Below are positions 1-64,000 of a stretch of 64,000 nt of DNA, piece after piece. Origin of the DNA: Sodalis ligni (GTDB lineage Bacteria > Pseudomonadota > Gammaproteobacteria > Enterobacterales > Enterobacteriaceae); the NCBI RefSeq assembly GCF_016865525.2, contig NZ_CP075169.1, forward strand, positions 4,588,337 to 4,652,336, written 5' to 3'. How positions within the stretch are numbered: position 1 is the first letter of the stretch; the number at the start of each line of letters is the position of its first letter. The notes below the pieces were generated by a model, which had not been told where the DNA came from, did not search any database, and saw only the letters and a program-made list of their open reading frames with translations. Position numbers and translations under genes: made by a program.

Positions 1-276
1 AGCGCCATTGCCATGTACGAGAGTTATATCACAGTTAATCGGCAACACAGCGGACGGGCCATAGGGCTTTTTTATGACCCGGTTTGGCGGGGTATCATCA
101 GCAATCGGCAATGTTTACAGGGATCGCCGTACCGTCTCATCCATCCCGGTGAACGTCATTTATCGCTTATCGAAGCGCAGCGTATTTTCTCTCTGGTAGT
201 GAAAACCGCAGCCAGGGTTTATTTTACGCCAGTGAATTCACAAGGCTATCGAGCTCATGATTATCCATTCCGGTAG
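1..276 (+). CDS. Possible 3' end of a gene entering from the left edge (unrecognised)
   Basis: The frame is open from the first base of the window to a stop at 274-276, about 91 codons, with an internal ATG at 13. I recognise no domain. It could be the C-terminal part of a gene that starts outside the window, and its end would overlap the convergent Rpn pseudogene by about 50 bases. It could equally be a chance open frame. Only the open frame itself is seen. Confidence 0.2.
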   Translation, partial: SAIAMYESYITVNRQHSGRAIGLFYDPVWRGIISNRQCLQGSPYRLIHPGERHLSLIEAQRIFSLVVKTAARVYFTPVNSQGYRAHDYPFR

Positions 277-1199
277 CGCGTTCAATCGCATCGCGGTCCA
301 GGCCCATAGCCAGCAAATTACGGGCGATCTCTCTCGCTTGCTGGCTGCGTCCCTCATTTATTCCTCGGTTCAGCCCTTCTCGCAATCCTTTTGCAGACCT
401 TCTTGTAGTCCCTCTTTCAGTCCTTCTTGCAGACCAATCTTGCGTCCCATCTGTTTTAGTTGTTCTGCGACAGTCATCATATCTTCCCTGTAACGTGGTG
501 TATTTTCGATAAGAATACGTAAAAAGCCTCCCAGTCAAGGAGATCGGCCTCCTGCGTCAAATAGCGTATCAGACACTCCGCCTGCGCTTTACTGAGCTGC
601 GCCAGATCCATCAGCAAGGCAATATCCAGCAGCCGGATATTGATATCCCTGTCCCGGATATGCTTTTGCACATACTCCAGCAAGGCGACTTTCTTATGGG
701 TTTTGATTTCGTCGTCAGGAATTACCGTAACATCCACCAGGGGAAATGCCTGAACATACAGCGCTTGCGCCAATGCCGGATTGTGGAAACAGTCCAGCCA
801 ACGCAGGCTGTAAGGATAAGGACTCTGTCTTCCGTGATAAAACAGCAGGGGTATGACCAGCGGCAGTTTTTTGTGGCCCTGCTCAAGATGGCGGTGCATG
901 GCGGCTATGCTGTAGCGCAAAAGACGAAACGCCATCATCTCGTCCACGCTGGACTGGTGCTCTATGAGGCAGTAGACATACCCCTCTCCTTCGGAGCTGT
1001 CCAAAGAGTAAAGCATGTCTGAGTACTGAGTACGCATGTCGTCCTCGACAAAGGAGCCGGAGGTGACCGCCAGCGTGCCGAGATCGCACATTTCCCGCAG
1101 CGCCGGCGGCAGGTGTATTTGCAGAAAATCCTCCACAACGCTGACATCGCTGAAGAATTTTCTGAATAACGCATCATGAGGGGCAGGAATAGTTTTCAT
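224..1199 (-). pseudogene. Rpn-family recombination-promoting nuclease (PD-(D/E)XK), two frameshifts
   Basis: The start MKTIPAPHDALFRKFF and the acidic/EHQ core (SDMLYSLD ... CLIEHQSS) are typical of Rpn/putative transposase nucleases of the PD-(D/E)XK fold. The first frame runs from 1199 to a stop at 477. A second frame carries the next conserved stretch (ENTPRYREDMMTVAEQ) and a third carries the C-terminus, rich in EGL repeats and ending ERATGMDNHELDSLVNSLA. One base missing from the A5 run at 521-525 and one from the T4 run at 389-392 would restore one continuous protein of about 325 residues. The related copy at 12004-12526 confirms the expected reading across the first junction. In the family these proteins are DNA endonucleases that promote recA-independent recombination; some act in phage defence and are restrained by a separately translated C-terminal part. 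Here the nuclease domain is intact but detached from its tail. Confidence 0.85.
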
Positions 1200-1348
1200 T
1201 GGCGCACTGTAACGGCGTCAATGAAAACGAAATATAAACGCTATACCGCGCGAGCAGGGGAGATAATCTATTTTCGGCGGGTTTCACATTTTAATGCAAC
1301 ACGGCCATGTGTTTCTGCGATGGAGCCGCCGGTGACCCGCAAAGGACA

Positions 1349-2113
1349 TTATCTCCCCCCATCCACGCTCAACACCTGGCCGGTCACCCAGTTTGCCCAA
1401 GGAGAGGCGAAAAACAGCACCGCATGCGCAATGTCCTCCGGTGCGCCGAGCCGCTTTAGGGCAATGCAATCAATGAGCTGCGCCTGGCCCTCTTTACCCA
1501 TGGCCTGCCACTGTTTCTCAGTGGAGGGATTACTGCGGATAAAACCCGGGGCAACATTGTTAACGGTGATATTCCACGGACCCAGCTCATGGGCCAACTG
1601 ACGCGTCAGTCCAATCTGCCCCGCTTTGGCGCCGGCATAGGCCTGGATGCCGGTAAGGCTGACATCCAGCCCGGCACGGCTGGAGATATTGACGATACGG
1701 CCGAATTTTTGCTGCTTCATGGCGGGCGCGGCGGCCTGTGACATCAGAAAGGCGCCGGTGAGGTTGACGTCCACTATCGCCTGCCATTGCGCCAGCGTAA
1801 CCTGCTCAATGGGCAGGCCGGTTTGTCCCGCCACGCCGCCGGCATTATTCACCAGGGTATCCACGGGGCCGTGTTTTTCAATCAGTTCGTCAAACAGCGC
1901 CGTAACGCTTTGGCTATCAGCTACATTCAGGGTAAAGGCATGGCAGGAGGGGCCGCACAGCCGGGCGGTCTCTTCAACCCCGCCGGACTGGATGTCACAG
2001 GCGAAAACCGTCGCGCGCCGGCTGGTGAATGCCTGGCATATGGCACGGCCGAAACCTTGCGCCGCGCCGGTGACCACCACGCGGCGAGCGGAAAAATCAA
2101 AGGTATCAGGCAT
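1349..2113 (-). CDS. Short-chain dehydrogenase/reductase (SDR family)
   Basis: A 254-residue classical SDR. The N-terminus has the Rossmann dinucleotide motif (TGAAQGFG, about residues 13-20), followed by NNAGG, an active-site serine (NISSRAG) and the catalytic YAGAK (YxxxK). The C-terminus is the common VLSVDGG ending. I place the start at MPDTFDFSARR because it overlaps the end of the upstream reductase gene by 8 bases, as expected for a coupled operon; the longer open frame begins inside that gene. It is probably a NAD(P)-dependent alcohol or sugar dehydrogenase. The substrate cannot be read from the sequence. It is the last gene of the GntR-creatininase-reductase-SDR operon, opposite a peptide importer, so it may oxidise or reduce a carbonyl released from the imported compound. 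Confidence 0.88.
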   Translation of the reverse strand: MPDTFDFSARRVVVTGAAQGFGRAICQAFTSRRATVFACDIQSGGVEETARLCGPSCHAFTLNVADSQSVTALFDELIEKHGPVDTLVNNAGGVAGQTGLPIEQVTLAQWQAIVDVNLTGAFLMSQAAAPAMKQQKFGRIVNISSRAGLDVSLTGIQAYAGAKAGQIGLTRQLAHELGPWNITVNNVAPGFIRSNPSTEKQWQAMGKEGQAQLIDCIALKRLGAPEDIAHAVLFFASPWANWVTGQVLSVDGGR

Positions 2114-3179
2114 CGCGTTTTTCTCCCAGCAGTGCAAGCGTGGCCTGCGTTTGCGGCAATTCACCTTTTTCTATGCGATGGATCAGTTCCACCAGCCGGG
2201 CGGTTAACGGCATCTCAATGCCGCACCCGGCGCCGATGGGGATAACCGGCGCGATTTGCGCATCGACTTCCGTTTGCCGTTTCCGTACCGCCAGGTCGCG
2301 CCAGATGCCGGAATGGGATTTTGCCGAGCGGCGGTTATGGGCCACCATGTCGTTAAAGGATCGGGCGGTTGTTTCAGGGGTTGCATCAGGCAAAAAAGCC
2401 AACGGGTCAAAACCGTCGAAGGGCAGCAGGACTATGCCTTTGGCGGCGGCCACGGCGCCAATTTCCCTGGCGAGCGCGGTGAGTACCGGCCGGTATTCCT
2501 CCATGGCCAGCACATCGGCAATACTGTCGTCGGTAAGCGCGGTGGCAAACAGCAGCGCGCCGTAGATTATTTTCGACCAGAGATAGCCCCAGATATTCGC
2601 GGTGAGGACGGCATTGGGTTCGAATTTTTGCAGCAGCCGGAATAACGTTTCCGTGCGCGGCAACGTCACCCCATCCAGTTCCCCGATCACCACCGCCCCG
2701 CGGCCGCCAAGGTGAATCACCCCGGGCTCAAGAAAATCCGCGCCAAAATTGAGAAAGGCGCCGACGGTGCGCTGTTTGCCGATAAATTCGGCTATCACCG
2801 TCTCATTAAGACCGTTTTGCAAAGAAACGACATAACCTTGGGGCGTTAATAACGGCGCGATGGTTTCCATGGCGCCGCGGGTATGATGGGATTTTACCGC
2901 CAGCAAAACGGCGCCCAGCTTGCCGGGAAATTGCTGCGCCATCTCTTCGGGCAGAAAGGCCGGGGCGCGAACGCATCTATCCCCCAATGGTCCTGTAATG
3001 CGCAGCCCGTCGCGATTAATCGCCGCCACATGCTCAGCCACGCTGTCGACAAAAATCACTTTTTCGCCGGCATCGGCAAAGGCGGCGCCTATTGCGCCGC
3101 CGATGGCGCCGGCGCCCCAAATCACCCAGGGCGCCTGTTGATGTTCATTTATTGAAAGCGTAGAGAGCGGTGCCGACAT
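2106..3179 (-). CDS. 2-dehydropantoate 2-reductase-like oxidoreductase (PanE/ApbA family)
   Basis: A 357-residue protein with an N-terminal NADP-binding motif (IWGAGAIGGAIG), the family signatures LLAVKSHHT and SLQNGLNE, and a C-terminal helical ketopantoate-reductase domain (WSKIIYGALLFATALTD). An AGGAGG sequence sits just upstream of MSAPLSTL, which fixes the start. It is longer than biosynthetic PanE (about 300 residues). Members of this extended branch often lie in catabolic clusters and reduce or oxidise 2-keto or 2-hydroxy acids other than ketopantoate. The gene lies 40 bases after the creatininase gene and overlaps the SDR gene, so a catabolic role in that operon is more likely than pantothenate synthesis. 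The substrate is unknown. Confidence 0.85.
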   Translation of the reverse strand: MSAPLSTLSINEHQQAPWVIWGAGAIGGAIGAAFADAGEKVIFVDSVAEHVAAINRDGLRITGPLGDRCVRAPAFLPEEMAQQFPGKLGAVLLAVKSHHTRGAMETIAPLLTPQGYVVSLQNGLNETVIAEFIGKQRTVGAFLNFGADFLEPGVIHLGGRGAVVIGELDGVTLPRTETLFRLLQKFEPNAVLTANIWGYLWSKIIYGALLFATALTDDSIADVLAMEEYRPVLTALAREIGAVAAAKGIVLLPFDGFDPLAFLPDATPETTARSFNDMVAHNRRSAKSHSGIWRDLAVRKRQTEVDAQIAPVIPIGAGCGIEMPLTARLVELIHRIEKGELPQTQATLALLGEKRDA

Positions 3180-3219
3180 ACTGGAGACCTCCTGGCATAA
3201 AAGGGCTGTTTGAGCTTGT

Positions 3220-3915
3220 TTATAGTGATTCGATAATCTGGCGCAGCTCATCAATGGCGGTTTGCCAGATAGCCAGCATCTCATGGTCCGGCCGCTGGTA
3301 ATAACCACCGTAGTTGCCGTCCCCCAGATAACTGCGGGCCTGGGTCGGATTCATCTTGCGCAATTGAGCCAGGTTCACCATGGGCTTTTGGCTATCCGGC
3401 TGCGCCACGCCGGCCAGCCGCGTCCAGGGGAAATTTTCCATCCATGAGGCATGAGACGCCACGGGATCGATGGCGGTGACTTTGGCCCATGCCAAAGGAG
3501 CGTTCCACCAGTTATGCAGTTGTACCGTCACCTCCGGATTATGCACCATCCATTCGCTGATGATGTTCTGCGCCGGAGAATTGCCCCCGTGGCCGTTTAC
3601 CAGCAGGATGCGCCGGAACCCCTGGCGTTTGAGGCTGTTGAGAATGTCGTAGAGCAGAGCGGTATAGGTACGCATGCTCAGGCTGATGGTGCCCGGATAA
3701 TCGCTGAACGCCGGCGTCATGCCAAAGGGCAGAACGGGAAAAACGGGTATACCGTAGGCTTCGGCGGCATCCGTCGAGATCTTTTCCGCCAGGATGGAAT
3801 CCACCGACAGGCTAAGAAAGGCATGCTGTTCAGTGCTGCCTAACGGTACGATGGCGCGATCGTCTGTGGACAGGTAGTTTTCCACCTGCTGCCAATTCAT
3901 GTCACTAATTTCCAT
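3220..3915 (-). CDS. Creatininase-family amidohydrolase
   Basis: A 231-residue protein of the creatininase family (PF02633), metal-dependent hydrolases of cyclic or linear amides such as creatinine, formamidopyrimidine intermediates and mycofactocin precursor. Visible signatures are VPLGSTEQH (about residues 22-30), a following acidic residue (SVDS) and the LLVNGHGGN metal-binding stretch near the middle. The usual HGPHLP after the first motif reads HAFLSL here, so this is a divergent branch. The start MEISDMNW overlaps the end of the GntR gene by 11 bases and has AAGGA five bases upstream. A second in-frame ATG at 3900 lies just past that gene's stop and is possible. Its position with two dehydrogenases and a peptide importer suggests cleavage of an amide in the imported substrate. 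Confidence 0.83.
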   Translation of the reverse strand: MEISDMNWQQVENYLSTDDRAIVPLGSTEQHAFLSLSVDSILAEKISTDAAEAYGIPVFPVLPFGMTPAFSDYPGTISLSMRTYTALLYDILNSLKRQGFRRILLVNGHGGNSPAQNIISEWMVHNPEVTVQLHNWWNAPLAWAKVTAIDPVASHASWMENFPWTRLAGVAQPDSQKPMVNLAQLRKMNPTQARSYLGDGNYGGYYQRPDHEMLAIWQTAIDELRQIIESL

Positions 3916-4897
3916 TGAATTCCTTACTATCAAGTGCATTGCCGAAATCACGTTGCAAGAGCGGCAGGACCACCCGCTGTATATCCCCCGTATCGGGAAC
4001 GTGGCGATATTCAAAGGCCTGCTGGCCCGGCTTAAGCCCGGCGGCGAGCTCCTCGGCGCCGGTGGCGTAGACTACCGTATCCGCCTGCGGCAACTGTGCC
4101 GCAAGGGAAGGATCGTCACGCTGGATCACGGTAATATGGTCAACATGGGGCGCAAACCGCTTAACCCCCTCGCTCATCAAGGCGGTGAACTCGGGAAAAA
4201 TCGACACCACCAGCACGCGGGTCAGCGGATCCAGGGACGCCAGGGCGCGGCGCGTATTCTCCGAGGGGATAAGATTGATATTCATCACCCGCGCACCCGG
4301 CAACAGCTGGCTGACTTCGCGACGGCGATGGGCAAACGTCAGCAGCAAATCCGCCGCCGCCGCCCGCCGCCGCAAGAGTTCGTCGCTCTTGAGGTCGGTG
4401 ACCGTCGTGGCTTCGACTAATGCCCTGTTTCCCAGCGTTTCGGCAACGCTCGCAGCATAGTCACGGGCGGACGCAATGAAATTCCCCACCAGAAAAACGC
4501 GTTTTTGACTGAAATTCCGCTGCCGGTCGTTGAACCGGCCGATGACCAATTGCCCCAGTTCCTGGACGGTATGACCCATACCGATACCGCACTCAAGCAG
4601 GTCGTCTATCCGCTGATACAGCAGGCCGCTGTCCGGCATACCCGAGGGAAGCGACTGTTTGGCGTCGGCGATAAATGTGCCGGAGCCGGGCTTACTGAAT
4701 ACCAGCTCCGCCTCTTTCAATTCACTGTAAACCTGCGCGACCGTCATGGGCGCCACTCCGGCCATTCCCGCCATAGCCCGGACGGAAGGCAGTTTCTCGC
4801 CCGCTTTCAGCGCGCCGAAAGTGATTGCATATTCAATCAGCCCGCGCAGCTGTACCCCGAGGGGAAGCGGTGAACTGCGATCCAAATGAAAATCCAT
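3905..4897 (-). CDS. GntR-family transcriptional regulator
   Basis: A 330-residue regulator. The N-terminal 70 residues form a winged helix of GntR type (LGVQLRGLIEYAITFGALK, then LPSVRAMAG and a glycine-rich SKPGSGTF wing). The remaining 250 residues are an effector domain without the aminotransferase fold of MocR proteins; I do not recognise its ligand. It is the first gene of the minus-strand catabolic operon and divergent from the peptide-transport operon, so it probably controls both and its own transcription from the 270-base spacer, where two inverted repeats are present. The inducer is presumably the imported peptide-like compound or a breakdown product (inference). Confidence 0.85.
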   Translation of the reverse strand: MDFHLDRSSPLPLGVQLRGLIEYAITFGALKAGEKLPSVRAMAGMAGVAPMTVAQVYSELKEAELVFSKPGSGTFIADAKQSLPSGMPDSGLLYQRIDDLLECGIGMGHTVQELGQLVIGRFNDRQRNFSQKRVFLVGNFIASARDYAASVAETLGNRALVEATTVTDLKSDELLRRRAAAADLLLTFAHRRREVSQLLPGARVMNINLIPSENTRRALASLDPLTRVLVVSIFPEFTALMSEGVKRFAPHVDHITVIQRDDPSLAAQLPQADTVVYATGAEELAAGLKPGQQAFEYRHVPDTGDIQRVVLPLLQRDFGNALDSKEFNGN

Positions 4898-4929
4898 AAT
4901 GAGCCTTCAGGTGTAATAGCGCACTAATA

Positions 4930-4950
4930 CAGTAATATTGATTTTTACTG
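4930..4950. promoter_or_regulatory. Inverted repeat in the gntR/peptide-operon spacer
   Basis: CAGTAA and TTACTG are separated by nine AT-rich bases, about 35 bases upstream of the GntR start. The symmetry and position suit an autoregulatory operator for the GntR protein, but the half-sites are short and the assignment is inference. Confidence 0.35.
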
Positions 4951-5040
4951 AAATGCAAGCCGGATTTGCCTATAGGAGAGTTAAAGAACTGTTTTAGCTA
5001 ACTATAGGAAAATAATATCTCGCTTTTTTAAGACAGATTA

Positions 5041-5082
5041 TTGACATTGTGTGACAGATGACTCAAATATTGTACCAGTACA
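5041..5082 (+). promoter_or_regulatory. Candidate promoter and operator of the peptide-transport operon
   Basis: A consensus -35 (TTGACA, 5041-5046) is followed 18 bases later by a weak -10 (AAATAT, 5065-5070). It is immediately followed by a perfect palindrome, TGTACCAGTACA (5071-5082), which would cover the transcription start. This is a plausible repressor site for the divergent GntR protein. The binding itself is inference. Confidence 0.45.
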
Positions 5083-5168
5083 CTAGAACAGATCGGCAAC
5101 AGCACCATCATTCCGCAGCCTGATGCTGCGTAACGATCACATTTTTCGACGATCAAAGGGGCGTGGCA

Positions 5169-6764
5169 ATGACGGCATTATCTAAAATAACCCTGATAGC
5201 ATTACTGACGGCAAGCGCTCTGGGCCTCTCGGCCGCCCAGGCCGCCGACGCCGTACAACGCGGCGGGACGCTGGTTTACGGGCGCTATGCCGACAGCACG
5301 TTTCTAGAGCCGGTGTTTAACGACAGCAATAACGACATCTGGATTCTTTCGAATCTGTACGACACGTTGCTTGAGCCTACCCGCGACGGCAAAGGCGTCG
5401 AGCCTGGCCTGGCCACCGCCTGGCAAGTGGCCGGCGACGGCAAGAGCGTGACCCTGACGCTGCGCCCCGGCACCCGTTTTTCAGACGGCTCGCCGATTAC
5501 CGCCCAAGACGTGAAGTGGTCCCTTGAACGCGCCAGCAAACCCGGTAACGGAATTTGGCAGTTTATGGTCAGCGCAATCGATAGCGTCACCATCAAGGAT
5601 CCGCAGACCGTGGTCATCAACCTGTCCCATCCCGACCCGGCCATTCTCACCGCACTGACGGTCTTCAATACCTCCATCATGCCGGAGAAAGCCTTCGAGG
5701 CCGCGCCGGGCAATACCGATCGCGAAAAAGCCACCGCCTTCGCCGAGCATCCGGTGGGTTCCGGACCCTTTGTGTTGAAAGCCTGGCAGCATAACTCCAC
5801 CATGACGCTTACGCGTAATCCCTATTATTGGCGCAAGGGCGAGGATGGCAAAGCGCTGCCTTATCTCGACAACATCACCTTTGAAATCGTGCCTGACGAT
5901 GCGACCCGTATCCTGAAGCTGCAGTCCGGCGAACTGGACGGCGCCGAATTCATTCCCTACTCCCGGGTCAATGAATTAAAGGGCCAGCCGTCGCTGAACA
6001 TGGTGCTGTATCCTTCCACCCGCGTGGAATACGCCAGTATGAACGTGCGGCCGCAAATCGACGGCAAACCCAACCCGCTGGCGCAGCCCAAGGTACGCCA
6101 GGCGCTGAACTACGCCACCGACAAAGAGGGCGTGATCCAGCTGGTAACCTACGGCATCGGGAAGCCGATGACCTCCTTTATGTCCACCTCCACCCCCCTG
6201 AATTCCGGCACGGCCCCCTTGTATCCGGTGGACGTGGCGAAAGCCAAGACCCTGATGAAGGAAGCGGGCTATCCGTCAGGCTTTAGCACCAGCCTGATGA
6301 TCCTGGCCGGCAACGAAGACGACATCAGCATCGCCACCGCCCTGCAGCAAATGTGGTCGCAGATTGGCGTTACCGTCACCATCAGCCAGGTGGATAACGC
6401 CACCCGTACCGAGCGTTACCGTAAAGGGGATTTCAACATGCGCCTGTCCCCCTGGACCGACGATATTGCCGATCCCAATGAAATCGCCTCCTACTTCGCC
6501 TATTCAAAGAATATCGATGCGCTGCACTCCGGCTGGAAAAATGACCAGGTAGACCAGCTGTTTGAAGCCTCGCAAAAGGAGATGGACCCGGTTAAACGGG
6601 CGGCGGATTACAAGCAGATCCAGGATATCTACAACAGCACCGGTCCGACGGTTCCGCTGTATGAAAGCTCCTATCCGGTGGCGCTGAAAAAGAGCGTGCA
6701 TGATTTTGTGCAGATCCCCCTGGGGAACAATATCTTCACCGCCACCTGGCTGAGTAAGAAATAA
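5169..6764 (+). CDS. Peptide ABC transporter, periplasmic substrate-binding protein (SBP family 5)
   Basis: A 531-residue protein with an N-terminal signal peptide (hydrophobic LIALLTASALGLSAAQA, cleavage likely after AQA) and the family 5 extracellular solute-binding fold used for di- and oligopeptides, nickel and glutathione. The conserved motif region starts around LEPVFND ... LYDTLLEP and continues with SDGSPITAQDVKWSLERA. The ATG at 5169 has AGGGG at the right distance. A GTG at 5163 is in frame but lies too close to it. The gene heads an operon with two permeases, two ATPases and an isoaspartyl peptidase, an arrangement reminiscent of the glutathione importer locus iaaA-gsiABCD, though the gene order differs. 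A 377-base hairpin-rich spacer separates it from the permeases, consistent with higher expression of the binding protein. Confidence 0.9.
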   Translation: MTALSKITLIALLTASALGLSAAQAADAVQRGGTLVYGRYADSTFLEPVFNDSNNDIWILSNLYDTLLEPTRDGKGVEPGLATAWQVAGDGKSVTLTLRPGTRFSDGSPITAQDVKWSLERASKPGNGIWQFMVSAIDSVTIKDPQTVVINLSHPDPAILTALTVFNTSIMPEKAFEAAPGNTDREKATAFAEHPVGSGPFVLKAWQHNSTMTLTRNPYYWRKGEDGKALPYLDNITFEIVPDDATRILKLQSGELDGAEFIPYSRVNELKGQPSLNMVLYPSTRVEYASMNVRPQIDGKPNPLAQPKVRQALNYATDKEGVIQLVTYGIGKPMTSFMSTSTPLNSGTAPLYPVDVAKAKTLMKEAGYPSGFSTSLMILAGNEDDISIATALQQMWSQIGVTVTISQVDNATRTERYRKGDFNMRLSPWTDDIADPNEIASYFAYSKNIDALHSGWKNDQVDQLFEASQKEMDPVKRAADYKQIQDIYNSTGPTVPLYESSYPVALKKSVHDFVQIPLGNNIFTATWLSKK

Positions 6765-7141
6765 CCTTTGGCATCGTCCATCGCAGATAGCGCAGCCAAC
6801 GCGGCTGCAACGCGAAAGATTACTGGTATGCCCAGCAAGGCGGCAAGGCCGCCTCAGACTACTGACAAACGTACTCGGAGCTAATAAGGCGGGACAGGCT
6901 GCCAGAAGAGTAAACCGTCCGCGCCATGGACCAAAACGCCTGGAGCGATTTGGAACAACGCCGCTTGGCGTTGGCCCGTAAGGGCGGCTCTCAGGGAAGA
7001 GAGCCGTAATCGCGCGGATCGAGCCTACAGGGACGTATTTTCGGCGTGTTTACGATCTGGCAGCCTGTTCCGACCGGGCGCTTTGTCAACACGCTCAGGC
7101 GGAAAAGCCGCCTGCTTTGTACCTAGTCACTGGAGGGCCGG
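6765..7141 (+). repeat. Hairpin-rich spacer between binding protein and permease genes
   Basis: No convincing gene is seen in this 377-base stretch. It contains four inverted repeats: GCAGCC/GGCTGC (6792-6808), AGGCGGC/GCCGCCT with a 3-base loop (6838-6854), CGGCTCTC/GAGAGCCG with a 6-base loop (6985-7006) and AGGCGG/CCGCCT with a short loop (7097-7113). None has a T-run, so they look more like mRNA-stabilising or processing elements than terminators. Such structures after a binding-protein gene commonly raise its mRNA level relative to the permeases. Confidence 0.5.
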
Positions 7142-8080
7142 GTGCCTGAACTGACCTATATTCTGAAACGCATTCTGCTGATTATCCCGACGCTGCTGGT
7201 TATTCTGGTGGTGACGTTTGCCATCGTCCGCCTGCTGCCGGGGGACCCGGCCAGCGCTATGATAGGGGATCGCAGCACCAATGCCGATGTGGCGCGCATC
7301 AATAGCGAACTGGGCCTCGACAAGCCTTTGCCGGTGCAGTTTTTCCTGTTTGTCCGCCAGGTGGCAACGGGGAATCTGGGTAACTCGTTCGCCTTGCATG
7401 CGCCGGTCACCACCGTGCTTGTCGATCGTCTGCCGGTGACGCTGTTGCTCACCGCCATGGCGGGATTTTTTGCCCTGGTCATGGCCATCCCGCTGGCTTT
7501 TTACTCCGCCCTGCGGCGCAACAGCGCGGGTGACATGGCCATCCGCGGCTCCTTCCAGGTCACGCTTTCCATGCCGCCTTTCTATATCGGCCTGGTCTTG
7601 TTGACCCTCTTTTCAGCCCACCTGCATTTGTTTCCGGTGGGCGGCTATGGCGATACGTTCATTGACAAAGTGTGGCACCTTTTTCTGCCGTCCATGACCC
7701 TGGCCCTGAGTCTCACCGCAGTACTGATGAACAGCCTGCGGGCATCCATCATCGCCGTACTGGATGCGGAATATGTCACCTTTGCCCGGGCCAAGGGGCT
7801 GAGCAACCGCGTTGTCCTGCTACGCCATGTTTTGCGCAACTCGCTTATTCCCATGCTTTCCCTGTTTGCCCTTAACATCGGCACCATTATCGGCAGCGCG
7901 GTGATTACCGAAACCGTTTTTGCCGTACCGGGTATCTGCCGGCTGATGGTGGACAGCATCTTCAGCCGTGACTACCCCATGGTTCAGGGACTGGTTATTG
8001 TCCTGGCGGTGCTGGTTTCGCTGATCTTTTTAGCCACCGATATCGTTCAGGTGATGCTCGACCCCAGGAGGGCAAGATGA
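7142..8080 (+). CDS. Peptide ABC transporter permease (DppB/GsiC type)
   Basis: A 312-residue inner-membrane permease with a first membrane span at about residues 10-30 (RILLIIPTLLVILVVTFAIV), the cytoplasmic signature RLLPGDPA and the C-terminal EAA-type loop that contacts the ATPases (EYVTFARAKGLSNRVVLLRH). These features are standard for the DppB class. The start is a GTG with GGAGG upstream. The last codons overlap the next permease gene (ATGA), so the two are translationally coupled. With the partner permease it should form the channel for the peptide-like substrate delivered by the protein encoded at 5169-6764. Confidence 0.92.
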   Translation: MPELTYILKRILLIIPTLLVILVVTFAIVRLLPGDPASAMIGDRSTNADVARINSELGLDKPLPVQFFLFVRQVATGNLGNSFALHAPVTTVLVDRLPVTLLLTAMAGFFALVMAIPLAFYSALRRNSAGDMAIRGSFQVTLSMPPFYIGLVLLTLFSAHLHLFPVGGYGDTFIDKVWHLFLPSMTLALSLTAVLMNSLRASIIAVLDAEYVTFARAKGLSNRVVLLRHVLRNSLIPMLSLFALNIGTIIGSAVITETVFAVPGICRLMVDSIFSRDYPMVQGLVIVLAVLVSLIFLATDIVQVMLDPRRAR

Positions 8081-8928
8081 CAACCCTGCCGCTGCGGCGC
8101 TCTTTGACCCGTTCATGGCGTAACCACCTGCCCTGGCCTTCCCTGCTCAGCCTGTTGATTTTGGCCTTCGGTCTGGCGGCCTCGTTTTTCCCCGGTTGGA
8201 TAGCGCCGTTTGATCCGCTGCAGTTCGACTATCGGGCCATCCTCAAAGGCCCTTCCGCCCAGCATTTGTTCGGTACCGATAATTTCGGCCGTGATGTGTT
8301 TAGCCGGGTGATTTATGCCTGGCGCATCGATCTGGAGATAGCCCTGTTCACCACGCTGTTTCCCATGATATTCGGTACCCTAATGGGACTTCTGGTGGGC
8401 TTTTACGGCGGTATCGTGGAAACCCTGTTCCAGCGCGTGGTGGACGCGGTGATTACCTTCCCGCTGCTGGTGCTGGTGATTGCCATCGTGGCCATTCTGG
8501 GCCCGGGGCTGAACAGTATGTATATCGCGGTGGGCATCATCTACTGGGTATTTTACGCCCGCCTGATTGCCGGCGAGGTCAGCGTGCAAAAACGGCTGGA
8601 TTATATCGCCGCCGGCAGGGTTATGGGATACAGCCACCTGCGCATCATCTTCCGCCATTTATTGCCTAACGTGGTCACCACTACGCTTGTGTACTGGATG
8701 ACCGACATGGCGCTGGCGATATTGCTCGGCTCCAGCCTGGGCTATCTCGGGCTGGGGGCACAGCCGCCCACGGCGGAATGGGGAGTGTTGATCGCCTCGG
8801 GCAAAAATTTCATGGATACCGCCTGGTGGATCACGATATTTCCCGGCTTTGCCATTGTGATTACCGGCCTGGGCTTCAGCCTGCTCGGCGACACCCTGGC
8901 GGAACTTTTACGTCCCGGCAGCCGTTAA
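8077..8928 (+). CDS. Peptide ABC transporter permease (DppC/GsiD type)
   Basis: A 283-residue inner-membrane permease. The N-terminal span is followed by the DppC-class signature IAPFDPLQFDY and GTDNFGRDVFSRV. The EAA loop reads YIAAGRVMGYSHLRIIFRHLLPN, and the protein ends with a GDTLAELLRPGSR tail typical of the class. It overlaps the preceding permease gene by four bases and is followed 21 bases later by the first ATPase gene. It is the second half of the transport channel. Confidence 0.92.
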   Translation: MTTLPLRRSLTRSWRNHLPWPSLLSLLILAFGLAASFFPGWIAPFDPLQFDYRAILKGPSAQHLFGTDNFGRDVFSRVIYAWRIDLEIALFTTLFPMIFGTLMGLLVGFYGGIVETLFQRVVDAVITFPLLVLVIAIVAILGPGLNSMYIAVGIIYWVFYARLIAGEVSVQKRLDYIAAGRVMGYSHLRIIFRHLLPNVVTTTLVYWMTDMALAILLGSSLGYLGLGAQPPTAEWGVLIASGKNFMDTAWWITIFPGFAIVITGLGFSLLGDTLAELLRPGSR

Positions 8929-8949
8929 CCCAACTGCGGAGTGACATTG

Positions 8950-9972
8950 ATGAATACGCCATTAAGCGGACGCGAACCCGCGCTGTTAGAGGTCACCAAC
9001 CTCAATACCCGCATTCATACCGCCCGCGGCGAACTGCCCGCCATACAAGACGTCAGCCTTACGCTGCGGCAGGGGGAAATTCTGGGACTGGTGGGAGAAT
9101 CCGGCTCGGGTAAAAGCGTGACGCTACGATCCCTGTTAAAGCTGATGCCCACCTCGGCACGGGTGACGGGGTCGGTAAAATGGCAAGGGCGCGAACTGGC
9201 CGAACTGGATGCCGCCGCCATGCGCGCGGTGCGCGGTGGGGAAATCGCCATGATTTTCCAGGAGCCGATGATAGCCCTCAACCCGGTGCTCACCGTGTGG
9301 CGGCAGATTGAAGAAAGCCTGCACGCCCATACCAAACTGAACCGGAAAGCCAGGCGGCAGCGCGCCATCGAGTTACTGAACCAGGTGGGCATTCCCGCGC
9401 CGGAAAGCCGCCTTGACGATTATCCGCACCAGTTCTCCGGCGGGATGCGCCAGCGCGTGATGATAGCCATCGCCCTGGCGGGAAGTCCCAGGCTGTTGCT
9501 GGCGGACGAACCCACCACCGCGCTGGATGTGACCATTCAGGAACAAATCCTCAAGCTGATGCTCACTTTGCGTGATCAGCTCAGCATGGGAATTATTTTC
9601 GTCACGCACGATCTCGGCGTAGTGGCGCAGCTCTGCGACCGCGTTGCCGTGATGTATGCCGGGCGCATCGTGGAAACCGCACCGGTGGCGGACTTACTGC
9701 AACGTCCCCGCCATCCATATACCCAGGGACTTATCGCGTCGGTTCCCCAGTCCGGCGATGCGCGCACCGCGCTGCGTTCAATCGAAGGCACTCCCCCTTC
9801 GCTGCTGGATCTGCCCCTGGGGTGCAGCTTTAACCCCCGCTGCCCCTACAGCACTGATTTATGCCGGCTGCAGGTGCCGACCCTGGACCGGCTGTCGGAA
9901 AACAGGCAGGTGGCCTGCCATCACCATCAGCGTATTCAGACATACCTGGCTGAGCAGTTGGAGAGAGCATGA
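8950..9972 (+). CDS. Peptide ABC transporter ATP-binding protein (DppD type)
   Basis: A 340-residue ATPase with Walker A (GESGSGKS), Q-loop (MIFQEPM), ABC signature ([12 protein letters not shown]), Walker B ([12 protein letters not shown]) and H-loop (VTHD). The C-terminal oligopeptide-transporter extension has a cysteine pattern ([14 protein letters not shown]) that in DppD relatives can bind an Fe-S cluster or metal. I chose ATG 8950 because GGAG lies eight bases upstream; a GTG at 8941 is in frame but overlaps that ribosome-binding site. It energises transport together with the next gene. Confidence 0.92.
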
Positions 9973-9973
9973 A

Positions 9974-10966
9974 ATGAGCAATCCCTCTCGCGAGATCCCC
10001 ATTATCAGCGTGGAAGACGCCATGGTGCATTTCCCGGTTAAGCAATCCCTCTCGCAATATATAAAGGGTGAGCCGAAAAAATTCATCCAGGCGCTTAACG
10101 GCGTGCGACTGGAGATTACACGCGGCGAGACGCTGGGCATCGTCGGCGAATCCGGCTGTGGAAAGTCCACCCTGGCACGCACCCTGGTGGGACTGGAAAC
10201 GGCCACCGACGGGCGCGTGCGTTTCAAGGGACAGGATATCGCCGAACTGCGAGGTCATCAGCGGCGCAGCTTCAACCGTCAGGTGCAGATGATTTTCCAG
10301 GATCCCTACGGCTCGCTGAATCCGAGAATGACCGTTGGCCAAATGCTCAAGGAAGCCCTTTCGGTGCACCATGTCCTGCCGAAGAAAGGGATCCCGGCCC
10401 GGATCCGGGAATTGATGACGCTGGTGCGCCTGCCCGCGGATGCCATCGACAAATATCCCCATGAATTTTCCGGCGGACAGCGCCAGCGCATCGGCATCAG
10501 CCGGGCTCTGGCGGTGGAACCGGAAGTGCTGGTGGCGGATGAACTGGTCTCGGCGCTGGATGTTTCCGTCCAGGCGCAGGTGGTGAACCTGCTGCTGGAT
10601 TTACAGCAAAAGCTGTCGTTGACGGTGCTGTTTGTCGCCCACGATTTGCGGCTGGTACGCCATATTTCACACCGGGTGGCGGTAATGTACCTTGGAGAAG
10701 TGATGGAGGTAGGCGATACCGAGACTTTATATGAGACGCCTCTTCATCCCTACACCCAGGCGCTGCTCCGCGCCGCCCCTACCCTTGATCCCGCCGACCG
10801 GGGAAAAAACGTCAGCCTCACAGGCGAGCTGCCCAGCCCGCTGGCTCCGCCGTCGGGCTGCCGGTTCCATACCCGTTGCCCCAAGGCCACCGATCTCTGC
10901 CGGGTCGAACGCCCGATATTGGCGGTGAAATCATCGGGACTGAAGGTCGCCTGCCACTGGGCGTAA
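9974..10966 (+). CDS. Peptide ABC transporter ATP-binding protein (DppF type)
   Basis: A 330-residue second ATPase of the importer. Visible motifs are Walker A (GESGCGKS), Q-loop (MIFQDPYGSLNPRM), signature (FSGGQRQRIGIS), Walker B (VLVADELVSALDVS) and H-loop (AHD). In Walker B, most DppF proteins have DEPVSALD; here the proline is replaced by leucine (DELVSALD), a mild deviation next to the catalytic glutamate. The C-terminal extension contains CRFHTRCPKATDLC. The start at 9974 is one base after the previous stop; the longer open frame upstream lies inside the preceding gene and is not used. Confidence 0.92.
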   Translation: MSNPSREIPIISVEDAMVHFPVKQSLSQYIKGEPKKFIQALNGVRLEITRGETLGIVGESGCGKSTLARTLVGLETATDGRVRFKGQDIAELRGHQRRSFNRQVQMIFQDPYGSLNPRMTVGQMLKEALSVHHVLPKKGIPARIRELMTLVRLPADAIDKYPHEFSGGQRQRIGISRALAVEPEVLVADELVSALDVSVQAQVVNLLLDLQQKLSLTVLFVAHDLRLVRHISHRVAVMYLGEVMEVGDTETLYETPLHPYTQALLRAAPTLDPADRGKNVSLTGELPSPLAPPSGCRFHTRCPKATDLCRVERPILAVKSSGLKVACHWA

Positions 10967-11028
10967 AGCATGATGAATTCGCCCATTTCCGGGCATAATG
11001 CAATTGAAGCAATAATAAGGTAAACAGC

Positions 11029-11991
11029 ATGATTGAGACTGTCTCCCCGATAGCATTGGCGCTCCACGGCGGCTGCGGCGTGATGGCGGAACACGAGATG
11101 ACAGCGGACGAGTGGCATGCCGCCCGCGAGGCGCTCAAACAGGCGCTGGCGGCCGGCTGGCGGGTGCTGCACGCCCGTGGATCCGCGCTGGATGCCGTAC
11201 AGGCCGCGGTGCTGGTGATGGAAGACTCGCCCTGGTTCAACGCCGGCTACGGCGCGGCCCTGAATGCCGATGGGGAGCATGAACTGGACGCGGCCATTAT
11301 GTATGGCGCCACGCTGGCCGCCGGGGCGATATGCGGGGCCAGGCATATCCGCAATCCCATTTTAGCGGCCCGCCATCTGCTCGATGCCGGCGACAGCGTG
11401 TTATTGGGCGGCGCCGGCGCGGACAATTACGCCCTGGCCCACGGTCTGGCCTGCGTTGATGCCGATTATTTTACCACTCCCCGCCGCGTCGAAGCCCTCG
11501 CGGCCATGCGCCGCCATCAGACGGCAGGCACCTATAAAGCAGCGAAAGAAGCGGAAAAGCACGGCACCGTTGGCGCGGTGGCCCTTGACGGCCAAGGACA
11601 TCTTGCCGCCGCCACCTCCACGGGGGGATACAATAACAAGCCCGCCGGGCGCATCGGCGACAGCCCGTTGATCGGCGCGGGCACCTACGCCCGGGACGGC
11701 ATCTGTGCGATATCGGGCACCGGCCAGGGGGAGTATTTCATCCGCCACGTGCTGGCCCACGATATCGCCAGCCGGATAGTCTACGCCGGAGAAAACATCG
11801 AGGAGGCGACGGCGCACCTTATCCTTGGAGAGTTTAAACAGCAGGGCGTTGGCGCCGGCGCCGTGGCCATTGATGCAAAAGGCAATATCACCGCCCCATT
11901 CAACACGCTGGGCATGTTCAGGGGCTGGGTATTGCCTGACGGACGAGCATATGTCGCCAGCCATGCCGAACTCTATCCGGTGGATTTATGA
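11029..11991 (+). CDS. iaaA: Isoaspartyl peptidase / L-asparaginase (Ntn hydrolase)
   Basis: A 320-residue protein of the plant-type asparaginase family. The N-terminus ALHGGCG, the SALDAVQAAVLVMEDSPWFNAGYGAALN block and the autocleavage/nucleophile region KHGTVGAVA (threonine nucleophile, about residue 185) are all present. So is the oxyanion and substrate loop ATSTGG with GRIGDSPLIGAGTYA. The family cleaves beta-aspartyl dipeptides and, more weakly, asparagine, after self-processing into alpha and beta chains. As the last gene of the importer operon (62 bases after the second ATPase) it suggests that the imported compound contains an isoaspartyl bond, or that imported peptides are trimmed here. 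Possible natural sources are isoaspartyl dipeptides from protein ageing, or cyanophycin breakdown (inference). Confidence 0.9.
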   Translation: MIETVSPIALALHGGCGVMAEHEMTADEWHAAREALKQALAAGWRVLHARGSALDAVQAAVLVMEDSPWFNAGYGAALNADGEHELDAAIMYGATLAAGAICGARHIRNPILAARHLLDAGDSVLLGGAGADNYALAHGLACVDADYFTTPRRVEALAAMRRHQTAGTYKAAKEAEKHGTVGAVALDGQGHLAAATSTGGYNNKPAGRIGDSPLIGAGTYARDGICAISGTGQGEYFIRHVLAHDIASRIVYAGENIEEATAHLILGEFKQQGVGAGAVAIDAKGNITAPFNTLGMFRGWVLPDGRAYVASHAELYPVDL

Positions 11992-12003
11992 TAGGTTTTT
12001 AAC

Positions 12004-12526
12004 CTAGACCGTAGAATCCATTAGCCCATCGAGTTCAGCATGGCTCAATCCGGTGGCACGCGCAATTGCGGCACGTTCAAGGCCCATGAACAGCAATTTA
12101 CGGGCGATTTCTCTCGCTTGCTCGCTGCGTCCCTTTTGTAATCCCTTTTGTAATCCCTTCTGTTCCAATTGATCCGCAATAGTCATCAGTTCCTTCCTGT
12201 AACGTGGCGTATTTTTTGCCAGAATACTGAAAAAGACTTTATAGTCAAGGGCATTTCCCTCCTGCGCCAGATAGCGTAGCAGCGATTTCATCTGTTCTTT
12301 GCTGAGCTGTGCCCGCTTCAGCAAAAGACAATATCCATTAGCCGAGTGTTAATGTTCCTTTCCCTGATATGCTTTTGCACATACTCCAGCAATGCCGCTT
12401 TTCGGTGGGTTTTGATTTCATCATCCGGAATAACCGTCACATCCACCAAGGGAAATGGCTGACAACGTCGACATCGCCAAAAAATTTCCTGAATAACGAA
12501 TCATGGGGTGTGGGGAAAGTTTTCAT
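12004..12526 (-). pseudogene. Second Rpn-family nuclease, internally deleted and frameshifted
   Basis: The N-terminus ([22 protein letters not shown]) closely matches the copy at 224-1199, and even the bases before the start codon are alike (GGCGCACTGTA shared). After about 24 residues the sequence jumps to a segment matching residue 150 onward of the first copy ([21 protein letters not shown]), so roughly 125 codons holding the nuclease core are gone. A further one-base loss in an A4 run (12323-12326 on the plus strand) shifts the frame before [19 protein letters not shown]. The C-terminal tail (KGLQKGLQKGRSEQAREIARKLLFMGLERAAIARATG) is open to its stop at 12004. The gene cannot encode a nuclease. 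Only the tail might still be made. Confidence 0.85.
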
Positions 12527-12846
12527 CGGCGCACTGTAGCGGTGTGAATATCTACAGAATATAAACACCATTTCGAGAAACTGAAGCGCAATATAAATTT
12601 TCGAGATATTTCGCATTTTAATGAAGCGCACCGACCTTTACTCTTTATTAACAACGACAATATATGAATATATCATTTTGAATCTAGCGAATATCTTGAT
12701 TTATCGTGGAGGTGAACTGTGGTTCAGCGAGCGTTATCGTCCGGGCTTCAGGTCCGGACAGGGATTTATCCGCGGGATTTTCCAAATCAGCCAGGCGTGT
12801 ATCGTTTCGCCCGACCGATGTTAATCTAAGTTCATACAGGCAGCCG
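12527..12846. other. Intergenic stretch with no supported gene
   Basis: About 320 bases between the Rpn remnant and the end of the chemotaxis gene. A small inverted repeat, GTCCGG/CCGGAC (12739-12759), is the only structure I see. A 67-codon plus-strand frame here has no ribosome-binding site or recognisable similarity. Confidence 0.5.
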
Positions 12847-14673
12847 CTATAAAATAAAGCTGGCCACCAGTTTTTCCAGTACCGCCGATTGATCCTCGAG
12901 CGTGCCGGCGGCAATTGAGGATTCGGTCACCAGGGCGGCATTCTGCTGGGTTGTGGTGTCCAGTTCACCGATGGCGCGGGCGATTTGTTCTATTCCCTGG
13001 CTCTGCTCTTCCGAGGCGGAAGAAATTTCCCCCATAATATCATTCACCCGCATGACCGAGGCGACTATTTGTTTCATGGTATCGCCGGCCTGCGCCACCA
13101 GTGCGGAACCCGCGTCAATGCGCGAAACGGACTCGCCGATAAGCATGGCGATTTCTTTCGCCGCCTGTGAGCTGCGCTGCGACAAACTGCGCACTTCGCT
13201 GGCCACCACCGCGAATCCGCGGCCCTGTTCACCGGCGCGCGCCGCTTCCACCGCCGCGTTAAGCGCCAGAATATTGGTCTGGAAAGCAATGCTGTTGATG
13301 ACGGCGGTAATATCGGAGATTTTCTTTGAACTGGATGAAATGGCGTCCATGGTCGTGACGACATTTTTCATCACTTCACCGCCCTGATGGGCATTTTGAG
13401 TGGCTTCGCCGGCGATCAGGCTGGCATGTTTGGCGTTTTCCGCATTGTTTTTCACCGTCGAGGTGAGCTGCTCCATGCTGGCGGCGGTTTCCACCACGGC
13501 GGTGGTTTGCTGCTCGGTGCGTGAGGAAAGATCTGTGTTGCCCATGGCGATTTTAGCCGCCGACGACGCCACGGTGCCGACGCAGTCGCGCACATCGGAA
13601 ATAATCGTACGCAGCTTGGCATTCATGCGCGCCATGGACGCGGTAAGCTGCCCCAGTTCATCATTACGATCGGAGGTTATCGACCCGCTGAGATCGCCAT
13701 CCGCGATACGCTCGGCAACCGCCAGGTTGTTCAGCACCGGCCGGGTAATTTGCCGGGTGATATACCAGGAAACCAAAACGCCGAAAATCACTGCGATAAA
13801 GCCTATAATAATGGTAATGCTTGCCGACCCATAGGCCAATGCATCATTTTTTTTCTGCACGGCATTGATAATGACTTTAACCGCGGCACTGCTCTTATCC
13901 CCGGCGGCCTTGACGTTGTTTTCGGCCGCGTTTAAATTCTTGTAGTTTGTATAATAGGTCTCGCTGAGATTCTTATATCGGCCAAAATAACCCCACAAAG
14001 TATCGAACTGCAATTTTTGTTCCGGAGTCAGGCTGGCGGCCAAGTCCTGGTATTTTTTCTCATCATCCGCATAATTTTTTTGCAGCAGGGCCAGGGCATC
14101 ATCGTTGCCTTTCAGCTGCAGATTGTAGGCGTTTTCTTTGATTTCACTAAAAGATAAGGCAAATCCATTGAGTTTATTCTCCAAATCCGCACCCAGTGTC
14201 TGGGTAAGCAAGGCGGTTTTGAAGGCGTCGATGGCATTCTCACTATACAGGTCATGCAATTGCGATTTAATCTCAACCATTTTCTTGGCGTAAGCGCTCA
14301 TATTCTCTAATGATTTATTAAAATCGCCGAGATACAGGGCAATACCATCAAGATTATCGCGGGAGGTTTTATCCCAGGGCAACGCCTGTGCTTCTTGCGT
14401 CAGCAAGGTGGCGTGATCGATAAACCCGGCCATCACCTTACGTACGCCGTCATCAAGTGAATACAGATATTTAACGCGATTGACTTTAACCTGGAAGACA
14501 TCGATATTGATATTATAGATTAAATTGGTTTTTTCATAAATATCGCGTATGGACTTAAACCGTTGTACGCTTAATCCTGAGGAAATAACCACCAATAATA
14601 AAATAATGCCAAATCCCAAGTAGAGCTTATGGGATACTTTAAAGCTGTTTATTTTACTTTTTAAATTAATCAT
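12847..14673 (-). CDS. Methyl-accepting chemotaxis protein
   Basis: A 608-residue transmembrane chemoreceptor. The first membrane span is near residues 15-35 ([20 protein letters not shown]). It is followed by a periplasmic region of about 240 residues that looks helical and lacks recognisable small-ligand motifs. The second span is near 280-303 ([20 protein letters not shown]), then a HAMP domain ([22 protein letters not shown]). The cytoplasmic hairpin tip is fully conserved ([20 protein letters not shown], then [12 protein letters not shown]). There is no C-terminal NWETF-type pentapeptide, so it relies on other receptors for CheR/CheB docking. A near-consensus sigma-28 promoter lies 64 bases upstream. 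The ligand is unknown. No other chemotaxis genes are in the window. Confidence 0.93.
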
Positions 14674-14736
14674 AATATCTTTCCATATAAATTAACCTAT
14701 CCAGACGTCGAATACATAATAAAATGTTCAACCTTG

Positions 14737-14763
14737 CTATCGGCCATTTCGTCCAGTTCTTTA
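14737..14763 (-). promoter_or_regulatory. Sigma-28 (FliA) promoter of the chemoreceptor gene
   Basis: Read on the minus strand: TAAAGAAC, exactly 11 bases, then GCCGATAG. The enteric sigma-28 consensus is TAAAGTTT-N11-GCCGATAA, so the -10 matches 7 of 8 and the -35 core TAAAG is intact. Position and orientation fit the downstream chemoreceptor and tie it to the flagellar regulon. Confidence 0.75.
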
Positions 14764-14809
14764 GGCTATTTCGTGCCGGCTGCACATGCGCCTATGATTA
14801 TTATGGCAG

Positions 14810-15031
14810 TTGCCTAATAATGGCGTTTTAGCTATTTTCGAGTTCATGCAGGGGATTGTTTTTAATAAACCCAGCGGATATTTCCAAGACAGCGCGCCGG
14901 CACGGCGGAAAACCGCCGGAATCTCCCAGGATAACCATCCCCATGTTGCGCAGTGGTACGACCGTCTGGGCCGCCGGCTGGCGGTCCGCTGCGCCATTGA
15001 ACGACTCAATGCGCTGATTGCCCCAGCCTGA
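14810..15031 (+). pseudogene. Possible glutathione S-transferase C-terminal remnant
   Basis: The end of this short frame (NHPHVAQWYDRLGRRLAVRCAI) resembles the C-terminal helix of bacterial glutathione S-transferases, which typically read HPHLxRWxDRLxxRPAV. Nothing upstream resembles the rest of the enzyme, and the region partly serves as the chemoreceptor's promoter area. If genuine it is a decayed 3' fragment; the likeness may be chance. The rest of the 14764-15187 stretch shows no gene. Confidence 0.2.
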
Positions 15032-15187
15032 ACCGGCTTTGCGCCCGGCTTGGGTGCGCTGACCGGGTATCCGGTCGGCACATGACGAGAATAAAATATT
15101 TTTATGAATCTGAGGCCAGACACGAATAATTGTCATCAACGACTCCCATAATAACTCTCATCATTGTCTGTTATACAAGGAGTTGCC

Positions 15188-17284
15188 GTGCCCCATAACA
15201 TTCATATGGACAAGGAATTGAGTTGGCTCGCCTTTAACGAACGGGTTCTGCAGGAAGCGGAAGATCCCCACAACCCTCTGGTGGAGCGTATCCGCTTCCT
15301 GGGCATCTACTCCAGCAACCGCGATGAGTTTTATAAGGTCCGCTTTGCCGATTTGCGGCGGCGGCGACTCATCAGCGAGGCCCTGGAAACGGATACCGAC
15401 ATATGGCTACTGAACGAGGTACAACAGCGCATCAGGCAAAGCAACGATAAATTCGACGCTTTATATAATGACCTGCTCCGTGAACTGGCGCGCAACCAGA
15501 TATTTCTGCTGAATGAAAACCAGATTTCCGAAGCGCAGCGTCAATGGCTGAAAAATTATTTTCGCCAGTCGCTGCGAACGCTGCTTTTTCCGATATTGAT
15601 TGAACCCGATACCAGCCTGGTCACCTTCCTGCGTGATGAATACACCTATCTGGTGGTGGAAATGATCCAGGGCGCGTCGGCGCGCTATGCCATGCTGGAG
15701 ATTCCTTCCGACAAGACATCGCGTTTTATTTCCCTGCCCGCCGACGCCGGATCGCGGCGCCGCAGGCCGCTGATCCTGCTGGATAACGTGATGCGTCTTT
15801 GCCTGGATGACATTTTCGGCGTGTTCTTCGATTACGATACCATCCAGGCCTATTCAATGAAAATGACCCGCGATGCGGAATTCGACCTGACCATGGAGAC
15901 CGATACCAGCCTGCCCGAAATGATGTCTTCCGGACTCAGACAGCGGCTGAAAGCGGAGCCGGTGCGCCTGACGTATCAGCGCGATATGCCGGCGGATATG
16001 CTGACCATGCTGTATGACAAACTGGGCATTGAAGATCACGACTCGGTGATCGCCGGGGGACGCTATCATAATTTCCGCGACTTCATCCGCTTTCCCGATA
16101 TGGGCAAGCGACGGCTGGTGAACGAGCCCCTACCCGCGCTGCAACACCCGCATTTCACCGGTTACCGCAATATGTTCGACGCCATCAGCGTACGGGATAT
16201 CCTGCTCTATTACCCATACCATACCTTTGAACATACGCTTGAAATCCTGCGTCATGCCTCCTTCGATCCCAGCGTGGTCACCATCAGGATCAATATTTAT
16301 CGGGTCGCGCGGCATTCCCGGGTAATGGACGCCATGATTCATGCCGCCAGCAACGGTAAAAAGGTGACGGTAGTGGTGGAGCTCCAGGCCCGCTTTGATG
16401 AAGCAGCCAATCTGGAATGGTCGCGCCGGCTGAAAAGCGCCGGCGTGCAGGTCGTTTTTTCGGTGCCGGGGCTGAAAATACATTCCAAGCTGTTTCTCAT
16501 CAGCCGCCTCGAAGACGGTAAGCTGGTGCGCTATGCCCATCTGGGCACCGGCAATTTCAACGAAAGCACCGCCCGGCTGTACACGGATTACGCTCTGTTG
16601 ACCAAAGATGAACGCATCACCAACGAAGTGCGGCAGGTGTTCAGTTTTATCGAGAATCCCTACCGGCGGGTAAAATTCAACTGGCTTATTGTGTCCCCGC
16701 TGAATGCCCGCATCCGGCTGTACCGGTTAATCGATGCCGAAATAGCCGCCGCCGCCGCCGGTCTGCCGTCGGGGATCAGGCTCAAGGTCAATAACCTGGT
16801 GGATACGGGATTGACAGAGCGGCTGTATGCCGCCTCCGCCGCCGGCGTGCCCGTTCGCCTGCTGGTACGCGGCATGTGCACGCTAGCCCCGGGTGTGCCG
16901 GGCGTCAGCGAGAATATCCAGGTTATCAGCATCCTCGATCGGTTCCTTGAACACGACCGGGTCTATCAGTTCCAAAATAAAGGTGCCCCCCGGCTGTTTC
17001 TTTCTTCCGCCGACTGGATGACCCGCAATATTGATAACCGTATCGAAGTGGGCGTGGAACTGCTCAGCGACGAATTGCGCAATCAGGTAAACGATATTCT
17101 TGACCTGCTGTTCAGCGACACGGTAAAAGCGCGCATCCTCGATCAGGAGATGAGTAACCACTATGTCCAGCGCGGACGGCGGCGCAAAGTGCGCGGGCAG
17201 TATGCGGTCTATCATTACCTGCAAAACCCCGAGCAGTCTGATGACACACAGGCCGCTGTCCTCGATAAATGCGCTGTTGAATGA
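15188..17284 (+). CDS. ppk: Polyphosphate kinase
   Basis: A 698-residue PPK1, close in length to the E. coli enzyme (688). It makes and degrades inorganic polyphosphate using ATP at the inner membrane. Conserved features include the N-terminal [17 protein letters not shown], the [16 protein letters not shown] block, the ATP-handling region with the phosphorylated histidine in [11 protein letters not shown], and the second conserved histidine in [27 protein letters not shown] lies near the end. The chosen GTG start has AAGGAG five bases upstream; the open frame extends to a TTG at 15164. Exopolyphosphatase (ppx), the usual downstream partner in enterics, is not next to it. It may be elsewhere, or this may be an extra copy. 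Confidence 0.95.
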
Positions 17285-17413
17285 AGAACATGCCGGGCGT
17301 CCGAGCGATTCGTTCGCCGCCGGGCACATTACAATTCTTTAATAAACCGGCTGGCCGCATTGATTAATTCTCTTTATGGATAATACTTGAACTACCTTTA
17401 AAAGGAGTTAACT

Positions 17414-17539
17414 ATGCGACGTTTTCTGATGTGTATCGGTATTATTGCAATCACCGTGTCCCTGAATGGCTGTCCTTGGTGGCATGGTCACGGCGGCCAC
17501 GGCGGCCGTGGCGATGCCATGGTGTCTGTACTTAAATAA
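17414..17539 (+). CDS. Small predicted lipoprotein (41 residues)
   Basis: AAAGGAG lies nine bases before the ATG. The 41-residue product has a basic start (MRR), a hydrophobic stretch and a lipobox-like VSLNGC, which predicts signal peptidase II cleavage before Cys20. The mature peptide of about 22 residues begins CPWWHGHGGHGGRG, rich in glycine and histidine. Similar tiny Gly/His-rich entericidin-like lipoproteins occur in Enterobacterales, but I do not know a function; histidines could bind metal (inference). It stands alone, 129 bases after ppk. Confidence 0.65.
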   Translation: MRRFLMCIGIIAITVSLNGCPWWHGHGGHGGRGDAMVSVLK

Positions 17540-17992
17540 TTTTTAACCGACGCCCTTACCGGACGCACTGCAACAGTGAAAGGGTGGAAGTCAGGTCAAT
17601 CAAGGCGCGGACGACTGCTCATTCACAGACTGGCCCAAAGCCAAAATATCCTGAAAGGATGTTTTGGCTAACTTTCTCCAAAAGATGTTGTTGTCAAGAC
17701 CAGCTCTGCCACACTACTACGGATATAGTCAAGATCTGATGCTATGACGCTGATATATCCTCTATTATCACCTCTACAGTGACCGTTTATACGCGAGTCC
17801 CGACCACTTGCTAACGAGGCTCTATACGGTGATATCAAAACCTCAGCACTTCTTTGCGATTAAAAATCTGTTTGACATCCACATTTTCTTTAGAAAAGTG
17901 AAATAATAAAATAAAATCGAGAACCAGCTCTTGCAGCATAAAATCACCAGGGCCGAAATCATTTTTATTAAATAAAAGTTCAATACATTGCT
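17540..17992. other. AT-richer intergenic region with a long hairpin
   Basis: No gene is seen in 450 bases. It contains a near-perfect 14-bp stem (AGCCAAAATATCCT at 17639-17652 and AGGATGTTTTGGCT at 17656-17669, one G-T pair) with a GAA loop. The tail after it is only moderately T-rich, so it may be a terminator for the lipoprotein transcript or a mobile palindromic repeat. From about 17700 on, base composition drops to the AT-rich level of the following orphan gene. Confidence 0.5.
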
Positions 17993-18655
17993 TTATGGAC
18001 AGCGATATTTTCTCCGATTTGCAGTATTTCTGGAATTAGAAAAAATTGATTTTCTATTTAAAGGATCCGTTTTTAATAGGGTGCCAAACGTTTTTTTAAT
18101 CTTATCAAATCCACGAACTCCCTCTGGAGATACATCAGCATGCCGTTTGATATATTCAGTTATAATGAAATTCACTACCGCATAGTCTTTGAAATCATGC
18201 AAAATATCCCGGCCGTAATTTTGTTCAAAGCGCTGCTTAACGACGCTGGCATGGTTGCCCGCCAAGTCAAACATACTGTCCTGGCAGCGCTGGTTAAAAT
18301 CTTTTATAAAGCTGTCTGGCTGAATACCCCCGGTAGCCAGAATATTGACGTTGCCCACCCTTCGGCTACCGATAATGTCTTCACATGATCCGGCCGCCGA
18401 AGGCTGGATGCGATCCGCCGGCTGGGCAGTCGTACTGGCCACGGTCCGGTTCGATATCGGCCCAACCACCGTCACGAAACGTTTGCCTGGCTGAGTTGTT
18501 ACAGGACCTTCAGCGGAAGCGGCGGGGGGGGAGGCGGGTTTCGCTGCCCCCTGGACGTGAATACCCCCATCTTGGGTAGGATTGGGTTCCCTTGTGTTTG
18601 ATAATGAGCAACAGGGAAAACAACTCCAAGTCCTTGGCGTATTGATTTCATTCAT
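17993..18655 (-). CDS. Orphan protein of unknown function in an AT-rich segment
   Basis: A 220-residue product starting MNEINTPRTWSCFPCC, with AAAGGA six bases upstream. I do not recognise a family. The N-terminal 100 residues are low-complexity (Pro, Ala, Ser, Thr), with a cysteine cluster CFPCC at residues 12-16 and no signal peptide. The C-terminal half looks globular and mixed alpha/beta (IKDFNQRCQDSMFDLAGNH, then VVNFIITEYIKRHADVS). The flanks are AT-rich on both sides (17700-19020), unlike the neighbouring genes. A disordered N-terminus, no secretion signal and foreign composition are also seen in type III effectors, but no chaperone or secretion gene is nearby. This is a suspicion, not an assignment. 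Confidence 0.6.
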   Translation of the reverse strand: MNEINTPRTWSCFPCCSLSNTREPNPTQDGGIHVQGAAKPASPPAASAEGPVTTQPGKRFVTVVGPISNRTVASTTAQPADRIQPSAAGSCEDIIGSRRVGNVNILATGGIQPDSFIKDFNQRCQDSMFDLAGNHASVVKQRFEQNYGRDILHDFKDYAVVNFIITEYIKRHADVSPEGVRGFDKIKKTFGTLLKTDPLNRKSIFSNSRNTANRRKYRCP

Positions 18656-19069
18656 GGTGAGTCCTTTCTGAGATGGATTAAAACAATAAGTCATGCTTGC
18701 TATCAATATATCAATAGCATAAACATCAAACCTTTAAGCTAACATTCTTATCGGGTCTTAAGCATTTGCATCACTATAAGACCTACCTTGGTTATAGGCA
18801 AATAGTTTATTCCAGCGCGTCGCTTTACAGACAAGTCTATAATAATTAACCAGACAATATAGGGTATAGCTCTAAAATATACTTTCCCAGTTATCCCGAT
18901 AATTTTAATAAGTCGGCTGATTTATAAACTTGCAAGTGTTATTAGCAAAGCATTAAAAAATTAGGCAGGTCAATAAAAACATTTCACATGGACACTTAAT
19001 GCATCATTCAGTTAAGAGTTTCATAACGTGGACCGGCGCACCAATGCGCCGGGTAAACACGGATCGGCA
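18656..19069. other. AT-rich spacer ending in the ascB terminator hairpin
   Basis: About 410 AT-rich bases with no supported gene. At 19033-19052 lies a perfect 8-bp stem (CCGGCGCA/TGCGCCGG, 4-base loop) just after the ascB stop codon on the minus strand. This is probably its transcription terminator, although no long T-run follows. Confidence 0.5.
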
Positions 19070-20527
<1,458 letters not shown>

Positions 20528-20548
20528 TCATGGTTTGCAAAAGCCGGT

Positions 20549-22015
20549 TCAGGAGGTCTGGCCTTTCAGCGCGCTCACTTCGGGCTCCGCCCGTGGCGCA
20601 TTGCCGGAAACCGCCGGCGGCTCGCTCTGCGGAAGATCGTCAAAGCCCAGAATCAGCGTGGTGATAAACGAGACAACCACCGCCAGAATCATCACACCCA
20701 CCACCCAGACCATGCTCATGGGGTGGGCCGGATCAAAAAACTGTACGCTGGTGAACAGGCCCGGCGCCGCCATGGAATGGCTTGCCAGCCCGCCGATGCC
20801 GGCCACCGCGCCGCAGATAAATCCGCTGATGAGACAGGCGATCAGCGGCCGCTTCAGACGCACCGCCACCCCGTACAGCGCCGGTTCGGAAATGCCGGCG
20901 ATAATCGCCGACGCGGCCGCCGCCAGCGCGGTCTGGCGCAGCTCCCGGTTTTTGGTGCGAAAGGCCACCGCCAGGGAAGAACCGCCCAAGGAGAGGTTGG
21001 AGCCGATCTCCGACGGCATCACCATCCCTTCCCGGCCGGTTTCCGCGATAGTCTGGATGATGGTCGGGGTAAAAACGCGGTGCATGCCGGTCATCACCAG
21101 CAGCGGCCACAGCCCCCCCATAATGGCCACCGACAGCCAGCCCAGATAGCTGTGGACGGTATACACCACCGCGGAGATACCGCTGCCGATCCAGATACCC
21201 AGCGGTCCGATGATGACAATGGCGATGGGGGTGGCCACCAGCACAATCAGCATCGGTTTGAGGAAATTCTTGGTCACCGCCGGCGTAATTCGGTCAATGC
21301 CTTTTTCGATATAAGACAGTATCCAGGTCATGCACAGGGCCGGGATCACCGTATAGGTGTATTTCACCGCGGTTACCGGGATATACGCGAATTCCACCGG
21401 CTGCCCCTGCGCCGCCTTGGCCATCAGATCGATAAACGCCGGATGAACCAGCACGCCGGCAATGGCTATCGCCAGCGACAGGTTGGTTTTAAATTTCACC
21501 GCCGCGGACGCGGCCACCATGATGGGCAGGAAGAAAAACGCGCCGTCCCCCATGACGTTAAGAATGGCCAGCGTATACGAACCCTTGTCGAATATCCCGG
21601 CCATATCCAGGATCATCGCCAGCAGTTTCACCATCGAGCCGCCGATAATCGCGGGAATCAACGGCGACATGGTGCCGATCAGGGCGTCAAGAATGCCGGC
21701 GCCGATGCCTCTGAGGGTTATTCGGCTTTTTTTCTCCGGTCCGGCCGCCGGCCCGGTTCCCCCGGGCTGGCCAAGCTTGAGCACTTCGGCGTAGGCCAGC
21801 GCGACGTTATTGCCGATAATCACCTGGCACTGCCTTTCGTTATGCACCACGCCCATCACGCCATCAATGGCTTTCAGGGCCGCGGTATCCACCTGATTTG
21901 TATGTTTAACCACAAAACGCAGGCGCGTCATACAGTGGGTTAAAGCCTCGATATTGCTAAAACCGCCGATGGCTTCGACAATGGATTTTGCGGTTGCCGC
22001 GTAGTTCTTCGCCAT
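20549..22015 (-). CDS. ascF: PTS beta-glucoside-specific EIIBC component
   Basis: A 488-residue permease of the sucrose/beta-glucoside PTS class. The N-terminal EIIB domain has its phosphorylated cysteine in THCMTRLRF (about residue 28) and the GVMGVV element. The EIIC membrane domain (from about residue 110, GIGAGILDALIGTMSPLIP) carries the substrate motif GISEPALYGV. There is no EIIA domain, so phosphate must come from a separate glucose-type EIIA, as for E. coli AscF (485 residues), whose sequence it follows closely. It imports and phosphorylates arbutin, salicin or cellobiose for AscB. It is the first gene of the operon, with an AscG-like operator and a CRP-like site upstream. Confidence 0.95.
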   Translation of the reverse strand: MAKNYAATAKSIVEAIGGFSNIEALTHCMTRLRFVVKHTNQVDTAALKAIDGVMGVVHNERQCQVIIGNNVALAYAEVLKLGQPGGTGPAAGPEKKSRITLRGIGAGILDALIGTMSPLIPAIIGGSMVKLLAMILDMAGIFDKGSYTLAILNVMGDGAFFFLPIMVAASAAVKFKTNLSLAIAIAGVLVHPAFIDLMAKAAQGQPVEFAYIPVTAVKYTYTVIPALCMTWILSYIEKGIDRITPAVTKNFLKPMLIVLVATPIAIVIIGPLGIWIGSGISAVVYTVHSYLGWLSVAIMGGLWPLLVMTGMHRVFTPTIIQTIAETGREGMVMPSEIGSNLSLGGSSLAVAFRTKNRELRQTALAAAASAIIAGISEPALYGVAVRLKRPLIACLISGFICGAVAGIGGLASHSMAAPGLFTSVQFFDPAHPMSMVWVVGVMILAVVVSFITTLILGFDDLPQSEPPAVSGNAPRAEPEVSALKGQTS

Positions 22016-22090
22016 TTAATTTTTATCTCGCAGTAGCGGGAAATACGGAGATTTCTCAATGAAAAATTCAAGAAGAAATGATTGACATAA

Positions 22091-22102
22091 GAAACCGGTT
22101 TC
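22091..22102. promoter_or_regulatory. AscG operator
   Basis: A perfect 12-bp palindrome, GAAACCGGTTTC, lies 76 bases upstream of ascF. E. coli AscG recognises TGAAACCGGTTTCA, which this matches except for the first base. It probably overlaps the ascF promoter and mediates repression of ascFB. Confidence 0.8.
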
Positions 22103-22163
22103 ACAAAAGAATGATTAATTTAGATAAAATTGGCAATAGCTAAAATTTACAAAATGTTAAATT

Positions 22164-22179
22164 TGTGAACACTGTCACT
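22164..22179 (-). promoter_or_regulatory. CRP-cAMP site in the ascF-ascG spacer
   Basis: TGTGA, six bases, TCACT: nine of ten core bases of the CRP consensus. It is centred about 75 bases beyond the AscG operator, on the side expected for activation of ascF. Catabolite control of the beta-glucoside operon is expected by analogy with E. coli. Confidence 0.7.
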
Positions 22180-22341
22180 AAATTGACCGTCTACACAGTG
22201 GATTGTATTTTTACTTTTAAAAACAGTACTATAAAAAAATAGCGCTAAGTTCTGCCCAAGGGCCGACATGACGGGATTGCTGAAACGCCGGCATAAATCA
22301 CGTAAACTGAGCCGCGAGCTTTTGTTGGCAAAAGAGACGAT

Positions 22342-22380
22342 ATGACGACAATACGTGAAGTGGTAAAAGAGACGATATGA
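22342..22380 (+). CDS. Twelve-codon leader peptide overlapping the ascG start
   Basis: A short frame, MTTIREVVKETI, ends in a TGA that overlaps the ascG ATG (ATGA). It arose by duplication of the ascG 5' end: the 21 bases around each start codon (AAAGAGACGATATGACGACA and one more) occur twice, 35 bases apart, and the peptide mirrors the AscG N-terminus MTTMLEV. Both starts lack a strong ribosome-binding site. The overlap predicts translational coupling of ascG to the leader. Expression of the leader is inference. Confidence 0.5.
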   Translation: MTTIREVVKETI

Positions 22381-23396
22381 CGACAATGCTCGAAGTGGCG
22401 CACAAGGCGGGCGTCTCCAAAGCGACGGTTTCGCGGGTATTGTCAGGCAACGGTTATGTCAGCCCTGCCACCAAGGAGCGCGTCTTCAAGGCCATCAAAG
22501 AGAGCGGTTATCGCCCCAACCTGCTGGCGCGCAACCTTGCCACCAGCAAATCGCAAAGCATCGGCCTGGTGGTGACCAACACGCTTTACCATGGCACCTA
22601 TTTCAGCGAACTGCTGTTCCAGGTGGCGCGAATGACGGAAGATCACGGCCGCCAGCTTATTCTGGCGGACGGCAAGCACAGCGCCGAAGAGGAGCGGGCG
22701 GCGATCCAGTTCTTATTGGATCTGCGCTGTGATGCCATTATTATCTATCCGCGGTTTATCAGTATTGATGCCCTTGATGAAATCATTCATCAGCACAAAC
22801 AGCCCATTATGGTTATCAACCGCAAGCTGCTCAAAAATGACAGCTACTGCATATATACCGATCACCGGGAATCCAGCTTCCGCGCGGTGAATTATCTGTT
22901 TGAGCTGGGCCATCGGGAGATCGCGTTTATTACCGGCTCGCTGGATTCCCCCACCGGCCTGCAGCGCCTGGCCGGTTATAAAGCGGCCCTCGAGGGGCGC
23001 CGGATCCCGTTAAACAACGATCGCATCTACCAGGGCAAATGGACTCCCGCCAGCGGCGCCGCGGCGGTGCACAGCCTGCTCGACAAACGGGTGTCCTTCA
23101 GCGCAATGGTGGCCAGCAACGATGATATGGCCATCGGTGCGCTAAAAGCGCTGAGCGATGCCGGTATCGACGTACCCCACCAGGTCTCCTTGCTGGGCTT
23201 TGACGATATCCCTATGGCGCCCTACTGCCGGCCGTCGCTTTCAAGCGTACGGATTCCGGTATCCGAAATGATCGCGGCCATCGTTGATAAACTTGTCGAC
23301 ATACTGGATGGCGGGGAGATCAACAAACGCCAAACCTTCATCGCGGAGTTGATGATTCGTGATTCCGTGGCGAAAGGGCCCTGGGCGGACAGATAG
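22377..23396 (+). CDS. ascG: LacI-family repressor of the asc operon
   Basis: A 339-residue repressor, close in length and sequence to E. coli AscG (336). The N-terminal helix-turn-helix TMLEVAHKAGVSKATVSRVL and hinge RPNLLARNL are followed by a periplasmic-binding-protein-like effector domain (residues 60-330). The domain has conserved pieces such as ADGKHSAEEERAAIQ and ASNDDMAIGALKALSD. It represses ascFB through the nearby GAAACCGGTTTC site; the inducer is presumably a beta-glucoside or its phosphate. It is transcribed divergently from ascFB, and its start overlaps a duplicated leader frame. Confidence 0.95.
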   Translation: MTTMLEVAHKAGVSKATVSRVLSGNGYVSPATKERVFKAIKESGYRPNLLARNLATSKSQSIGLVVTNTLYHGTYFSELLFQVARMTEDHGRQLILADGKHSAEEERAAIQFLLDLRCDAIIIYPRFISIDALDEIIHQHKQPIMVINRKLLKNDSYCIYTDHRESSFRAVNYLFELGHREIAFITGSLDSPTGLQRLAGYKAALEGRRIPLNNDRIYQGKWTPASGAAAVHSLLDKRVSFSAMVASNDDMAIGALKALSDAGIDVPHQVSLLGFDDIPMAPYCRPSLSSVRIPVSEMIAAIVDKLVDILDGGEINKRQTFIAELMIRDSVAKGPWADR

Positions 23397-23507
23397 GGAG
23401 TGGGATACTCGATAGGGTCAGTGCGTGGTGGCGGCACAAACATGATCCGGCAGGGTTCAGGGCAAGCGGGCAATGGACATCCCCCCTTCATGTGACGGCT
23501 AAATCAA

Positions 23508-23537
23508 CAGGCACGGCCCTCCGTGGCGCTGCGCCTG
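23508..23537. terminator. Compound inverted repeat between convergent ascG and the exoprotein gene
   Basis: CAGGC and GCCTG enclose a second stem, CACGG/CCGTG. It sits in the 190-base gap between two converging genes, the expected place for a shared terminator, but no T-run accompanies it. Confidence 0.35.
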
Positions 23538-23588
23538 CTTAATTTCCATTATTTGCGCCGTCCGTCAACACAATCGCTTATCATATCT

Positions 23589-26500
23589 TCAATTTGACTG
23601 CAGGCGATGCCGCTCCTCATCAGTCAGTTGCACCGTGGGGTCGGAGACGACGTCTTGCCCCACCCCCACCAATTGCACCGGACTCGCCGGATCGTAATTG
23701 ACCGCATTGGCTGCCCGGTCCCCGGACGACCGCGGCGAAGCGCTTGCGCTCACGCCGGCAGTGCTTGTCGCAAGCCCCTCATCACCGTAACCGAGAATTT
23801 CCACGCTGATAATCGATGGCTGGTTGCGCTGTGCTTGCCGTGATATCTGTTCCGCCGCCTGCACCGCGCCGCTGGCCGCCTGGCTGGCGGCGGTCAGCGC
23901 GCCGATATTCACCGTGGCCGGCGCCGGCAGGCCCACCGCCTTACCGGCCACATCCACGTTGGCGGCGTTGAGCACCTGCAGCGCGGTAATATTGAGATTG
24001 CCGGACACCCGGATGCCCGCAGCCCCGGCGTCCCCCGTACCGCGCGGCGCTATCAGGTTGGCATCGCCCGCCGGCACCCCCGGCAGCGATTGCAGAGTGG
24101 CGATGCCGGCGCCGGAGACCACGCCCTTGATATCAACGGTACAATAGAAGGTGATATCGCAGGCATAAAGCGGCGGCGGCGCCGATACCGAGGTTTTGGC
24201 TCCCTTGCCGGCGTCCAGATTGCCGTTGGAGCTCCACATCAGGATACCGCCTCCCTGTTCGGTCATCACGCGGCTTTGCGCCACCAGCACGTCGGTGTCG
24301 GTAAATGTGGCGATGTTGCCGCTCTCCAGCGTCAGTATCCCTTCGCTGGACGGATTGGTGGCCGGGCTGGCCACCGAGCTGCCCACCAGGATACGTCCGC
24401 CCGGCCCGAACACATCAATATTACCGCCCTGCTGCGTCTGCAACGTCGAACCGCGCATATCGAAATCGCCGGTGGAGACCAGTTGGTTGGCGCCGTTGCT
24501 GCCCCCGGTCAGGTTGTTGGCGGTGTAACCTGAAGCGGCCGGGAACAGCGTATTGATGGCCTGATAGCCGGCGGCATAGGAGTGGTAGGCCGGGCTGTCG
24601 GGGTCGTTGTAGTCGATGCCGGTCTGGTTGAGGATATCAATGAACACCTGCTCCACCAGCTGCTGTTGCCGGTTGGCCGGCAACGTCTGGAACGCGGCCC
24701 AGGCCTGCCCGGCCGTTTGCGGGGCGTTTTGCGGTTCGCCGGCGGCAGCGTCATATTGCGCCATGAAGGCGAGCAGCGCCTCCTGGCCGGAGGGCGTGGC
24801 TTGCGCGCCGGCGGGATCGATATAATCATGGATAAACGCCCCTTGGTCGATACCCGGTCCGACGCCGAACAGCACGCTTACCGATGCGCCGCCATCGGGC
24901 AAATTGGGATTACCGTAGTCGTAGGCTGCCGGGTTGGCCTTCTGGACCGACAGGCCTAACGGCAATCCGAGCGGATCGGCGTTGGCGTCAACGGCGTTGC
25001 CGAGGGTGCGGATACCGCTCTGGGGCGATCCGGCGATCCGCTGGGTTTGCAGGTCAAAATCGCGGCCGGCCTCCACCTGCAACGTGCCCGGACCCGCCAG
25101 TTCAATGGCAGCCGGCTGGCCGTTGCCCAGAATGTTATAACGGATATCCCGGCCGGCGATGATGCTGCTAATGTCGTTGGCGTTAAAGTTTTCACCGTAG
25201 AACGGCAGGTCCAGGATATCCTGGGCGGCATAGATCTGCGCCGGGGCATTGGGGATAAGGCTAATCTGTCCCGTCGTGGCGCCCGCGCCTCCCCCTGCCG
25301 GGTAGCCGGAGACCTCACCGTCCGCCACGCTGCCGGTGAGGGAGTAGATAAGCACCGAGGCGGTGGCATCGTCCTGCGCCAGGGCCGGGTCGCGCACCTG
25401 CGCCGGCGCCAGTTGGGAGATATCCCCCTGTTCCGGATCGGTCGCGGTGGGCAGAATGCCGTCCCCCACCGTCTCGTCCAGTTTGCCCAGCGACGTGCCG
25501 GAGATATCCCCGGTGAACGCCGGCAATTGATAGGTCGTTCCGCCGTAAGGTCCCTGTTCGCTAAGCATCGGAATGGCCAGGTCGACGGACTGGTCGGCGA
25601 CGATAGTCAGCGAGCCGCTGGCTGAAGGGTAGAGTCCGCCGCCGTGCTGGATATCGATGCCGCCGTCCAGCGCCGCCAGGTTGAGGGAGGCCGGCAGCAG
25701 CAGGCTGATGACGGTCGCGGCGCCCGAGCCGCTCGGCCGTCCCAGATTGAAAATCCCTTGTTCCGCCAGCAGGGAGTTGAACGTCAGTTCCCCGGCGGTG
25801 GACTGAATGGACACGCCGCTGTCCGGGCCCATCGTGGTAAAATAAGGGCCGTACCTGACCGGAGCAGTGTCATAGAACGATTGGTACGAACTGACGGGCG
25901 AACTGCCGATATAGGTGGGGTCGAATACGCCGCCGATATCCGCCGACTGCCGCGCCTCGACGTCGATAGCGCCGTATTGCAGCGCCAGCAGGGTCGGCAC
26001 CGGGTAAGAACCGGTGCTGTCGGTGAAGCTGAAGTCCGGGGCGATGGCCCCGCCGGCCCGGATTGAGCCGGCGCCCCGGCCGACATAAAAATCGCCGCTG
26101 TAGATACTGCCCTCCGCGGTGACGGACAGGTCGCCGCCGCCGGTGACATGCAGGGCGTTCGCGCTGTCAATATAGCCGGTGGTGGGGGTGGATACCGCCA
26201 GGTCGTGAATATCGCCGCCGGCGCTGATGCTGACGTTGCCGCCGATGCTCATTACCCCCTGATCGAAGCTGCCGAAATTCACGTACCACGCCACGCCCGG
26301 GTTTTTCGGGTCGCTCAGCAGCCAGGGGCCCCAGAACTGGCCGAGGAAGCTGCCCGGACTGTTGCTTACGCCGGAGGGCAGTCCGGCGCTGTCCGCGCCG
26401 CCGAGGGCCAGGGTATCGGTGACGCCCTCGATGCCGATAATATTACCGCCCGCCTGGATGCGGATATCGCCGCCTTCGGTCGGGTTCACCTCCGAGGTCA

Positions 26501-29500
26501 TAACCGTGCTGACCCCGGACTGGGGGGATTGCCGCCCTGAGGAGTGAAGGCACCCTGGCCAAGGGCTAGGGAACTGCCGTTGTCGGCGACCGCTTGCGCC
26601 GGCGCGCCGGCGGTATAGACCACGCCGGGGGCCAGCGGGTCCAGCAGTTCGAAATCATCCGCCGCGGCGATATCAATGGAGCCGGTGCCGGTACGCAGAG
26701 TGGTGGGCGCCACGATCACGGCATCGGTGGCGTTAATATGATTCAGCACGGTATGGCCGTCCATCAACACGCTGCCGGCCCCTGGCGCCGTTACAGCCAG
26801 CGGATTGGCGCTGCCGCCGGCGGCGCCGGCGACAATGCGGTAGGACGCGCTCTGTCCGCTCATCAATGCGGCGAACTGCACCGGCAACGGATCGGCGGAG
26901 GTGCCCATATTCGACGGCGCATTGGCGTTTGGCGCCACGCTCGCCCCGGACCCGCCCCCCATAATAAAGGTCGGCGCCGTGGGGGCGAACATATAGGGCG
27001 TGTACACCGTATTCCAATCGATCAGGTAATTGATGTCGTTAAGCAAATAAGCGTAATCCGCGGCGACATAATTTTCATATTGCGAGGTTTGTAGCGCCGG
27101 CGCCGGCGGCGGCGGCGTTCCGGCGGTCTGGATATTATCCAGGTTGAACTGACCGGTCAGCCAACCGGTATAGGCCGACAGGTAATTCTGATAATCCGCC
27201 GCATAGCTCGGATCCGACGCGGCCGGCGGCGTGGGTTCCGGCACCGGAACGGAGGGTGCAGCAAGGGGAATGAAGGTGCCGTAACCCTGGAACTCGCCGA
27301 TCAGGGCGCCCCAGAACGAATAGAGCTGGTTCACGTAGTCATTGTAATCCTGGTAGTACTCGCTGCTGCCATTAGGTTGTGGCGCCGCCAGGGCGATGTT
27401 GGGATCCACCGGTCCGATCAATTCCGATGTCCCGTTATAAAATGTTATTTCAGTCAGAGAACTGAGATCCCCCTGCCCGCCGGCAATCGCGGCATAATTG
27501 GTCTCTGCGCCCTGATAGGTCGGCGGTCCGCCCGTTGCCCCGGTGGGCAGGCTAACGTCCGCGGTTTGGAAGAAGCCATCGCTGATGGAGGCGTCCAACT
27601 TGACATTCCCCGCCGCCCGCAGGGTGATAATCGGGGCAACCACACCCTGGTAGCGGTAGGCCAGGGTCTGGCTGCCGTCCGGGTTCAACACGCCGGCCCC
27701 CAGATCCCAGTTGGTGAGCACGCTGATGTCGCCGCCGTTGACGCCGCGTTGGGCCGTGCCGGGATTCACCAGGTCGATCTCGGGGCGGGCGGTAACGTTG
27801 GCGATACCGTTAAAAATGCCCGCCAGCTGGAAGCCCGGCTGCTGGACAAAGGCCGGCAGGCTGCCGGCGTCGGGACGCGCCGGGTCCGCCGTTCGGATCA
27901 AAACCGCCATAGAATATGCCATGGGCGGCGTTGGCCTCGGTGGGGGCGAAGTAGTCGTTGGCCAGGTAATAGGCCAGGCTGTTGCCGGTGCCGTCCTGGT
28001 TCACCAGCGTGGCGCCGTCCCAGGTGGCGACCGGATTGCCCTTGATATCGGTGAAGGCGCCCGCCGTCAGCGTACCGTGGGCGCCATACCAGCCCGCCGG
28101 GTCGACGATGCCGTCAAAGTGCTGGTTGGGATTGGCGCTTTGATCGGCGGTGCTCCACACCCCATAGGCGTCCAACTGTACCGCGCCCCCCGAGACACTG
28201 GCGCCGGAGGCGATGTTGATATTGACGTTGGCGCCCTGGGCATTCTCGCGGTCCAGGATCGGTGCCCGGAAGGTAACAGTCCCGCCGGCGGCGTCGATAA
28301 CCGCCGCCGGGCCCACGGTAATGACGCCGGACGCCGACGGATCCACGTTCTCGTAGCCGTAGACCGCGTTCAGCGAGGTGGTGCTGCCGGTGCCGGTGGT
28401 GCCGATGTTGATAAGTCCCCCGGCCTTCGGACTGTTGGGGGAGCCGGCGGCGGTCAGGACGCCTTCAATGTCCACGCCTTTTGCGCCATAGAGTTCAATC
28501 TCGCCGGCGGCGCTGGCGGTGCCGTGGGCATTGATGGCGCCGGTGACATCGACGTTGCCGCCGTCGGCGGTCAAGCTGATATGGGAAGCGGCCAATGTCC
28601 GGCTCAGGGACAGATCGCCCTGGGCCGCGTCAACGGTAATCACCCCGCTGACGCCGGCATCGGTCAGGACCTGGACCAGGCTGTCAAGGTCCACTGCCGC
28701 CGCGCTGTTGAGCGCGAAGGTACCGCCGGCGCCGGTAGGCGCGCTGGCCCCCAGCAGGGTGCCGCCGAAGCTCACCGACGTGCCGCCGCCGGTGGAGATG
28801 GCCAGCGTGCCGCCGTCGCCGCCGCCCGCCGCGCCGGCGAAATCCGTCACCGATCCGGCCTGCAAATCCACCGTACCCTTCGCCGCCGTCAAATCAATGA
28901 TGCCGGCGGCGGCATATTCCGTGGTGGCGCCGAATTGTTTGGCGACGCCATGGGCAATCAGTTGGCCGGTGCCGGTGAGAGTGACATCGCCGGCGCCGGC
29001 GTCCAGGGCAATATTGCCGCCCTGGGCCTGAACCGGCACCGCCACCGTCACCGCGCCCCCTTGCAGGGTGATGGCGCCCCCCAGCGCATCCGACGCCGTC
29101 ACCGCGCCGCCGGTGGGCAATACGTTCAAGGCCCCGGTGGTGGTCAGGGTTTGATTTGATTCGCTGTCCGCTATCAACGTCGGCGTTTGCAGCGTGACCG
29201 GCAGCGCGCCGAAGTCCATGCTGCCGGCGCCCCGGCCGAAAATGGCTTGCTGCGCCGTCAAGACGGCGTTGCCGAAGCCGCTGATGGACTTGGCCCCGTC
29301 GGCGAAGATCAACTCGTTGGTATCGAGCGCCAAGGAACCCGAACCGGCGGACAGCGTCGGCGCCGCGCCCCCCAGTTCGTTATCCAGGGTCAGCGTCGGC
29401 GCGCTGATGCTCACCGTACCGCCGTTACCGGACAGGCTGCCGCCCCCCAGGGTCAGCGTGCTGTCGGTTCCCGACATATCAAAGGTCACATCCCCCAGGA

Positions 29501-32500
29501 ACGCGATGGCGCCGTAGCTTTGCAAATCGAGGGCCTGCGCTTGTTCGAGCTCCGCCAGGATGCCGGCGTCAATCACCATCCCGGAGGCCGGGACGGCGGC
29601 GCCGGCACCGAGCACGCTGATACCGCTGCTGCGGGCGGTGATGTTGTTGCCGGATAATTCCGCTCCCGATTGGACTGTGACATCGCCGGTGGACACCAGG
29701 GTCAGCCCATTGCCGCCCCGGACCTGCGCACCGGACTGGATGACCGCGCCGGTGACGCCGCCGGTCCCCGACATGGACGGCAAATCGATGTGATAAACCG
29801 GATTGGCGGTATTGAGATTGTCGGTAACGTCGATGCCGCCGGGACTGACCTGGGCCGTATTGGGCAATTGCACCCGGACCGGGCTGCCGTCGGACACCCG
29901 GATCATACTGCCCAGATCGGCGTCCAGGGCGGTATAATAGCTTGCCAGTAGCGTAGCCAGGCTGCTGATATTTTGCACCAGCGACGTGGCAGGCAGGATA
30001 GGCAGCGACGATTGGGTACCGCCCAACAGCAGCGTCGCCGGCTCGGCGCCGTCGACATCTCCTTGCGCCTCCACCACGCTGCCGCTTTGCATCACCACCT
30101 GTCCGGTGTCGGCGATGGGCGTCATGATTGAGGCGGTATTCCCTTCATCATCAAGCTGAACCGTGGTGGACTGGAACTGCGGCGCCGCCACCAGCATGAT
30201 CTCCGGCGCGGCCAGGGGATCGGTGGCATCGTTGGCGACGATCACCCCGTTGGCGGTGGGGGTTATCACCGTGCCCGCCGAGGTGATCGCCCGGGTGCCG
30301 CCGATAAGCAGGCTGGGGGCCTCCAACGCATCCAGCTGTGCGGCGCCTATCTCAAGATAGGTCTTGCTGGTGGGCAAGGCCACCGGGTTGCCGCCGCTGG
30401 AATAGGTAATGCTGTCCATCGCCGATGAGGTAAAGGTGACCGGGGCCGGATTCCCCGCCAGGTCGCCGAACATCTGCCCGGAGGTGACCTGGTAGGCGCC
30501 GGGTCCCATGGCGATGGCCAGGGTGGTGCTGCCCTGCAGGGACAATGGACCGGAGAGCAGGTCCGACGCCGCCAGGGCGGTAATGGTGGTGCCGATGGCG
30601 AGCTGATAGGTTGCGCTGCCGCCGGCCGTGGCGGCCCCCAGCGTGACGGCGGCGGCATCATAGCCGCCCAGATAAAGCGAGCCTCCCGCGCCGATGGCCG
30701 ACGCGCTGCTGCCTACCGCACCGGTGGTCCAGACGAACTTCTGGTTGTCCGCCGTTCCCTGGACGGTTTGCCCCGCGCCGTAGGCGGTAGTGGTATACAT
30801 CCCGCCGGATAACGGCGCCGGCTTGCCGTTGACGGTGAACGGCGCGGCGGAAGACACCGTAATGGCGGCGCCGCCGCTGCCGCTGGCGTGCTGTAGGCCA
30901 TCGAATCGGTGGCGCTCGGCAGGGTCACCGCCGTCGACGACGATGGCGGCAGGGTCAGGTTTTGATAATAATACAGGCTGATGGAATCCACCCCCGTGCT
31001 CTTGACCACGATGCTGGTGGGACCGGTGTAGTACGTCGAGAGAGAATCGCCGGCAGGAAGGGTAATGGATTGATTGTTGAGGGTGAAAACGCCGCCGGCC
31101 GGGATCATCTGCGCCGCTGTGGCCCCGTTGGGCACCACCAGGGTGCCGGCGCCGGCGATGGTGAAAATATCGTCGCCGGCCACGCCGTCGGAGAAGCTGA
31201 CCGTCACGCCGCTGGCCACCATATTGGACACGCTCGGCCCGCTGAAATCCAAGGCGCCGGTGGACAGCGAACTGGTGCCCGAGCCGCTGTCGATAATCTT
31301 CAGGTATTGCGAGCTGATATCCACCTGGCCGCCGAAGCCGCCCGGCCCGGGCCTGCCCCTGAGCTGTCCGTCGATGATCAAGCCGCTGGTGGCCGCCAGC
31401 ACCAGCCGGCCGGCGTCATCGGGCACATAAGGCATCGCCAGGTTGTTCAATGCCGCATAACGGGGAAAGAAACCGTTGGCGCTGGTGGCGGTATATTGCG
31501 AATAACGCTGCCACACCGGGGCCGATTGCACCAAAAATTGCGACACCGTGGCGCTGTGGGCGCCCGTGAAGCCATTGCTCAGATAGCCGTTCATCGCCAG
31601 CGTGCCGTCGGGCATGGCCAGGGGCTGACTCGACAGCGGATTGGTTACGCCGGAGTTCATCACCACGCGGAAGGCGCCGGGCAAGGTGGCGTATTTGGCC
31701 GGCAGAAGGGTGTAATAGCCGGCCGCCAGGCCCGGTCCGCCGGCCAGGTAAATCTGCTGGCCCGGCGTCATGCCCGCTTGCGACAGCGTAGCGTCATAGG
31801 GCGCTATCCTGCTGCCGTAACCCGGCAGGATGGCATAAATCTGCCGCGCATCCGGGTAGAGCGGCACCTGCGCGCCGGCGGTGGAGTTGGCGTAGCTGGT
31901 GTTGTATTGCGACAGCACGTCGCGGGAACCGCCGGTGCCCGGCGTCCACTCCTGCGCCTGCAAATCGCCGCCGCCGCTGATATCCACCACCGCGCCGGCA
32001 TTAAACGCAATGGAGGCCCCGTCGATATTGACCACTCCCTGGGGCGCTTGAGTCAGGGGGTCGGTGGTGGTGGTCTGAACCGGGGTAGTGTTGGGCACCG
32101 TCGCCCCCTGCCAGGTGGGGTTATTGACCGCCGGATTGTAGACCCAGGTAGTCTGATCGAGGGTCTCGCCATAAGGAATCGTCCCGCCGCCGGCCGATAC
32201 CGAGGTAATGCTGCCCGCCCCCAGGGTCACCGACTGGGTGCCACGCAGCGGCTGGTTGAACGAAAGGCCGGAGATGCCAAGTGTGGCGTTGGCGGGCATC
32301 CCCAGCAGGATGGTGCCGAACGGCGCCTGCAGGTTGCCGTTCTGGACGACGTTGGTGGCCGAAATCGCCAGTTCCCCTCCCGCCGACAGCGGCGCGTCGG
32401 CGGGAGGGGTAACGCCGGCGGGATAACCGAAGGTGATGGTGGTGGGCGCGCTGGTGGCGGTGACGGGGTTGGCGTCCAGCACAAAGGCGGTGTCGGTGGC

Positions 32501-35500
32501 CGGATAGATCTCGGCCGCGTTCAGGCTCAGGTTGCCCTCGGTCAACAGCGCCCCGGTCAGAGGATCGCCGGTAATAAAGATCTGGGACGGCAGCAGGCGG
32601 ATATCGCCGCGGCTGTTGAACGTGGCCTGGCTGACCTGCTCGAACTGGAAGAAGGCCGACAGGTCAATCTGGTCGGCGTTCAGCGTCAGGGCGGCATCCT
32701 TGAAATTGACGGCGAAGGGAAAGAGCTGTGGGAACCCGCCGCTGTTGGCGCTGGTGCCGTTGATGGCGATATAGGGCGCGTTCACCGTCAGCGCGGTGCC
32801 GGCGTCCGGGGCGCTGGTATTGCCGCCCGACGAGAAGGCGGTGGAACTGATGGCCATGATCGCCGGCGTATTGAAGGCCACCGAATCCCCCAGCGTCAGC
32901 GCCACCTGGCCCGCATAGGCCACGGCGCCGCCTGATTCGTTGAGATTCAGGCTAGCGAAGCCCGACCCGTCCAGGCTGTCGGCGCCGAACAACAGGAAAC
33001 CGGCGGTAAGTTTGGGATCAACCGGTTGATCGGCGGAACCCTGCTTGACGGCGGGTATATAGGTAGACAGGTCGATGGCCGCCCCCAACTGCCGCAAGGC
33101 CTGTGCCGTGTCCTCCACCAGCTCCAGGTAGGAATTCACATAGCCGCCGGGCATGGTTCCCGTCAGGCTCAACGTGCCGCCTTCGGCCTGCGGCCCGCCG
33201 CCCTGGCCTGTCAGGGTGCCTTCCACCAGCAGCGCCGTCGCGGCCTGGATAGTGATCTGTCCGGCGTCGCTCCATACCGGCTGGCGCTCCAGCGCCATCT
33301 GCCCGGCGTTCAGCGCGCCGCCCGGCACCTGACGCGCCACATCGAAGGCGCCGGACGCGCCCGACACATTGATGACGGCGCCCGGCGCCATCAGAATGGC
33401 GCTATTCAGATCGCTCAGGCTGACAGTGCCGCCCGGAAAAAGGGTGCCGGTTACCGGAATAATCAGGCCGTCGGAGGTGTGCACCGGCGTCGCCAGCGGG
33501 TTAATCACCTCAGTGCCGGACACGTCCAGCAGGCTATGGGGACCGAGATAGAGCGGCCCCATCTCGGTGGTGGAGCCGTTTGGCGCGTTCATCGACAGCG
33601 AAATCGATCCGCCGGGGGCCCGGAGGGTACCCAGGACCGTAGTGGCCATGTCCGAACTGATGGAAATGGCGGCGCCCGGATCCCCCAGGATCTGCGCCCC
33701 GTCCCCGACGATGGCCGAGCCGTCGGCCGACGTGGTCGGCAGCGGATCGCTCTTGGCTTCCAGGCCCGCGATGACCGTCAGGTTGGTGGGACTGCGCTGG
33801 GCCATGGCCAGCAGACCCGCCGTGGCGAAATCGGCGGGATGGGCGCCTGAGGGCGCGCCCTGCAGCGCCGGCGCCGGCAGCAGGTTCTCATGTTGCAGCA
33901 CCACGGTGGCGCCGGCCGGAGTGATGGCCGAATCGGCGGTATTGAGCACAAAGCCGCCAAAGCCCAGGTCGCCCCAGCGGCCGGCGTCAAAATAATAGGC
34001 GCCCGAAGCCGCGGCCTGGGCGGGGTCGCCGCCGATTTGCATCGCGGCCTGCTGCAGCGTCAGCACGCCGCCCCCGCCAAGGCCCAGGGCATCGATTGTC
34101 CCGTCCAGCGTCAGCATACCGGGCTCCAACGGCGGCAGGCCGCTGTTGGGGGGCGCCATTAGGCCCGCATAACCCTCCAGGGTCAGATTACCGCCCGCCC
34201 CCAGCGGCGCGCCGTTGCCGCCGGTTTCCAACAGGCCTTTTGCCGACACGTGACCGCCGCCGGCCAGATTCAGCAGGCTGCCGGCGGCCAGGGTAATGTT
34301 GCCGCTGAGATCGGCGCCATCCGCGCCCGCCATGCCGCCGTAGGGGTTGGGATTGCTGATGCCGACGTTTGCCAGCAGGGAGATGGAGCCGCCGTTAATG
34401 GGCAGCGCCGGCGACATCTCCCCCGCCGTCAGGTACAGGTCATTGATAAAATAGCCGCTGACGTCCAGCACCGCGCCGGAGCCGAGGGTGATATCCCCCG
34501 GCACGGGGCTGGAGGACAGATCGGTGCCGACAGTCGGCGTCGGCGAGCTGGTAACGGTGATGGACCCGCCGCGGGCGGTCAGGACGCCGTTAATGGCGGC
34601 CGTACTGCCTTTTAGGGCGATGGCGCCCAGCGGCTGCACCGTCAGCGAGGCGCCGGCATCCTCGGTAATAGGCTGGAATGACGTGCCCAAGCCGCCGCCG
34701 GCGGTCAGCGAGATATTTTTGAAATCCGCGCCATCCAGGGTCCGGCTGTTGAAGACATTGGTGGTATAGGGGCTGTCGTCGGCGGCCAGCAGCGGTGCAT
34801 CCGGCGTGAAATCCGCAGGCAGGGCCAAGGCGGCCAGCGCCGCAGCGGACAGTCTGTCGGCATCGCCAATCTCGATGGGCAGAATACCTGAAAAGTTAAA
34901 GGTCCCGTTGGCGGGCAGCACATCGCCGGCGGTTTGCCGCTGTCCGGCGACGGCGTCGGCCAGCAGGGTGGATTGCAATACCGCCCCACCGCTGTCGGCC
35001 ACTGCCGTTCCGCCCACGCCGTCATCGGCGCTGTACACGTCGATGTTAAGCACGCCGGCGTTGCCGCCCTGCAGATAGCCGTTCACGTACATGCCGCGAT
35101 CGATCAAGGGATTGTCGTACAGGCTCGACACCCCCCAGCGCGCGTGATCCTGGGTGTACTGGCCGGCGATGCCGACAAAGACATCGTTCGGGTCGGCGCT
35201 GCCGATGGACTCCAGCTCGCCGTACTGATTCACCAGCCGGGTGGTCTTGACCATGCCGCCCTGGAAATTCAGGTAGCCGCCGTCGAGATTGAGGGTGGAG
35301 CCGGGGGCGCCAATCACTTCATTACCGCCCAGGTAGATGGCGCCGCCGTTCACCAGCAGTTGGCCGATGGAGCGCTGCACCAGATTGGCATAGCCGGCCA
35401 GATTGGCCAGGGGCGATCCCACCCAGGACTCGCCGGTCTCAGCGTTGACGCCGGTGTCGCCCATATCCACGGTGACCAGCATATTGTACAGCACACCGTC

Positions 35501-37291
35501 CTGCTGCAACGGGTCGTCCGCCAGTTCGTTACCGGACAGCCGCACCGTCAACAGATTATCCTGCACCGTCAGCGGCACATCGGGCAAGCCGGACACATCC
35601 AACGTGGCGCCGCTTTCCAGCAGCAGGCGTCCGGCCCCCGGCAACGCCGGCACGGCGGCGCGCGGGTCCGTCAGCACCAGGGTGCTTGCCGACAGCGCCT
35701 GTCCCGGGGCATACACCAGCGAACCCCCTTTAAAGTCCACCGTCTGGCCGATGACCTCAATCACCCCAAACCCTTGGGTCGGCAGCGGCGCGGTGAAGCC
35801 TGTCCCGTTGGGCAGCGTCTGGAACGGCGCCAGCGAAGTGCTGTCGCTGGACAGCGTTACGCCGTTGCCGTCCGGCAGAATCGACGTCACCGCCTGGGGG
35901 CCGAAGCTGACCGCGCCGGTATAGAAGTTTTGCATCGATTCATCCGCCGGGTTTCGGCTGCCGGCATTGACCCCCACTTCATACTGGCTGCCGATCTCGA
36001 TGGAACCGGGCTGCGCCACGCTAGTGGTGGCCTCCACCACGCCGTTTTGCGCGATGGCGCCCCCCAGCAGGGTGATATTGCCGCGCGGCGTGTAAATCAG
36101 GCCGTTGTTGGTGAGCGCGCCCACCGGGGTAATGTCGTTACCGTCCGTATCCTCCAGCTTGCCGTAGTTGGCAAAGCGCAGATTGGTGGTGGAGTTGTCA
36201 TTGGTGCCCTGAGGTTTTGAGCCATTCAACGCATAAAGGCTGCTGTAGTTGTAATCGTAAGAGACGCCGATGCCCGCCACCAGCGCCACCTGCCCCCCCG
36301 GCGCGGTAATGGCGGCGTTATTGGTGATATTCGGGGCCGCTATCAGCGCCAGGCCCTGGGACCCGACCGTGATGGCCGCGCCGGGAGCGAGGGTAATATC
36401 GCCTGAGCCGGGAGCGTTGGTGGTCAGCAGAATGGAATCGGTGGCGACGTTGGCGGGATTCAAATCGCCGATGCCGCCGTTCAGGAAACGGGTATTGCTG
36501 GCGCTTAAATCGTTGCTGTACAGGTTCATGGCGGAAGCAATGAGCGAATGCACATTCACCTGGCTGGCCCCGCCGAAGATAATGCCGTTACGGTTGAGCA
36601 CGTACACCGAGCCTTGGGCATTGATGCTGCCCAGTATCTGGCTCGGCCTGCCGCTGGGGTCATTGATACGGTTCAATACCACCCAATCGTTGCTGCCGTT
36701 GCTTTGGGTGCCGCCGGACTGGTCAAAGTCCAGGGTGGTATGCTTGCCGATATTAAAGCTCTGCCAGGAGAGGATGGATTTGGCGGCGGTCTGCTTCACC
36801 ACCACGGTGACCTGGCCGCTGCCGTCCACCGACTGGGTGGGGTTCCGCGCATTCAGCCAGCTTTGGGTCAGGGGCTGGCTATCCTTCACCAGGCCGCCGG
36901 CGGCCAATCCGTCGGGCACCGTGTCCGGCGCATTCGGTGCCGCCCTGCGCGCAGCGGCCTGGGCTGCCTGCTGCGCAGCGATGGCGGAAGCGGCCTGATT
37001 AAAAGACGCCAGGGAACGCTGTAATTGAGGATTAAGCTGTTGCTGCTGGGCCAGGGTCGGCATGCCCGACAGATTTCCGCTCCGAGATGCTTCGGCGGTG
37101 GCGGCACGGGTGGCGCCTTTGACGGCGAACCAGTCGCCGCTGAACGGACGCGGGGCGGCCTGGGCGGCATTCGCCACTGTTCCGGCAACCAGAATCAAGG
37201 CGATAGCTTGTACGATTGGCGACAGCCTGAAATGCTGCTGCGGCGATACTGTCATCTGGCGCTTCAGGCCTGTGTGCCCGCGTAAACTCAT
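23589..37291 (-). pseudogene. Giant filamentous-haemagglutinin-like exoprotein (TpsA/PdtA-like), three frameshifts
   Basis: Four consecutive minus-strand frames (37291-30713, 30857-27810, 27922-26498, 26501-23589) read as one protein of about 4,560 residues. The start MSLRGHTGLKRQ has GGGGA upstream and leads into an extended signal peptide ending around VANAAQA. A two-partner-secretion domain follows (about residues 140-400; VLNRNGIIFGGASQVNVHSLIASAMN), then thousands of residues of Gly/Ala/Thr/Asn-rich beta-helix-like repeats (phrases such as GNITLLGG, TLDVSG, GGTVSI). The C-terminus is non-repetitive (PSIISVEILGYGDEG ... LTDEERHRLQ). The frame breaks near 30890, near 27890 and in a G6 run at 26522-26527, where a seventh G restores the frame. 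Such proteins are exported by a TpsB outer-membrane partner and act in adhesion or proteolysis. No TpsB gene is in the window. It follows an ECF sigma/anti-sigma set on the same strand. Confidence 0.9.
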
Positions 37292-37411
37292 GCGAATTTC
37301 CCCAAGTTGAGTCGATGCCGAATCAGCCGCCACCTCAGTGGCTAACTCTGTCTATCAAGTTCCGTTTGCTCCTTGACGGCTTAGAGCAAATCAAAAATTC
37401 GATGACCTAAG

Positions 37412-37429
37412 ACGGATGTCGACGTCCGT
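37412..37429. promoter_or_regulatory. 18-bp near-palindrome upstream of the exoprotein gene
   Basis: ACGGATGTCGACGTCCGT is symmetric except for one base pair. It lies about 120 bases before the exoprotein start, in the 284-base gap after the FecR gene. It may be an operator or part of the promoter. No clear ECF-type promoter could be fixed by eye. Confidence 0.35.
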
Positions 37430-37575
37430 TTACCTCAACTTTATTGTGTTAAATTTTTATGTCAGGGCCATGAGGGGAGACGCCGCAGGGGAAAGTCCTG
37501 CGGGTAGTAATTGCGGGGAACGGGAACGAAACACGGCAAGGACCCGGCACCGCGGGCAGGCCGGGACACCCGCCG

Positions 37576-38568
37576 TCAGCTTAAAAACAATAGCCCCCCC
37601 GGCAGCTCACGGGCATGGAGGTTGAAGGTAAGCTGAAGCTGGGACAGCGCAAGATCCAAAGACGTCACGGAAAAACGCCCGCTCACCAGGCGGTTGCCCG
37701 CGGCGCCGTTAAGCAACACCACCCGCCCGGAACGGTAACGGTTGATCTCCGTAATGGCGTCCGTCAGGCGGATTTCATGAAACAGCAGCTCACCTTTGCG
37801 CCAAGCGTTAACACTCTCGACATCCACACCGTTCACGTCGCTGATGGCGGTGGCGCTATATACAGCCTGCTGCCGGGCCTGCAGCGTTCGCAACCCGGCG
37901 GGATGCGCCACCTGCACAACGCCTTCAATACAGGCTACCCGGACCTTGCCATCCAGATACCTCATCTCGAACTGTCCGGCATTCACCGTACAGCGTCCGG
38001 TTCCGGCGCTTACGGCAAAAGCGCCCCCCTTCCCGGCGACGTTGATCGCCGCCTCGCCGGACACCAGCTCCAGGCCGACGATATTTTCGTTCAGGGTTTG
38101 TTTACGCAGCCGCGTCTGGGTATTGAGGATAACCTGAACGCTCTGGGTCACATCAACGGTTTTCTGCTCACCGGTAGCGGTCTGGTAATCCGCATTCCAT
38201 CCCTCCAGCACCGACCCGAGGTCAAAAGGCGAGCGGACTACCGCAATGCCCGCCAGCGCGGCCATACCCACCGCGGCGCCGATAAATACCCGCCGTCCCT
38301 TATCAGGCCCCGCCATCTTTTTGTGATGATAAGCGGCAACCTCAGGCCGGGTATGCAACAGCTCCCCAACCGCCGATTTCAGCACATCCCAACGCTGCTT
38401 AGCCTCGTCGAAAGCAGCCTGGTGGGACTCGCTCATGGCCAGCCAACGCCGGAACGCCTGGTAATCCCAAGACTTTATCTCATCTGAAGAGAGCAAGCGT
38501 ACCCAGTGGCGAGCCTGTTTTTGCAGCTCGTCGGCAGAATCAGCGTTATCGTTGTCGGTTAATTTCAT
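37576..38568 (-). CDS. FecR-family anti-sigma factor / signal transducer
   Basis: A 330-residue single-pass inner-membrane protein. The N-terminal 85 residues form the cytoplasmic sigma-binding region (ARHWVRLLSSDEIKSWDYQAFRRWLAMSESHQAAFDEAKQRW, the DUF4880 signature). One membrane span follows near residues 95-112, then the periplasmic FecR domain (TATGEQKTVDVTQSVQVILN ... LELVSGEAAINV) and a C-terminal DUF4974-like region (ITEINRYRSGRVVLLNGAAGNRLVSGRF). In this family a periplasmic signal from an STN domain is passed across the membrane to release or activate the ECF sigma factor. It lies 74 bases after the sigma gene and directly ahead of the exoprotein gene. Confidence 0.9.
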   Translation of the reverse strand: MKLTDNDNADSADELQKQARHWVRLLSSDEIKSWDYQAFRRWLAMSESHQAAFDEAKQRWDVLKSAVGELLHTRPEVAAYHHKKMAGPDKGRRVFIGAAVGMAALAGIAVVRSPFDLGSVLEGWNADYQTATGEQKTVDVTQSVQVILNTQTRLRKQTLNENIVGLELVSGEAAINVAGKGGAFAVSAGTGRCTVNAGQFEMRYLDGKVRVACIEGVVQVAHPAGLRTLQARQQAVYSATAISDVNGVDVESVNAWRKGELLFHEIRLTDAITEINRYRSGRVVLLNGAAGNRLVSGRFSVTSLDLALSQLQLTFNLHARELPGGLLFLS

Positions 38569-38642
38569 GATATTAATTTAGGCGGCCTTTGAAGACGAAA
38601 ACGTACGTTTCACTTATTTGGAATCAAGAGTCCTGAAACTAC

Positions 38643-39212
38643 TCAACCTGAAGAAAAAGTGCCTATTGGCCTAGACGAATGACGACGCCTTAATCCCGCA
38701 CCTTTTTGTTTTTTCAGCATATGGTTATCACAATAGTCATGCGCCCGTTTCAGTTCATATTCGACCATCCGCAACGAGATGCCAAAACGCTCCGCGACTT
38801 CTTTTCTTGGCAGGTCCTCCCAGCGCACCATGATCAATATCTCACGACAGCGCCGGGGCAAGCCATCAAGTGCCTCCAACAGCGATGTCAACTCCACCTC
38901 ATCTTCAAACTGTTTAGCGGGTCCCGGCGCATGATCGGACAGATCCATCACGGACGAAACATCATCATACGACAATGTCCTGCCCTGACGCCGCTGTATA
39001 TCCACCGCGATATTTACCGCCATGCGTACCAGGTACGCGCGGGGACTCTTAATCGGACTCAATCCTTCCCGGCTTTGCAGGCGCAGCCAGGTATCCTGCA
39101 ACGCTTCGCCGGCCAAATCATCATTACCCAGCACACGGACCAGACTGTGCTTGATATGGTCATAACGTTTGGTTAGATAATCCAGCAAGATGGGCAATAC
39201 ATCATCAGACAT
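38643..39212 (-). CDS. ECF sigma factor (FecI/VreI-like)
   Basis: A 189-residue RNA polymerase sigma factor with only regions 2 and 4, as in the ECF group. Region 2 includes VLGNDDLAGEALQDTWLRL and the -10-binding stretch SPRAYLVRMAVNIAVD. Region 4 (residues 115-165) has LPRRCREILIMVRWEDLPRKEVAERFGISLRMVE, the helix-turn-helix for the -35 element. The start lies two bases after the STN gene's stop, so the two are coupled. By position the likely target is the promoter of the exoprotein gene and possibly its own operon. It is a member of the iron-starvation type ECF family by the company it keeps, but no iron-uptake gene is present. Confidence 0.9.
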   Translation of the reverse strand: MSDDVLPILLDYLTKRYDHIKHSLVRVLGNDDLAGEALQDTWLRLQSREGLSPIKSPRAYLVRMAVNIAVDIQRRQGRTLSYDDVSSVMDLSDHAPGPAKQFEDEVELTSLLEALDGLPRRCREILIMVRWEDLPRKEVAERFGISLRMVEYELKRAHDYCDNHMLKKQKGAGLRRRHSSRPIGTFSSG

Positions 39213-39214
39213 GG

Positions 39215-39921
39215 CTAATCTCTTATCTCAGTGTGGCAGCGCAGCCCGCGGTTCGGTAAAATAGCCACGGTCAGGGGTTGTTGTAACATCTGCCGCGGGG
39301 GTGTCTGATTAAGCTTTATGTGGTTCAGGGTAGCCGGCAGAAGGCGATCGCGCTGGTCGTCACCGGTAGATCCCAAGAGCTGCACATTCCATATCTCCCC
39401 CTCCACATCCACTCGAAAACGCAATAAAGCGCGATAGTTGCCCGGAACCGTACGATTATCGCCGCACAACGCCGCCAGCACCCGCGCCTGCAGCAGCGCC
39501 GGAAATCCGCTGGTGCGCCATGAATCTATTTTGTGTTTTTGACCGCGGACGACATCATCGGGAGCGCGTTTGAGCACAAATACCGCTTTACTGCCTTGCC
39601 CTACGGTTTGAGCCATCAAACCTGTGCGGGTCAACAACACATCCAATGCCGCCTGCGGCGTATAGCGCCCCCGGACTTCGGTTGAAAATCGTCCCGCGAC
39701 GATTTCACTGCTGAAGAGCGTTGGAACTAGGGAAATCGCGGCATACCGATCCAGGGCCGTCTCCAGCGGCAGGGCGGGATGAGGAAATCAAGGGTTTGTC
39801 TTCCTGGCGAGACAGGCCCTGCGGCCCCATCGCCTATCGGCGAGATATGGCGATCGGTTGCGGCAAAACCCGGCGCTGCCAGGCCGATCAACATCCAGTA
39901 CAGCAGCCCGCAATGATTCAT
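39215..39921 (-). pseudogene. Secreted STN / TonB-C-like signalling protein (VreA-like), one frameshift
   Basis: Two frames join into one protein of about 235 residues. The first (start MNHCGLLYWML at 39921, or GTG at 39960) has a signal peptide ending near APGFAA and reads up to TLDFLIP. The second continues ALPLETALDRYAAISLVPTLFSS, the STN fold found at the N-terminus of TonB-dependent transducers. One base missing beside the GGG at 39776-39778 explains the break. The C-terminal 80 residues (ALLRFRVDVEGEIWNVQLLGSTGD ... LNQTPPRQMLQQPLTVAIL) resemble the C-terminal domain of TonB. There is no beta-barrel. This domain pair, followed by an ECF sigma and a FecR protein, recalls VreA of the P. 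aeruginosa PUMA3 system. Confidence 0.75.
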
Positions 39922-39960
39922 TCCTATGCTGCACCAGAACACATCATGAAAAGTCCTCAC

Positions 39961-40430
39961 GCCTATAACGAATACAAACGATGCCGCAGTCAGGACAACT
40001 TGATATAGACAAGGAAATAGTTGTTAAAACAATTCGCTAGTACAGCAGTCGTTTTATTCTTTCGCAACATAGCATGGCTTTATGACGCTCGTGTTACGAA
40101 TAACGGCCTTGAAAGGGTGCGAGCTGAACGGGGAATGGAGATGAATTAACGTTTTCATATTGCTATTGATGGTTTTAAAAATAGATTTATTACTTACCGA
40201 TGCATAAAGCAATCTTGCAGCGCTTATAAAAAGTGCGGAGATAAAGCGTTGCAGCGCCAGCGCCTTACCACCGCTCGCCATCAGCAACGCCGGGGAGCCG
40301 TTACCATGGCTTAATCGGCCTTGCCGCCGAAATGCTACACATCCTATGCCTCGGGATTCCAATAATATCGATCTCTATATGCCGCGTCGTTGCTTTATTT
40401 TTAACGCTGTCTTCACGGCGGCATTTTCTG
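39961..40430. other. Intergenic stretch with no supported gene
   Basis: About 470 bases between the signalling operon and the DoxX-like gene. The 102-codon minus-strand frame at 40054-40362 has no ribosome-binding site, no recognisable domain and an unusual composition. No clear regulatory motif was found, although the promoter of the STN-sigma-FecR operon should lie here. Confidence 0.5.
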
Positions 40431-41222
40431 TTAAAAACCAGACAGTTTATAAAAGGGCGTTTTTGACAGGTGCCATTCATTATCCAGTGAAAGGGGGCCG
40501 CCGGTTTTGGGCAGCATAAAGGGCAGCGTTACCATAAAGAAGTAAAAAGGCACTTCCCAGCCGCCGCCCGGAATCATCCAGGTATAACCCACGCCGAAAT
40601 GTTCGCCCATCAGTTCGGCCATCACCAGGTAAACCGCTGCGGCAAAGGCGCCAAACCGGGATAGAATACCCAGGCCCAGGGTAATGGCGGCAGTGAACTC
40701 AACCAGACCGCCGAGGATAATCATATTGACGGCAAACTGATCGCTGAGAACCGAGCCGAATGTGTGCGGGCCCACCACGGTTTTGAAAAAGCCCACCAGG
40801 CCGGCGTCATGCCGCGACACAAACAATTTTTCAGTGCAATGGGTAAGCCAGTTAAAACCGATAAACATCCGGATAAAAGAAAGGGCAATCCCTTGCGGAC
40901 CATATTTCTTTATCCCGTCGATCACAATAACAATCAGCTGCAATAAAAGTGGAATAAAGGTAATGGCGGTCACCCAGCCAACCCGCAGCCAATCATGCTG
41001 GCCGGCATTTCTGACCACAATGACGGTAAAAAACGTGGTAAAAAGAAAGCTGACGACGGTGTTTTTACGCGACACCAGCGCAGACAAAGGGATTAATAAT
41101 GAAAAGCACAGCATGTTAGTGGTAGACCAAATACCGTCAAATCTGGACAGGTAGCTCAGTACCGAAATAAACGCTGCACAACCGGTCAAAAAAGTTAATA
41201 TATAAATTTTATTTTTCATCAT
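40431..41222 (-). CDS. DoxX-like integral membrane protein
   Basis: A 263-residue protein with seven or eight predicted membrane spans. The C-terminal half (from about residue 120, SFIRMFIGFNWLTHCTEKLF ... LGLGILSRFGAFAAAVYLVMAELMG) is a DoxX/DoxD-type module. The N-terminal half adds three or four spans of unknown role. DoxX-like proteins are linked to quinone- or thiol-based redox reactions, but no catalytic residues can be named here. The gene is on the same strand as, and 74 bases after, a secreted YbcL-type protein; the two may form an operon. Confidence 0.75.
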   Translation of the reverse strand: MMKNKIYILTFLTGCAAFISVLSYLSRFDGIWSTTNMLCFSLLIPLSALVSRKNTVVSFLFTTFFTVIVVRNAGQHDWLRVGWVTAITFIPLLLQLIVIVIDGIKKYGPQGIALSFIRMFIGFNWLTHCTEKLFVSRHDAGLVGFFKTVVGPHTFGSVLSDQFAVNMIILGGLVEFTAAITLGLGILSRFGAFAAAVYLVMAELMGEHFGVGYTWMIPGGGWEVPFYFFMVTLPFMLPKTGGPLSLDNEWHLSKTPFYKLSGF

Positions 41223-41296
41223 TGTGGCTCTATTTTAATTACCATGGCTGCTGAATATTCCGCAGGACAGCTTTCCTATTGACTTATGCTGTTTAT

Positions 41297-41854
41297 TTAC
41301 TGAGTACGTGACACGCGCAGATTAATAGCGGCCTTGGCGGTAGCATGCTTATTGATGAAATAACCTGTCAACGGTGCGGTTGAATCCCCCGGCGCCTCCA
41401 GCTTGGCGGTATCCAGCGCATAAAGGGTATAGGTATAGGTATGAACTTCCCCGACGGGAGGACAAGGTCCGAGATAACTTTTTTTGCCGGTATCATTGGC
41501 TTTGGTGATAGCGCCCCCCGGCAGCGTATTTCCCTTCAAATCTGTGGTTTTTGCAGGGATATCAGCGACGACCCAATGCCAGAAACCACTGCCGGTATGA
41601 GCATCCTGATCGTAAAGCGTCACAGCAAAACTTTTTGTTCCCGCCGGTACATTATTCCAGCTCAGCGTCGGCCTGATGTTGCCACCGGTACAGCCAAAAT
41701 CATTAGCCAGAAATTTGGACTGTATGTTTTCATTATCATGAACGTCGGTACTGGTCAGGGTAAATTCAGCGGCATAGCTGGCACTGGTAGAAAACAAAAA
41801 TAAGAAAAACGCCCAACCTTGGCTTTTGATAAATTTAAAATGTCGCATATTCAT
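41297..41854 (-). CDS. Secreted YbhB/YbcL-family (PEBP-like) protein
   Basis: A 185-residue protein with a signal peptide (FFLFLFSTSASYAA, cleavage likely before EFTLTS) and the phosphatidylethanolamine-binding-protein fold in its bacterial YbhB/YbcL form. Signatures are the GGNIRPTLSWNNVPAGTKSFAVTLYDQDA block, the FWHWVVADIP ligand-site strand and GPCPPVGEVHTYTYTLYALD. Cysteines at GCTGG and GPCPP could pair in the periplasm. In uropathogenic E. coli one YbcL variant dampens neutrophil migration, but most family members have no known function. Confidence 0.88.
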   Translation of the reverse strand: MNMRHFKFIKSQGWAFFLFLFSTSASYAAEFTLTSTDVHDNENIQSKFLANDFGCTGGNIRPTLSWNNVPAGTKSFAVTLYDQDAHTGSGFWHWVVADIPAKTTDLKGNTLPGGAITKANDTGKKSYLGPCPPVGEVHTYTYTLYALDTAKLEAPGDSTAPLTGYFINKHATAKAAINLRVSRTQ

Positions 41855-42028
41855 CTCTCGTTAATTAAGAGCTAAAATTTTTAAATGACAATAAAAACTT
41901 CCGATACTGTCGTTGATATGCTTATGTTCGGAAAAAAGTGTAAGGCGTTTTTTCTGCGATGATAATTCATGATTAACGAAATGACTCTTCATCTTCTTCG
42001 AATAATAAGACCATGGCCAGCCCGGCTA

Positions 42029-43175
42029 AATAGGTGTGCCTATTAACGCTCCACTTTTGTTTGTCCATGTCCGTTTCCAGGAAATGGGGATGCTGCTTTC
42101 ATAAACTGGGCCACATTTCTTAATAATTGCCACATGTATCGGCATTGATGATTGCGTGTCACCGTTTCATGAAGCGCCAGCCATAATAACTCTATCCGGT
42201 TTACCCAAGGTGAGTAAATAGGTTGATAAATAATGATAAATTTTGGATTTTCAGCCAGCCAATCCAGCGTTTTTTGGCTCTTATGAATGACGTAATTATC
42301 AACGATTAGCGTGATAGTTTTCGCGCTGCGGTAGGTACTTTTCAGGTGGCCCAGCATCTGGATAAATAAATCCGAGTTTTTGCCTATGGCACTGACATAA
42401 TCTACTCGCCCGGTTCCCGCGTGTAACGCCCCAGCCAGGTAATGTTTTTCGTTTTTACCCGGTGTCGGGATCCGCTTTTGGTGTCCTTTACATTGCCAGT
42501 CAGCGCCGATTTTTGGATTAAGATCAATGTCCACTTCACCCTCATAAAGACCAGGTGGTCCGCGCAGTTCTTGGTCAACGCCTCTTCAATTGCAGCCATT
42601 TTTCTTCTTTATGCGGATCCCTGATGTGCAGTGTCGGGGCAGACCTACGCCAGACCAGGCCGGCTTTCGGCAACCATTTACGCAGCGTTGCAGGATGGAG
42701 CGTAGAGTTGAATAGCTTATTGATTTCAATAGATAACAGTTCAGTACTCCAGCGTGAACGAAGATAACCAAAGTCTTGCGGGGAACGTTGAACCAGCAGG
42801 TTTAGCATGCGCATTATAGCTTCAACAGGCCAGCACTTTTGGCGTCCAGGCGGGAGACTTTTAACCCTCGACACCAAATAAAGTAAACCAGTTGATCCAT
42901 CGACCTACCGATGAGCGCGCGGCACAAAGGCGACGGGCGACATCGGTAACTGAGTCGCCCTGATGCAGCATAAGCATGGCCATCAGCCGCCGGGCGTGAT
43001 TTTTATCGCGCGTTTTATGTATCTCTTTTTGCATCTGGCGTCGTTCATTTCGGGGTATAAATGCTATGATCGGCATAACTCGTCCGGTTGGGTGAAAAGT
43101 TCTTTCTGGCGATTGATCAGATCGCTCAAACCGGATTGAGTTCCCTTCGGTGATCTACAATTTGGCACACCTATT
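42029..43175. mobile_element. IS630-family insertion sequence, intact ends, degenerate transposase
   Basis: The element is 1,147 bp. AATAGGTGTGCC at 42029-42040 is repeated in inverted form (GGCACACCTATT) at 43164-43175. Both ends are flanked by TA, the target duplication expected for IS630/Tc1 elements; one further base pair on each side also matches, probably by chance. The right end lies nine bases beyond the LysR stop codon, so the insertion is intergenic. The transposase is frameshifted, so the copy cannot move by itself. Confidence 0.85.
42043..43076 (-). pseudogene. IS630-family transposase, at least two frameshifts
   Basis: The pieces in order are an N-terminal helix-turn-helix (MPIIAFIPRNERRQMQKEI ... 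DVARRLCAARSSVGRWINWF), a middle part (RMLNLLVQRSPQDFGYLRSRW) and the catalytic DDE region. The last reads EVDIDLNPKIGADW, LIVDNYVIHKS and SPWVNRIELLWLALHE, which supply the D-D-E triad. The frame breaks near 42870 and again at the A3 run 42546-42548, where a fourth A restores the reading from DHLVF into YEGEVDIDL. The restored protein would be about 345 residues, normal for the family. Confidence 0.85.
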
Positions 43176-43184
43176 TAGACACCA

Positions 43185-44096
43185 TTACGCATTTTCCAGC
43201 CAGTCGATAAAAAATGTACTGAACGTGGAAACCTGCAGCGGCTGAAAACGGCGCTGCGGGTAGACAAATTGCAAACCGACCTGCTTTTTATCATTGCGGT
43301 TAAAGCCGATAAACGTATCGGCAAACAACACCTGCAAACGCCCTTGTTCAACGTCGCGTTTCACGTCCCACCAGGATTTACTGGCAATACCCGCTCCCGC
43401 CAGCACCCACTGGCGCAGCAGCGCGCCGTCATTAAATACCGTGACAGGCTGAACGCGCAGCGTTTTGATTTCCCCTTGTGTCTCGAAACGCCATTCGTTG
43501 AATAACGTGCCGCGACATTCCATCACCAGGCAGCGCTGCTGATGCAAATCTTCGGGCCTCTGCGGCATACCGCGTTTTTCCAGATAGCCAGGGGAAGCAA
43601 CCAGTACCCGATGGTTGGGCTTGATAAGCCGCATGACCAGATTACTGTCAGGCAGATTGCCGAAACGGATGCTCATGTCCAGCCGATGCGTGATTAAATC
43701 CACCACATCTTCACATAAATACACCGAGCTTTTCACCTGCGGATACTGCACTGAGAAGGCCAGCAGGGCGGGTGAAAGATATTGGCGGCCAAAGTCAGAC
43801 GGCGCGGAAATGCGCAGCGTACCGCTCAGCACACCCTCTTTCTGCGTCAGCGTCTCCTCCGCCCGATTCATCTCTTCCAATACGCGAAGGGCGGAATGAT
43901 AAAACTCCTCACCCGCGCGGGTCAACGCAATGGATCGGGTTGATCGATTGAACAGCCTGGTCTGATAACGCTCTTCCAGCGCTTTCAGCCGTGCGGTCAT
44001 CGTGGCCGGAGAAAGGTTCATCCGTCTGCCGGCCGCGGCGAGCCCACCGGCATCCACCACCTCAACCAGTAACGCCATGTCTTCAATTTTGCCCAT
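43185..44096 (-). CDS. LysR-family transcriptional regulator
   Basis: A 303-residue LysR protein. The N-terminal winged helix is clear (MALLVEVVDAGGLAAAGRRMNLSPATMTARLKALEERYQTRLFNRSTRSIALT). The C-terminal effector domain (about 90-300) begins GTLRISAPSDFGRQYLSPALLAF, placing it in the large AaeR/DsdC-like branch common in enterics. Its target is not evident: the neighbour downstream is an IS element and the gene upstream is convergent or unrelated. It may regulate genes outside the window. Confidence 0.9.
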   Translation of the reverse strand: MGKIEDMALLVEVVDAGGLAAAGRRMNLSPATMTARLKALEERYQTRLFNRSTRSIALTRAGEEFYHSALRVLEEMNRAEETLTQKEGVLSGTLRISAPSDFGRQYLSPALLAFSVQYPQVKSSVYLCEDVVDLITHRLDMSIRFGNLPDSNLVMRLIKPNHRVLVASPGYLEKRGMPQRPEDLHQQRCLVMECRGTLFNEWRFETQGEIKTLRVQPVTVFNDGALLRQWVLAGAGIASKSWWDVKRDVEQGRLQVLFADTFIGFNRNDKKQVGLQFVYPQRRFQPLQVSTFSTFFIDWLENA

Positions 44097-44264
44097 ATTC
44101 TTCCGTATTATTGAATATAAAATCCTGTTTACCGGGCATTATGAAACCGTGGATGAGGGGATGAAGTCAATTCGAGACGTATCACTTGCGGAAAAAAAGG
44201 AGCGGTAGATGCAACATAACCAAGAGGGTGTGAGGCGAAAGGGGACGTTGCCGGCTGATTGGCA

Positions 44265-44298
44265 TAAACCGGGGAGGTATCACTATCTCCCCGGTTTA
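44265..44298. terminator. Perfect 12-bp hairpin after the 44315-45337 gene
   Basis: TAAACCGGGGAG (44265-44276) pairs exactly with CTCCCCGGTTTA (44287-44298) across a 10-base loop. It lies 17 bases past the stop codon of the minus-strand membrane protein gene. This is a strong stem and probably a bidirectional terminator, although the T-run is poor. Confidence 0.6.
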
Positions 44299-44314
44299 TG
44301 TTTGGCTCGGGAAT

Positions 44315-45337
44315 TTACAGCGGACGCTGCTGAGCCACTACCGGGCGGGGCTGGGTACGACGGCCCACCATTCCCATCACGCCGGCCAGAACGGCTTCCA
44401 CCAGCAGCATGAAGAAGGTGAACCAGCTGGCCTTGGCCGTCGCGGCAGCCGCTTTATCACTGGCTTCCCGCGCTTTTTGTTCCGCCTGCTGTTTTAGCTG
44501 TTCATATTGCGCACGGGCCTGCTGATAGCTTTTTTCAATTTGATCGACGGTCTGATCGGCTTCCTGATCGCTCTTGCCGGTGCGCGCCTTGATGATATTT
44601 TTCAACGCATCGCGATCGGCGGCCTGGAAAGTATCCTGATTACGCTGGATCAGGCCTTGAATAAAATTAGCCACATCGGTATCCGCGGTCTGGGGGTGAT
44701 TGGCAGTATCAGATGCCTGATTTTGAGCATTGTTGGCTTCACCCTGCGCTTTATTTTGCAGATTCTCCGGTTGCAGTTCCGATTTACCCGTCTGACGTAA
44801 TGTGGTTTCAATTTCATTCTGTAAACTGTCGAGATTAATATTATTTTCTCCCAGTTTATCTTTAACCATTTGAGTGACCGGCGGCGCGGCGGCGGAAATA
44901 CCTTTGCCGACGATTTGCAGCCCCGATCCCACCACACTCATTGCGCCGCTCATGGCGCTGTTGACCACCACAATCAGGAACCAAGCGCAAATCAAGGTAT
45001 TCACGCCGAACATTAACAGCCCGTGGAGCGCCCCTTCGCGCTGAGCCAGGCGTCCGCTGAAGTAAGCACCCGCGGCTATGGCGATCAGCATACTGGCGCC
45101 GGTCCAAATGGCGGCGCCGGTTCCTAAGCCCTCAAGGGGATTCTGTTCTTTCAACGGATCAATGGTGCTGGCACCGACGGCGGTACCCAATATAGCCAAC
45201 AGTAAATAGACCACCATTGAAATAATGACACCAGCGAAAACAGCGCTCCACGAAATACGTTTGAGCGGAACGCCATTTACCGGCTCAACCAATGTATCGT
45301 TGTAATGTCCAGGTGCAGTGGTTGAATTTTCGATCAT
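44315..45337 (-). CDS. Membrane protein with coiled-coil cytoplasmic/periplasmic middle (unknown function)
   Basis: A 340-residue protein beginning MIENSTTAPGHYND, with GGAG upstream. Three predicted spans lie in the N-terminal 150 residues (SAVFAGVIISMVVYLLLAILG, IWTGASMLIAIAAGAYFSG, MFGVNTLICAWFLIVVVNSA). A charged helical region with long heptad-like Gln/Ala/Glu stretches follows (about 170-300), and one span ends the protein (FTFFMLLVEAVLAGVMGMVG). Similar proteins with a glycine-rich GRLAQREGALHGL loop are annotated only as hypothetical membrane proteins. The nearby CsbD/DUF883-like gene and the Gln-rich helices hint at an envelope stress role (inference). Confidence 0.75.
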   Translation of the reverse strand: MIENSTTAPGHYNDTLVEPVNGVPLKRISWSAVFAGVIISMVVYLLLAILGTAVGASTIDPLKEQNPLEGLGTGAAIWTGASMLIAIAAGAYFSGRLAQREGALHGLLMFGVNTLICAWFLIVVVNSAMSGAMSVVGSGLQIVGKGISAAAPPVTQMVKDKLGENNINLDSLQNEIETTLRQTGKSELQPENLQNKAQGEANNAQNQASDTANHPQTADTDVANFIQGLIQRNQDTFQAADRDALKNIIKARTGKSDQEADQTVDQIEKSYQQARAQYEQLKQQAEQKAREASDKAAAATAKASWFTFFMLLVEAVLAGVMGMVGRRTQPRPVVAQQRPL

Positions 45338-45860
45338 GTTGAAATCTCCATTTATCGCCAGACTTGTTATTGTCGGATCGCAGTTGCGTGAAGGTAAATT
45401 ACTGCGACTCATGGCTAACGACAGCATTTAATCAATCCATAACATTAGCCATATTAATATTAGTCATAGAACGGAAAATGTACCAAAAAATCTTTACCGG
45501 GCATCATTGCGATAAAAAAGAGGATAAAAAGTAATATTAATCATTGTCATTGATGAGAAAGTGAATCCGCCGCGGCTCTCGCCAACACCTTGGCATTCAG
45601 GTAATAACTCTATTCATATTAGCCCTGCTGATAATCCTGGCATGTTGGCACACCGGTCATAGAAAAACGGCGGTCCGGGTTGATTTTTCCCCTGCCGCGA
45701 ATGTATTCAATAATTATATATTTAGTTTTTATACGATTAAGCTAGCCTTTTCATCTAGCCTTAAAAGTACCGCCAGGAGCAAATATCCTGATACGGTGAC
45801 CCTTTGTATCATCTCGTTAACGTGACGAACCGCTGCGGCGGTTTTATATTGCCGGATAAC
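45338..45860. other. Intergenic stretch with no supported gene
   Basis: About 520 bases. No open frame with a ribosome-binding site, no repeat and no clear promoter was found. The promoter of the minus-strand membrane-protein gene must lie at its left end. Confidence 0.45.
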
Positions 45861-45888
45861 TTGTTACATTCGAAATTATATCTATACT
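45861..45888 (+). promoter_or_regulatory. Sigma-70 promoter for the candidate small RNA
   Basis: TTGTTA (45861-45866), 16 bases, then TATACT (45883-45888): four and five matches to the consensus hexamers. Transcription is predicted to begin near 45895, exactly where the first hairpin of the candidate RNA begins. Confidence 0.5.
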
Positions 45889-45894
45889 AATTAT

Positions 45895-45968
45895 ATAGCG
45901 CTTGAGGTTGGCTCTGAGAGCGCTATTTCTACAAACTCCGTCCGAGCTCCTACCTTGGGCGGTTTTTT
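45895..45968 (+). ncRNA. Candidate small RNA or ymiA leader with intrinsic terminator
   Basis: The segment starts with ATAGCGCT pairing with AGCGCTAT (45895-45926, 16-base loop). It ends with CCGTCC/GGGCGG (45938-45962, one G-T pair) followed directly by six T residues, a Rho-independent terminator on the plus strand. With the promoter just upstream this predicts a transcript of about 74 nt with a 5' hairpin and 3' terminator, and a short unpaired stretch (TTCTACAAACT) between. It contains no open frame. It does not resemble a small RNA that I can name. Alternatively it is a terminator within the ymiA leader (attenuation). Confidence 0.5.
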
Positions 45969-46060
45969 CTGCCTGACTCGGCGCAATCGTCTTTACATTA
46001 AAGAATAGTTGGAAAACGACCGATAAATCAGTATGACCTACTGACTTGCCGGGTGATTTA

Positions 46061-46186
46061 ATGGACAACAAAACCGACCATGAGCTCAAGCGCAAAGCCT
46101 GGCTTGCCGTGTTCTTGATTTCTGCCGCATTCTGGCTTGCCGTCGGGCTTATCCTCTTTCGCTTCCTGGCTAAGCATAACGCATAA
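46061..46186 (+). CDS. ymiA: Small membrane protein, YmiA family
   Basis: A 41-residue protein, MDNKTDHELKRKAWLAVF at its start, with one membrane span of about 22 residues and a positively charged tail. The ELKRKAWLAVFLxSAxFW core is the signature of E. coli YmiA (46 residues). The family's function is unknown. It lies 93 bases after the candidate small RNA and converges on a deformylase gene 40 bases away. Confidence 0.75.
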   Translation: MDNKTDHELKRKAWLAVFLISAAFWLAVGLILFRFLAKHNA

Positions 46187-46225
46187 GAAATAGTGACGTT
46201 CGGTTGGGCAATGTTATTGTTTGGA

Positions 46226-46732
46226 TCAGGACGCGGGGCGAACGAAGGTCTCAACCTGGTCAGTGCGATCGGTATATAATATGCCGTCCAGATGATCAAT
46301 TTCATGCTGAATAATTCGCGCATGAAAGTCGCTTGCCCGCCCTTGCACTGCCTGCCCATTGATATCCTGCGCCGTATAGGCGATGTGGCGCCAGCGCTCA
46401 ACGTAGCCGCGTTGTCCTGGAATGCTCAGGCAACCCTCCCAGCCTTCGGCTTTATCATTGCCTACCGGAGTGATCTGCGGATTAATCAGCGCCGTCAAGG
46501 GGACCGGCTCAATGAGCTCACCGTCGCGTTCCAGAGCCTGCGCCACTTCCAACACAATCACGCGCTGCGATATACCCAGCTGCGGCGCCGCCAATCCGAC
46601 GCCTTTTTCCTCTCGCATGACCCGCGCCATATTATCCACAAGCTCCCGCAGCTCCGCCCCGAAGGCAGAGATAGGCTGTGACTTAGCCCGCAGCGCGGGG
46701 TCCGGCACATAAATCAAAGTATATTCAGTCAC
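46226..46732 (-). CDS. Peptide deformylase paralogue
   Basis: A 168-residue protein with all three deformylase motifs: GVGLAAPQ (GxGxAAxQ, about 45-52), EGCLS (about 97-101) and HEIDH (about 139-143), whose Cys and two His ligate the metal. It removes the N-formyl group from nascent proteins, or acts as an actinonin-type resistance copy. The usual neighbour of the essential def gene is fmt, which is absent, so this is probably a second, stand-alone copy. The start is a GTG. Catalytic residues are intact. Confidence 0.88.
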   Translation of the reverse strand: MTEYTLIYVPDPALRAKSQPISAFGAELRELVDNMARVMREEKGVGLAAPQLGISQRVIVLEVAQALERDGELIEPVPLTALINPQITPVGNDKAEGWEGCLSIPGQRGYVERWRHIAYTAQDINGQAVQGRASDFHARIIQHEIDHLDGILYTDRTDQVETFVRPAS

Positions 46733-46860
46733 TTATTTTTCCTTCTACAATAGGCCGCCCCGTTTTTTTATCCTTCCATGGCCTGGATTTATTGTCAATT
46801 AGTACAATTGGCAAATATTAACTATCCTTATTCTTGTGAATAATAAAAAGAGGAATAGTT

Positions 46861-47151
46861 ATGTCAGATATTACAAAACCAAATGATGAAGCATTCGATG
46901 ATTTGGCTAACTCTGCGAAGTACAAAGCTGAAGGTCTCGCCGGCGCCGCCCAGAAAAAATTCGGCGAGGCGGTGGATTCTCCTGACCAACAAGCAAAAGG
47001 TGCGGCACGGCAGGCTACGGCAAAGGTCTCCGAAGTCTTTAACGATGCGGTCACAGGGGCCCGTGACCAGGTCCGTGAATATCCGCTCGTAGGGCTTGCC
47101 GCAATCGGTACCATCGGTCTCCTGCTGGGTTTTATACTGGGCCGGAAATAA
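46861..47151 (+). CDS. CsbD-like / DUF883-type membrane-anchored stress protein
   Basis: A 96-residue protein. The N-terminal 60 residues are helical and charged, with a CsbD-like KYKAEGLAGAAQKKFGEAVDSPDQQAKG. The C-terminus DQVREYPLVGLAAIGTIGLLLGFILGRK is the single membrane anchor typical of the ElaB/YqjD/DUF883 family, which tether ribosomes or other factors to the inner membrane in stationary phase. The combination of both parts in one small protein is known in Enterobacterales and predicts a general-stress role. It has its own terminator. Confidence 0.75.
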   Translation: MSDITKPNDEAFDDLANSAKYKAEGLAGAAQKKFGEAVDSPDQQAKGAARQATAKVSEVFNDAVTGARDQVREYPLVGLAAIGTIGLLLGFILGRK

Positions 47152-47157
47152 CTTCCC

Positions 47158-47178
47158 GGGGCGTTTGCCCGCCCCTTT
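47158..47178 (+). terminator. Terminator after the CsbD/DUF883-like gene
   Basis: GGGGCG (47158-47163) pairs with CGCCCC (47170-47175) across TTTGCC, followed by TTT. It lies seven bases past the stop codon. Confidence 0.55.
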
Positions 47179-47321
47179 CCCCCTCTTTACCTCCTTATCG
47201 CATCGATTGTCGGATGGCGCCATTCACCCCAATGTGGTACACACTGTTGAAAGCTCAAGCCTGCCGCCGGCTCCGATGGCGATAGGGAGACGACAATGCG
47301 GGATCCCATCGTTTTTGGCGA

Positions 47322-48983
47322 GTGCTGCATCAAAAACGCATATACAACGAATTCACTTTTGGCCGTCTCAGAATGAAACAAGAAGTATTGGCGGGGATAT
47401 CAGTGGCCGGCCTCTTGCTGCCCTCGGCCATCGCTTATGCGGCTATTGCCGGCCTGTCGCCGGACCACGCGATCGTCGCCACCATTGTCGGTCTTGGCAT
47501 CTATGCCCTGCTGGGACGAAGCCGATTCGCCATGGTCGCGCCCACCTCATCATCGGCGGCCATTCTGGCAGCGCTGATCATTTCAATGCAACGGCAGGTG
47601 CCCCAGGGCGCTCTGGTGGCCGATGCGGCAATCCTCGGGGCCGGATTATGCTTTCTGGTTGCCGGCGCCTTGCGTGCCGGCGCCTTGGCGAGTTTTATCT
47701 CGCGCCCGGTGCTGAGCGGCTTTTCTTTTGGGATTGCATTGACCATTACCATCAAGCAGATCCCCGCTATCGCCGGCGTTACGCTGCCACCAAACGGAGA
47801 CAGCGGCATCCTGCCGTTGATCTGGCATTTAACCGAAGCCTTGCCGCAATTCCATATCGCGTCGGTGGCGCTGGGGGTTTCGGCGTTGCTCAGTCTGGCG
47901 GTTTTGCGCCGATGGCGTGGCTTCCCGGCCTCGGCGCTGGTGCTTGCCGCCGGCGTGCTGCTATCGGCGCTGGTGGACCTGCCGGCATACCGTGTGGGTT
48001 TGGTGGGAGCCATCGCCATCGCGATGCCCGGACTCTCCTGGCCCGCGCTTTCCCTTGATGACTGGTCACGAATTATTGAACTCTCGGTGCCGCTGTTTCT
48101 GATTCTTTTCGCCGAGTCCTGGGGGTCAATTCGCGGCCTTGCGCTGCTGCACGGCGACAAGGTCGTCGCCAACCGCGAGCTGGTTGCACTGGGCTTCGCC
48201 AACGCTGTCGCCGGGCTGCTGCACGGCATGCCGGTAGGGGCGGGTTTTTCCGCATCTTCCGCGGCGGAATCCGCCGGGGCGCGGACCCGCTATGCCGGCC
48301 TCGCAGCCATGATAGTATTGATCATTCTCAGCCTGTGGGGCCGCTCCCTGGTGGCGCTGGTGCCGGCGCCTGTGCTGGCATCCGTCGTTATCGCATCCTT
48401 GTTTCACGCGCTCAATCCGGGGCCTGTGCTGCGGCTTTGGCACATTCGGCGCGACGAAATCGTGGCGACGGCCGCCGCCCTGGCCGTGATTGGGTTTGGC
48501 GTGCTCGACGGCATGATGATTGCGGTTGGCTTATCCTTACTGGCCCTGCTGCAACGGTTCTCCGCCGCACGGATTGCCCGCCTTGGGAGAATTCCCGGCA
48601 CCCATGATTTTGTCGATTTGGCCAGAAACCAGAAAACCGAGACAGACCCGAGGATTTTGATGGTGCGGCCCATGGAGCCGCTGTTCTTTGCCAACGCGGA
48701 ACGGGTGCTGGCGGTGGTGGCCGATTGGGCCGAGGCGGATTCGGCCATCCGGGTGGTCATTCTTTCACTTGAAGAAAGTCCGGATTTTGACAGCACGGCA
48801 ATGGATGCCTTGCTTGAATGCCAGGTGCGTTTGGCGAAAACCAGGCGCACGCTTCTACTGGCGCGGGTAAAGGATGATCTTCGCGACCTGTTTCGCGTAG
48901 CCGGTCCCCATTGGCTGGCAAGCGACGATTGCTGTTTCTGGAGCGTGTCGGATGCGTTTAAAGCGGCGTTAAAGAGACCGTAG
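47322..48983 (+). CDS. SulP/SLC26-family anion transporter with C-terminal STAS domain
   Basis: A 553-residue protein with 10-12 membrane spans (EVLAGISVAGLLLPSAIAYA ... ILGAGLCFLVAGALRAG) and a C-terminal cytoplasmic STAS domain (about 440-550; ILMVRPMEPLFFANAERVLAV ... SLEESPDFDSTAMDALLE). SulP proteins carry sulphate, bicarbonate or carboxylates, and the substrate is not evident. The start is problematic: the GTG at 47322 has no ribosome-binding site. An ATG at 47296 does (AGGGAG, seven bases away), but it is in another frame. One extra T in the T5 run at 47312-47316 would join them to a natural N-terminus, MRDPIVFWRVLHQKRIYNEF. The 5' end may therefore be frameshifted. Confidence 0.85.
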   Translation: MLHQKRIYNEFTFGRLRMKQEVLAGISVAGLLLPSAIAYAAIAGLSPDHAIVATIVGLGIYALLGRSRFAMVAPTSSSAAILAALIISMQRQVPQGALVADAAILGAGLCFLVAGALRAGALASFISRPVLSGFSFGIALTITIKQIPAIAGVTLPPNGDSGILPLIWHLTEALPQFHIASVALGVSALLSLAVLRRWRGFPASALVLAAGVLLSALVDLPAYRVGLVGAIAIAMPGLSWPALSLDDWSRIIELSVPLFLILFAESWGSIRGLALLHGDKVVANRELVALGFANAVAGLLHGMPVGAGFSASSAAESAGARTRYAGLAAMIVLIILSLWGRSLVALVPAPVLASVVIASLFHALNPGPVLRLWHIRRDEIVATAAALAVIGFGVLDGMMIAVGLSLLALLQRFSAARIARLGRIPGTHDFVDLARNQKTETDPRILMVRPMEPLFFANAERVLAVVADWAEADSAIRVVILSLEESPDFDSTAMDALLECQVRLAKTRRTLLLARVKDDLRDLFRVAGPHWLASDDCCFWSVSDAFKAALKRP

Positions 48984-49093
48984 TACAGAAAGTGTTGACT
49001 AATCTGGGGTGGTCCAAAAACGGCAAGTCATGTAACAATTCAGCAATATCTTGATTATACTCTCTCTTTATGTGAACCGTCGTTGAGGAAGTG

Positions 49094-49636
49094 ATGCATC
49101 GTATCGTATTGTTATTGTCATCTTTGTTTCTAGCCGGCGCGGTTTTTGCCGGCCCGGTCTTGGCTAATCCAATTTCACCTCTATCGTCGGCCTTGAATGA
49201 GCGCATGCTCATAATGAAAGATGTAGCAGGTTACAAGGCAGAACACCATTTACCGGTTGAAGATTTAGTCAGGGAACAAAAAGTTGTCGCTTTGGCACAG
49301 GAAGAAGCGAGGGACACAGGTCTGGATCCACAGTCTGTGGTGCCGTTTATACAGGCACAGATGGATGTTGCAAAGGCTATTCAATACCGTTACCTTGCTG
49401 ATTGGTTATCCAGCCCTGAGCAGAACTGGCGACCTAAAAACCTTGATGATGTCAGGAAGGCGATTTCTGACCATGACAAGGTGATACTGAATTCGATCGG
49501 CCAGCGATTACTTGTCGGTCGTTTTAGCGAACAGGATAAGTCGGAAATTTTTGGCTTATTGAATGCGCCTAATTTAAGCGATGCAGACAAGTCTCACCTG
49601 GTTAACGCATTGTCCCTGATCAAGCGTGGAACATAG
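49094..49636 (+). CDS. Secreted chorismate mutase (AroQ-gamma type)
   Basis: A 180-residue protein with a signal peptide (VLLLSSLFLAGAVFA, cleavage likely after GAVFA or PVLA) and the all-helical AroQ fold. The motif ERMLIMKDVAGYKAEHHLPVEDL supplies the conserved Arg/Lys active-site residues, and VREQKVVALAQEEA and QMDVAKAIQYRY follow. It converts chorismate to prephenate, here presumably in the periplasm or outside the cell, where the bacterium's own pathway has no obvious use for it. Exported chorismate mutases occur in some pathogens and plant-associated organisms and may interfere with host chorismate. The ribosome-binding site is AGGA just upstream. It stands alone. Confidence 0.87.
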   Translation: MHRIVLLLSSLFLAGAVFAGPVLANPISPLSSALNERMLIMKDVAGYKAEHHLPVEDLVREQKVVALAQEEARDTGLDPQSVVPFIQAQMDVAKAIQYRYLADWLSSPEQNWRPKNLDDVRKAISDHDKVILNSIGQRLLVGRFSEQDKSEIFGLLNAPNLSDADKSHLVNALSLIKRGT

Positions 49637-49764
49637 AAAACACTGCCTTTCCATCCGGCAATGTGCCCATCGGTGCGCGGCCACAACAAGGGAGTGTCCA
49701 CGATTCCAGGGGCAGTCAGGGCACATAAACTCTTACCAGGATATCTTTTAAGGTTAAATCACCT

Positions 49765-50931
49765 ATGCTTCGCTCCGCATTTTTCATTCGCCTTATCAGC
49801 ATCATTACTCTTTTGCATGTGTATATCGGCGTGCGGCTCATTTCTGATCTGCCGGTGGGCGCCCCGTTCAAATGGCTGGGAGGACTGCTGCTGGTTGTGT
49901 CCGTTTTTCTGATCCCGCTGGGCATGGCCGCGCGCACTATCAAAAAACAGCCGCTGTCGGACCTGCTGGCTTGGATAGGCTATCTCGCCATAGGCTTGTT
50001 CTCGTCGCTGCTGGTGCTGACCGTATTGCGCGATATCCTGCTGCTGTTGCTTTACGTCGTGAACCGCCTGCGGGGCATAGCTTCAACCCCTTACGATTTC
50101 ATCTCCGTGAGCGCGCTCTGCGTGCCGGCGCTGGCCGTACTGCTCACGTTGCTGGGCGTCTATTACGCGCGCCGAAATGCGCCGGTGAAGATTATCGATG
50201 TCCCTATCCCGGGACTGGCGGCGGCGCTGCATGGCTTCAAGATTGTGCAAATCACCGACATCCATATCGGCCCCACCATCAAACGCGGCTATGTGGAGAA
50301 AATCGTCGCCACGGTGAACGGGCTCAAGGCGGATCTGATTGCCGTCACCGGCGATGTGGTCGACGGCACGGTGCCCCGGCTGGCGGCGGATGCGCAGCCC
50401 CTCGGCGCGCTATCGGCCAGGCACGGCACCTTCTTCGTTACCGGAAATCATGAATATTATTCCGGCGCGGATGAATGGATCGTTGAGTTTCGCCGCCTAG
50501 GCTTCCGGGTGTTGATGAACGAGCATGTGGTGGTGAACCACGACGGCGCGCATGCTGTCATTGCCGGCGTAACGGATTACAACGCGGGCAACGTAGACCC
50601 AGCGCACATGAGCTCCCCGGCGAAAGCCATACAAGGCGCCCCGAGGGACATCCCGTTCCGGCTGCTGCTGGCCCATCAGCCGCGCAGCGCGGCCGCCGCA
50701 TCGGAGGCAGGCTTTACGCTGCAATTATCCGGCCACACCCACGGCGGCCAGTTCCTGCCGTGGATGTTCTTCATTCGGTTTCAGCAGCCGTTTGTGCACG
50801 GGCTGGGCAAACTCAACGATCTTTGGGTATACACCAGCCGCGGCACGGGCTACTGGGGGCCGCCGGTACGGCTGGCCGCGCCGTCTGAAGTCACGCTTTT
50901 GCGTCTGGTGGCGGATCAACCCGCGGTTTAA
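49765..50931 (+). CDS. Membrane-anchored metallophosphoesterase (YaeI-like)
   Basis: A 388-residue protein with four N-terminal membrane spans in about 130 residues. A calcineurin-like phosphoesterase domain follows with all metal motifs: TDIHIG, GDVVDG, GNHEYY, AHQP and SGHTHGGQ. Related proteins (YaeI, YkuE) hydrolyse UDP-sugars or lipid-linked phosphates at the cytoplasmic or periplasmic membrane face, but the substrate is not predictable here. It is transcribed alone and converges on the ABC transporter operon at 51108. Confidence 0.9.
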   Translation: MLRSAFFIRLISIITLLHVYIGVRLISDLPVGAPFKWLGGLLLVVSVFLIPLGMAARTIKKQPLSDLLAWIGYLAIGLFSSLLVLTVLRDILLLLLYVVNRLRGIASTPYDFISVSALCVPALAVLLTLLGVYYARRNAPVKIIDVPIPGLAAALHGFKIVQITDIHIGPTIKRGYVEKIVATVNGLKADLIAVTGDVVDGTVPRLAADAQPLGALSARHGTFFVTGNHEYYSGADEWIVEFRRLGFRVLMNEHVVVNHDGAHAVIAGVTDYNAGNVDPAHMSSPAKAIQGAPRDIPFRLLLAHQPRSAAAASEAGFTLQLSGHTHGGQFLPWMFFIRFQQPFVHGLGKLNDLWVYTSRGTGYWGPPVRLAAPSEVTLLRLVADQPAV

Positions 50932-51107
50932 CCGCAATGGCCGCAACGCCGGACGTTGCGCTTCTTGACAAAGTGCCCTGCCGGGGCAAGCTGCCAGATC
51001 GACTCCGGGTACGTTTGTCAGCAGTCTGAACGGCCGGCGACGCCGGACGTTCGCCATACCCCACGGCCGCGTCGTCTCACAAGCAGCCTGTCGATATATT
51101 CATGCCT

Positions 51108-51947
51108 TTACAGGGTCGGGCTTTTGCGCGCCCGCGCCACGATCTGCGTCGGGTTGACGAAGCGCAGCGCCACAATCAGCCAGATAAGCGAACTCACGGT
51201 GTAGATAACGGCCATGGCGTCAATGGATTGTCCGGCCCTCACCCCGGCGGCGAAAACGGAATAATAAAGTGATACCACCAGCGTCTGGCTGCTGGGGCCG
51301 GCGGTGAGGAAGGTCAGTTCAAACATGGAGATAGTCCTCACCAGGGACAGCAGGGTTGCCGCCAGGATCCCTGGCAACAGCATGGGAATCAGCACATGAA
51401 TGAACAGCTTGCCCGTATTGGCGCCGAAGACATGGGCCGCCGCCTCGATGCGCGGATCGATCTGCTCGATAAACGGTATCATCAGCACCACGACAAAAGG
51501 AACGGTGGGCACGAGATTGGCCAGGATAACGCCATTCATGGTGCCCGCCAGACCCAGGCGATAGAGTAAGGTGGCGAGGGGAATGCCGAAGGTGATGGGC
51601 GGCACCAGCAGCGGCAACAGGAACAGCGCCATCACCAGCGATTTGCCGGGGAAGTTCCGCCGTGCCAGCCCGTAGGCGGCGGGCACGCCGATCAGCGCCG
51701 ACAGCACAACCACCGTGCCGACGATCTGGAACGTCGTCACCAGCACGTCCCCCAGCTGAAACTCCCGCCAGGCGGAAAAGTACCAGCGGAACGTGAAGCC
51801 GGCCGGGAGCCAGGTGCCGAACCAACGGGTGCCGAATGAGTTCACCACCACGGTGGCGATAAGCGCCAGCAGATTAAGGATGAAAAAGGCCACAAAGGCC
51901 CAGATGGCAATCTTCCACAGCCTGTCCAGGGTAGTTTCCAGGTTCAT
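51108..51947 (-). CDS. ABC transporter permease (polyamine/iron/phosphonate-type, PotC-like)
   Basis: A 279-residue permease with six predicted spans and the EAA loop EAAAHVFGANTGKLFIHVLIPMLLPG near residue 180. The fold matches the second permease of spermidine/putrescine, 2-aminoethylphosphonate and ferric ion importers. An 8-codon frame MNLEKLL ends in TGA overlapping its ATG; this leader duplicates the protein's own start MNLET. It is the last gene of the importer operon. Confidence 0.9.
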   Translation of the reverse strand: MNLETTLDRLWKIAIWAFVAFFILNLLALIATVVVNSFGTRWFGTWLPAGFTFRWYFSAWREFQLGDVLVTTFQIVGTVVVLSALIGVPAAYGLARRNFPGKSLVMALFLLPLLVPPITFGIPLATLLYRLGLAGTMNGVILANLVPTVPFVVVLMIPFIEQIDPRIEAAAHVFGANTGKLFIHVLIPMLLPGILAATLLSLVRTISMFELTFLTAGPSSQTLVVSLYYSVFAAGVRAGQSIDAMAVIYTVSSLIWLIVALRFVNPTQIVARARKSPTL

Positions 51948-51967
51948 AGCAGCTTTTCCAGGTTCAT
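51944..51967 (-). CDS. Seven-residue leader peptide overlapping the permease start
   Basis: MNLEKLL followed by TGA, which overlaps the permease ATG (ATGA). The 13 bases ATGAACCTGGAAA are repeated 20 bases apart, so the leader is a duplicate of the permease 5' end. It starts four bases after the previous permease's stop codon, so it would link the two permeases by stepwise coupling. Translation is inferred. Confidence 0.4.
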   Translation of the reverse strand: MNLEKLL

Positions 51968-51970
51968 GGT

Positions 51971-52870
51971 TTATCCCTTGCCCCCACCCGCGGGCCCTTT
52001 ATAAAACAGGCTGCGCGCCGTGAGAATGATGCCGACGATAACAAATTGGACGACAGCCATGATCATGGCGATAGCCGATGCGAAGGAGTAGTCGTACTGC
52101 TCGAACGCCGCCTGCGCGGCCGCAATGGAGATCACCCGCGTCTCCCCCGCCGGCGCCCCCAGGATAACGGCGGAGGGGAAGACCGAAAATGCATCCACAA
52201 AAGACAGGCAGAAGATAACCGCCAGGCCGGGCAGGATAAGCGGCAGGATCACATGCCGGAAACGCTGGCGCGCCCGGGCGCCGAGGGTGGCGGCGGCCTG
52301 CTCCAGGGCCGGGTCGATACCGGAAATCATCGACAGGGCCAGCAGGAAGGTGAAGGGGAAGCCGGTGATGATCAGGGACAGGAAGACACCGGTATAGTTG
52401 TGGACCAGGCGCACCGGATGATCGATAAGTCCCACGGTGACCAGCACCCGGTTAAACCAGCCCTGCGGCCCAAGGTAGTTCAGCAGGCCGTCGGCCACCA
52501 GCACGGTGCCGAGGGTGATGGGAATCACCAGAATGGTGGTCAGCACCCGCTGATGGCGCATCAGCCGCACCCGCATGGCGATGGGCACCGACAGCGCCAC
52601 GTTCACCAGCGTGACGGGGAATGCGAGCTGCAGGGTCAGCCAGATCGTCTGATAAATATAGGGATCGGAAAAAAATTTGGCGTAGTTGGCATACCATTGC
52701 CCGCTCTTGGGCATAAAGGAATGCACCAGTCCATAGAGAAACGGATAGATAAAAAGCAGCAGCAGGAACAGCGCCGCCGGCAAAATCAGCAGCGTCACGC
52801 CGTCAAAACCATAGTCCGCCAGCCTGCGGCTTCGCTGGGTGTACAGGGTTTCAGCGCCGGCCGGCTTCAT
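51971..52870 (-). CDS. ABC transporter permease (PotB-like)
   Basis: A 299-residue permease, MKPAGAETLYTQRS at its start, with six spans and the EAA loop EQAAATLGARARQRFRHVILPLILPG near residue 200. Its start overlaps the stop of the ATPase gene by four bases (ATGA). With the next permease it forms the channel of the same importer. Confidence 0.9.
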   Translation of the reverse strand: MKPAGAETLYTQRSRRLADYGFDGVTLLILPAALFLLLLFIYPFLYGLVHSFMPKSGQWYANYAKFFSDPYIYQTIWLTLQLAFPVTLVNVALSVPIAMRVRLMRHQRVLTTILVIPITLGTVLVADGLLNYLGPQGWFNRVLVTVGLIDHPVRLVHNYTGVFLSLIITGFPFTFLLALSMISGIDPALEQAAATLGARARQRFRHVILPLILPGLAVIFCLSFVDAFSVFPSAVILGAPAGETRVISIAAAQAAFEQYDYSFASAIAMIMAVVQFVIVGIILTARSLFYKGPAGGGKG

Positions 52871-53937
52871 TGCACGTTCTCCCGCGGGTAAACCAGCACA
52901 CGATCGGCGGGCGCCCCCAAGCGCACCGTCGCACCCGGGGCCATAGCGTCACGCGCCCGGAAAAAGACCTCGTATCCGTCAGCGGTCCGGCCGGATCCGA
53001 GAAAATTCTCGCCGGAATACTCCATTCCGGTCACGGTCGCGCCGATAGCACCCTCCGGCATCGGAACCAGGTCGGAAGGACGAATGGCGGCCACCACCTC
53101 TCCCGCGTTCGTGGCGTCCATCCCCCGGCCCCATAGGGTTGCGCCCGAAAGTGACATTTCTACGTCATCCCCCAGCTTGCGCAGGATCCGCGCGGGCAGC
53201 GCGTTGCGAAATCCCATGAACTCCGCCACATCAAGATGGGCCGGCCGATTGTAGAGATCGTGCGGCGTACCGATCTGGCGCACGCCGCCATCGCGCAACA
53301 CGACGATCCGGTCGGCGAGGGACAGGGCCTCGTCCTGATCGTGCGTCACGTAAATGGTGGCGGAACCCAGCAAACGGTGTATACGGCGGATTTCGCCGCG
53401 CATTTCGAGCCGCAGCTTGGCATCCAGGTTTGAAAGGGGCTCGTCCATAAGCACCAGCGGCGGCTCCACCGCGATGGCGCGCGCAATGGCCACGCGCTGC
53501 TGCTGCCCGCCGGAGAGCTGGGCCGGCAATTTATCGGCCTGCTGCGCCAGCCTGACCACGTTCAGGGATTCCTCCACCTTAAGATCCATTTTGGCTTTCG
53601 CCACTCCCTGCATTTGCAGGCCGAAGCCCACGTTGCGCCGGACAGTCATGTGCGGGAACAGCGCATAGTTCTGAAACACCATGCCAAAGCCGCGGTCCTC
53701 CGGCTTGAGCATGTCGATACGGCGATCATCGAGCCAAATGCCGCCCCCGCTCAGGGACAACAGGCCCGCCAGACAATTCAGGGCGGTGGATTTACCGCAG
53801 CCCGACGGACCGAGCAGCGCAATGAACTCCCCGCGTTTTACCGTCAGCGTCACGTCCCGCAGCGCATTATGGCTGCCGAAGGCGCGGCTGATATGCTCCA
53901 GGCGCAGTTCGCGAAAATCCCGTGATGTTATTGCCAT
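52867..53937 (-). CDS. ABC transporter ATP-binding protein (PotA-like)
   Basis: A 356-residue ATPase. Motifs: Walker A GPSGCGKS, Q-loop FQNYALFP, signature LSGGQQQRVAIA, Walker B LVLMDEPLSNLDAKLR and H-loop THD. The C-terminal 100 residues form the TOBE regulatory domain (AAIRPSDLVPMPEGA). This architecture is shared by polyamine, iron, phosphonate and sugar importers. Walker motifs are intact. Confidence 0.92.
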   Translation of the reverse strand: MAITSRDFRELRLEHISRAFGSHNALRDVTLTVKRGEFIALLGPSGCGKSTALNCLAGLLSLSGGGIWLDDRRIDMLKPEDRGFGMVFQNYALFPHMTVRRNVGFGLQMQGVAKAKMDLKVEESLNVVRLAQQADKLPAQLSGGQQQRVAIARAIAVEPPLVLMDEPLSNLDAKLRLEMRGEIRRIHRLLGSATIYVTHDQDEALSLADRIVVLRDGGVRQIGTPHDLYNRPAHLDVAEFMGFRNALPARILRKLGDDVEMSLSGATLWGRGMDATNAGEVVAAIRPSDLVPMPEGAIGATVTGMEYSGENFLGSGRTADGYEVFFRARDAMAPGATVRLGAPADRVLVYPRENVQ

Positions 53938-54011
53938 TGTTCACTGCCTCAGCCTGAGTTCGGTATCAAAAGAGCGGGCCGCAGCCAGGCCCGCCATCTT
54001 CCGCCTATTCC

Positions 54012-55190
54012 CTATTTCTGCATCTTTGCCGCGCCAATGTCGCGATCCCACTTATCGAACATGGCCACCAGTTGCTTGGCGTCCAGGGGCGGCTCGGTGG
54101 GGTTGTTGGCGATAAGCCCGGCGTATTCAGGCCGCCCGAAGGTCTTGATCGTCTCCTGGCTGTCGGCCGGAGCCATATCCAGGGTGACGCCCTTGATGGA
54201 CGGACCGGGATACATATAGCCGTGATCGTACATAAAGGCCTGTTGTTCGGGTTTCAGGATAAAGGCCATTAATTGCAGCACTACATCCAGTTTTTCTTTC
54301 GCGATCCCCTTGGGTATGGCCATGTAATTGGCATCCCCCACCCAATGGAATCCCTTCAGGGTGCCGACCTTATACTCCGCCGGCACGATGCCCAAATAGC
54401 GGGGATTGATGTCCCAACCTCCCGTGGAGGCGATGATATCGCGGGTGCCCTCGGCCAGCTCCTTCATGGTTGCCGTGGTGCCGCCGGGGTAGTATTCAAT
54501 GCAGCCGTCAAGCTGCTTGAGATAGGCCCAGGTCTTGTCCCAGCCGTGGACCGGATCCAGGGGGTCCTTGTCTTTGAGCAAATAGGGCAGACCCATCACA
54601 AAGGTCCTGCCCGGGCCGGAATTGGACGGCCGGGCATACATGAATTTACCGGGATTGGCCTTGCACCAGGACAGCAGTTTTTCCGCCGTGTCCGGCATAT
54701 TCTTCACCCGATCCGGCGCGTATTCCAGTAGCGGGCCGGACGGCGTCCAATCCACCACAAACGCTTGTCCACGCGCCATTTTCTGCATCAGGTAGGCACC
54801 AGGGAGATAGAGCTGCTCCATGTTCGGAAACATGCTCTGGTATTGTGGCAGAATTTGCATCCACAACCCTTGCCCCATCCCGGCGGCAAGGGCATCGTTG
54901 CCGGTAAGGACAAAGTCGATGTCCACCCGTCCGGCATCCTGCTGCGCCTTCAGCTTGCCGGCCAGTTCGGGAGCCGTGGCCTGCGTGAAGACAAAGTTCT
55001 TCACCAGTTCGGGATGCTCGGCCTTGAATTTATCGAACGCGGGCTGGCTTATCTGCAGGTCGCCGGCCACATCGATAACGTTAATGGTAACGGGTTCCGC
55101 GAAAGCCTGAAACGAACCGGCGAGAGACGAGAGAACCACGGTAGCCGCCAGTGCGGCCAGACGGCAAAGGGCAATGCTGCTTTTTTTCAC
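54012..55190 (-). CDS. ABC transporter periplasmic substrate-binding protein (spermidine/iron type)
   Basis: A 392-residue protein with a GTG start (GGAG upstream) and a signal peptide (ALCRLAALAATVVLSSLAGSFQAFA). The mature fold is the bacterial extracellular solute-binding family 1/8 type (FDKFKAEHPELVKNFVFTQ, then DIDFVLTGNDALAAGM and a DKWDRDIGAAK end). It is closer to polyamine and thiamine binders than to classic sugar binders. The adjacent NagB-like gene suggests an amino-sugar-like ligand, which is unusual for this transporter class. Confidence 0.88.
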   Translation of the reverse strand: MKKSSIALCRLAALAATVVLSSLAGSFQAFAEPVTINVIDVAGDLQISQPAFDKFKAEHPELVKNFVFTQATAPELAGKLKAQQDAGRVDIDFVLTGNDALAAGMGQGLWMQILPQYQSMFPNMEQLYLPGAYLMQKMARGQAFVVDWTPSGPLLEYAPDRVKNMPDTAEKLLSWCKANPGKFMYARPSNSGPGRTFVMGLPYLLKDKDPLDPVHGWDKTWAYLKQLDGCIEYYPGGTTATMKELAEGTRDIIASTGGWDINPRYLGIVPAEYKVGTLKGFHWVGDANYMAIPKGIAKEKLDVVLQLMAFILKPEQQAFMYDHGYMYPGPSIKGVTLDMAPADSQETIKTFGRPEYAGLIANNPTEPPLDAKQLVAMFDKWDRDIGAAKMQK

Positions 55191-55239
55191 GACTCCACTC
55201 CTTTAATCAGTGTTAACTCAGGTTCTTCGTTTCCCAGGG

Positions 55240-55983
55240 TTAGCGGGTCAGCCGGCTTGCCGCGGGACCATCAAGGAACAGTTGACAATTATCATGCTGC
55301 TGCAAAATGGATGCGGGACATGCATTGGTCACCGGCCCCTCCACAACGCCGCGCACCGCCTCGGCCTTGCGTTCGTCCGGCACCGTGAGGATCACCACCT
55401 TGCTGGCCATAATGCGTTGCACCGTCATTGAGATGGCCCGCAGGGGAACCTCCTCAAGGGTGGCGAACCAGCCCTCGCCAAACTGCTGCCGGCGACAGCG
55501 TTCATCCAGATCCACCACCTTATAAGCCACCGTGGAGGTGAAATCAGCCGGCGGGTCGTTGAAGGCGAGATGGCCGTTCTCGCCGATGCCGGCGAACATG
55601 ACATCGATGGGATGTTTATCCAGCAGGTCGCCGATGCGCTGCAGTTCTTCCTCCACATCCGCCGCATCGCCCCGGATAAAGTGAAAAGCCCCAAGCGTCG
55701 GCAGCCTGGAGACAAAACGCTCCTGGAGATAGCGGAGAAAGCTGGCGGGATGCGTTTGTGGCATACCGATATATTCATCAAGATGGAAGGCAGTGACCCG
55801 GGACCAGTCAATCTCCTCGTGCCCGATAAGCGCCTCGATCATTTCAAACTGACTGGCGCCGGTGGCCAAGACAATGTTCGCCCTGCCGCTTTTCCCGATG
55901 GCCGCGACGATTGCCGCCGCTCCGGCCGATGCAGCCGCGCCGGCGGTTTGTACCTTGGCGGCAAATTTATGAATTTTAATCAT
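55240..55983 (-). CDS. Glucosamine-6-phosphate deaminase-like protein (NagB family)
   Basis: A 247-residue member of the glucosamine/galactosamine-6-phosphate isomerase family. Catalytic landmarks of NagB are visible: the [10 protein letters not shown] segment with its active Asp and the [13 protein letters not shown] loop with catalytic Glu and His. NagB releases ammonia from glucosamine-6-phosphate to give fructose-6-phosphate. The start [10 protein letters not shown] has GAGGAG close upstream. It is the first gene of an operon with an ABC importer rather than a PTS, so either a kinase elsewhere phosphorylates the substrate or the substrate is imported already phosphorylated (inference). 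Confidence 0.88.
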
Positions 55984-56025
55984 TCGCTCCTCTTCGGGCA
56001 GGACTGGCTGTATGAATTTTAAACC

Positions 56026-56054
56026 AAGGTACAATCGAGGAGAAAAAGCGTCAA
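56026..56054 (-). promoter_or_regulatory. Promoter of the nagB-like/ABC operon
   Basis: Minus strand: TTGACG, 17 bases, TACCTT. The -35 matches five of six consensus bases and the -10 four of six. It lies 43 bases before the nagB-like start codon. No obvious operator palindrome for the adjacent LacI protein was found here. Confidence 0.45.
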
Positions 56055-56372
56055 TGGTAAAATTACTCGTTATAGATACGTTTTTCTTATCATAGCCAGT
56101 AAATTTACATGCAGTTGTGTATAGCCTTCTTATGCTATAGCGATCTTAAATTTCATTAACGGTCTGAGGGTTAACGGGAGAATACCGGCGTATCAATGGG
56201 ATGACGGATTATAACACTCACTGTGCAGTACAGCTTTACTGCAATGGAGGGAATAACTTTAGCTTAAGTTTGCGTTTGCAATTTACTTTCACGCTAAGTA
56301 ATCTTTCTCAAAACGCAATCTTCCCGCATATCATTACCTATCGGGAAAAACGGCAATACAGGACCCAGAGCC

Positions 56373-57464
56373 ATGACAAAAACGCGTAAGTCTAAACACG
56401 GCGGTCCCGGCCTTCGTGAAATCGCTGCCGAGGCAAACGTCAGTATCGCCACGGTGTCACGGGTGTTGAACGGCAATGCCCGCGTCGACCCGGCTATGCG
56501 CAAACAGGTTTTGGACGCGGCTGACAGGCTCAATATCGACACCCAGCAGTCGCCCAAGTCCGGCGCCCTGGTCTTTCTTCTCAGCAACCGGACAATGTTG
56601 CCGCCTTTCCACGCCTGTATCCTGGCGGGCGCCGAATCCTATTGCGCCGCCCATGGCTGGGATCTGTTTTTCGTATCCCTGGCTTATCCCCCTAATGCCA
56701 CCCCACGAGAGCTGCACCTGCCCAAGCTGTTGCAACGCCGCGAGATGGTGCGCGGCGTCATACTGGCGGGCAATCCCTCGCCGAATCTCATCGAATTGCT
56801 GGAGCAAAAGAACATCAGTTATGTGGTGCTCGGCAGCAACATTCTCGGTGAATTTCCCACCCTGAAGAATGACGTGGTCTTCTCCGATGAGATGCGCGGC
56901 GGCGAAGACGTGACCCGTTATCTCATCGGTCTGGGCCATAGGGATATCTGGTTTGTCGGCAATACCCGCCTGCCCTGGTTTGCCCGCTATCACGAAGGAT
57001 ATTGCCGGGTTATGGAAGAGGCATCGCTCAACCCCAGGCTGAGCAGTATCGATTCGGAAGATGACACCGAAATCGGCTATCTGGGCACCAAATACCTGCT
57101 CTCCACCGGCGAACCCGTATCTGCCATTTTCGCCGGCAACGACTCCACCGCCTGTGGCGTCTATAAGGGGCTGCGGGAACAGGGCCTGCGCATCCCGGAA
57201 AACATCAGCGTGGTGGGCTGCAACGATACGGTGGGCGATTTGCTCTACCCGAGCCTGACCACCATCCGTGAGTTCCCCGAGCAGATGGGACGCCACATGA
57301 CGGAGCTGCTGTTAGAGCGCATCGCCAATCCCGAACTGGAATCCCGCCGGCTGATGATGCCGACCCAGTTCGTCAGGCGTGACTCCTGCGCTCCGGTGGC
57401 GGGGGGAGAGACACACAGCGCAGATGACAGTGATTCGGCTTTCAGCGCCATATCACAGCAGTGA
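56373..57464 (+). CDS. LacI-family transcriptional regulator
   Basis: A 363-residue regulator, divergent from the NagB/ABC operon it probably controls. The DNA-binding domain reads LREIAAEANVSIATVSRVLNGNARVDPAMRKQVLDAADRLN. The effector domain (about 70-340) has ligand-pocket segments such as RGVILAGNP, YLIGLGHRDIWFVGN and AIFAGNDSTACGVYKGL. Its inducer is presumably the imported sugar derivative. Confidence 0.92.
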   Translation: MTKTRKSKHGGPGLREIAAEANVSIATVSRVLNGNARVDPAMRKQVLDAADRLNIDTQQSPKSGALVFLLSNRTMLPPFHACILAGAESYCAAHGWDLFFVSLAYPPNATPRELHLPKLLQRREMVRGVILAGNPSPNLIELLEQKNISYVVLGSNILGEFPTLKNDVVFSDEMRGGEDVTRYLIGLGHRDIWFVGNTRLPWFARYHEGYCRVMEEASLNPRLSSIDSEDDTEIGYLGTKYLLSTGEPVSAIFAGNDSTACGVYKGLREQGLRIPENISVVGCNDTVGDLLYPSLTTIREFPEQMGRHMTELLLERIANPELESRRLMMPTQFVRRDSCAPVAGGETHSADDSDSAFSAISQQ

Positions 57465-57713
57465 CCCACGGCAAAAATGAGTACGTCCGGTTTGCCGGAC
57501 GCTTATATCGAATAGATTAAGCGCACTGCTGATTTGACTCACTGAATAAGACTCCATGGAATAAATCATCAAAATCATCCATTTAGTTTATCAATAAGAC
57601 TTTCATTCATCATGGATATACTTCCCGTGATCGAAAAGCGAAGTTGGTATACTCTCTATTTAATCAAATCCCATTATATTTAACGGGTTACTTAACTTAG
57701 AGAAAGGACATTA

Positions 57714-57901
57714 TGGATATCAATAATTGCACAAATAGCAACACTGCATCAGGCCAAGAAAGCGCCATCATCAGCCACAACAGTAATTTACCCAAAAGAT
57801 TTGAATTGCTTATTAACAATTTAGAATCCGTCAACAATCGCACCGACAAGGCCGGCATCAAAGATTTTATTCATTTTTCAAAATATAATCTTGAAAAATA
57901 A
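57714..57901 (+). CDS. Small orphan protein in an AT-rich strip
   Basis: A 62-residue product (MDINNCTNSNTASGQESA at the start) with AAAGGA six bases upstream. It is Asn/Ser-rich then helical (RFELLINNLESVNNRTDKAGIKDF). No family is recognised. AT-rich composition and the decayed neighbours suggest laterally acquired DNA. Confidence 0.45.
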
Positions 57902-57912
57902 ATTCTTCCCTC

Positions 57913-58285
57913 ATGAGCGTCAGTAATCCGCAAGAGGTCCTAGAGTTAATACAACAGGCCTCTCGTCCGTGCCTGATTATTAAGGATGAAATTGAATTAG
58001 GTGGTGGCAGTATGTCCTATATCCTTCAAGAAGAAGGTAAATTAGAGGATTCATTGAAATCGCTGAAGGATCGATTACAGATTGATATCGGCATCCAGAC
58101 CCTGAAGAAGCGCCTTTATCCACTGAAGAAAAAGTGATAAGAGAGGCTCTGCGTATTGGCAAGCAAATTGAAGAAAAATCCCGGAGACTACAAAGCGCAT
58201 TGAAGAAGAGACTAAGCGTTCATTGAATAAAGTAGAAAAAGAAACCAATCGGTTAGGTAAACGTATTGGTAAACATTTTCGTTAA
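57913..58285 (+). pseudogene. Degraded orphan gene with helical, basic tail
   Basis: It starts MSVSNPQEVLELIQQASRP eleven bases after the previous stop. The first frame ends at 58137. A second carries HPDPEEAPLSTEEKVIREAL and IEEKSRRLQSALKK, and a third carries RSLNKVEKETNRLGKRIGK, ending at 58285. Read together these give about 120 residues of mostly charged helix. No family is recognised. At least two frameshifts. Confidence 0.45.
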
Positions 58286-58762
58286 AAATGAAATTGCATT
58301 GAAAATATAAAAGCCAAATCGTTACATCCATTTATTGTTCATTTTTAGCTAGGAGTTTTAATATGCCAAGCTTTTGAATTGATAGTGATATTGGTTTATG
58401 TAAGTTGGGCTGTCCTATGCGGTAGTCCAAAAGACTCCATGTGTGTCCGGTTAAGTGAATGAACACGCTTATGGATGACATTAATCTTTTGCCAGACAAT
58501 ATGAATATCACATCAAAAATTTAAAATCATGTGTGAAAAATTTAAACCCGCGAATGGGGACTTATCATTTTTAAAAATGAATTACCGGGAATTGCAAAGA
58601 ATTTTGATAGATCGAGCAATCTTCATGAAAAATCATAAACAAAGCGCAAAACAACCTTGCTTTCAGAATGAACCAGTGAATACACTCTTCTTGCCGTTAC
58701 CCGTATGAAAGCCATGTCGGAATGCCGTTTTAACTTTTCATAAAATTTTTAGGAGTTGCACC
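58286..58762. other. AT-rich stretch without a supported gene
   Basis: About 480 bases in the same AT-rich strip. It holds a ribosome-binding-site-like TAGGAGTTTTAAT followed by ATG and a stop after four codons, which looks like the remnant of a gene start. Nothing else is recognisable. Confidence 0.4.
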
Positions 58763-59143
58763 ATGCTTAAGAAATTTATATTGTCCATTACTTTCCTAGG
58801 CTTCATAATTATTACCTATCTTCCTAAAAGTCAAATTACTTCTTTATTGGGATGGACTCTCCCGCTTCTATGGGCTCTGGTAGTTTGTTTGAATACTTTT
58901 TCCCCAATCTTCATAAAAGTTATCTCGGGTGCCTTCATACCATAAAGGCTGGAAAGAATTGTCAAAGGGTTGTTTTCTGTAAGCACGGGATTGATCGCGC
59001 TGGGTGCTGGTATCTTCTTTTATACTCGCCATTTTATGGACTTCAGCGCGGGTTGGATAAGTTTGTCATTCATTGGCATAGCGCTTTACAACGCGGCGTT
59101 GGTCCAAATAAATACGGCATGTAAAAGCATGATAAATTGGTGA
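58763..59143 (+). pseudogene. Small polytopic membrane protein with an in-frame stop
   Basis: AGGAG precedes the ATG. The first 60 codons (MLKKFILSITFLGFIIITYL ... VISGAFIP) end in TAA at 58943. The same frame continues without interruption for 66 more codons of membrane-protein-like sequence (RIVKGLFSVSTGLIALGAGI ... FIGIALYNAALVQINTA). A single nonsense change therefore splits a 126-residue protein with four probable spans. The family is unknown. Suppression or readthrough would restore it. Confidence 0.55.
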
Positions 59144-59512
59144 ATCCTCTGGCTGTTGTATTGTACGGTAACGGTCAACTAGCCTGTTAGAGGGTTATCA
59201 ATATACGATGCCTCCCGTTGATTGTCTTCCAGCCAGAGAACTCCATTGAATGCGAAATCTTCAATTTTCGCCATGTACGCTTTCTTTTGCGCACTAGCGC
59301 GCAGTTTTACATTTCACGGAAGCTTACTGTAGCGACGCACAGTGGCATTGTAGATGCGTTGGAACACACGCCAATGCTTAAGGAAATGTTCGATTTGGCA
59401 CGATCGGCGAGGAATTTCTATTGAGACTTCCCTGAATCCGGTTTTGCCCTGTTTTATTCCTCAGTATGAAAATAAAGACTGATAGTTGAATTTTACCAAC
59501 AGGAGAGTTGAT
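59144..59512. other. AT-rich stretch with a weak open frame
   Basis: A TTG-initiated frame of 68 codons (59218-59424; ends LKEMFDLARSARNFY) lacks a ribosome-binding site and any known domain. It may be another gene remnant. Confidence 0.25.
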
Positions 59513-59714
59513 ATGTTGCCAGACGTTAAAAAGGTTAATAACATTAACAAACGACAATATCAGGGAAGTAAAATTGCCGCCATTCAGGCTTTAGCCGAAT
59601 CGGCTGACCCCGAGCCTGAGATTTTAGAACGCCTTTGCTTCTTTCCAATGACGTTGTAAAGAAGTGAAAGTTGCTGCCACCTTAGCGTTAGGCAGAATCA
59701 ACCGATTGCTGTAA
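59513..59714 (+). pseudogene. Small HEAT-repeat-like protein, frameshifted
   Basis: AGGAGAGTTGAT precedes MLPDVKKVNNINKRQYQGSK. The first frame reads KIAAIQALAESADPEPEILERL and stops at 59659. The third frame then continues VKVAATLALGRINRLL to a stop at 59714. Joined, they form a helix-turn-helix pair with the HEAT-repeat pattern (xxAAxxLGRI). At least two single-base changes are needed. The end overlaps the converging glcF-like gene. Confidence 0.45.
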
Positions 59715-61045
59715 CCCCGCCTCTTTCTCTTTGCGGTACGATTCGGCAAGAATAGAAATATAATGCCTGACTTTTGCCGGCGACCGAAGCGATGTACGTT
59801 ATCGGATAATTGCATCATACAGGCCGGGCAGCCGGTGGTAATAGTATCCGCGTCAGTGTGGTTGACATCGTTGATTTTTCTTTCAGCGATGGCCACCGAG
59901 GTTTTAAAATGCGTTAGCACGTAGGAACCGCCGCTGCCGCAGCAAGCGTCAGCCCTGGCCATTTCCTTGAATATCACCCCCGGTATATTTTTCAGTATCT
60001 GCCTGGGTTCACGGGAAACCTTCATCACTTTTTTCAGGTGGCAGGGATCATGATAGGTCAGGACGGCATTCACCTGGCCTCGGGGGATGCGATAGCCGGT
60101 GACATCAGTCAGCAGCGTTGATATATCATAGGTACGGCTGCGCCAAAATTCCGCCCTTGGCCCATACACCGGATCTTGCCTGAATATTTCCGGATAATCG
60201 TGTTGCCAGGCCCCCCCGCAGGAACCGCAGCCGGTAACGATATAATCAACGCCGCTGTTGTCCATCGCGTCAATATTTTTTCTGCCAAGCCGGCGAATGG
60301 ATTCTATATCGCCATGGACCAACACGGGCACGCCGCAACATCCCTGATCCCGGGGAATCACCACTGCTATGTTATTTTCCTGCAAAACCGACACCAGATC
60401 TTCACCCACCTCGGGGTACAAATAATTAAACGAACACCCGGTAAAAAAAGCCACCCTGGCAACAGGATTTTCCACCGGGAGGACATCAGGCAGGCGATCC
60501 CGCAGGGGCTTTTTGGCTAACGCCGGCAGCCGCCGGTTTTGGTCAAAGCCCGCCGATTTTCCCAGCAACGCCAGCGAAGCGCGGGGGGCGATGGCCTGTT
60601 GCCCGGCCTGGCGAAATAACAAGCCGCTGAGCCGCGCGCCGGTTTTCATGCCCAGATCAAATACCCCCTGATGTTCCAGGGTGCTGAATATCGCCTTTTT
60701 GACCCAGGGCAGTCCCTTCTCCCGCACCACGGCACACCGCAGCGCCAGAATGATTCGGCCAAAATCAACCTTGGTGGGACAATTTTGCATACAGGACTTA
60801 CACACCAGGCAGTTGAACAGCATATCGACGACGTCTTGATCATCAATCTGCAAATTGCCGGCCATGACGGCTTCAGCAACGCCTATCTTGCCCCGCGCCA
60901 CGCCGGATTCGGTTTTAGTGGTTTTATAAACCGGGCAAACGGCCATGCAGAAACCACAGTGCATACACTTATCCAGTTCACTCTGGATTGCCGTCAGGTC
61001 GTCGTATACGGTCCGGACCGGGATTGACTTTTCAACGGGAAACAT
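59624..61045 (-). CDS. GlcF-like iron-sulphur subunit, frameshifted near its end
   Basis: A 473-codon frame. Two 4Fe-4S motifs near the N-terminus (CMHCGFCMAVCP and CLVCKSCMQNCP) and two CCG-type domains (GCCGVPV, DPCHLKK, CCGSGGSY) define the electron-transfer subunit of glycolate/2-hydroxyacid oxidases. From about residue 430 the sequence departs from the family. An extra A in the A4 run (T4 at 59772-59775 on the plus strand) restores the expected HYISILAESYRKEKEAGLQ and a stop at 59688. It overlaps the FAD subunit gene by 14 bases. All cysteine motifs precede the break, so partial function is possible. Confidence 0.87.
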   Translation of the reverse strand: MFPVEKSIPVRTVYDDLTAIQSELDKCMHCGFCMAVCPVYKTTKTESGVARGKIGVAEAVMAGNLQIDDQDVVDMLFNCLVCKSCMQNCPTKVDFGRIILALRCAVVREKGLPWVKKAIFSTLEHQGVFDLGMKTGARLSGLLFRQAGQQAIAPRASLALLGKSAGFDQNRRLPALAKKPLRDRLPDVLPVENPVARVAFFTGCSFNYLYPEVGEDLVSVLQENNIAVVIPRDQGCCGVPVLVHGDIESIRRLGRKNIDAMDNSGVDYIVTGCGSCGGAWQHDYPEIFRQDPVYGPRAEFWRSRTYDISTLLTDVTGYRIPRGQVNAVLTYHDPCHLKKVMKVSREPRQILKNIPGVIFKEMARADACCGSGGSYVLTHFKTSVAIAERKINDVNHTDADTITTGCPACMMQLSDNVHRFGRRQKSGIIFLFLPNRTAKRKRRGYSNRLILPNAKVAATFTSLQRHWKEAKAF

Positions 61046-62441
61046 GAGTCTTCTCTTCCCTGGGAATGAGCTTGCCGGGATTTAACATATGGGTGGGATC
61101 CAGGGCATTTTTAATGGCTTGCATGAGTTCGAGACCAGAGTCACCAATCTCATTGCCTAAGAAACGCATCTTGGCGATGCCTATGCCGTGTTCCCCCGAT
61201 AAGGTGCCGCCTAATTTCAGGGCGGTGGCAAAGATCTCCTCGACGGCCTGATGCACCCGGGACATCTCGTCAGCATTATATTTATCGGCGAGGATGGTGG
61301 GATGCAGATTCCCGTCGCCGGCATGGCCAAAGGTGCCGAGCACCAGCCGGTACTTGCGCCCGATCTCCGCCAGCGCAAGCAGCATGTCGGTGACACGACT
61401 GCGCGGCACGGTGGCGTCTTCCAATACCACCGTATTGTTAAGTGACGCCAGCGCCGGCAATGCCGCCCGTCGGGCGGACCAGAGGTTGTCGCGCTCTTCA
61501 TCTGAATTGGCGATATGCAAGCTACCGTGGTTTTCTTCGACAATCCGTATCACCGCGTCGGCTTCTTGCGCCACCACCAGTTCGGCCATGCCATCAACCT
61601 CAATCAATAGCAGCGCCGCGGCGTCCGTGGGCAGTCCGACATGGGCAAAATCCTCCACCGTTCGGATGGTCATGTTATCCATAATTTCCAGGGTGGCGGG
61701 AATAACCTGCGCCTTGATAATATCGGAAACCGTTTTACCGGCGTCTTCCATGATATTGAAGGCGGCCAGCATCGCTTTATGAAATTTCGGCTCGGGGAGT
61801 AATTTGCAGGTTATTTCCACAATGATGCCCAACGTGCCTTCAGAACCAACAAAGAGGCTGGAAAAATCATAAGCAGTGACGTTTTTCACCGTTTTACCGC
61901 CAAAACGCACGCTGTTGCCATTGGCCAGGACGACTTCCATGCCCATGACATAATGTTTGGTGACGCCATATTTCAAGCCGCGCAGTCCCCCCGAGTTTTC
62001 CGCCACCGAGCCCCCCATGGTGGCGGTGGTGACGGTGCCCGGATCGGGGGGATACATCAGCCCAAAGGGCGCAATGGCATTGTTAAGATCCTGGATGACA
62101 ACGCCGGGCTGTACGGTGGCGGTAAGATTCTCCGCATCGATTTCCAGAATTTGATCCATTTTTTGCAACGACAGGACTATCCCATGGTCAAGAGGAATGG
62201 TTCCGCCGCTCAAATTGGTTCCTGCGCCGCGCGGGTAGATGGCAATACTTTTCCAGGCGGCCAATTGCACCACCTTTCGCACTTGCGCCGTGCTGGTAGG
62301 CATGACAATCACTTCAGGCATGGCATGGGGCACATCGGCAGTGGCATCATAGCTATACGTCGTCAAATTAACGCTGCCAATCAATACATTATCTTTCCCT
62401 ACAATAGCTTGGAGTTGGTTAATGATAATTTCGTCCAACAT
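61032..62441 (-). CDS. GlcD-like FAD-linked 2-hydroxyacid dehydrogenase
   Basis: A 469-residue FAD-binding oxidoreductase of the GlcD/D-lactate dehydrogenase type. The PCMH FAD-binding half (about 35-215) shows PRGAGTNLSGGTIP, PPDPGTVTTATMGGSVAENSGGLRGLKYG and SLFVGSEGTLGIIVEIT. The cap domain ends HGIGIAKMRF with catalytic-region GTLSGEHG. With the overlapping GlcF-like partner it would oxidise a 2-hydroxy acid and feed the quinone pool. GlcE, the third subunit of glycolate oxidase, is missing, so a two-subunit enzyme for another hydroxy acid is likely. Confidence 0.9.
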   Translation of the reverse strand: MLDEIIINQLQAIVGKDNVLIGSVNLTTYSYDATADVPHAMPEVIVMPTSTAQVRKVVQLAAWKSIAIYPRGAGTNLSGGTIPLDHGIVLSLQKMDQILEIDAENLTATVQPGVVIQDLNNAIAPFGLMYPPDPGTVTTATMGGSVAENSGGLRGLKYGVTKHYVMGMEVVLANGNSVRFGGKTVKNVTAYDFSSLFVGSEGTLGIIVEITCKLLPEPKFHKAMLAAFNIMEDAGKTVSDIIKAQVIPATLEIMDNMTIRTVEDFAHVGLPTDAAALLLIEVDGMAELVVAQEADAVIRIVEENHGSLHIANSDEERDNLWSARRAALPALASLNNTVVLEDATVPRSRVTDMLLALAEIGRKYRLVLGTFGHAGDGNLHPTILADKYNADEMSRVHQAVEEIFATALKLGGTLSGEHGIGIAKMRFLGNEIGDSGLELMQAIKNALDPTHMLNPGKLIPREEKTHVSR

Positions 62442-62669
62442 ACATCAATCCATTAGCGCTTCGAATTTCAGGGTTGAAAGATTGTTGGCCGATTCACTGT
62501 TTGCGAATGTGATCGGTAACGCTAAATACAATGAAAAGAAAAAAGAGGGGGCCGATGGAACTGAAATACCTAATTGTGCCTTAAGCGTTTTTAACGAAAA
62601 GTGGTTAAATCACAATAAATCAGTCTTAATAACAACATAAACCCGTCAACTTACTGCCGCGAGATTTTA

Positions 62670-64000
62670 ATGCCCAATCAGCGTTATGCTGCCATCGACC
62701 AGGGAACCACAGGTACGCGAGTCATTGTTTTTTCAGAAGACGGCACGCACCATTCCCCTGCCGCAATCGCCCATAAACAAATTACCCCCGATTCCGGCTG
62801 GGTCGAACATGATCCAATGGAGATCCTGGGCAATATCCGTCTGTGCCTCAGCGATTGTAACGTGGTGGATGCCATCGGCCTCGCGCACCAGGGCGAGAGC
62901 ATCGTGGCATGGGATGCCCAAAGTGGTTTACCGTTATACAATGCCATTGTCTGGCAGGATCAGCGTACTGAATCGGTCATCCGACAGTTGAAAGAGGATG
63001 GCGCGGAAGCGATGGTTCGTGAGAAAACAGGGCTGCCTTTAGATACCTACTTTTCTGCCAGTAAGATGGGCTGGATTATGCGTAATGTGCCGGACGCGAA
63101 AAAACTCGCCCGTAATGGGCGGTTGCGTCTTGGGACAATGGATGCTTTTTTCCTGTTTCATCTTTGCGGCACGCACGCAACGGATTACAACTCCGCTTCC
63201 CGGACCTCGCTGTTTAATATCAGAACCCTGCAGTGGGATGACGCGCTTTGCCGGCTGTTTGGCGTTCCCATCGAAGCCCTGCCCGCCGTTAAAGATAATA
63301 TCGGGTATTTTGGTGATGTGACGCTGGCGGGAAAGACCGTCCCTCTCACGGCTTGTATTGTTGATCAATTTGCCGGTACCTATGGACATGGCTGCCGCTC
63401 TCCCGGACAGATGAAAATCACCTTCGGTACCGGCGCCTTTTTGCAGTCGATCACCGGTAATGCAGTGCCCGATGCGGCAAATTCAGGGCTATTACCTACG
63501 TTATGCTGGAAGCTGCCGGGAGAAGAGCCGGTGTATGGTTTGGATGGCGGCGTATATAACGCAGCCTCGGCAATTAACTGGGCGCGGAAAATCGGCCTGT
63601 TCACCGATATTGAAGATTTTTCTGACTTTCCAAATCAGCCTGCCATCGCTCGCGGTTTAGCGTTTGTACCTGCTTTGTCCGGCCTTGGCTGCCCATACTG
63701 GGATCGTTCTGCCGCAGGGCTGTGGGCCGGGCTCTCCCTGGAAACCGAGCGCAAAGACATGCTTCAATCGATTCTTGAAGGGATTGCCATCCGCTCAGCG
63801 GAAGTGATTAATGCCATGGACAAGGTGCAGCCGATAGGGGATAGCATCACGGTTGACGGCGGGCTCTCATCGAACCGGTATTTTAAGCAATTCCTTTCTG
63901 ACCTGATTCAAAAACACATTGTTTCACCCGTTAACCGCGAAATGACGGCGCAAGGCGTGGCATTGCTCGCGCAAAAAGGCTTGGGAAATCATGACGCGTT
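62670..64000 (+). CDS. FGGY-family carbohydrate kinase, glycerol-kinase-like (3' end outside window)
   Basis: 444 codons are present and the frame is open to the window edge. The N-terminal phosphate-binding motif AIDQGTTGTRVIVF, the AHQGESIVAWD and IVWQDQR blocks and the C-terminal ATPase signature VDGGLSSNRYFKQFLSDL place it among glycerol kinase relatives of the FGGY family. It is somewhat shorter and divergent from GlpK, so glycerol is not certain; erythritol, glycerate-like or other polyols are possible. It is divergent from the GlcDF-like oxidase genes with a 228-base spacer, which suggests shared control and a joint pathway for a polyol or its acid (inference). Confidence 0.85.
   Translation, partial: MPNQRYAAIDQGTTGTRVIVFSEDGTHHSPAAIAHKQITPDSGWVEHDPMEILGNIRLCLSDCNVVDAIGLAHQGESIVAWDAQSGLPLYNAIVWQDQRTESVIRQLKEDGAEAMVREKTGLPLDTYFSASKMGWIMRNVPDAKKLARNGRLRLGTMDAFFLFHLCGTHATDYNSASRTSLFNIRTLQWDDALCRLFGVPIEALPAVKDNIGYFGDVTLAGKTVPLTACIVDQFAGTYGHGCRSPGQMKITFGTGAFLQSITGNAVPDAANSGLLPTLCWKLPGEEPVYGLDGGVYNAASAINWARKIGLFTDIEDFSDFPNQPAIARGLAFVPALSGLGCPYWDRSAAGLWAGLSLETERKDMLQSILEGIAIRSAEVINAMDKVQPIGDSITVDGGLSSNRYFKQFLSDLIQKHIVSPVNREMTAQGVALLAQKGLGNHDA

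Follow-up and report, generated by a model that had tools for sequence, protein, structure and literature searches.

A PUMA3-like signalling cassette joined to a giant two-partner-secretion exoprotein gene in Sodalis ligni

Genes and promoter-like sites of the cassette

The window, a stretch of 64,000 nucleotides of Sodalis ligni DNA, carries on its minus strand an STN gene, an ECF sigma factor gene, a FecR-type gene and an exoprotein gene, in the order and orientation given in an earlier note on this DNA. The VreA-like periplasmic signalling gene, with an STN domain and a TonB-type C-terminal domain (CTD), lies at 39215..39921 (start inferred); its frame is broken in the assembly, and it was recognized from its pieces and a whole-genome STN match. 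Intact frames encode the ECF sigma factor (VreI-like, 189 aa, 38643..39212; Pfam Sigma70_r4_2, E 8.9e-15, and Sigma70_r2, E 9.5e-8) and the FecR-type anti-sigma factor (VreR-like, 330 aa, 37576..38568; Pfam FecR, E 6.1e-13, and DUF4880, E 4e-7). The exoprotein gene runs from 37291 to 23589 in four reading frames, with three breaks. Piece 1 (30713..37291), an open frame with an N-terminal TPS-like region, shares 36% identity with the N-terminal part of the exoprotein in set A, one of two sister sets (A and B) in the same genome; pieces 2 (27810..30857) and 3 (26498..27922), each in another frame, are partly aligned and collinear with set A; and piece 4 (23589..26501) includes the C-terminus, with a DUF3739 domain near the exoprotein end (23922..24254; Pfam E 7.6e-34). 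Piece 1 itself matches no Pfam family at 1e-3; the corresponding part of the set A exoprotein contains a Pfam TPS domain (E 2.4e-25). By its DUF3739 domain the product is a predicted TpsA protein of the filamentous haemagglutinin family, its N-terminal TPS region being assigned through likeness to set A. The gene downstream encodes a LacI regulator on the opposite strand.

An intact 242-aa relative of the STN protein (P0245) is encoded on a contig of 6,384,591 bases and is 98% identical over the window piece. Pfam detects STN and TonB_2 in it, both under the curated cut-off, and model and fold matches to this relative describe a small two-domain protein, STN plus a TolA/TonB-like CTD, with no beta-barrel; the possibility raised earlier, that the STN gene is a fragment of a receptor gene, thus falls away. 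The FecR family profile matches the C-terminal signalling domain of PupR (6ovk_R, E 4.8e-26).

The best match in the 64 kb to an ECF promoter matrix trained without the window, AATAAAGTTGAGGTAA-N13-TCCGTCTTAG (37407..37445, minus strand, score 29.0), stands before the exoprotein gene as a candidate sigma-type promoter, by which the TPS exoprotein may come under ECF control. The second-best (38670..38707, minus strand, score 22.3) is at the sigma/FecR junction, within the 3' end of the sigma gene. The threshold was taken from 600 random stretches of 200 bases, whereas gaps differ in length and the scan of the junction covered 500 bases. An ECF-type promoter precedes both exoprotein and anti-sigma gene in most relatives, and 75 of the 80 relatives, taken as the best of 449 loci, have the junction site at the matching position. 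Because the cassettes share descent, the correlation between sigma factors and promoters and the held-out scores are not independent tests. Sets A and B gave no match to the matrix, and no ECF promoter was identified for them. Strict orthogonality of promoter pairs found no support: in only 12 of 73 cassettes did the exoprotein gap rank strictly first as a match to the cassette's junction, with 21 of 73 in the top 5%; one genome (G427) has a clear matched pair in four of its 12 cassettes, the other eight having no own-best junction pair. A promoter of this type upstream of TpsB is not claimed, since a score over 15 was reached in just 2 of 20 regions and the spacer there is unusual.

Upstream of the STN gene is a pho-box-like site, TCGTAACACGAGCGTCATAA (40080..40099, minus strand), whose score of 15.1 compares with a 99% control threshold of 13.3-13.9, the window not being in the training set. 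Seven sites in the 64 kb score above 12 with this matrix, three of them outscoring this one, and the bare E. coli pho consensus matches only weakly before the STN gene (10.0). The motif precedes most STN genes of relatives, and does so weakly in the window. A second, weak site (37446..37465, minus strand, score 15.7) immediately precedes the -35 element of the exoprotein promoter, a position in which such sites are rare among relatives (3 of 75 exoprotein gaps on the gene's strand, 8 of 75 on the other). The starting point of the matrix was the E. coli consensus, none of 12 random seeds led to the whole motif, and cross-validation used random folds, in which close relatives could be in both parts. 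The same matrix picks up pstS promoters: among 20 loci, 17 pass when scored along the gene's strand and 12 along the opposite one. Another 10 of the 30 loci were dropped because a signature pattern failed to show which way the gene runs.

Acquisition and condition of the window copy

The cassette is held in a 20.9-kb stretch (23382..44270), delimited by BLASTN of the window against a same-genus genome (G002) that has, at the same place and on one contig, about 2.1 kb between the matching flanks. A DDE_3 transposase-like ORF lies within the stretch (42043..42534, minus strand, E 2.2e-18). The window FecR is nested among those of Burkholderiales. Movement between lineages, as had been suggested, finds signs in the missing stretch and in the placement of FecR, and is most simply explained by horizontal transfer of the cassette. 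The regulator stretch at 38-40 kb is no argument for foreign origin, its GC content being only 55%. The strain sequenced here probably comes from deadwood.

Among neighbouring genes with orthologues in G002, 16 of 17 keep their frame, and this leans towards decay as the cause of the breaks in the STN and exoprotein genes. The S. ligni dw23 assembly is described as built from Nanopore and Illumina reads (PMC8226273), so that some breaks may be assembly errors if the window strain is dw23. The window copy may be decaying or mis-assembled, and with its STN and exoprotein frames broken it may no longer function. There is an appreciable, though lesser, chance that the set was acquired and is now a dead remnant, its promoters and linkage being relics of a cassette that functioned in the donor. 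Beyond the broken STN frame, the three exoprotein breaks and the in-frame neighbours, the split exoprotein of set B and the lack of a local TpsB are consistent with this, but the 242-aa STN relative is intact, the sigma and FecR genes and both promoter-like sites are intact in the window, and the pstS match of the same genome is frame-split as well.

Linkage among relatives and a shared TpsB

The reading we prefer, a regulatory set governing its own exoprotein, draws on linkage. The genome's STN, FecR and DUF3739 matches, three of each, all belong to three sets of identical order, one of them intact, and their co-location is therefore not chance; two of the three STN matches are below the Pfam cut-off. 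Among named relatives (the best 80 of 449 loci, near-identical pairs and several per genome included), STN and ECF genes lie directly upstream of FecR in 79-80 of 80, and the exoprotein lies downstream in 74, five of the other six being contig ends; the FecR model applied to these loci was built in part from the window's own relatives, and the STN count leaves out hits of the STN model on the TonB gene in TpsB operons. The proposed joining of regulators and exoprotein is thus kept by relatives, and chance neighbourhood was rejected on its persistence there and in all three sets. An exoprotein on the 6,384,591-base contig (P0041) was rejected as an orthologue of the set A, set B or window gene, with 25-70% identity over pieces.

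Twenty-eight genomes picked for carrying cassettes (29 loci besides G000 and without L074, two loci being in one genome) hold 114 cassette FecR genes among the matches listed, 116 exoproteins and one cognate TpsB each, with as many as 13 DUF3739 exoproteins to one cognate TpsB. The numbers of cassette FecR genes, among the matches listed, and of exoproteins agree in 24 of the 28, and two of the five cassette FecR in G433 are fragments on different contigs, possibly one gene, which would make a fifth mismatch. The FecR search gave at least 150 matches, the strongest ones, and none of 36 lower-scoring FecR among the matches listed is linked to DUF3739. In a class-wide draw, 21 DUF3739 loci (from 21 of 23 other positive genomes, G129 and G281 being left out) had no FecR or ECF in the few kb covered upstream, including L041 with its 4,193-aa exoprotein. 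Relatives thus have numerous sets of this kind, every one with regulators of its own, and seemingly a single export pore in common.

The genome has three ShlB (TpsB-like) matches, at 5.75, 4.82 and 0.42 Mb. The cognate TpsB, at 5.75 Mb, stands beside the two sister sets A and B, adjoins set B in an operon with ExbB, ExbD and TonB, and is about 1.1 Mb from the window set; no TpsB was found in the window or next to its exoprotein gene. The switch was earlier suggested to be self-contained, which finds no support given the distance of the only cognate TpsB found and its ExbB-ExbD-TonB operon. With three ShlB matches in the genome, export of the window exoprotein through the protein at 4.82 or 0.42 Mb can be envisaged, but it is improbable, as only the 5.75 Mb TpsB matches the single-copy family of the 28 cassette genomes at E<=1e-20, and it lies in the operon next to set B.

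An iron- or heme-uptake signalling set that lost its receptor and came by chance to adjoin an exoprotein gene is very unlikely. Iron uptake is the setting in which the FecR and STN families are most familiar, and the solved structures closest to the STN protein are siderophore and heme receptors; but the four genes keep their order in those 74 named loci, each STN protein modelled or mapped stands alone and has a TonB-type CTD, the lower-scoring FecR lack DUF3739 partners, and a sigma-type promoter directly precedes the exoprotein gene. No linked STN-bearing TonB-dependent receptor was found, the genome's three STN matches all being small free-standing genes with no STN-bearing siderophore receptor among them, in keeping with the non-iron role proposed earlier. 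A contact-dependent inhibition (CdiA-type) locus with attached regulators would fit the large size and filamentous-haemagglutinin type of the TPS exoprotein but can be dismissed as the least probable of these readings, since Pfam finds no C-terminal toxin domain in piece 4 or in the intact set A protein, DUF3739 stops about 100 residues short of the C-terminus in both and leaves little room, and no TpsB lies beside the window gene.

Likeness to PUMA3 and a predicted circuit

The gene set as a whole resembles the PUMA3 system of Pseudomonas aeruginosa, VreA-VreI-VreR with PdtA-PdtB, given in excerpts of PMC2729926 and PMC4971064 as PA0674-PA0676 and PA0690-PA0699. The likeness proposed earlier extends over domain make-up, gene order, promoter logic and Pho-like boxes: a barrel-less STN plus TolA/TonB-CTD protein, then ECF, then FecR, on one strand; a large TpsA as the presumed target; a pho-like box before the STN gene; and, elsewhere in the genome, an operon TpsB-ExbB-ExbD-TonB-x-x-x-PpiC, in the order of PA0692-PA0699. 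It was judged by gene order, domains and sites, the P. aeruginosa proteins being compared by description. By analogy, the window set would work like PUMA3, but it is not a complete member, its TpsB-ExbBD-TonB operon being unlinked. The exoprotein gene directly abuts the regulators, whereas hxc genes intervene in P. aeruginosa as described in those excerpts; many cassettes per genome have one TpsB in common; a second sigma-type promoter precedes the anti-sigma gene; TpsA gaps of the present subclass are mostly without a pho-like box; and the host is an enterobacterium. The 2009 paper already describes homologues of PUMA3 in P. fluorescens, among others, with TPS and ExbBD genes linked to them (PMC2729926).

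The iron-signalling systems PupB-PupI-PupR and FecA-FecI-FecR share the STN fold and the FecR/PupR periplasmic domain, but the window set has no beta-barrel receptor, keeps the STN-ECF-FecR order on one strand and has an exoprotein as its apparent target. A common TpsB is shared with TPS systems in which one TpsB serves several TpsA (PMC5422565), of which the review text consulted gives none with up to 13 DUF3739 exoproteins per TpsB and cassette-matched counts. TpsB-TpsA-ExbB-ExbD-TonB-Porin_5 operons share the exoprotein family, mostly as a DUF3739 exoprotein of about 3,450 aa, and the accessory operon, but had no ECF/FecR in 21 stretches covering a few kb upstream.

From this gene set, its conservation, the promoter-like and Pho-box-like sites, the domain folds and the single cognate TpsB we infer, with good though not full confidence, a PUMA3-like cell-surface-signalling cassette, most simply horizontally acquired, that would drive its own giant TPS exoprotein. 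Phosphate starvation would act through PhoB to raise transcription of the STN-ECF genes, with the FecR protein keeping the sigma factor inactive. An envelope signal would then alter the STN/TonB-CTD protein, whose STN domain would engage the periplasmic domain of FecR and free the sigma factor, and the freed sigma factor would transcribe both the FecR gene, as negative feedback, and the exoprotein gene. The exoprotein would exit in trans through one shared TpsB, encoded elsewhere with the ExbB-ExbD-TonB-porin operon. The STN step is uncertain even in the P. aeruginosa model, because deletion of vreA there left regulon expression under Pi starvation unchanged, according to excerpts of PMC4971064.

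More tentatively, and as a doubtful extension, the arrangement might be a plug-in surface system, in which a resident port (TpsB, ExbB-ExbD-TonB and porin) serves many mobile cassettes, each made up of exoprotein, sigma, anti-sigma, promoters and Pho gate, with the periplasmic STN/TonB-CTD protein acting as a sensor of the port's state. Were this so, each exoprotein would be made only when starvation has armed its cassette and a report has come back from the port or from its own cargo.

PUMA3 has been seen chiefly as a single virulence switch in one pathogen. On the present analysis it seems to be one instance of a repeated module that is common among the environmental Burkholderiales encountered and has reached an enterobacterium too. 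In the circuit predicted for this module the sigma factor drives the exoprotein and its own inhibitor, phosphate provides an input and export is through a shared pore. Non-pathogenic genomes with many cassettes would offer a natural set in which to find the signal, to test whether paralogous ECF sigma factors are insulated from one another, and to ask how a single TpsB copes with many giant cargoes.

The cassette, its sisters and its relatives

The window cassette runs on the minus strand from about 39921 down to 23589 in the order claimed by the earlier note: an STN gene, for a periplasmic signalling protein, beginning at about 39921 with a broken frame; an ECF sigma gene (39212-38643); the gene of the anti-sigma factor FecR (38568-37576); and, spread over four reading frames, the gene of a DUF3739 exoprotein (37291-23589). 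GC content lies at 61-67% across 24-38 kb, where the exoprotein is encoded, at 55% in the 38-40 kb interval that mainly holds the regulators, and at 41-62% in the remaining window. By Pfam at 1e-3 the window exoprotein piece has no TPS domain; its N-terminal region shares 36% identity with a sister protein (set A) in which Pfam calls one. A polyphosphate kinase gene with an open frame (15164-17284) lies close to the island.

An alignment search with FecR among named genomes gave 449 related stretches, and the best 80, which were retained, are Burkholderiales plus three Azoarcus loci and one Steroidobacter. A script places STN and ECF genes directly upstream in 79 of the 80 loci, and the table shows them there in the eightieth too; an exoprotein gene lies directly downstream in 74. 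The proposed regulator-exoprotein linkage is thus kept in relatives. In five of the other six the sequence stops within 640 bases. The sixth, L136 of Variovorax sp. UMC13, shows no exoprotein across 5.8 kb downstream and no tblastn match, and may be an orphan STN-ECF-FecR set. In 28 whole genomes (the window's own, G000, and 27 reached via the 80 loci), 94 of 114 cassette FecR genes have a DUF3739 gene downstream on the same strand at 8-17 kb, several of the unlinked ones being close to contig ends; among the lower-scoring FecR listed, none of 36 is so linked.

The window sits on one 6,443,694-base contig, on which matches to FecR, DUF3739 and STN, three each, together form three sets of identical order. 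All frames are open in set A (5.781-5.796 Mb; exoprotein of 4,156 aa), the intact Sodalis version that had been sought, and the exoprotein is split in set B (5.761-5.777 Mb). The two stand in tandem, followed by a TpsB-ExbB-ExbD-TonB-Porin_5-YbjN-PpiC operon (G000:C1:5745268-5796252; L013-L015). This operon below set B, which encodes TpsB, ExbB with DUF2341, ExbD, TonB, Porin_5, one unknown, YbjN and PpiC, resembles P. aeruginosa PA0692-PA0699; the PUMA3 (VreA-VreI-VreR) target genes are ordered pdtB, exbB2, exbD2, tonB4, PA0696-PA0698 and PpiC-type PA0699 according to PMC2729926 and PMC4971064. No TpsB gene adjoins the window set, the genome's three ShlB matches lying at 0.42, 4.82 and 5.75 Mb, so that the cassette is not the self-contained unit first supposed. 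A further exoprotein, P0041, from a 6,384,591-base Sodalis ligni contig, is an orthologue of none of the three in G000, which suggests cassette turnover between strains.

Origin and state of the window copy

A 96-row FecR tree places the window protein, which has a long separate branch, within a group of 44 rows whose other members are Burkholderiales and one Steroidobacter (98/96). The FecR proteins of sets A and B form a pair in another part of the tree (98/92), and a common single origin of the three sets is unsupported by this tree. The best non-self matches of the window FecR show 52-54% identity, the first named being Cupriavidus basilensis, and five other same-genus genomes contain no orthologue (one weak 27% match). 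A same-genus genome with matching flanks has about 2.1 kb in place of the window's 20.9 kb, a stretch that contains a transposase-like ORF. The nested FecR and the absence of this stretch from the relative agree with the suggested movement between lineages. Most simply, the S. ligni lineage gained the stretch; that the same-genus relative lost it is a conceivable alternative.

The sigma factor, anti-sigma factor and promoter-like sites appear intact, and the STN and exoprotein frames are broken. Among 17 nearby genes that have an orthologue in G002, the genome compared across the flanks, 16 keep their frame, which speaks for decay of the window copy. The breaks may equally be assembly errors: the genome's sole pstS match at E<=1e-60 (L206, G000:C1:6380290-6380904) is also split, over three frames, and S. 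ligni dw23, perhaps the strain of the window, was assembled from Nanopore and Illumina reads (PMC8226273). The split in pstS itself may be due to an assembly error or may mark a strain whose phosphate control is disturbed.

Candidate promoter motif and possible phosphate input

A two-part motif (A-rich, TTG(A/C)GGGTT, about 13 bases, TTCGTCTTAG) was trained on FecR-exoprotein gaps of relatives and set A, with the window excluded. With a threshold set at the 99% level of 600 random 200-base stretches, it passes in 66 of 75 gaps (those of 73 loci, the window and set A) and, upstream of STN, in 4 of 80. It is also present at the sigma-FecR junction, which lay outside training, in 75 of 80 loci. 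When overlapping alternatives are counted, 111 sites scoring >15 fall within gaps and 83 at junctions, against 5 in the rest of the 3.12 Mb of strand scanned. Within the 64 kb, the two highest-scoring sites are candidate ECF promoters before the exoprotein (37445; score 29.0) and at the junction (38707; 22.3); the next separate site scores 10.7. Neither set A nor set B matches, as their divergent sigma would lead one to expect (37% identity, set A versus window). Promoter similarity tracks sigma identity (Mantel r 0.33; 0/999 permutations), a relation that shared descent alone could yield. Because a cassette's own promoter pair is the best match in just 12 of 73, insulation between cassettes is not supported.

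Pho-like 8-mers are conspicuous upstream of STN genes, where the unmodified E. coli pho consensus scores at least 11.5 in 31% of 80 regions, compared with 0.8% of 400 random sequences. This consensus served as the seed of a 20-base matrix, which exceeds its 99% control level in 56 of the 80 STN upstream regions when these are held out, and in 2 of 80 when the other strand is read; it also passes in 17 of 20 scored pstS upstream regions versus 6 of 400 random ones. An element like TTGTCACGAAAACTTCATCA is conserved upstream of the cognate TpsB, the putative export pore for DUF3739 exoproteins, in all 20 fetched regions (L141-L160), each matched by the matrix on the strand opposite to TpsB. Across the 54.5 kb that surround these two sister sets, A and B, three of the five best sites, upstream of TpsB and in both gaps, face against the genes; the remaining two lie upstream of the STN genes. 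Strong gap sites occur in 4 of 12 cassettes of G427; of 75 gaps in the window's subclass, 3 have one in the gene's orientation and 8 in the reverse orientation. The window has seven sites scoring >12, including one before STN (40099; 15.1) and one before the -35 element of the exoprotein promoter (37465; 15.7); the two best lie elsewhere, and the plain consensus match before STN is weak. At the window set the evidence for a phosphate input is modest. For P. fluorescens SBW25, PMC5082522 reports that a large adhesin-like exoprotein, whose gene adjoins that of a phosphate-binding protein, is secreted in a Pi-dependent manner.

Many cassettes and one cognate pore

Each of the 28 genomes has one cognate TpsB (E<=1e-149), and eight have one second, distant relative (23-31% identity). 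Together they hold 116 DUF3739 genes and 114 cassette FecR genes (at least 200 bits; other FecR among the matches listed reach at most 149). The two counts are equal in 24 of 28 genomes (exceptions, FecR/DUF3739: 12/13, 4/5, 5/4 and 10/11); bearing on the agreement of a fifth genome, two of the five cassette FecR counted in G433 are contig-end fragments. G427 and G445, both labelled Bordetella ansorpii, have 13 and 11 exoproteins, 12 and 10 cassette FecR and one cognate TpsB each, the last within about 10 kb of pstS (G427:C2:118640-129984; G445:C1:401124-411351).

The 2009 PUMA3 paper already mentions that a small number of other bacteria have homologues with TPS and ExbBD genes linked to them (PMC2729926). 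The literature searched, which covers few subscription journals, yielded no report of repeated cassettes with one pore, of another sigma-type promoter preceding the anti-sigma gene, or of such sets in Sodalis.

In an even draw across the class, DUF3739 occurs in 24 of 369 genomes, G000 included. The exoproteins in 21 stretches from this draw, mostly about 3,450 aa, are accompanied by TpsB in 18 and ExbB in 14, and no FecR or ECF gene was found in these stretches, which extend only a few kb upstream. In light of these stretches and the 28-genome counts, there are two kinds of arrangement: exoprotein operons without nearby regulators, and many regulated exoproteins with one cognate pore.
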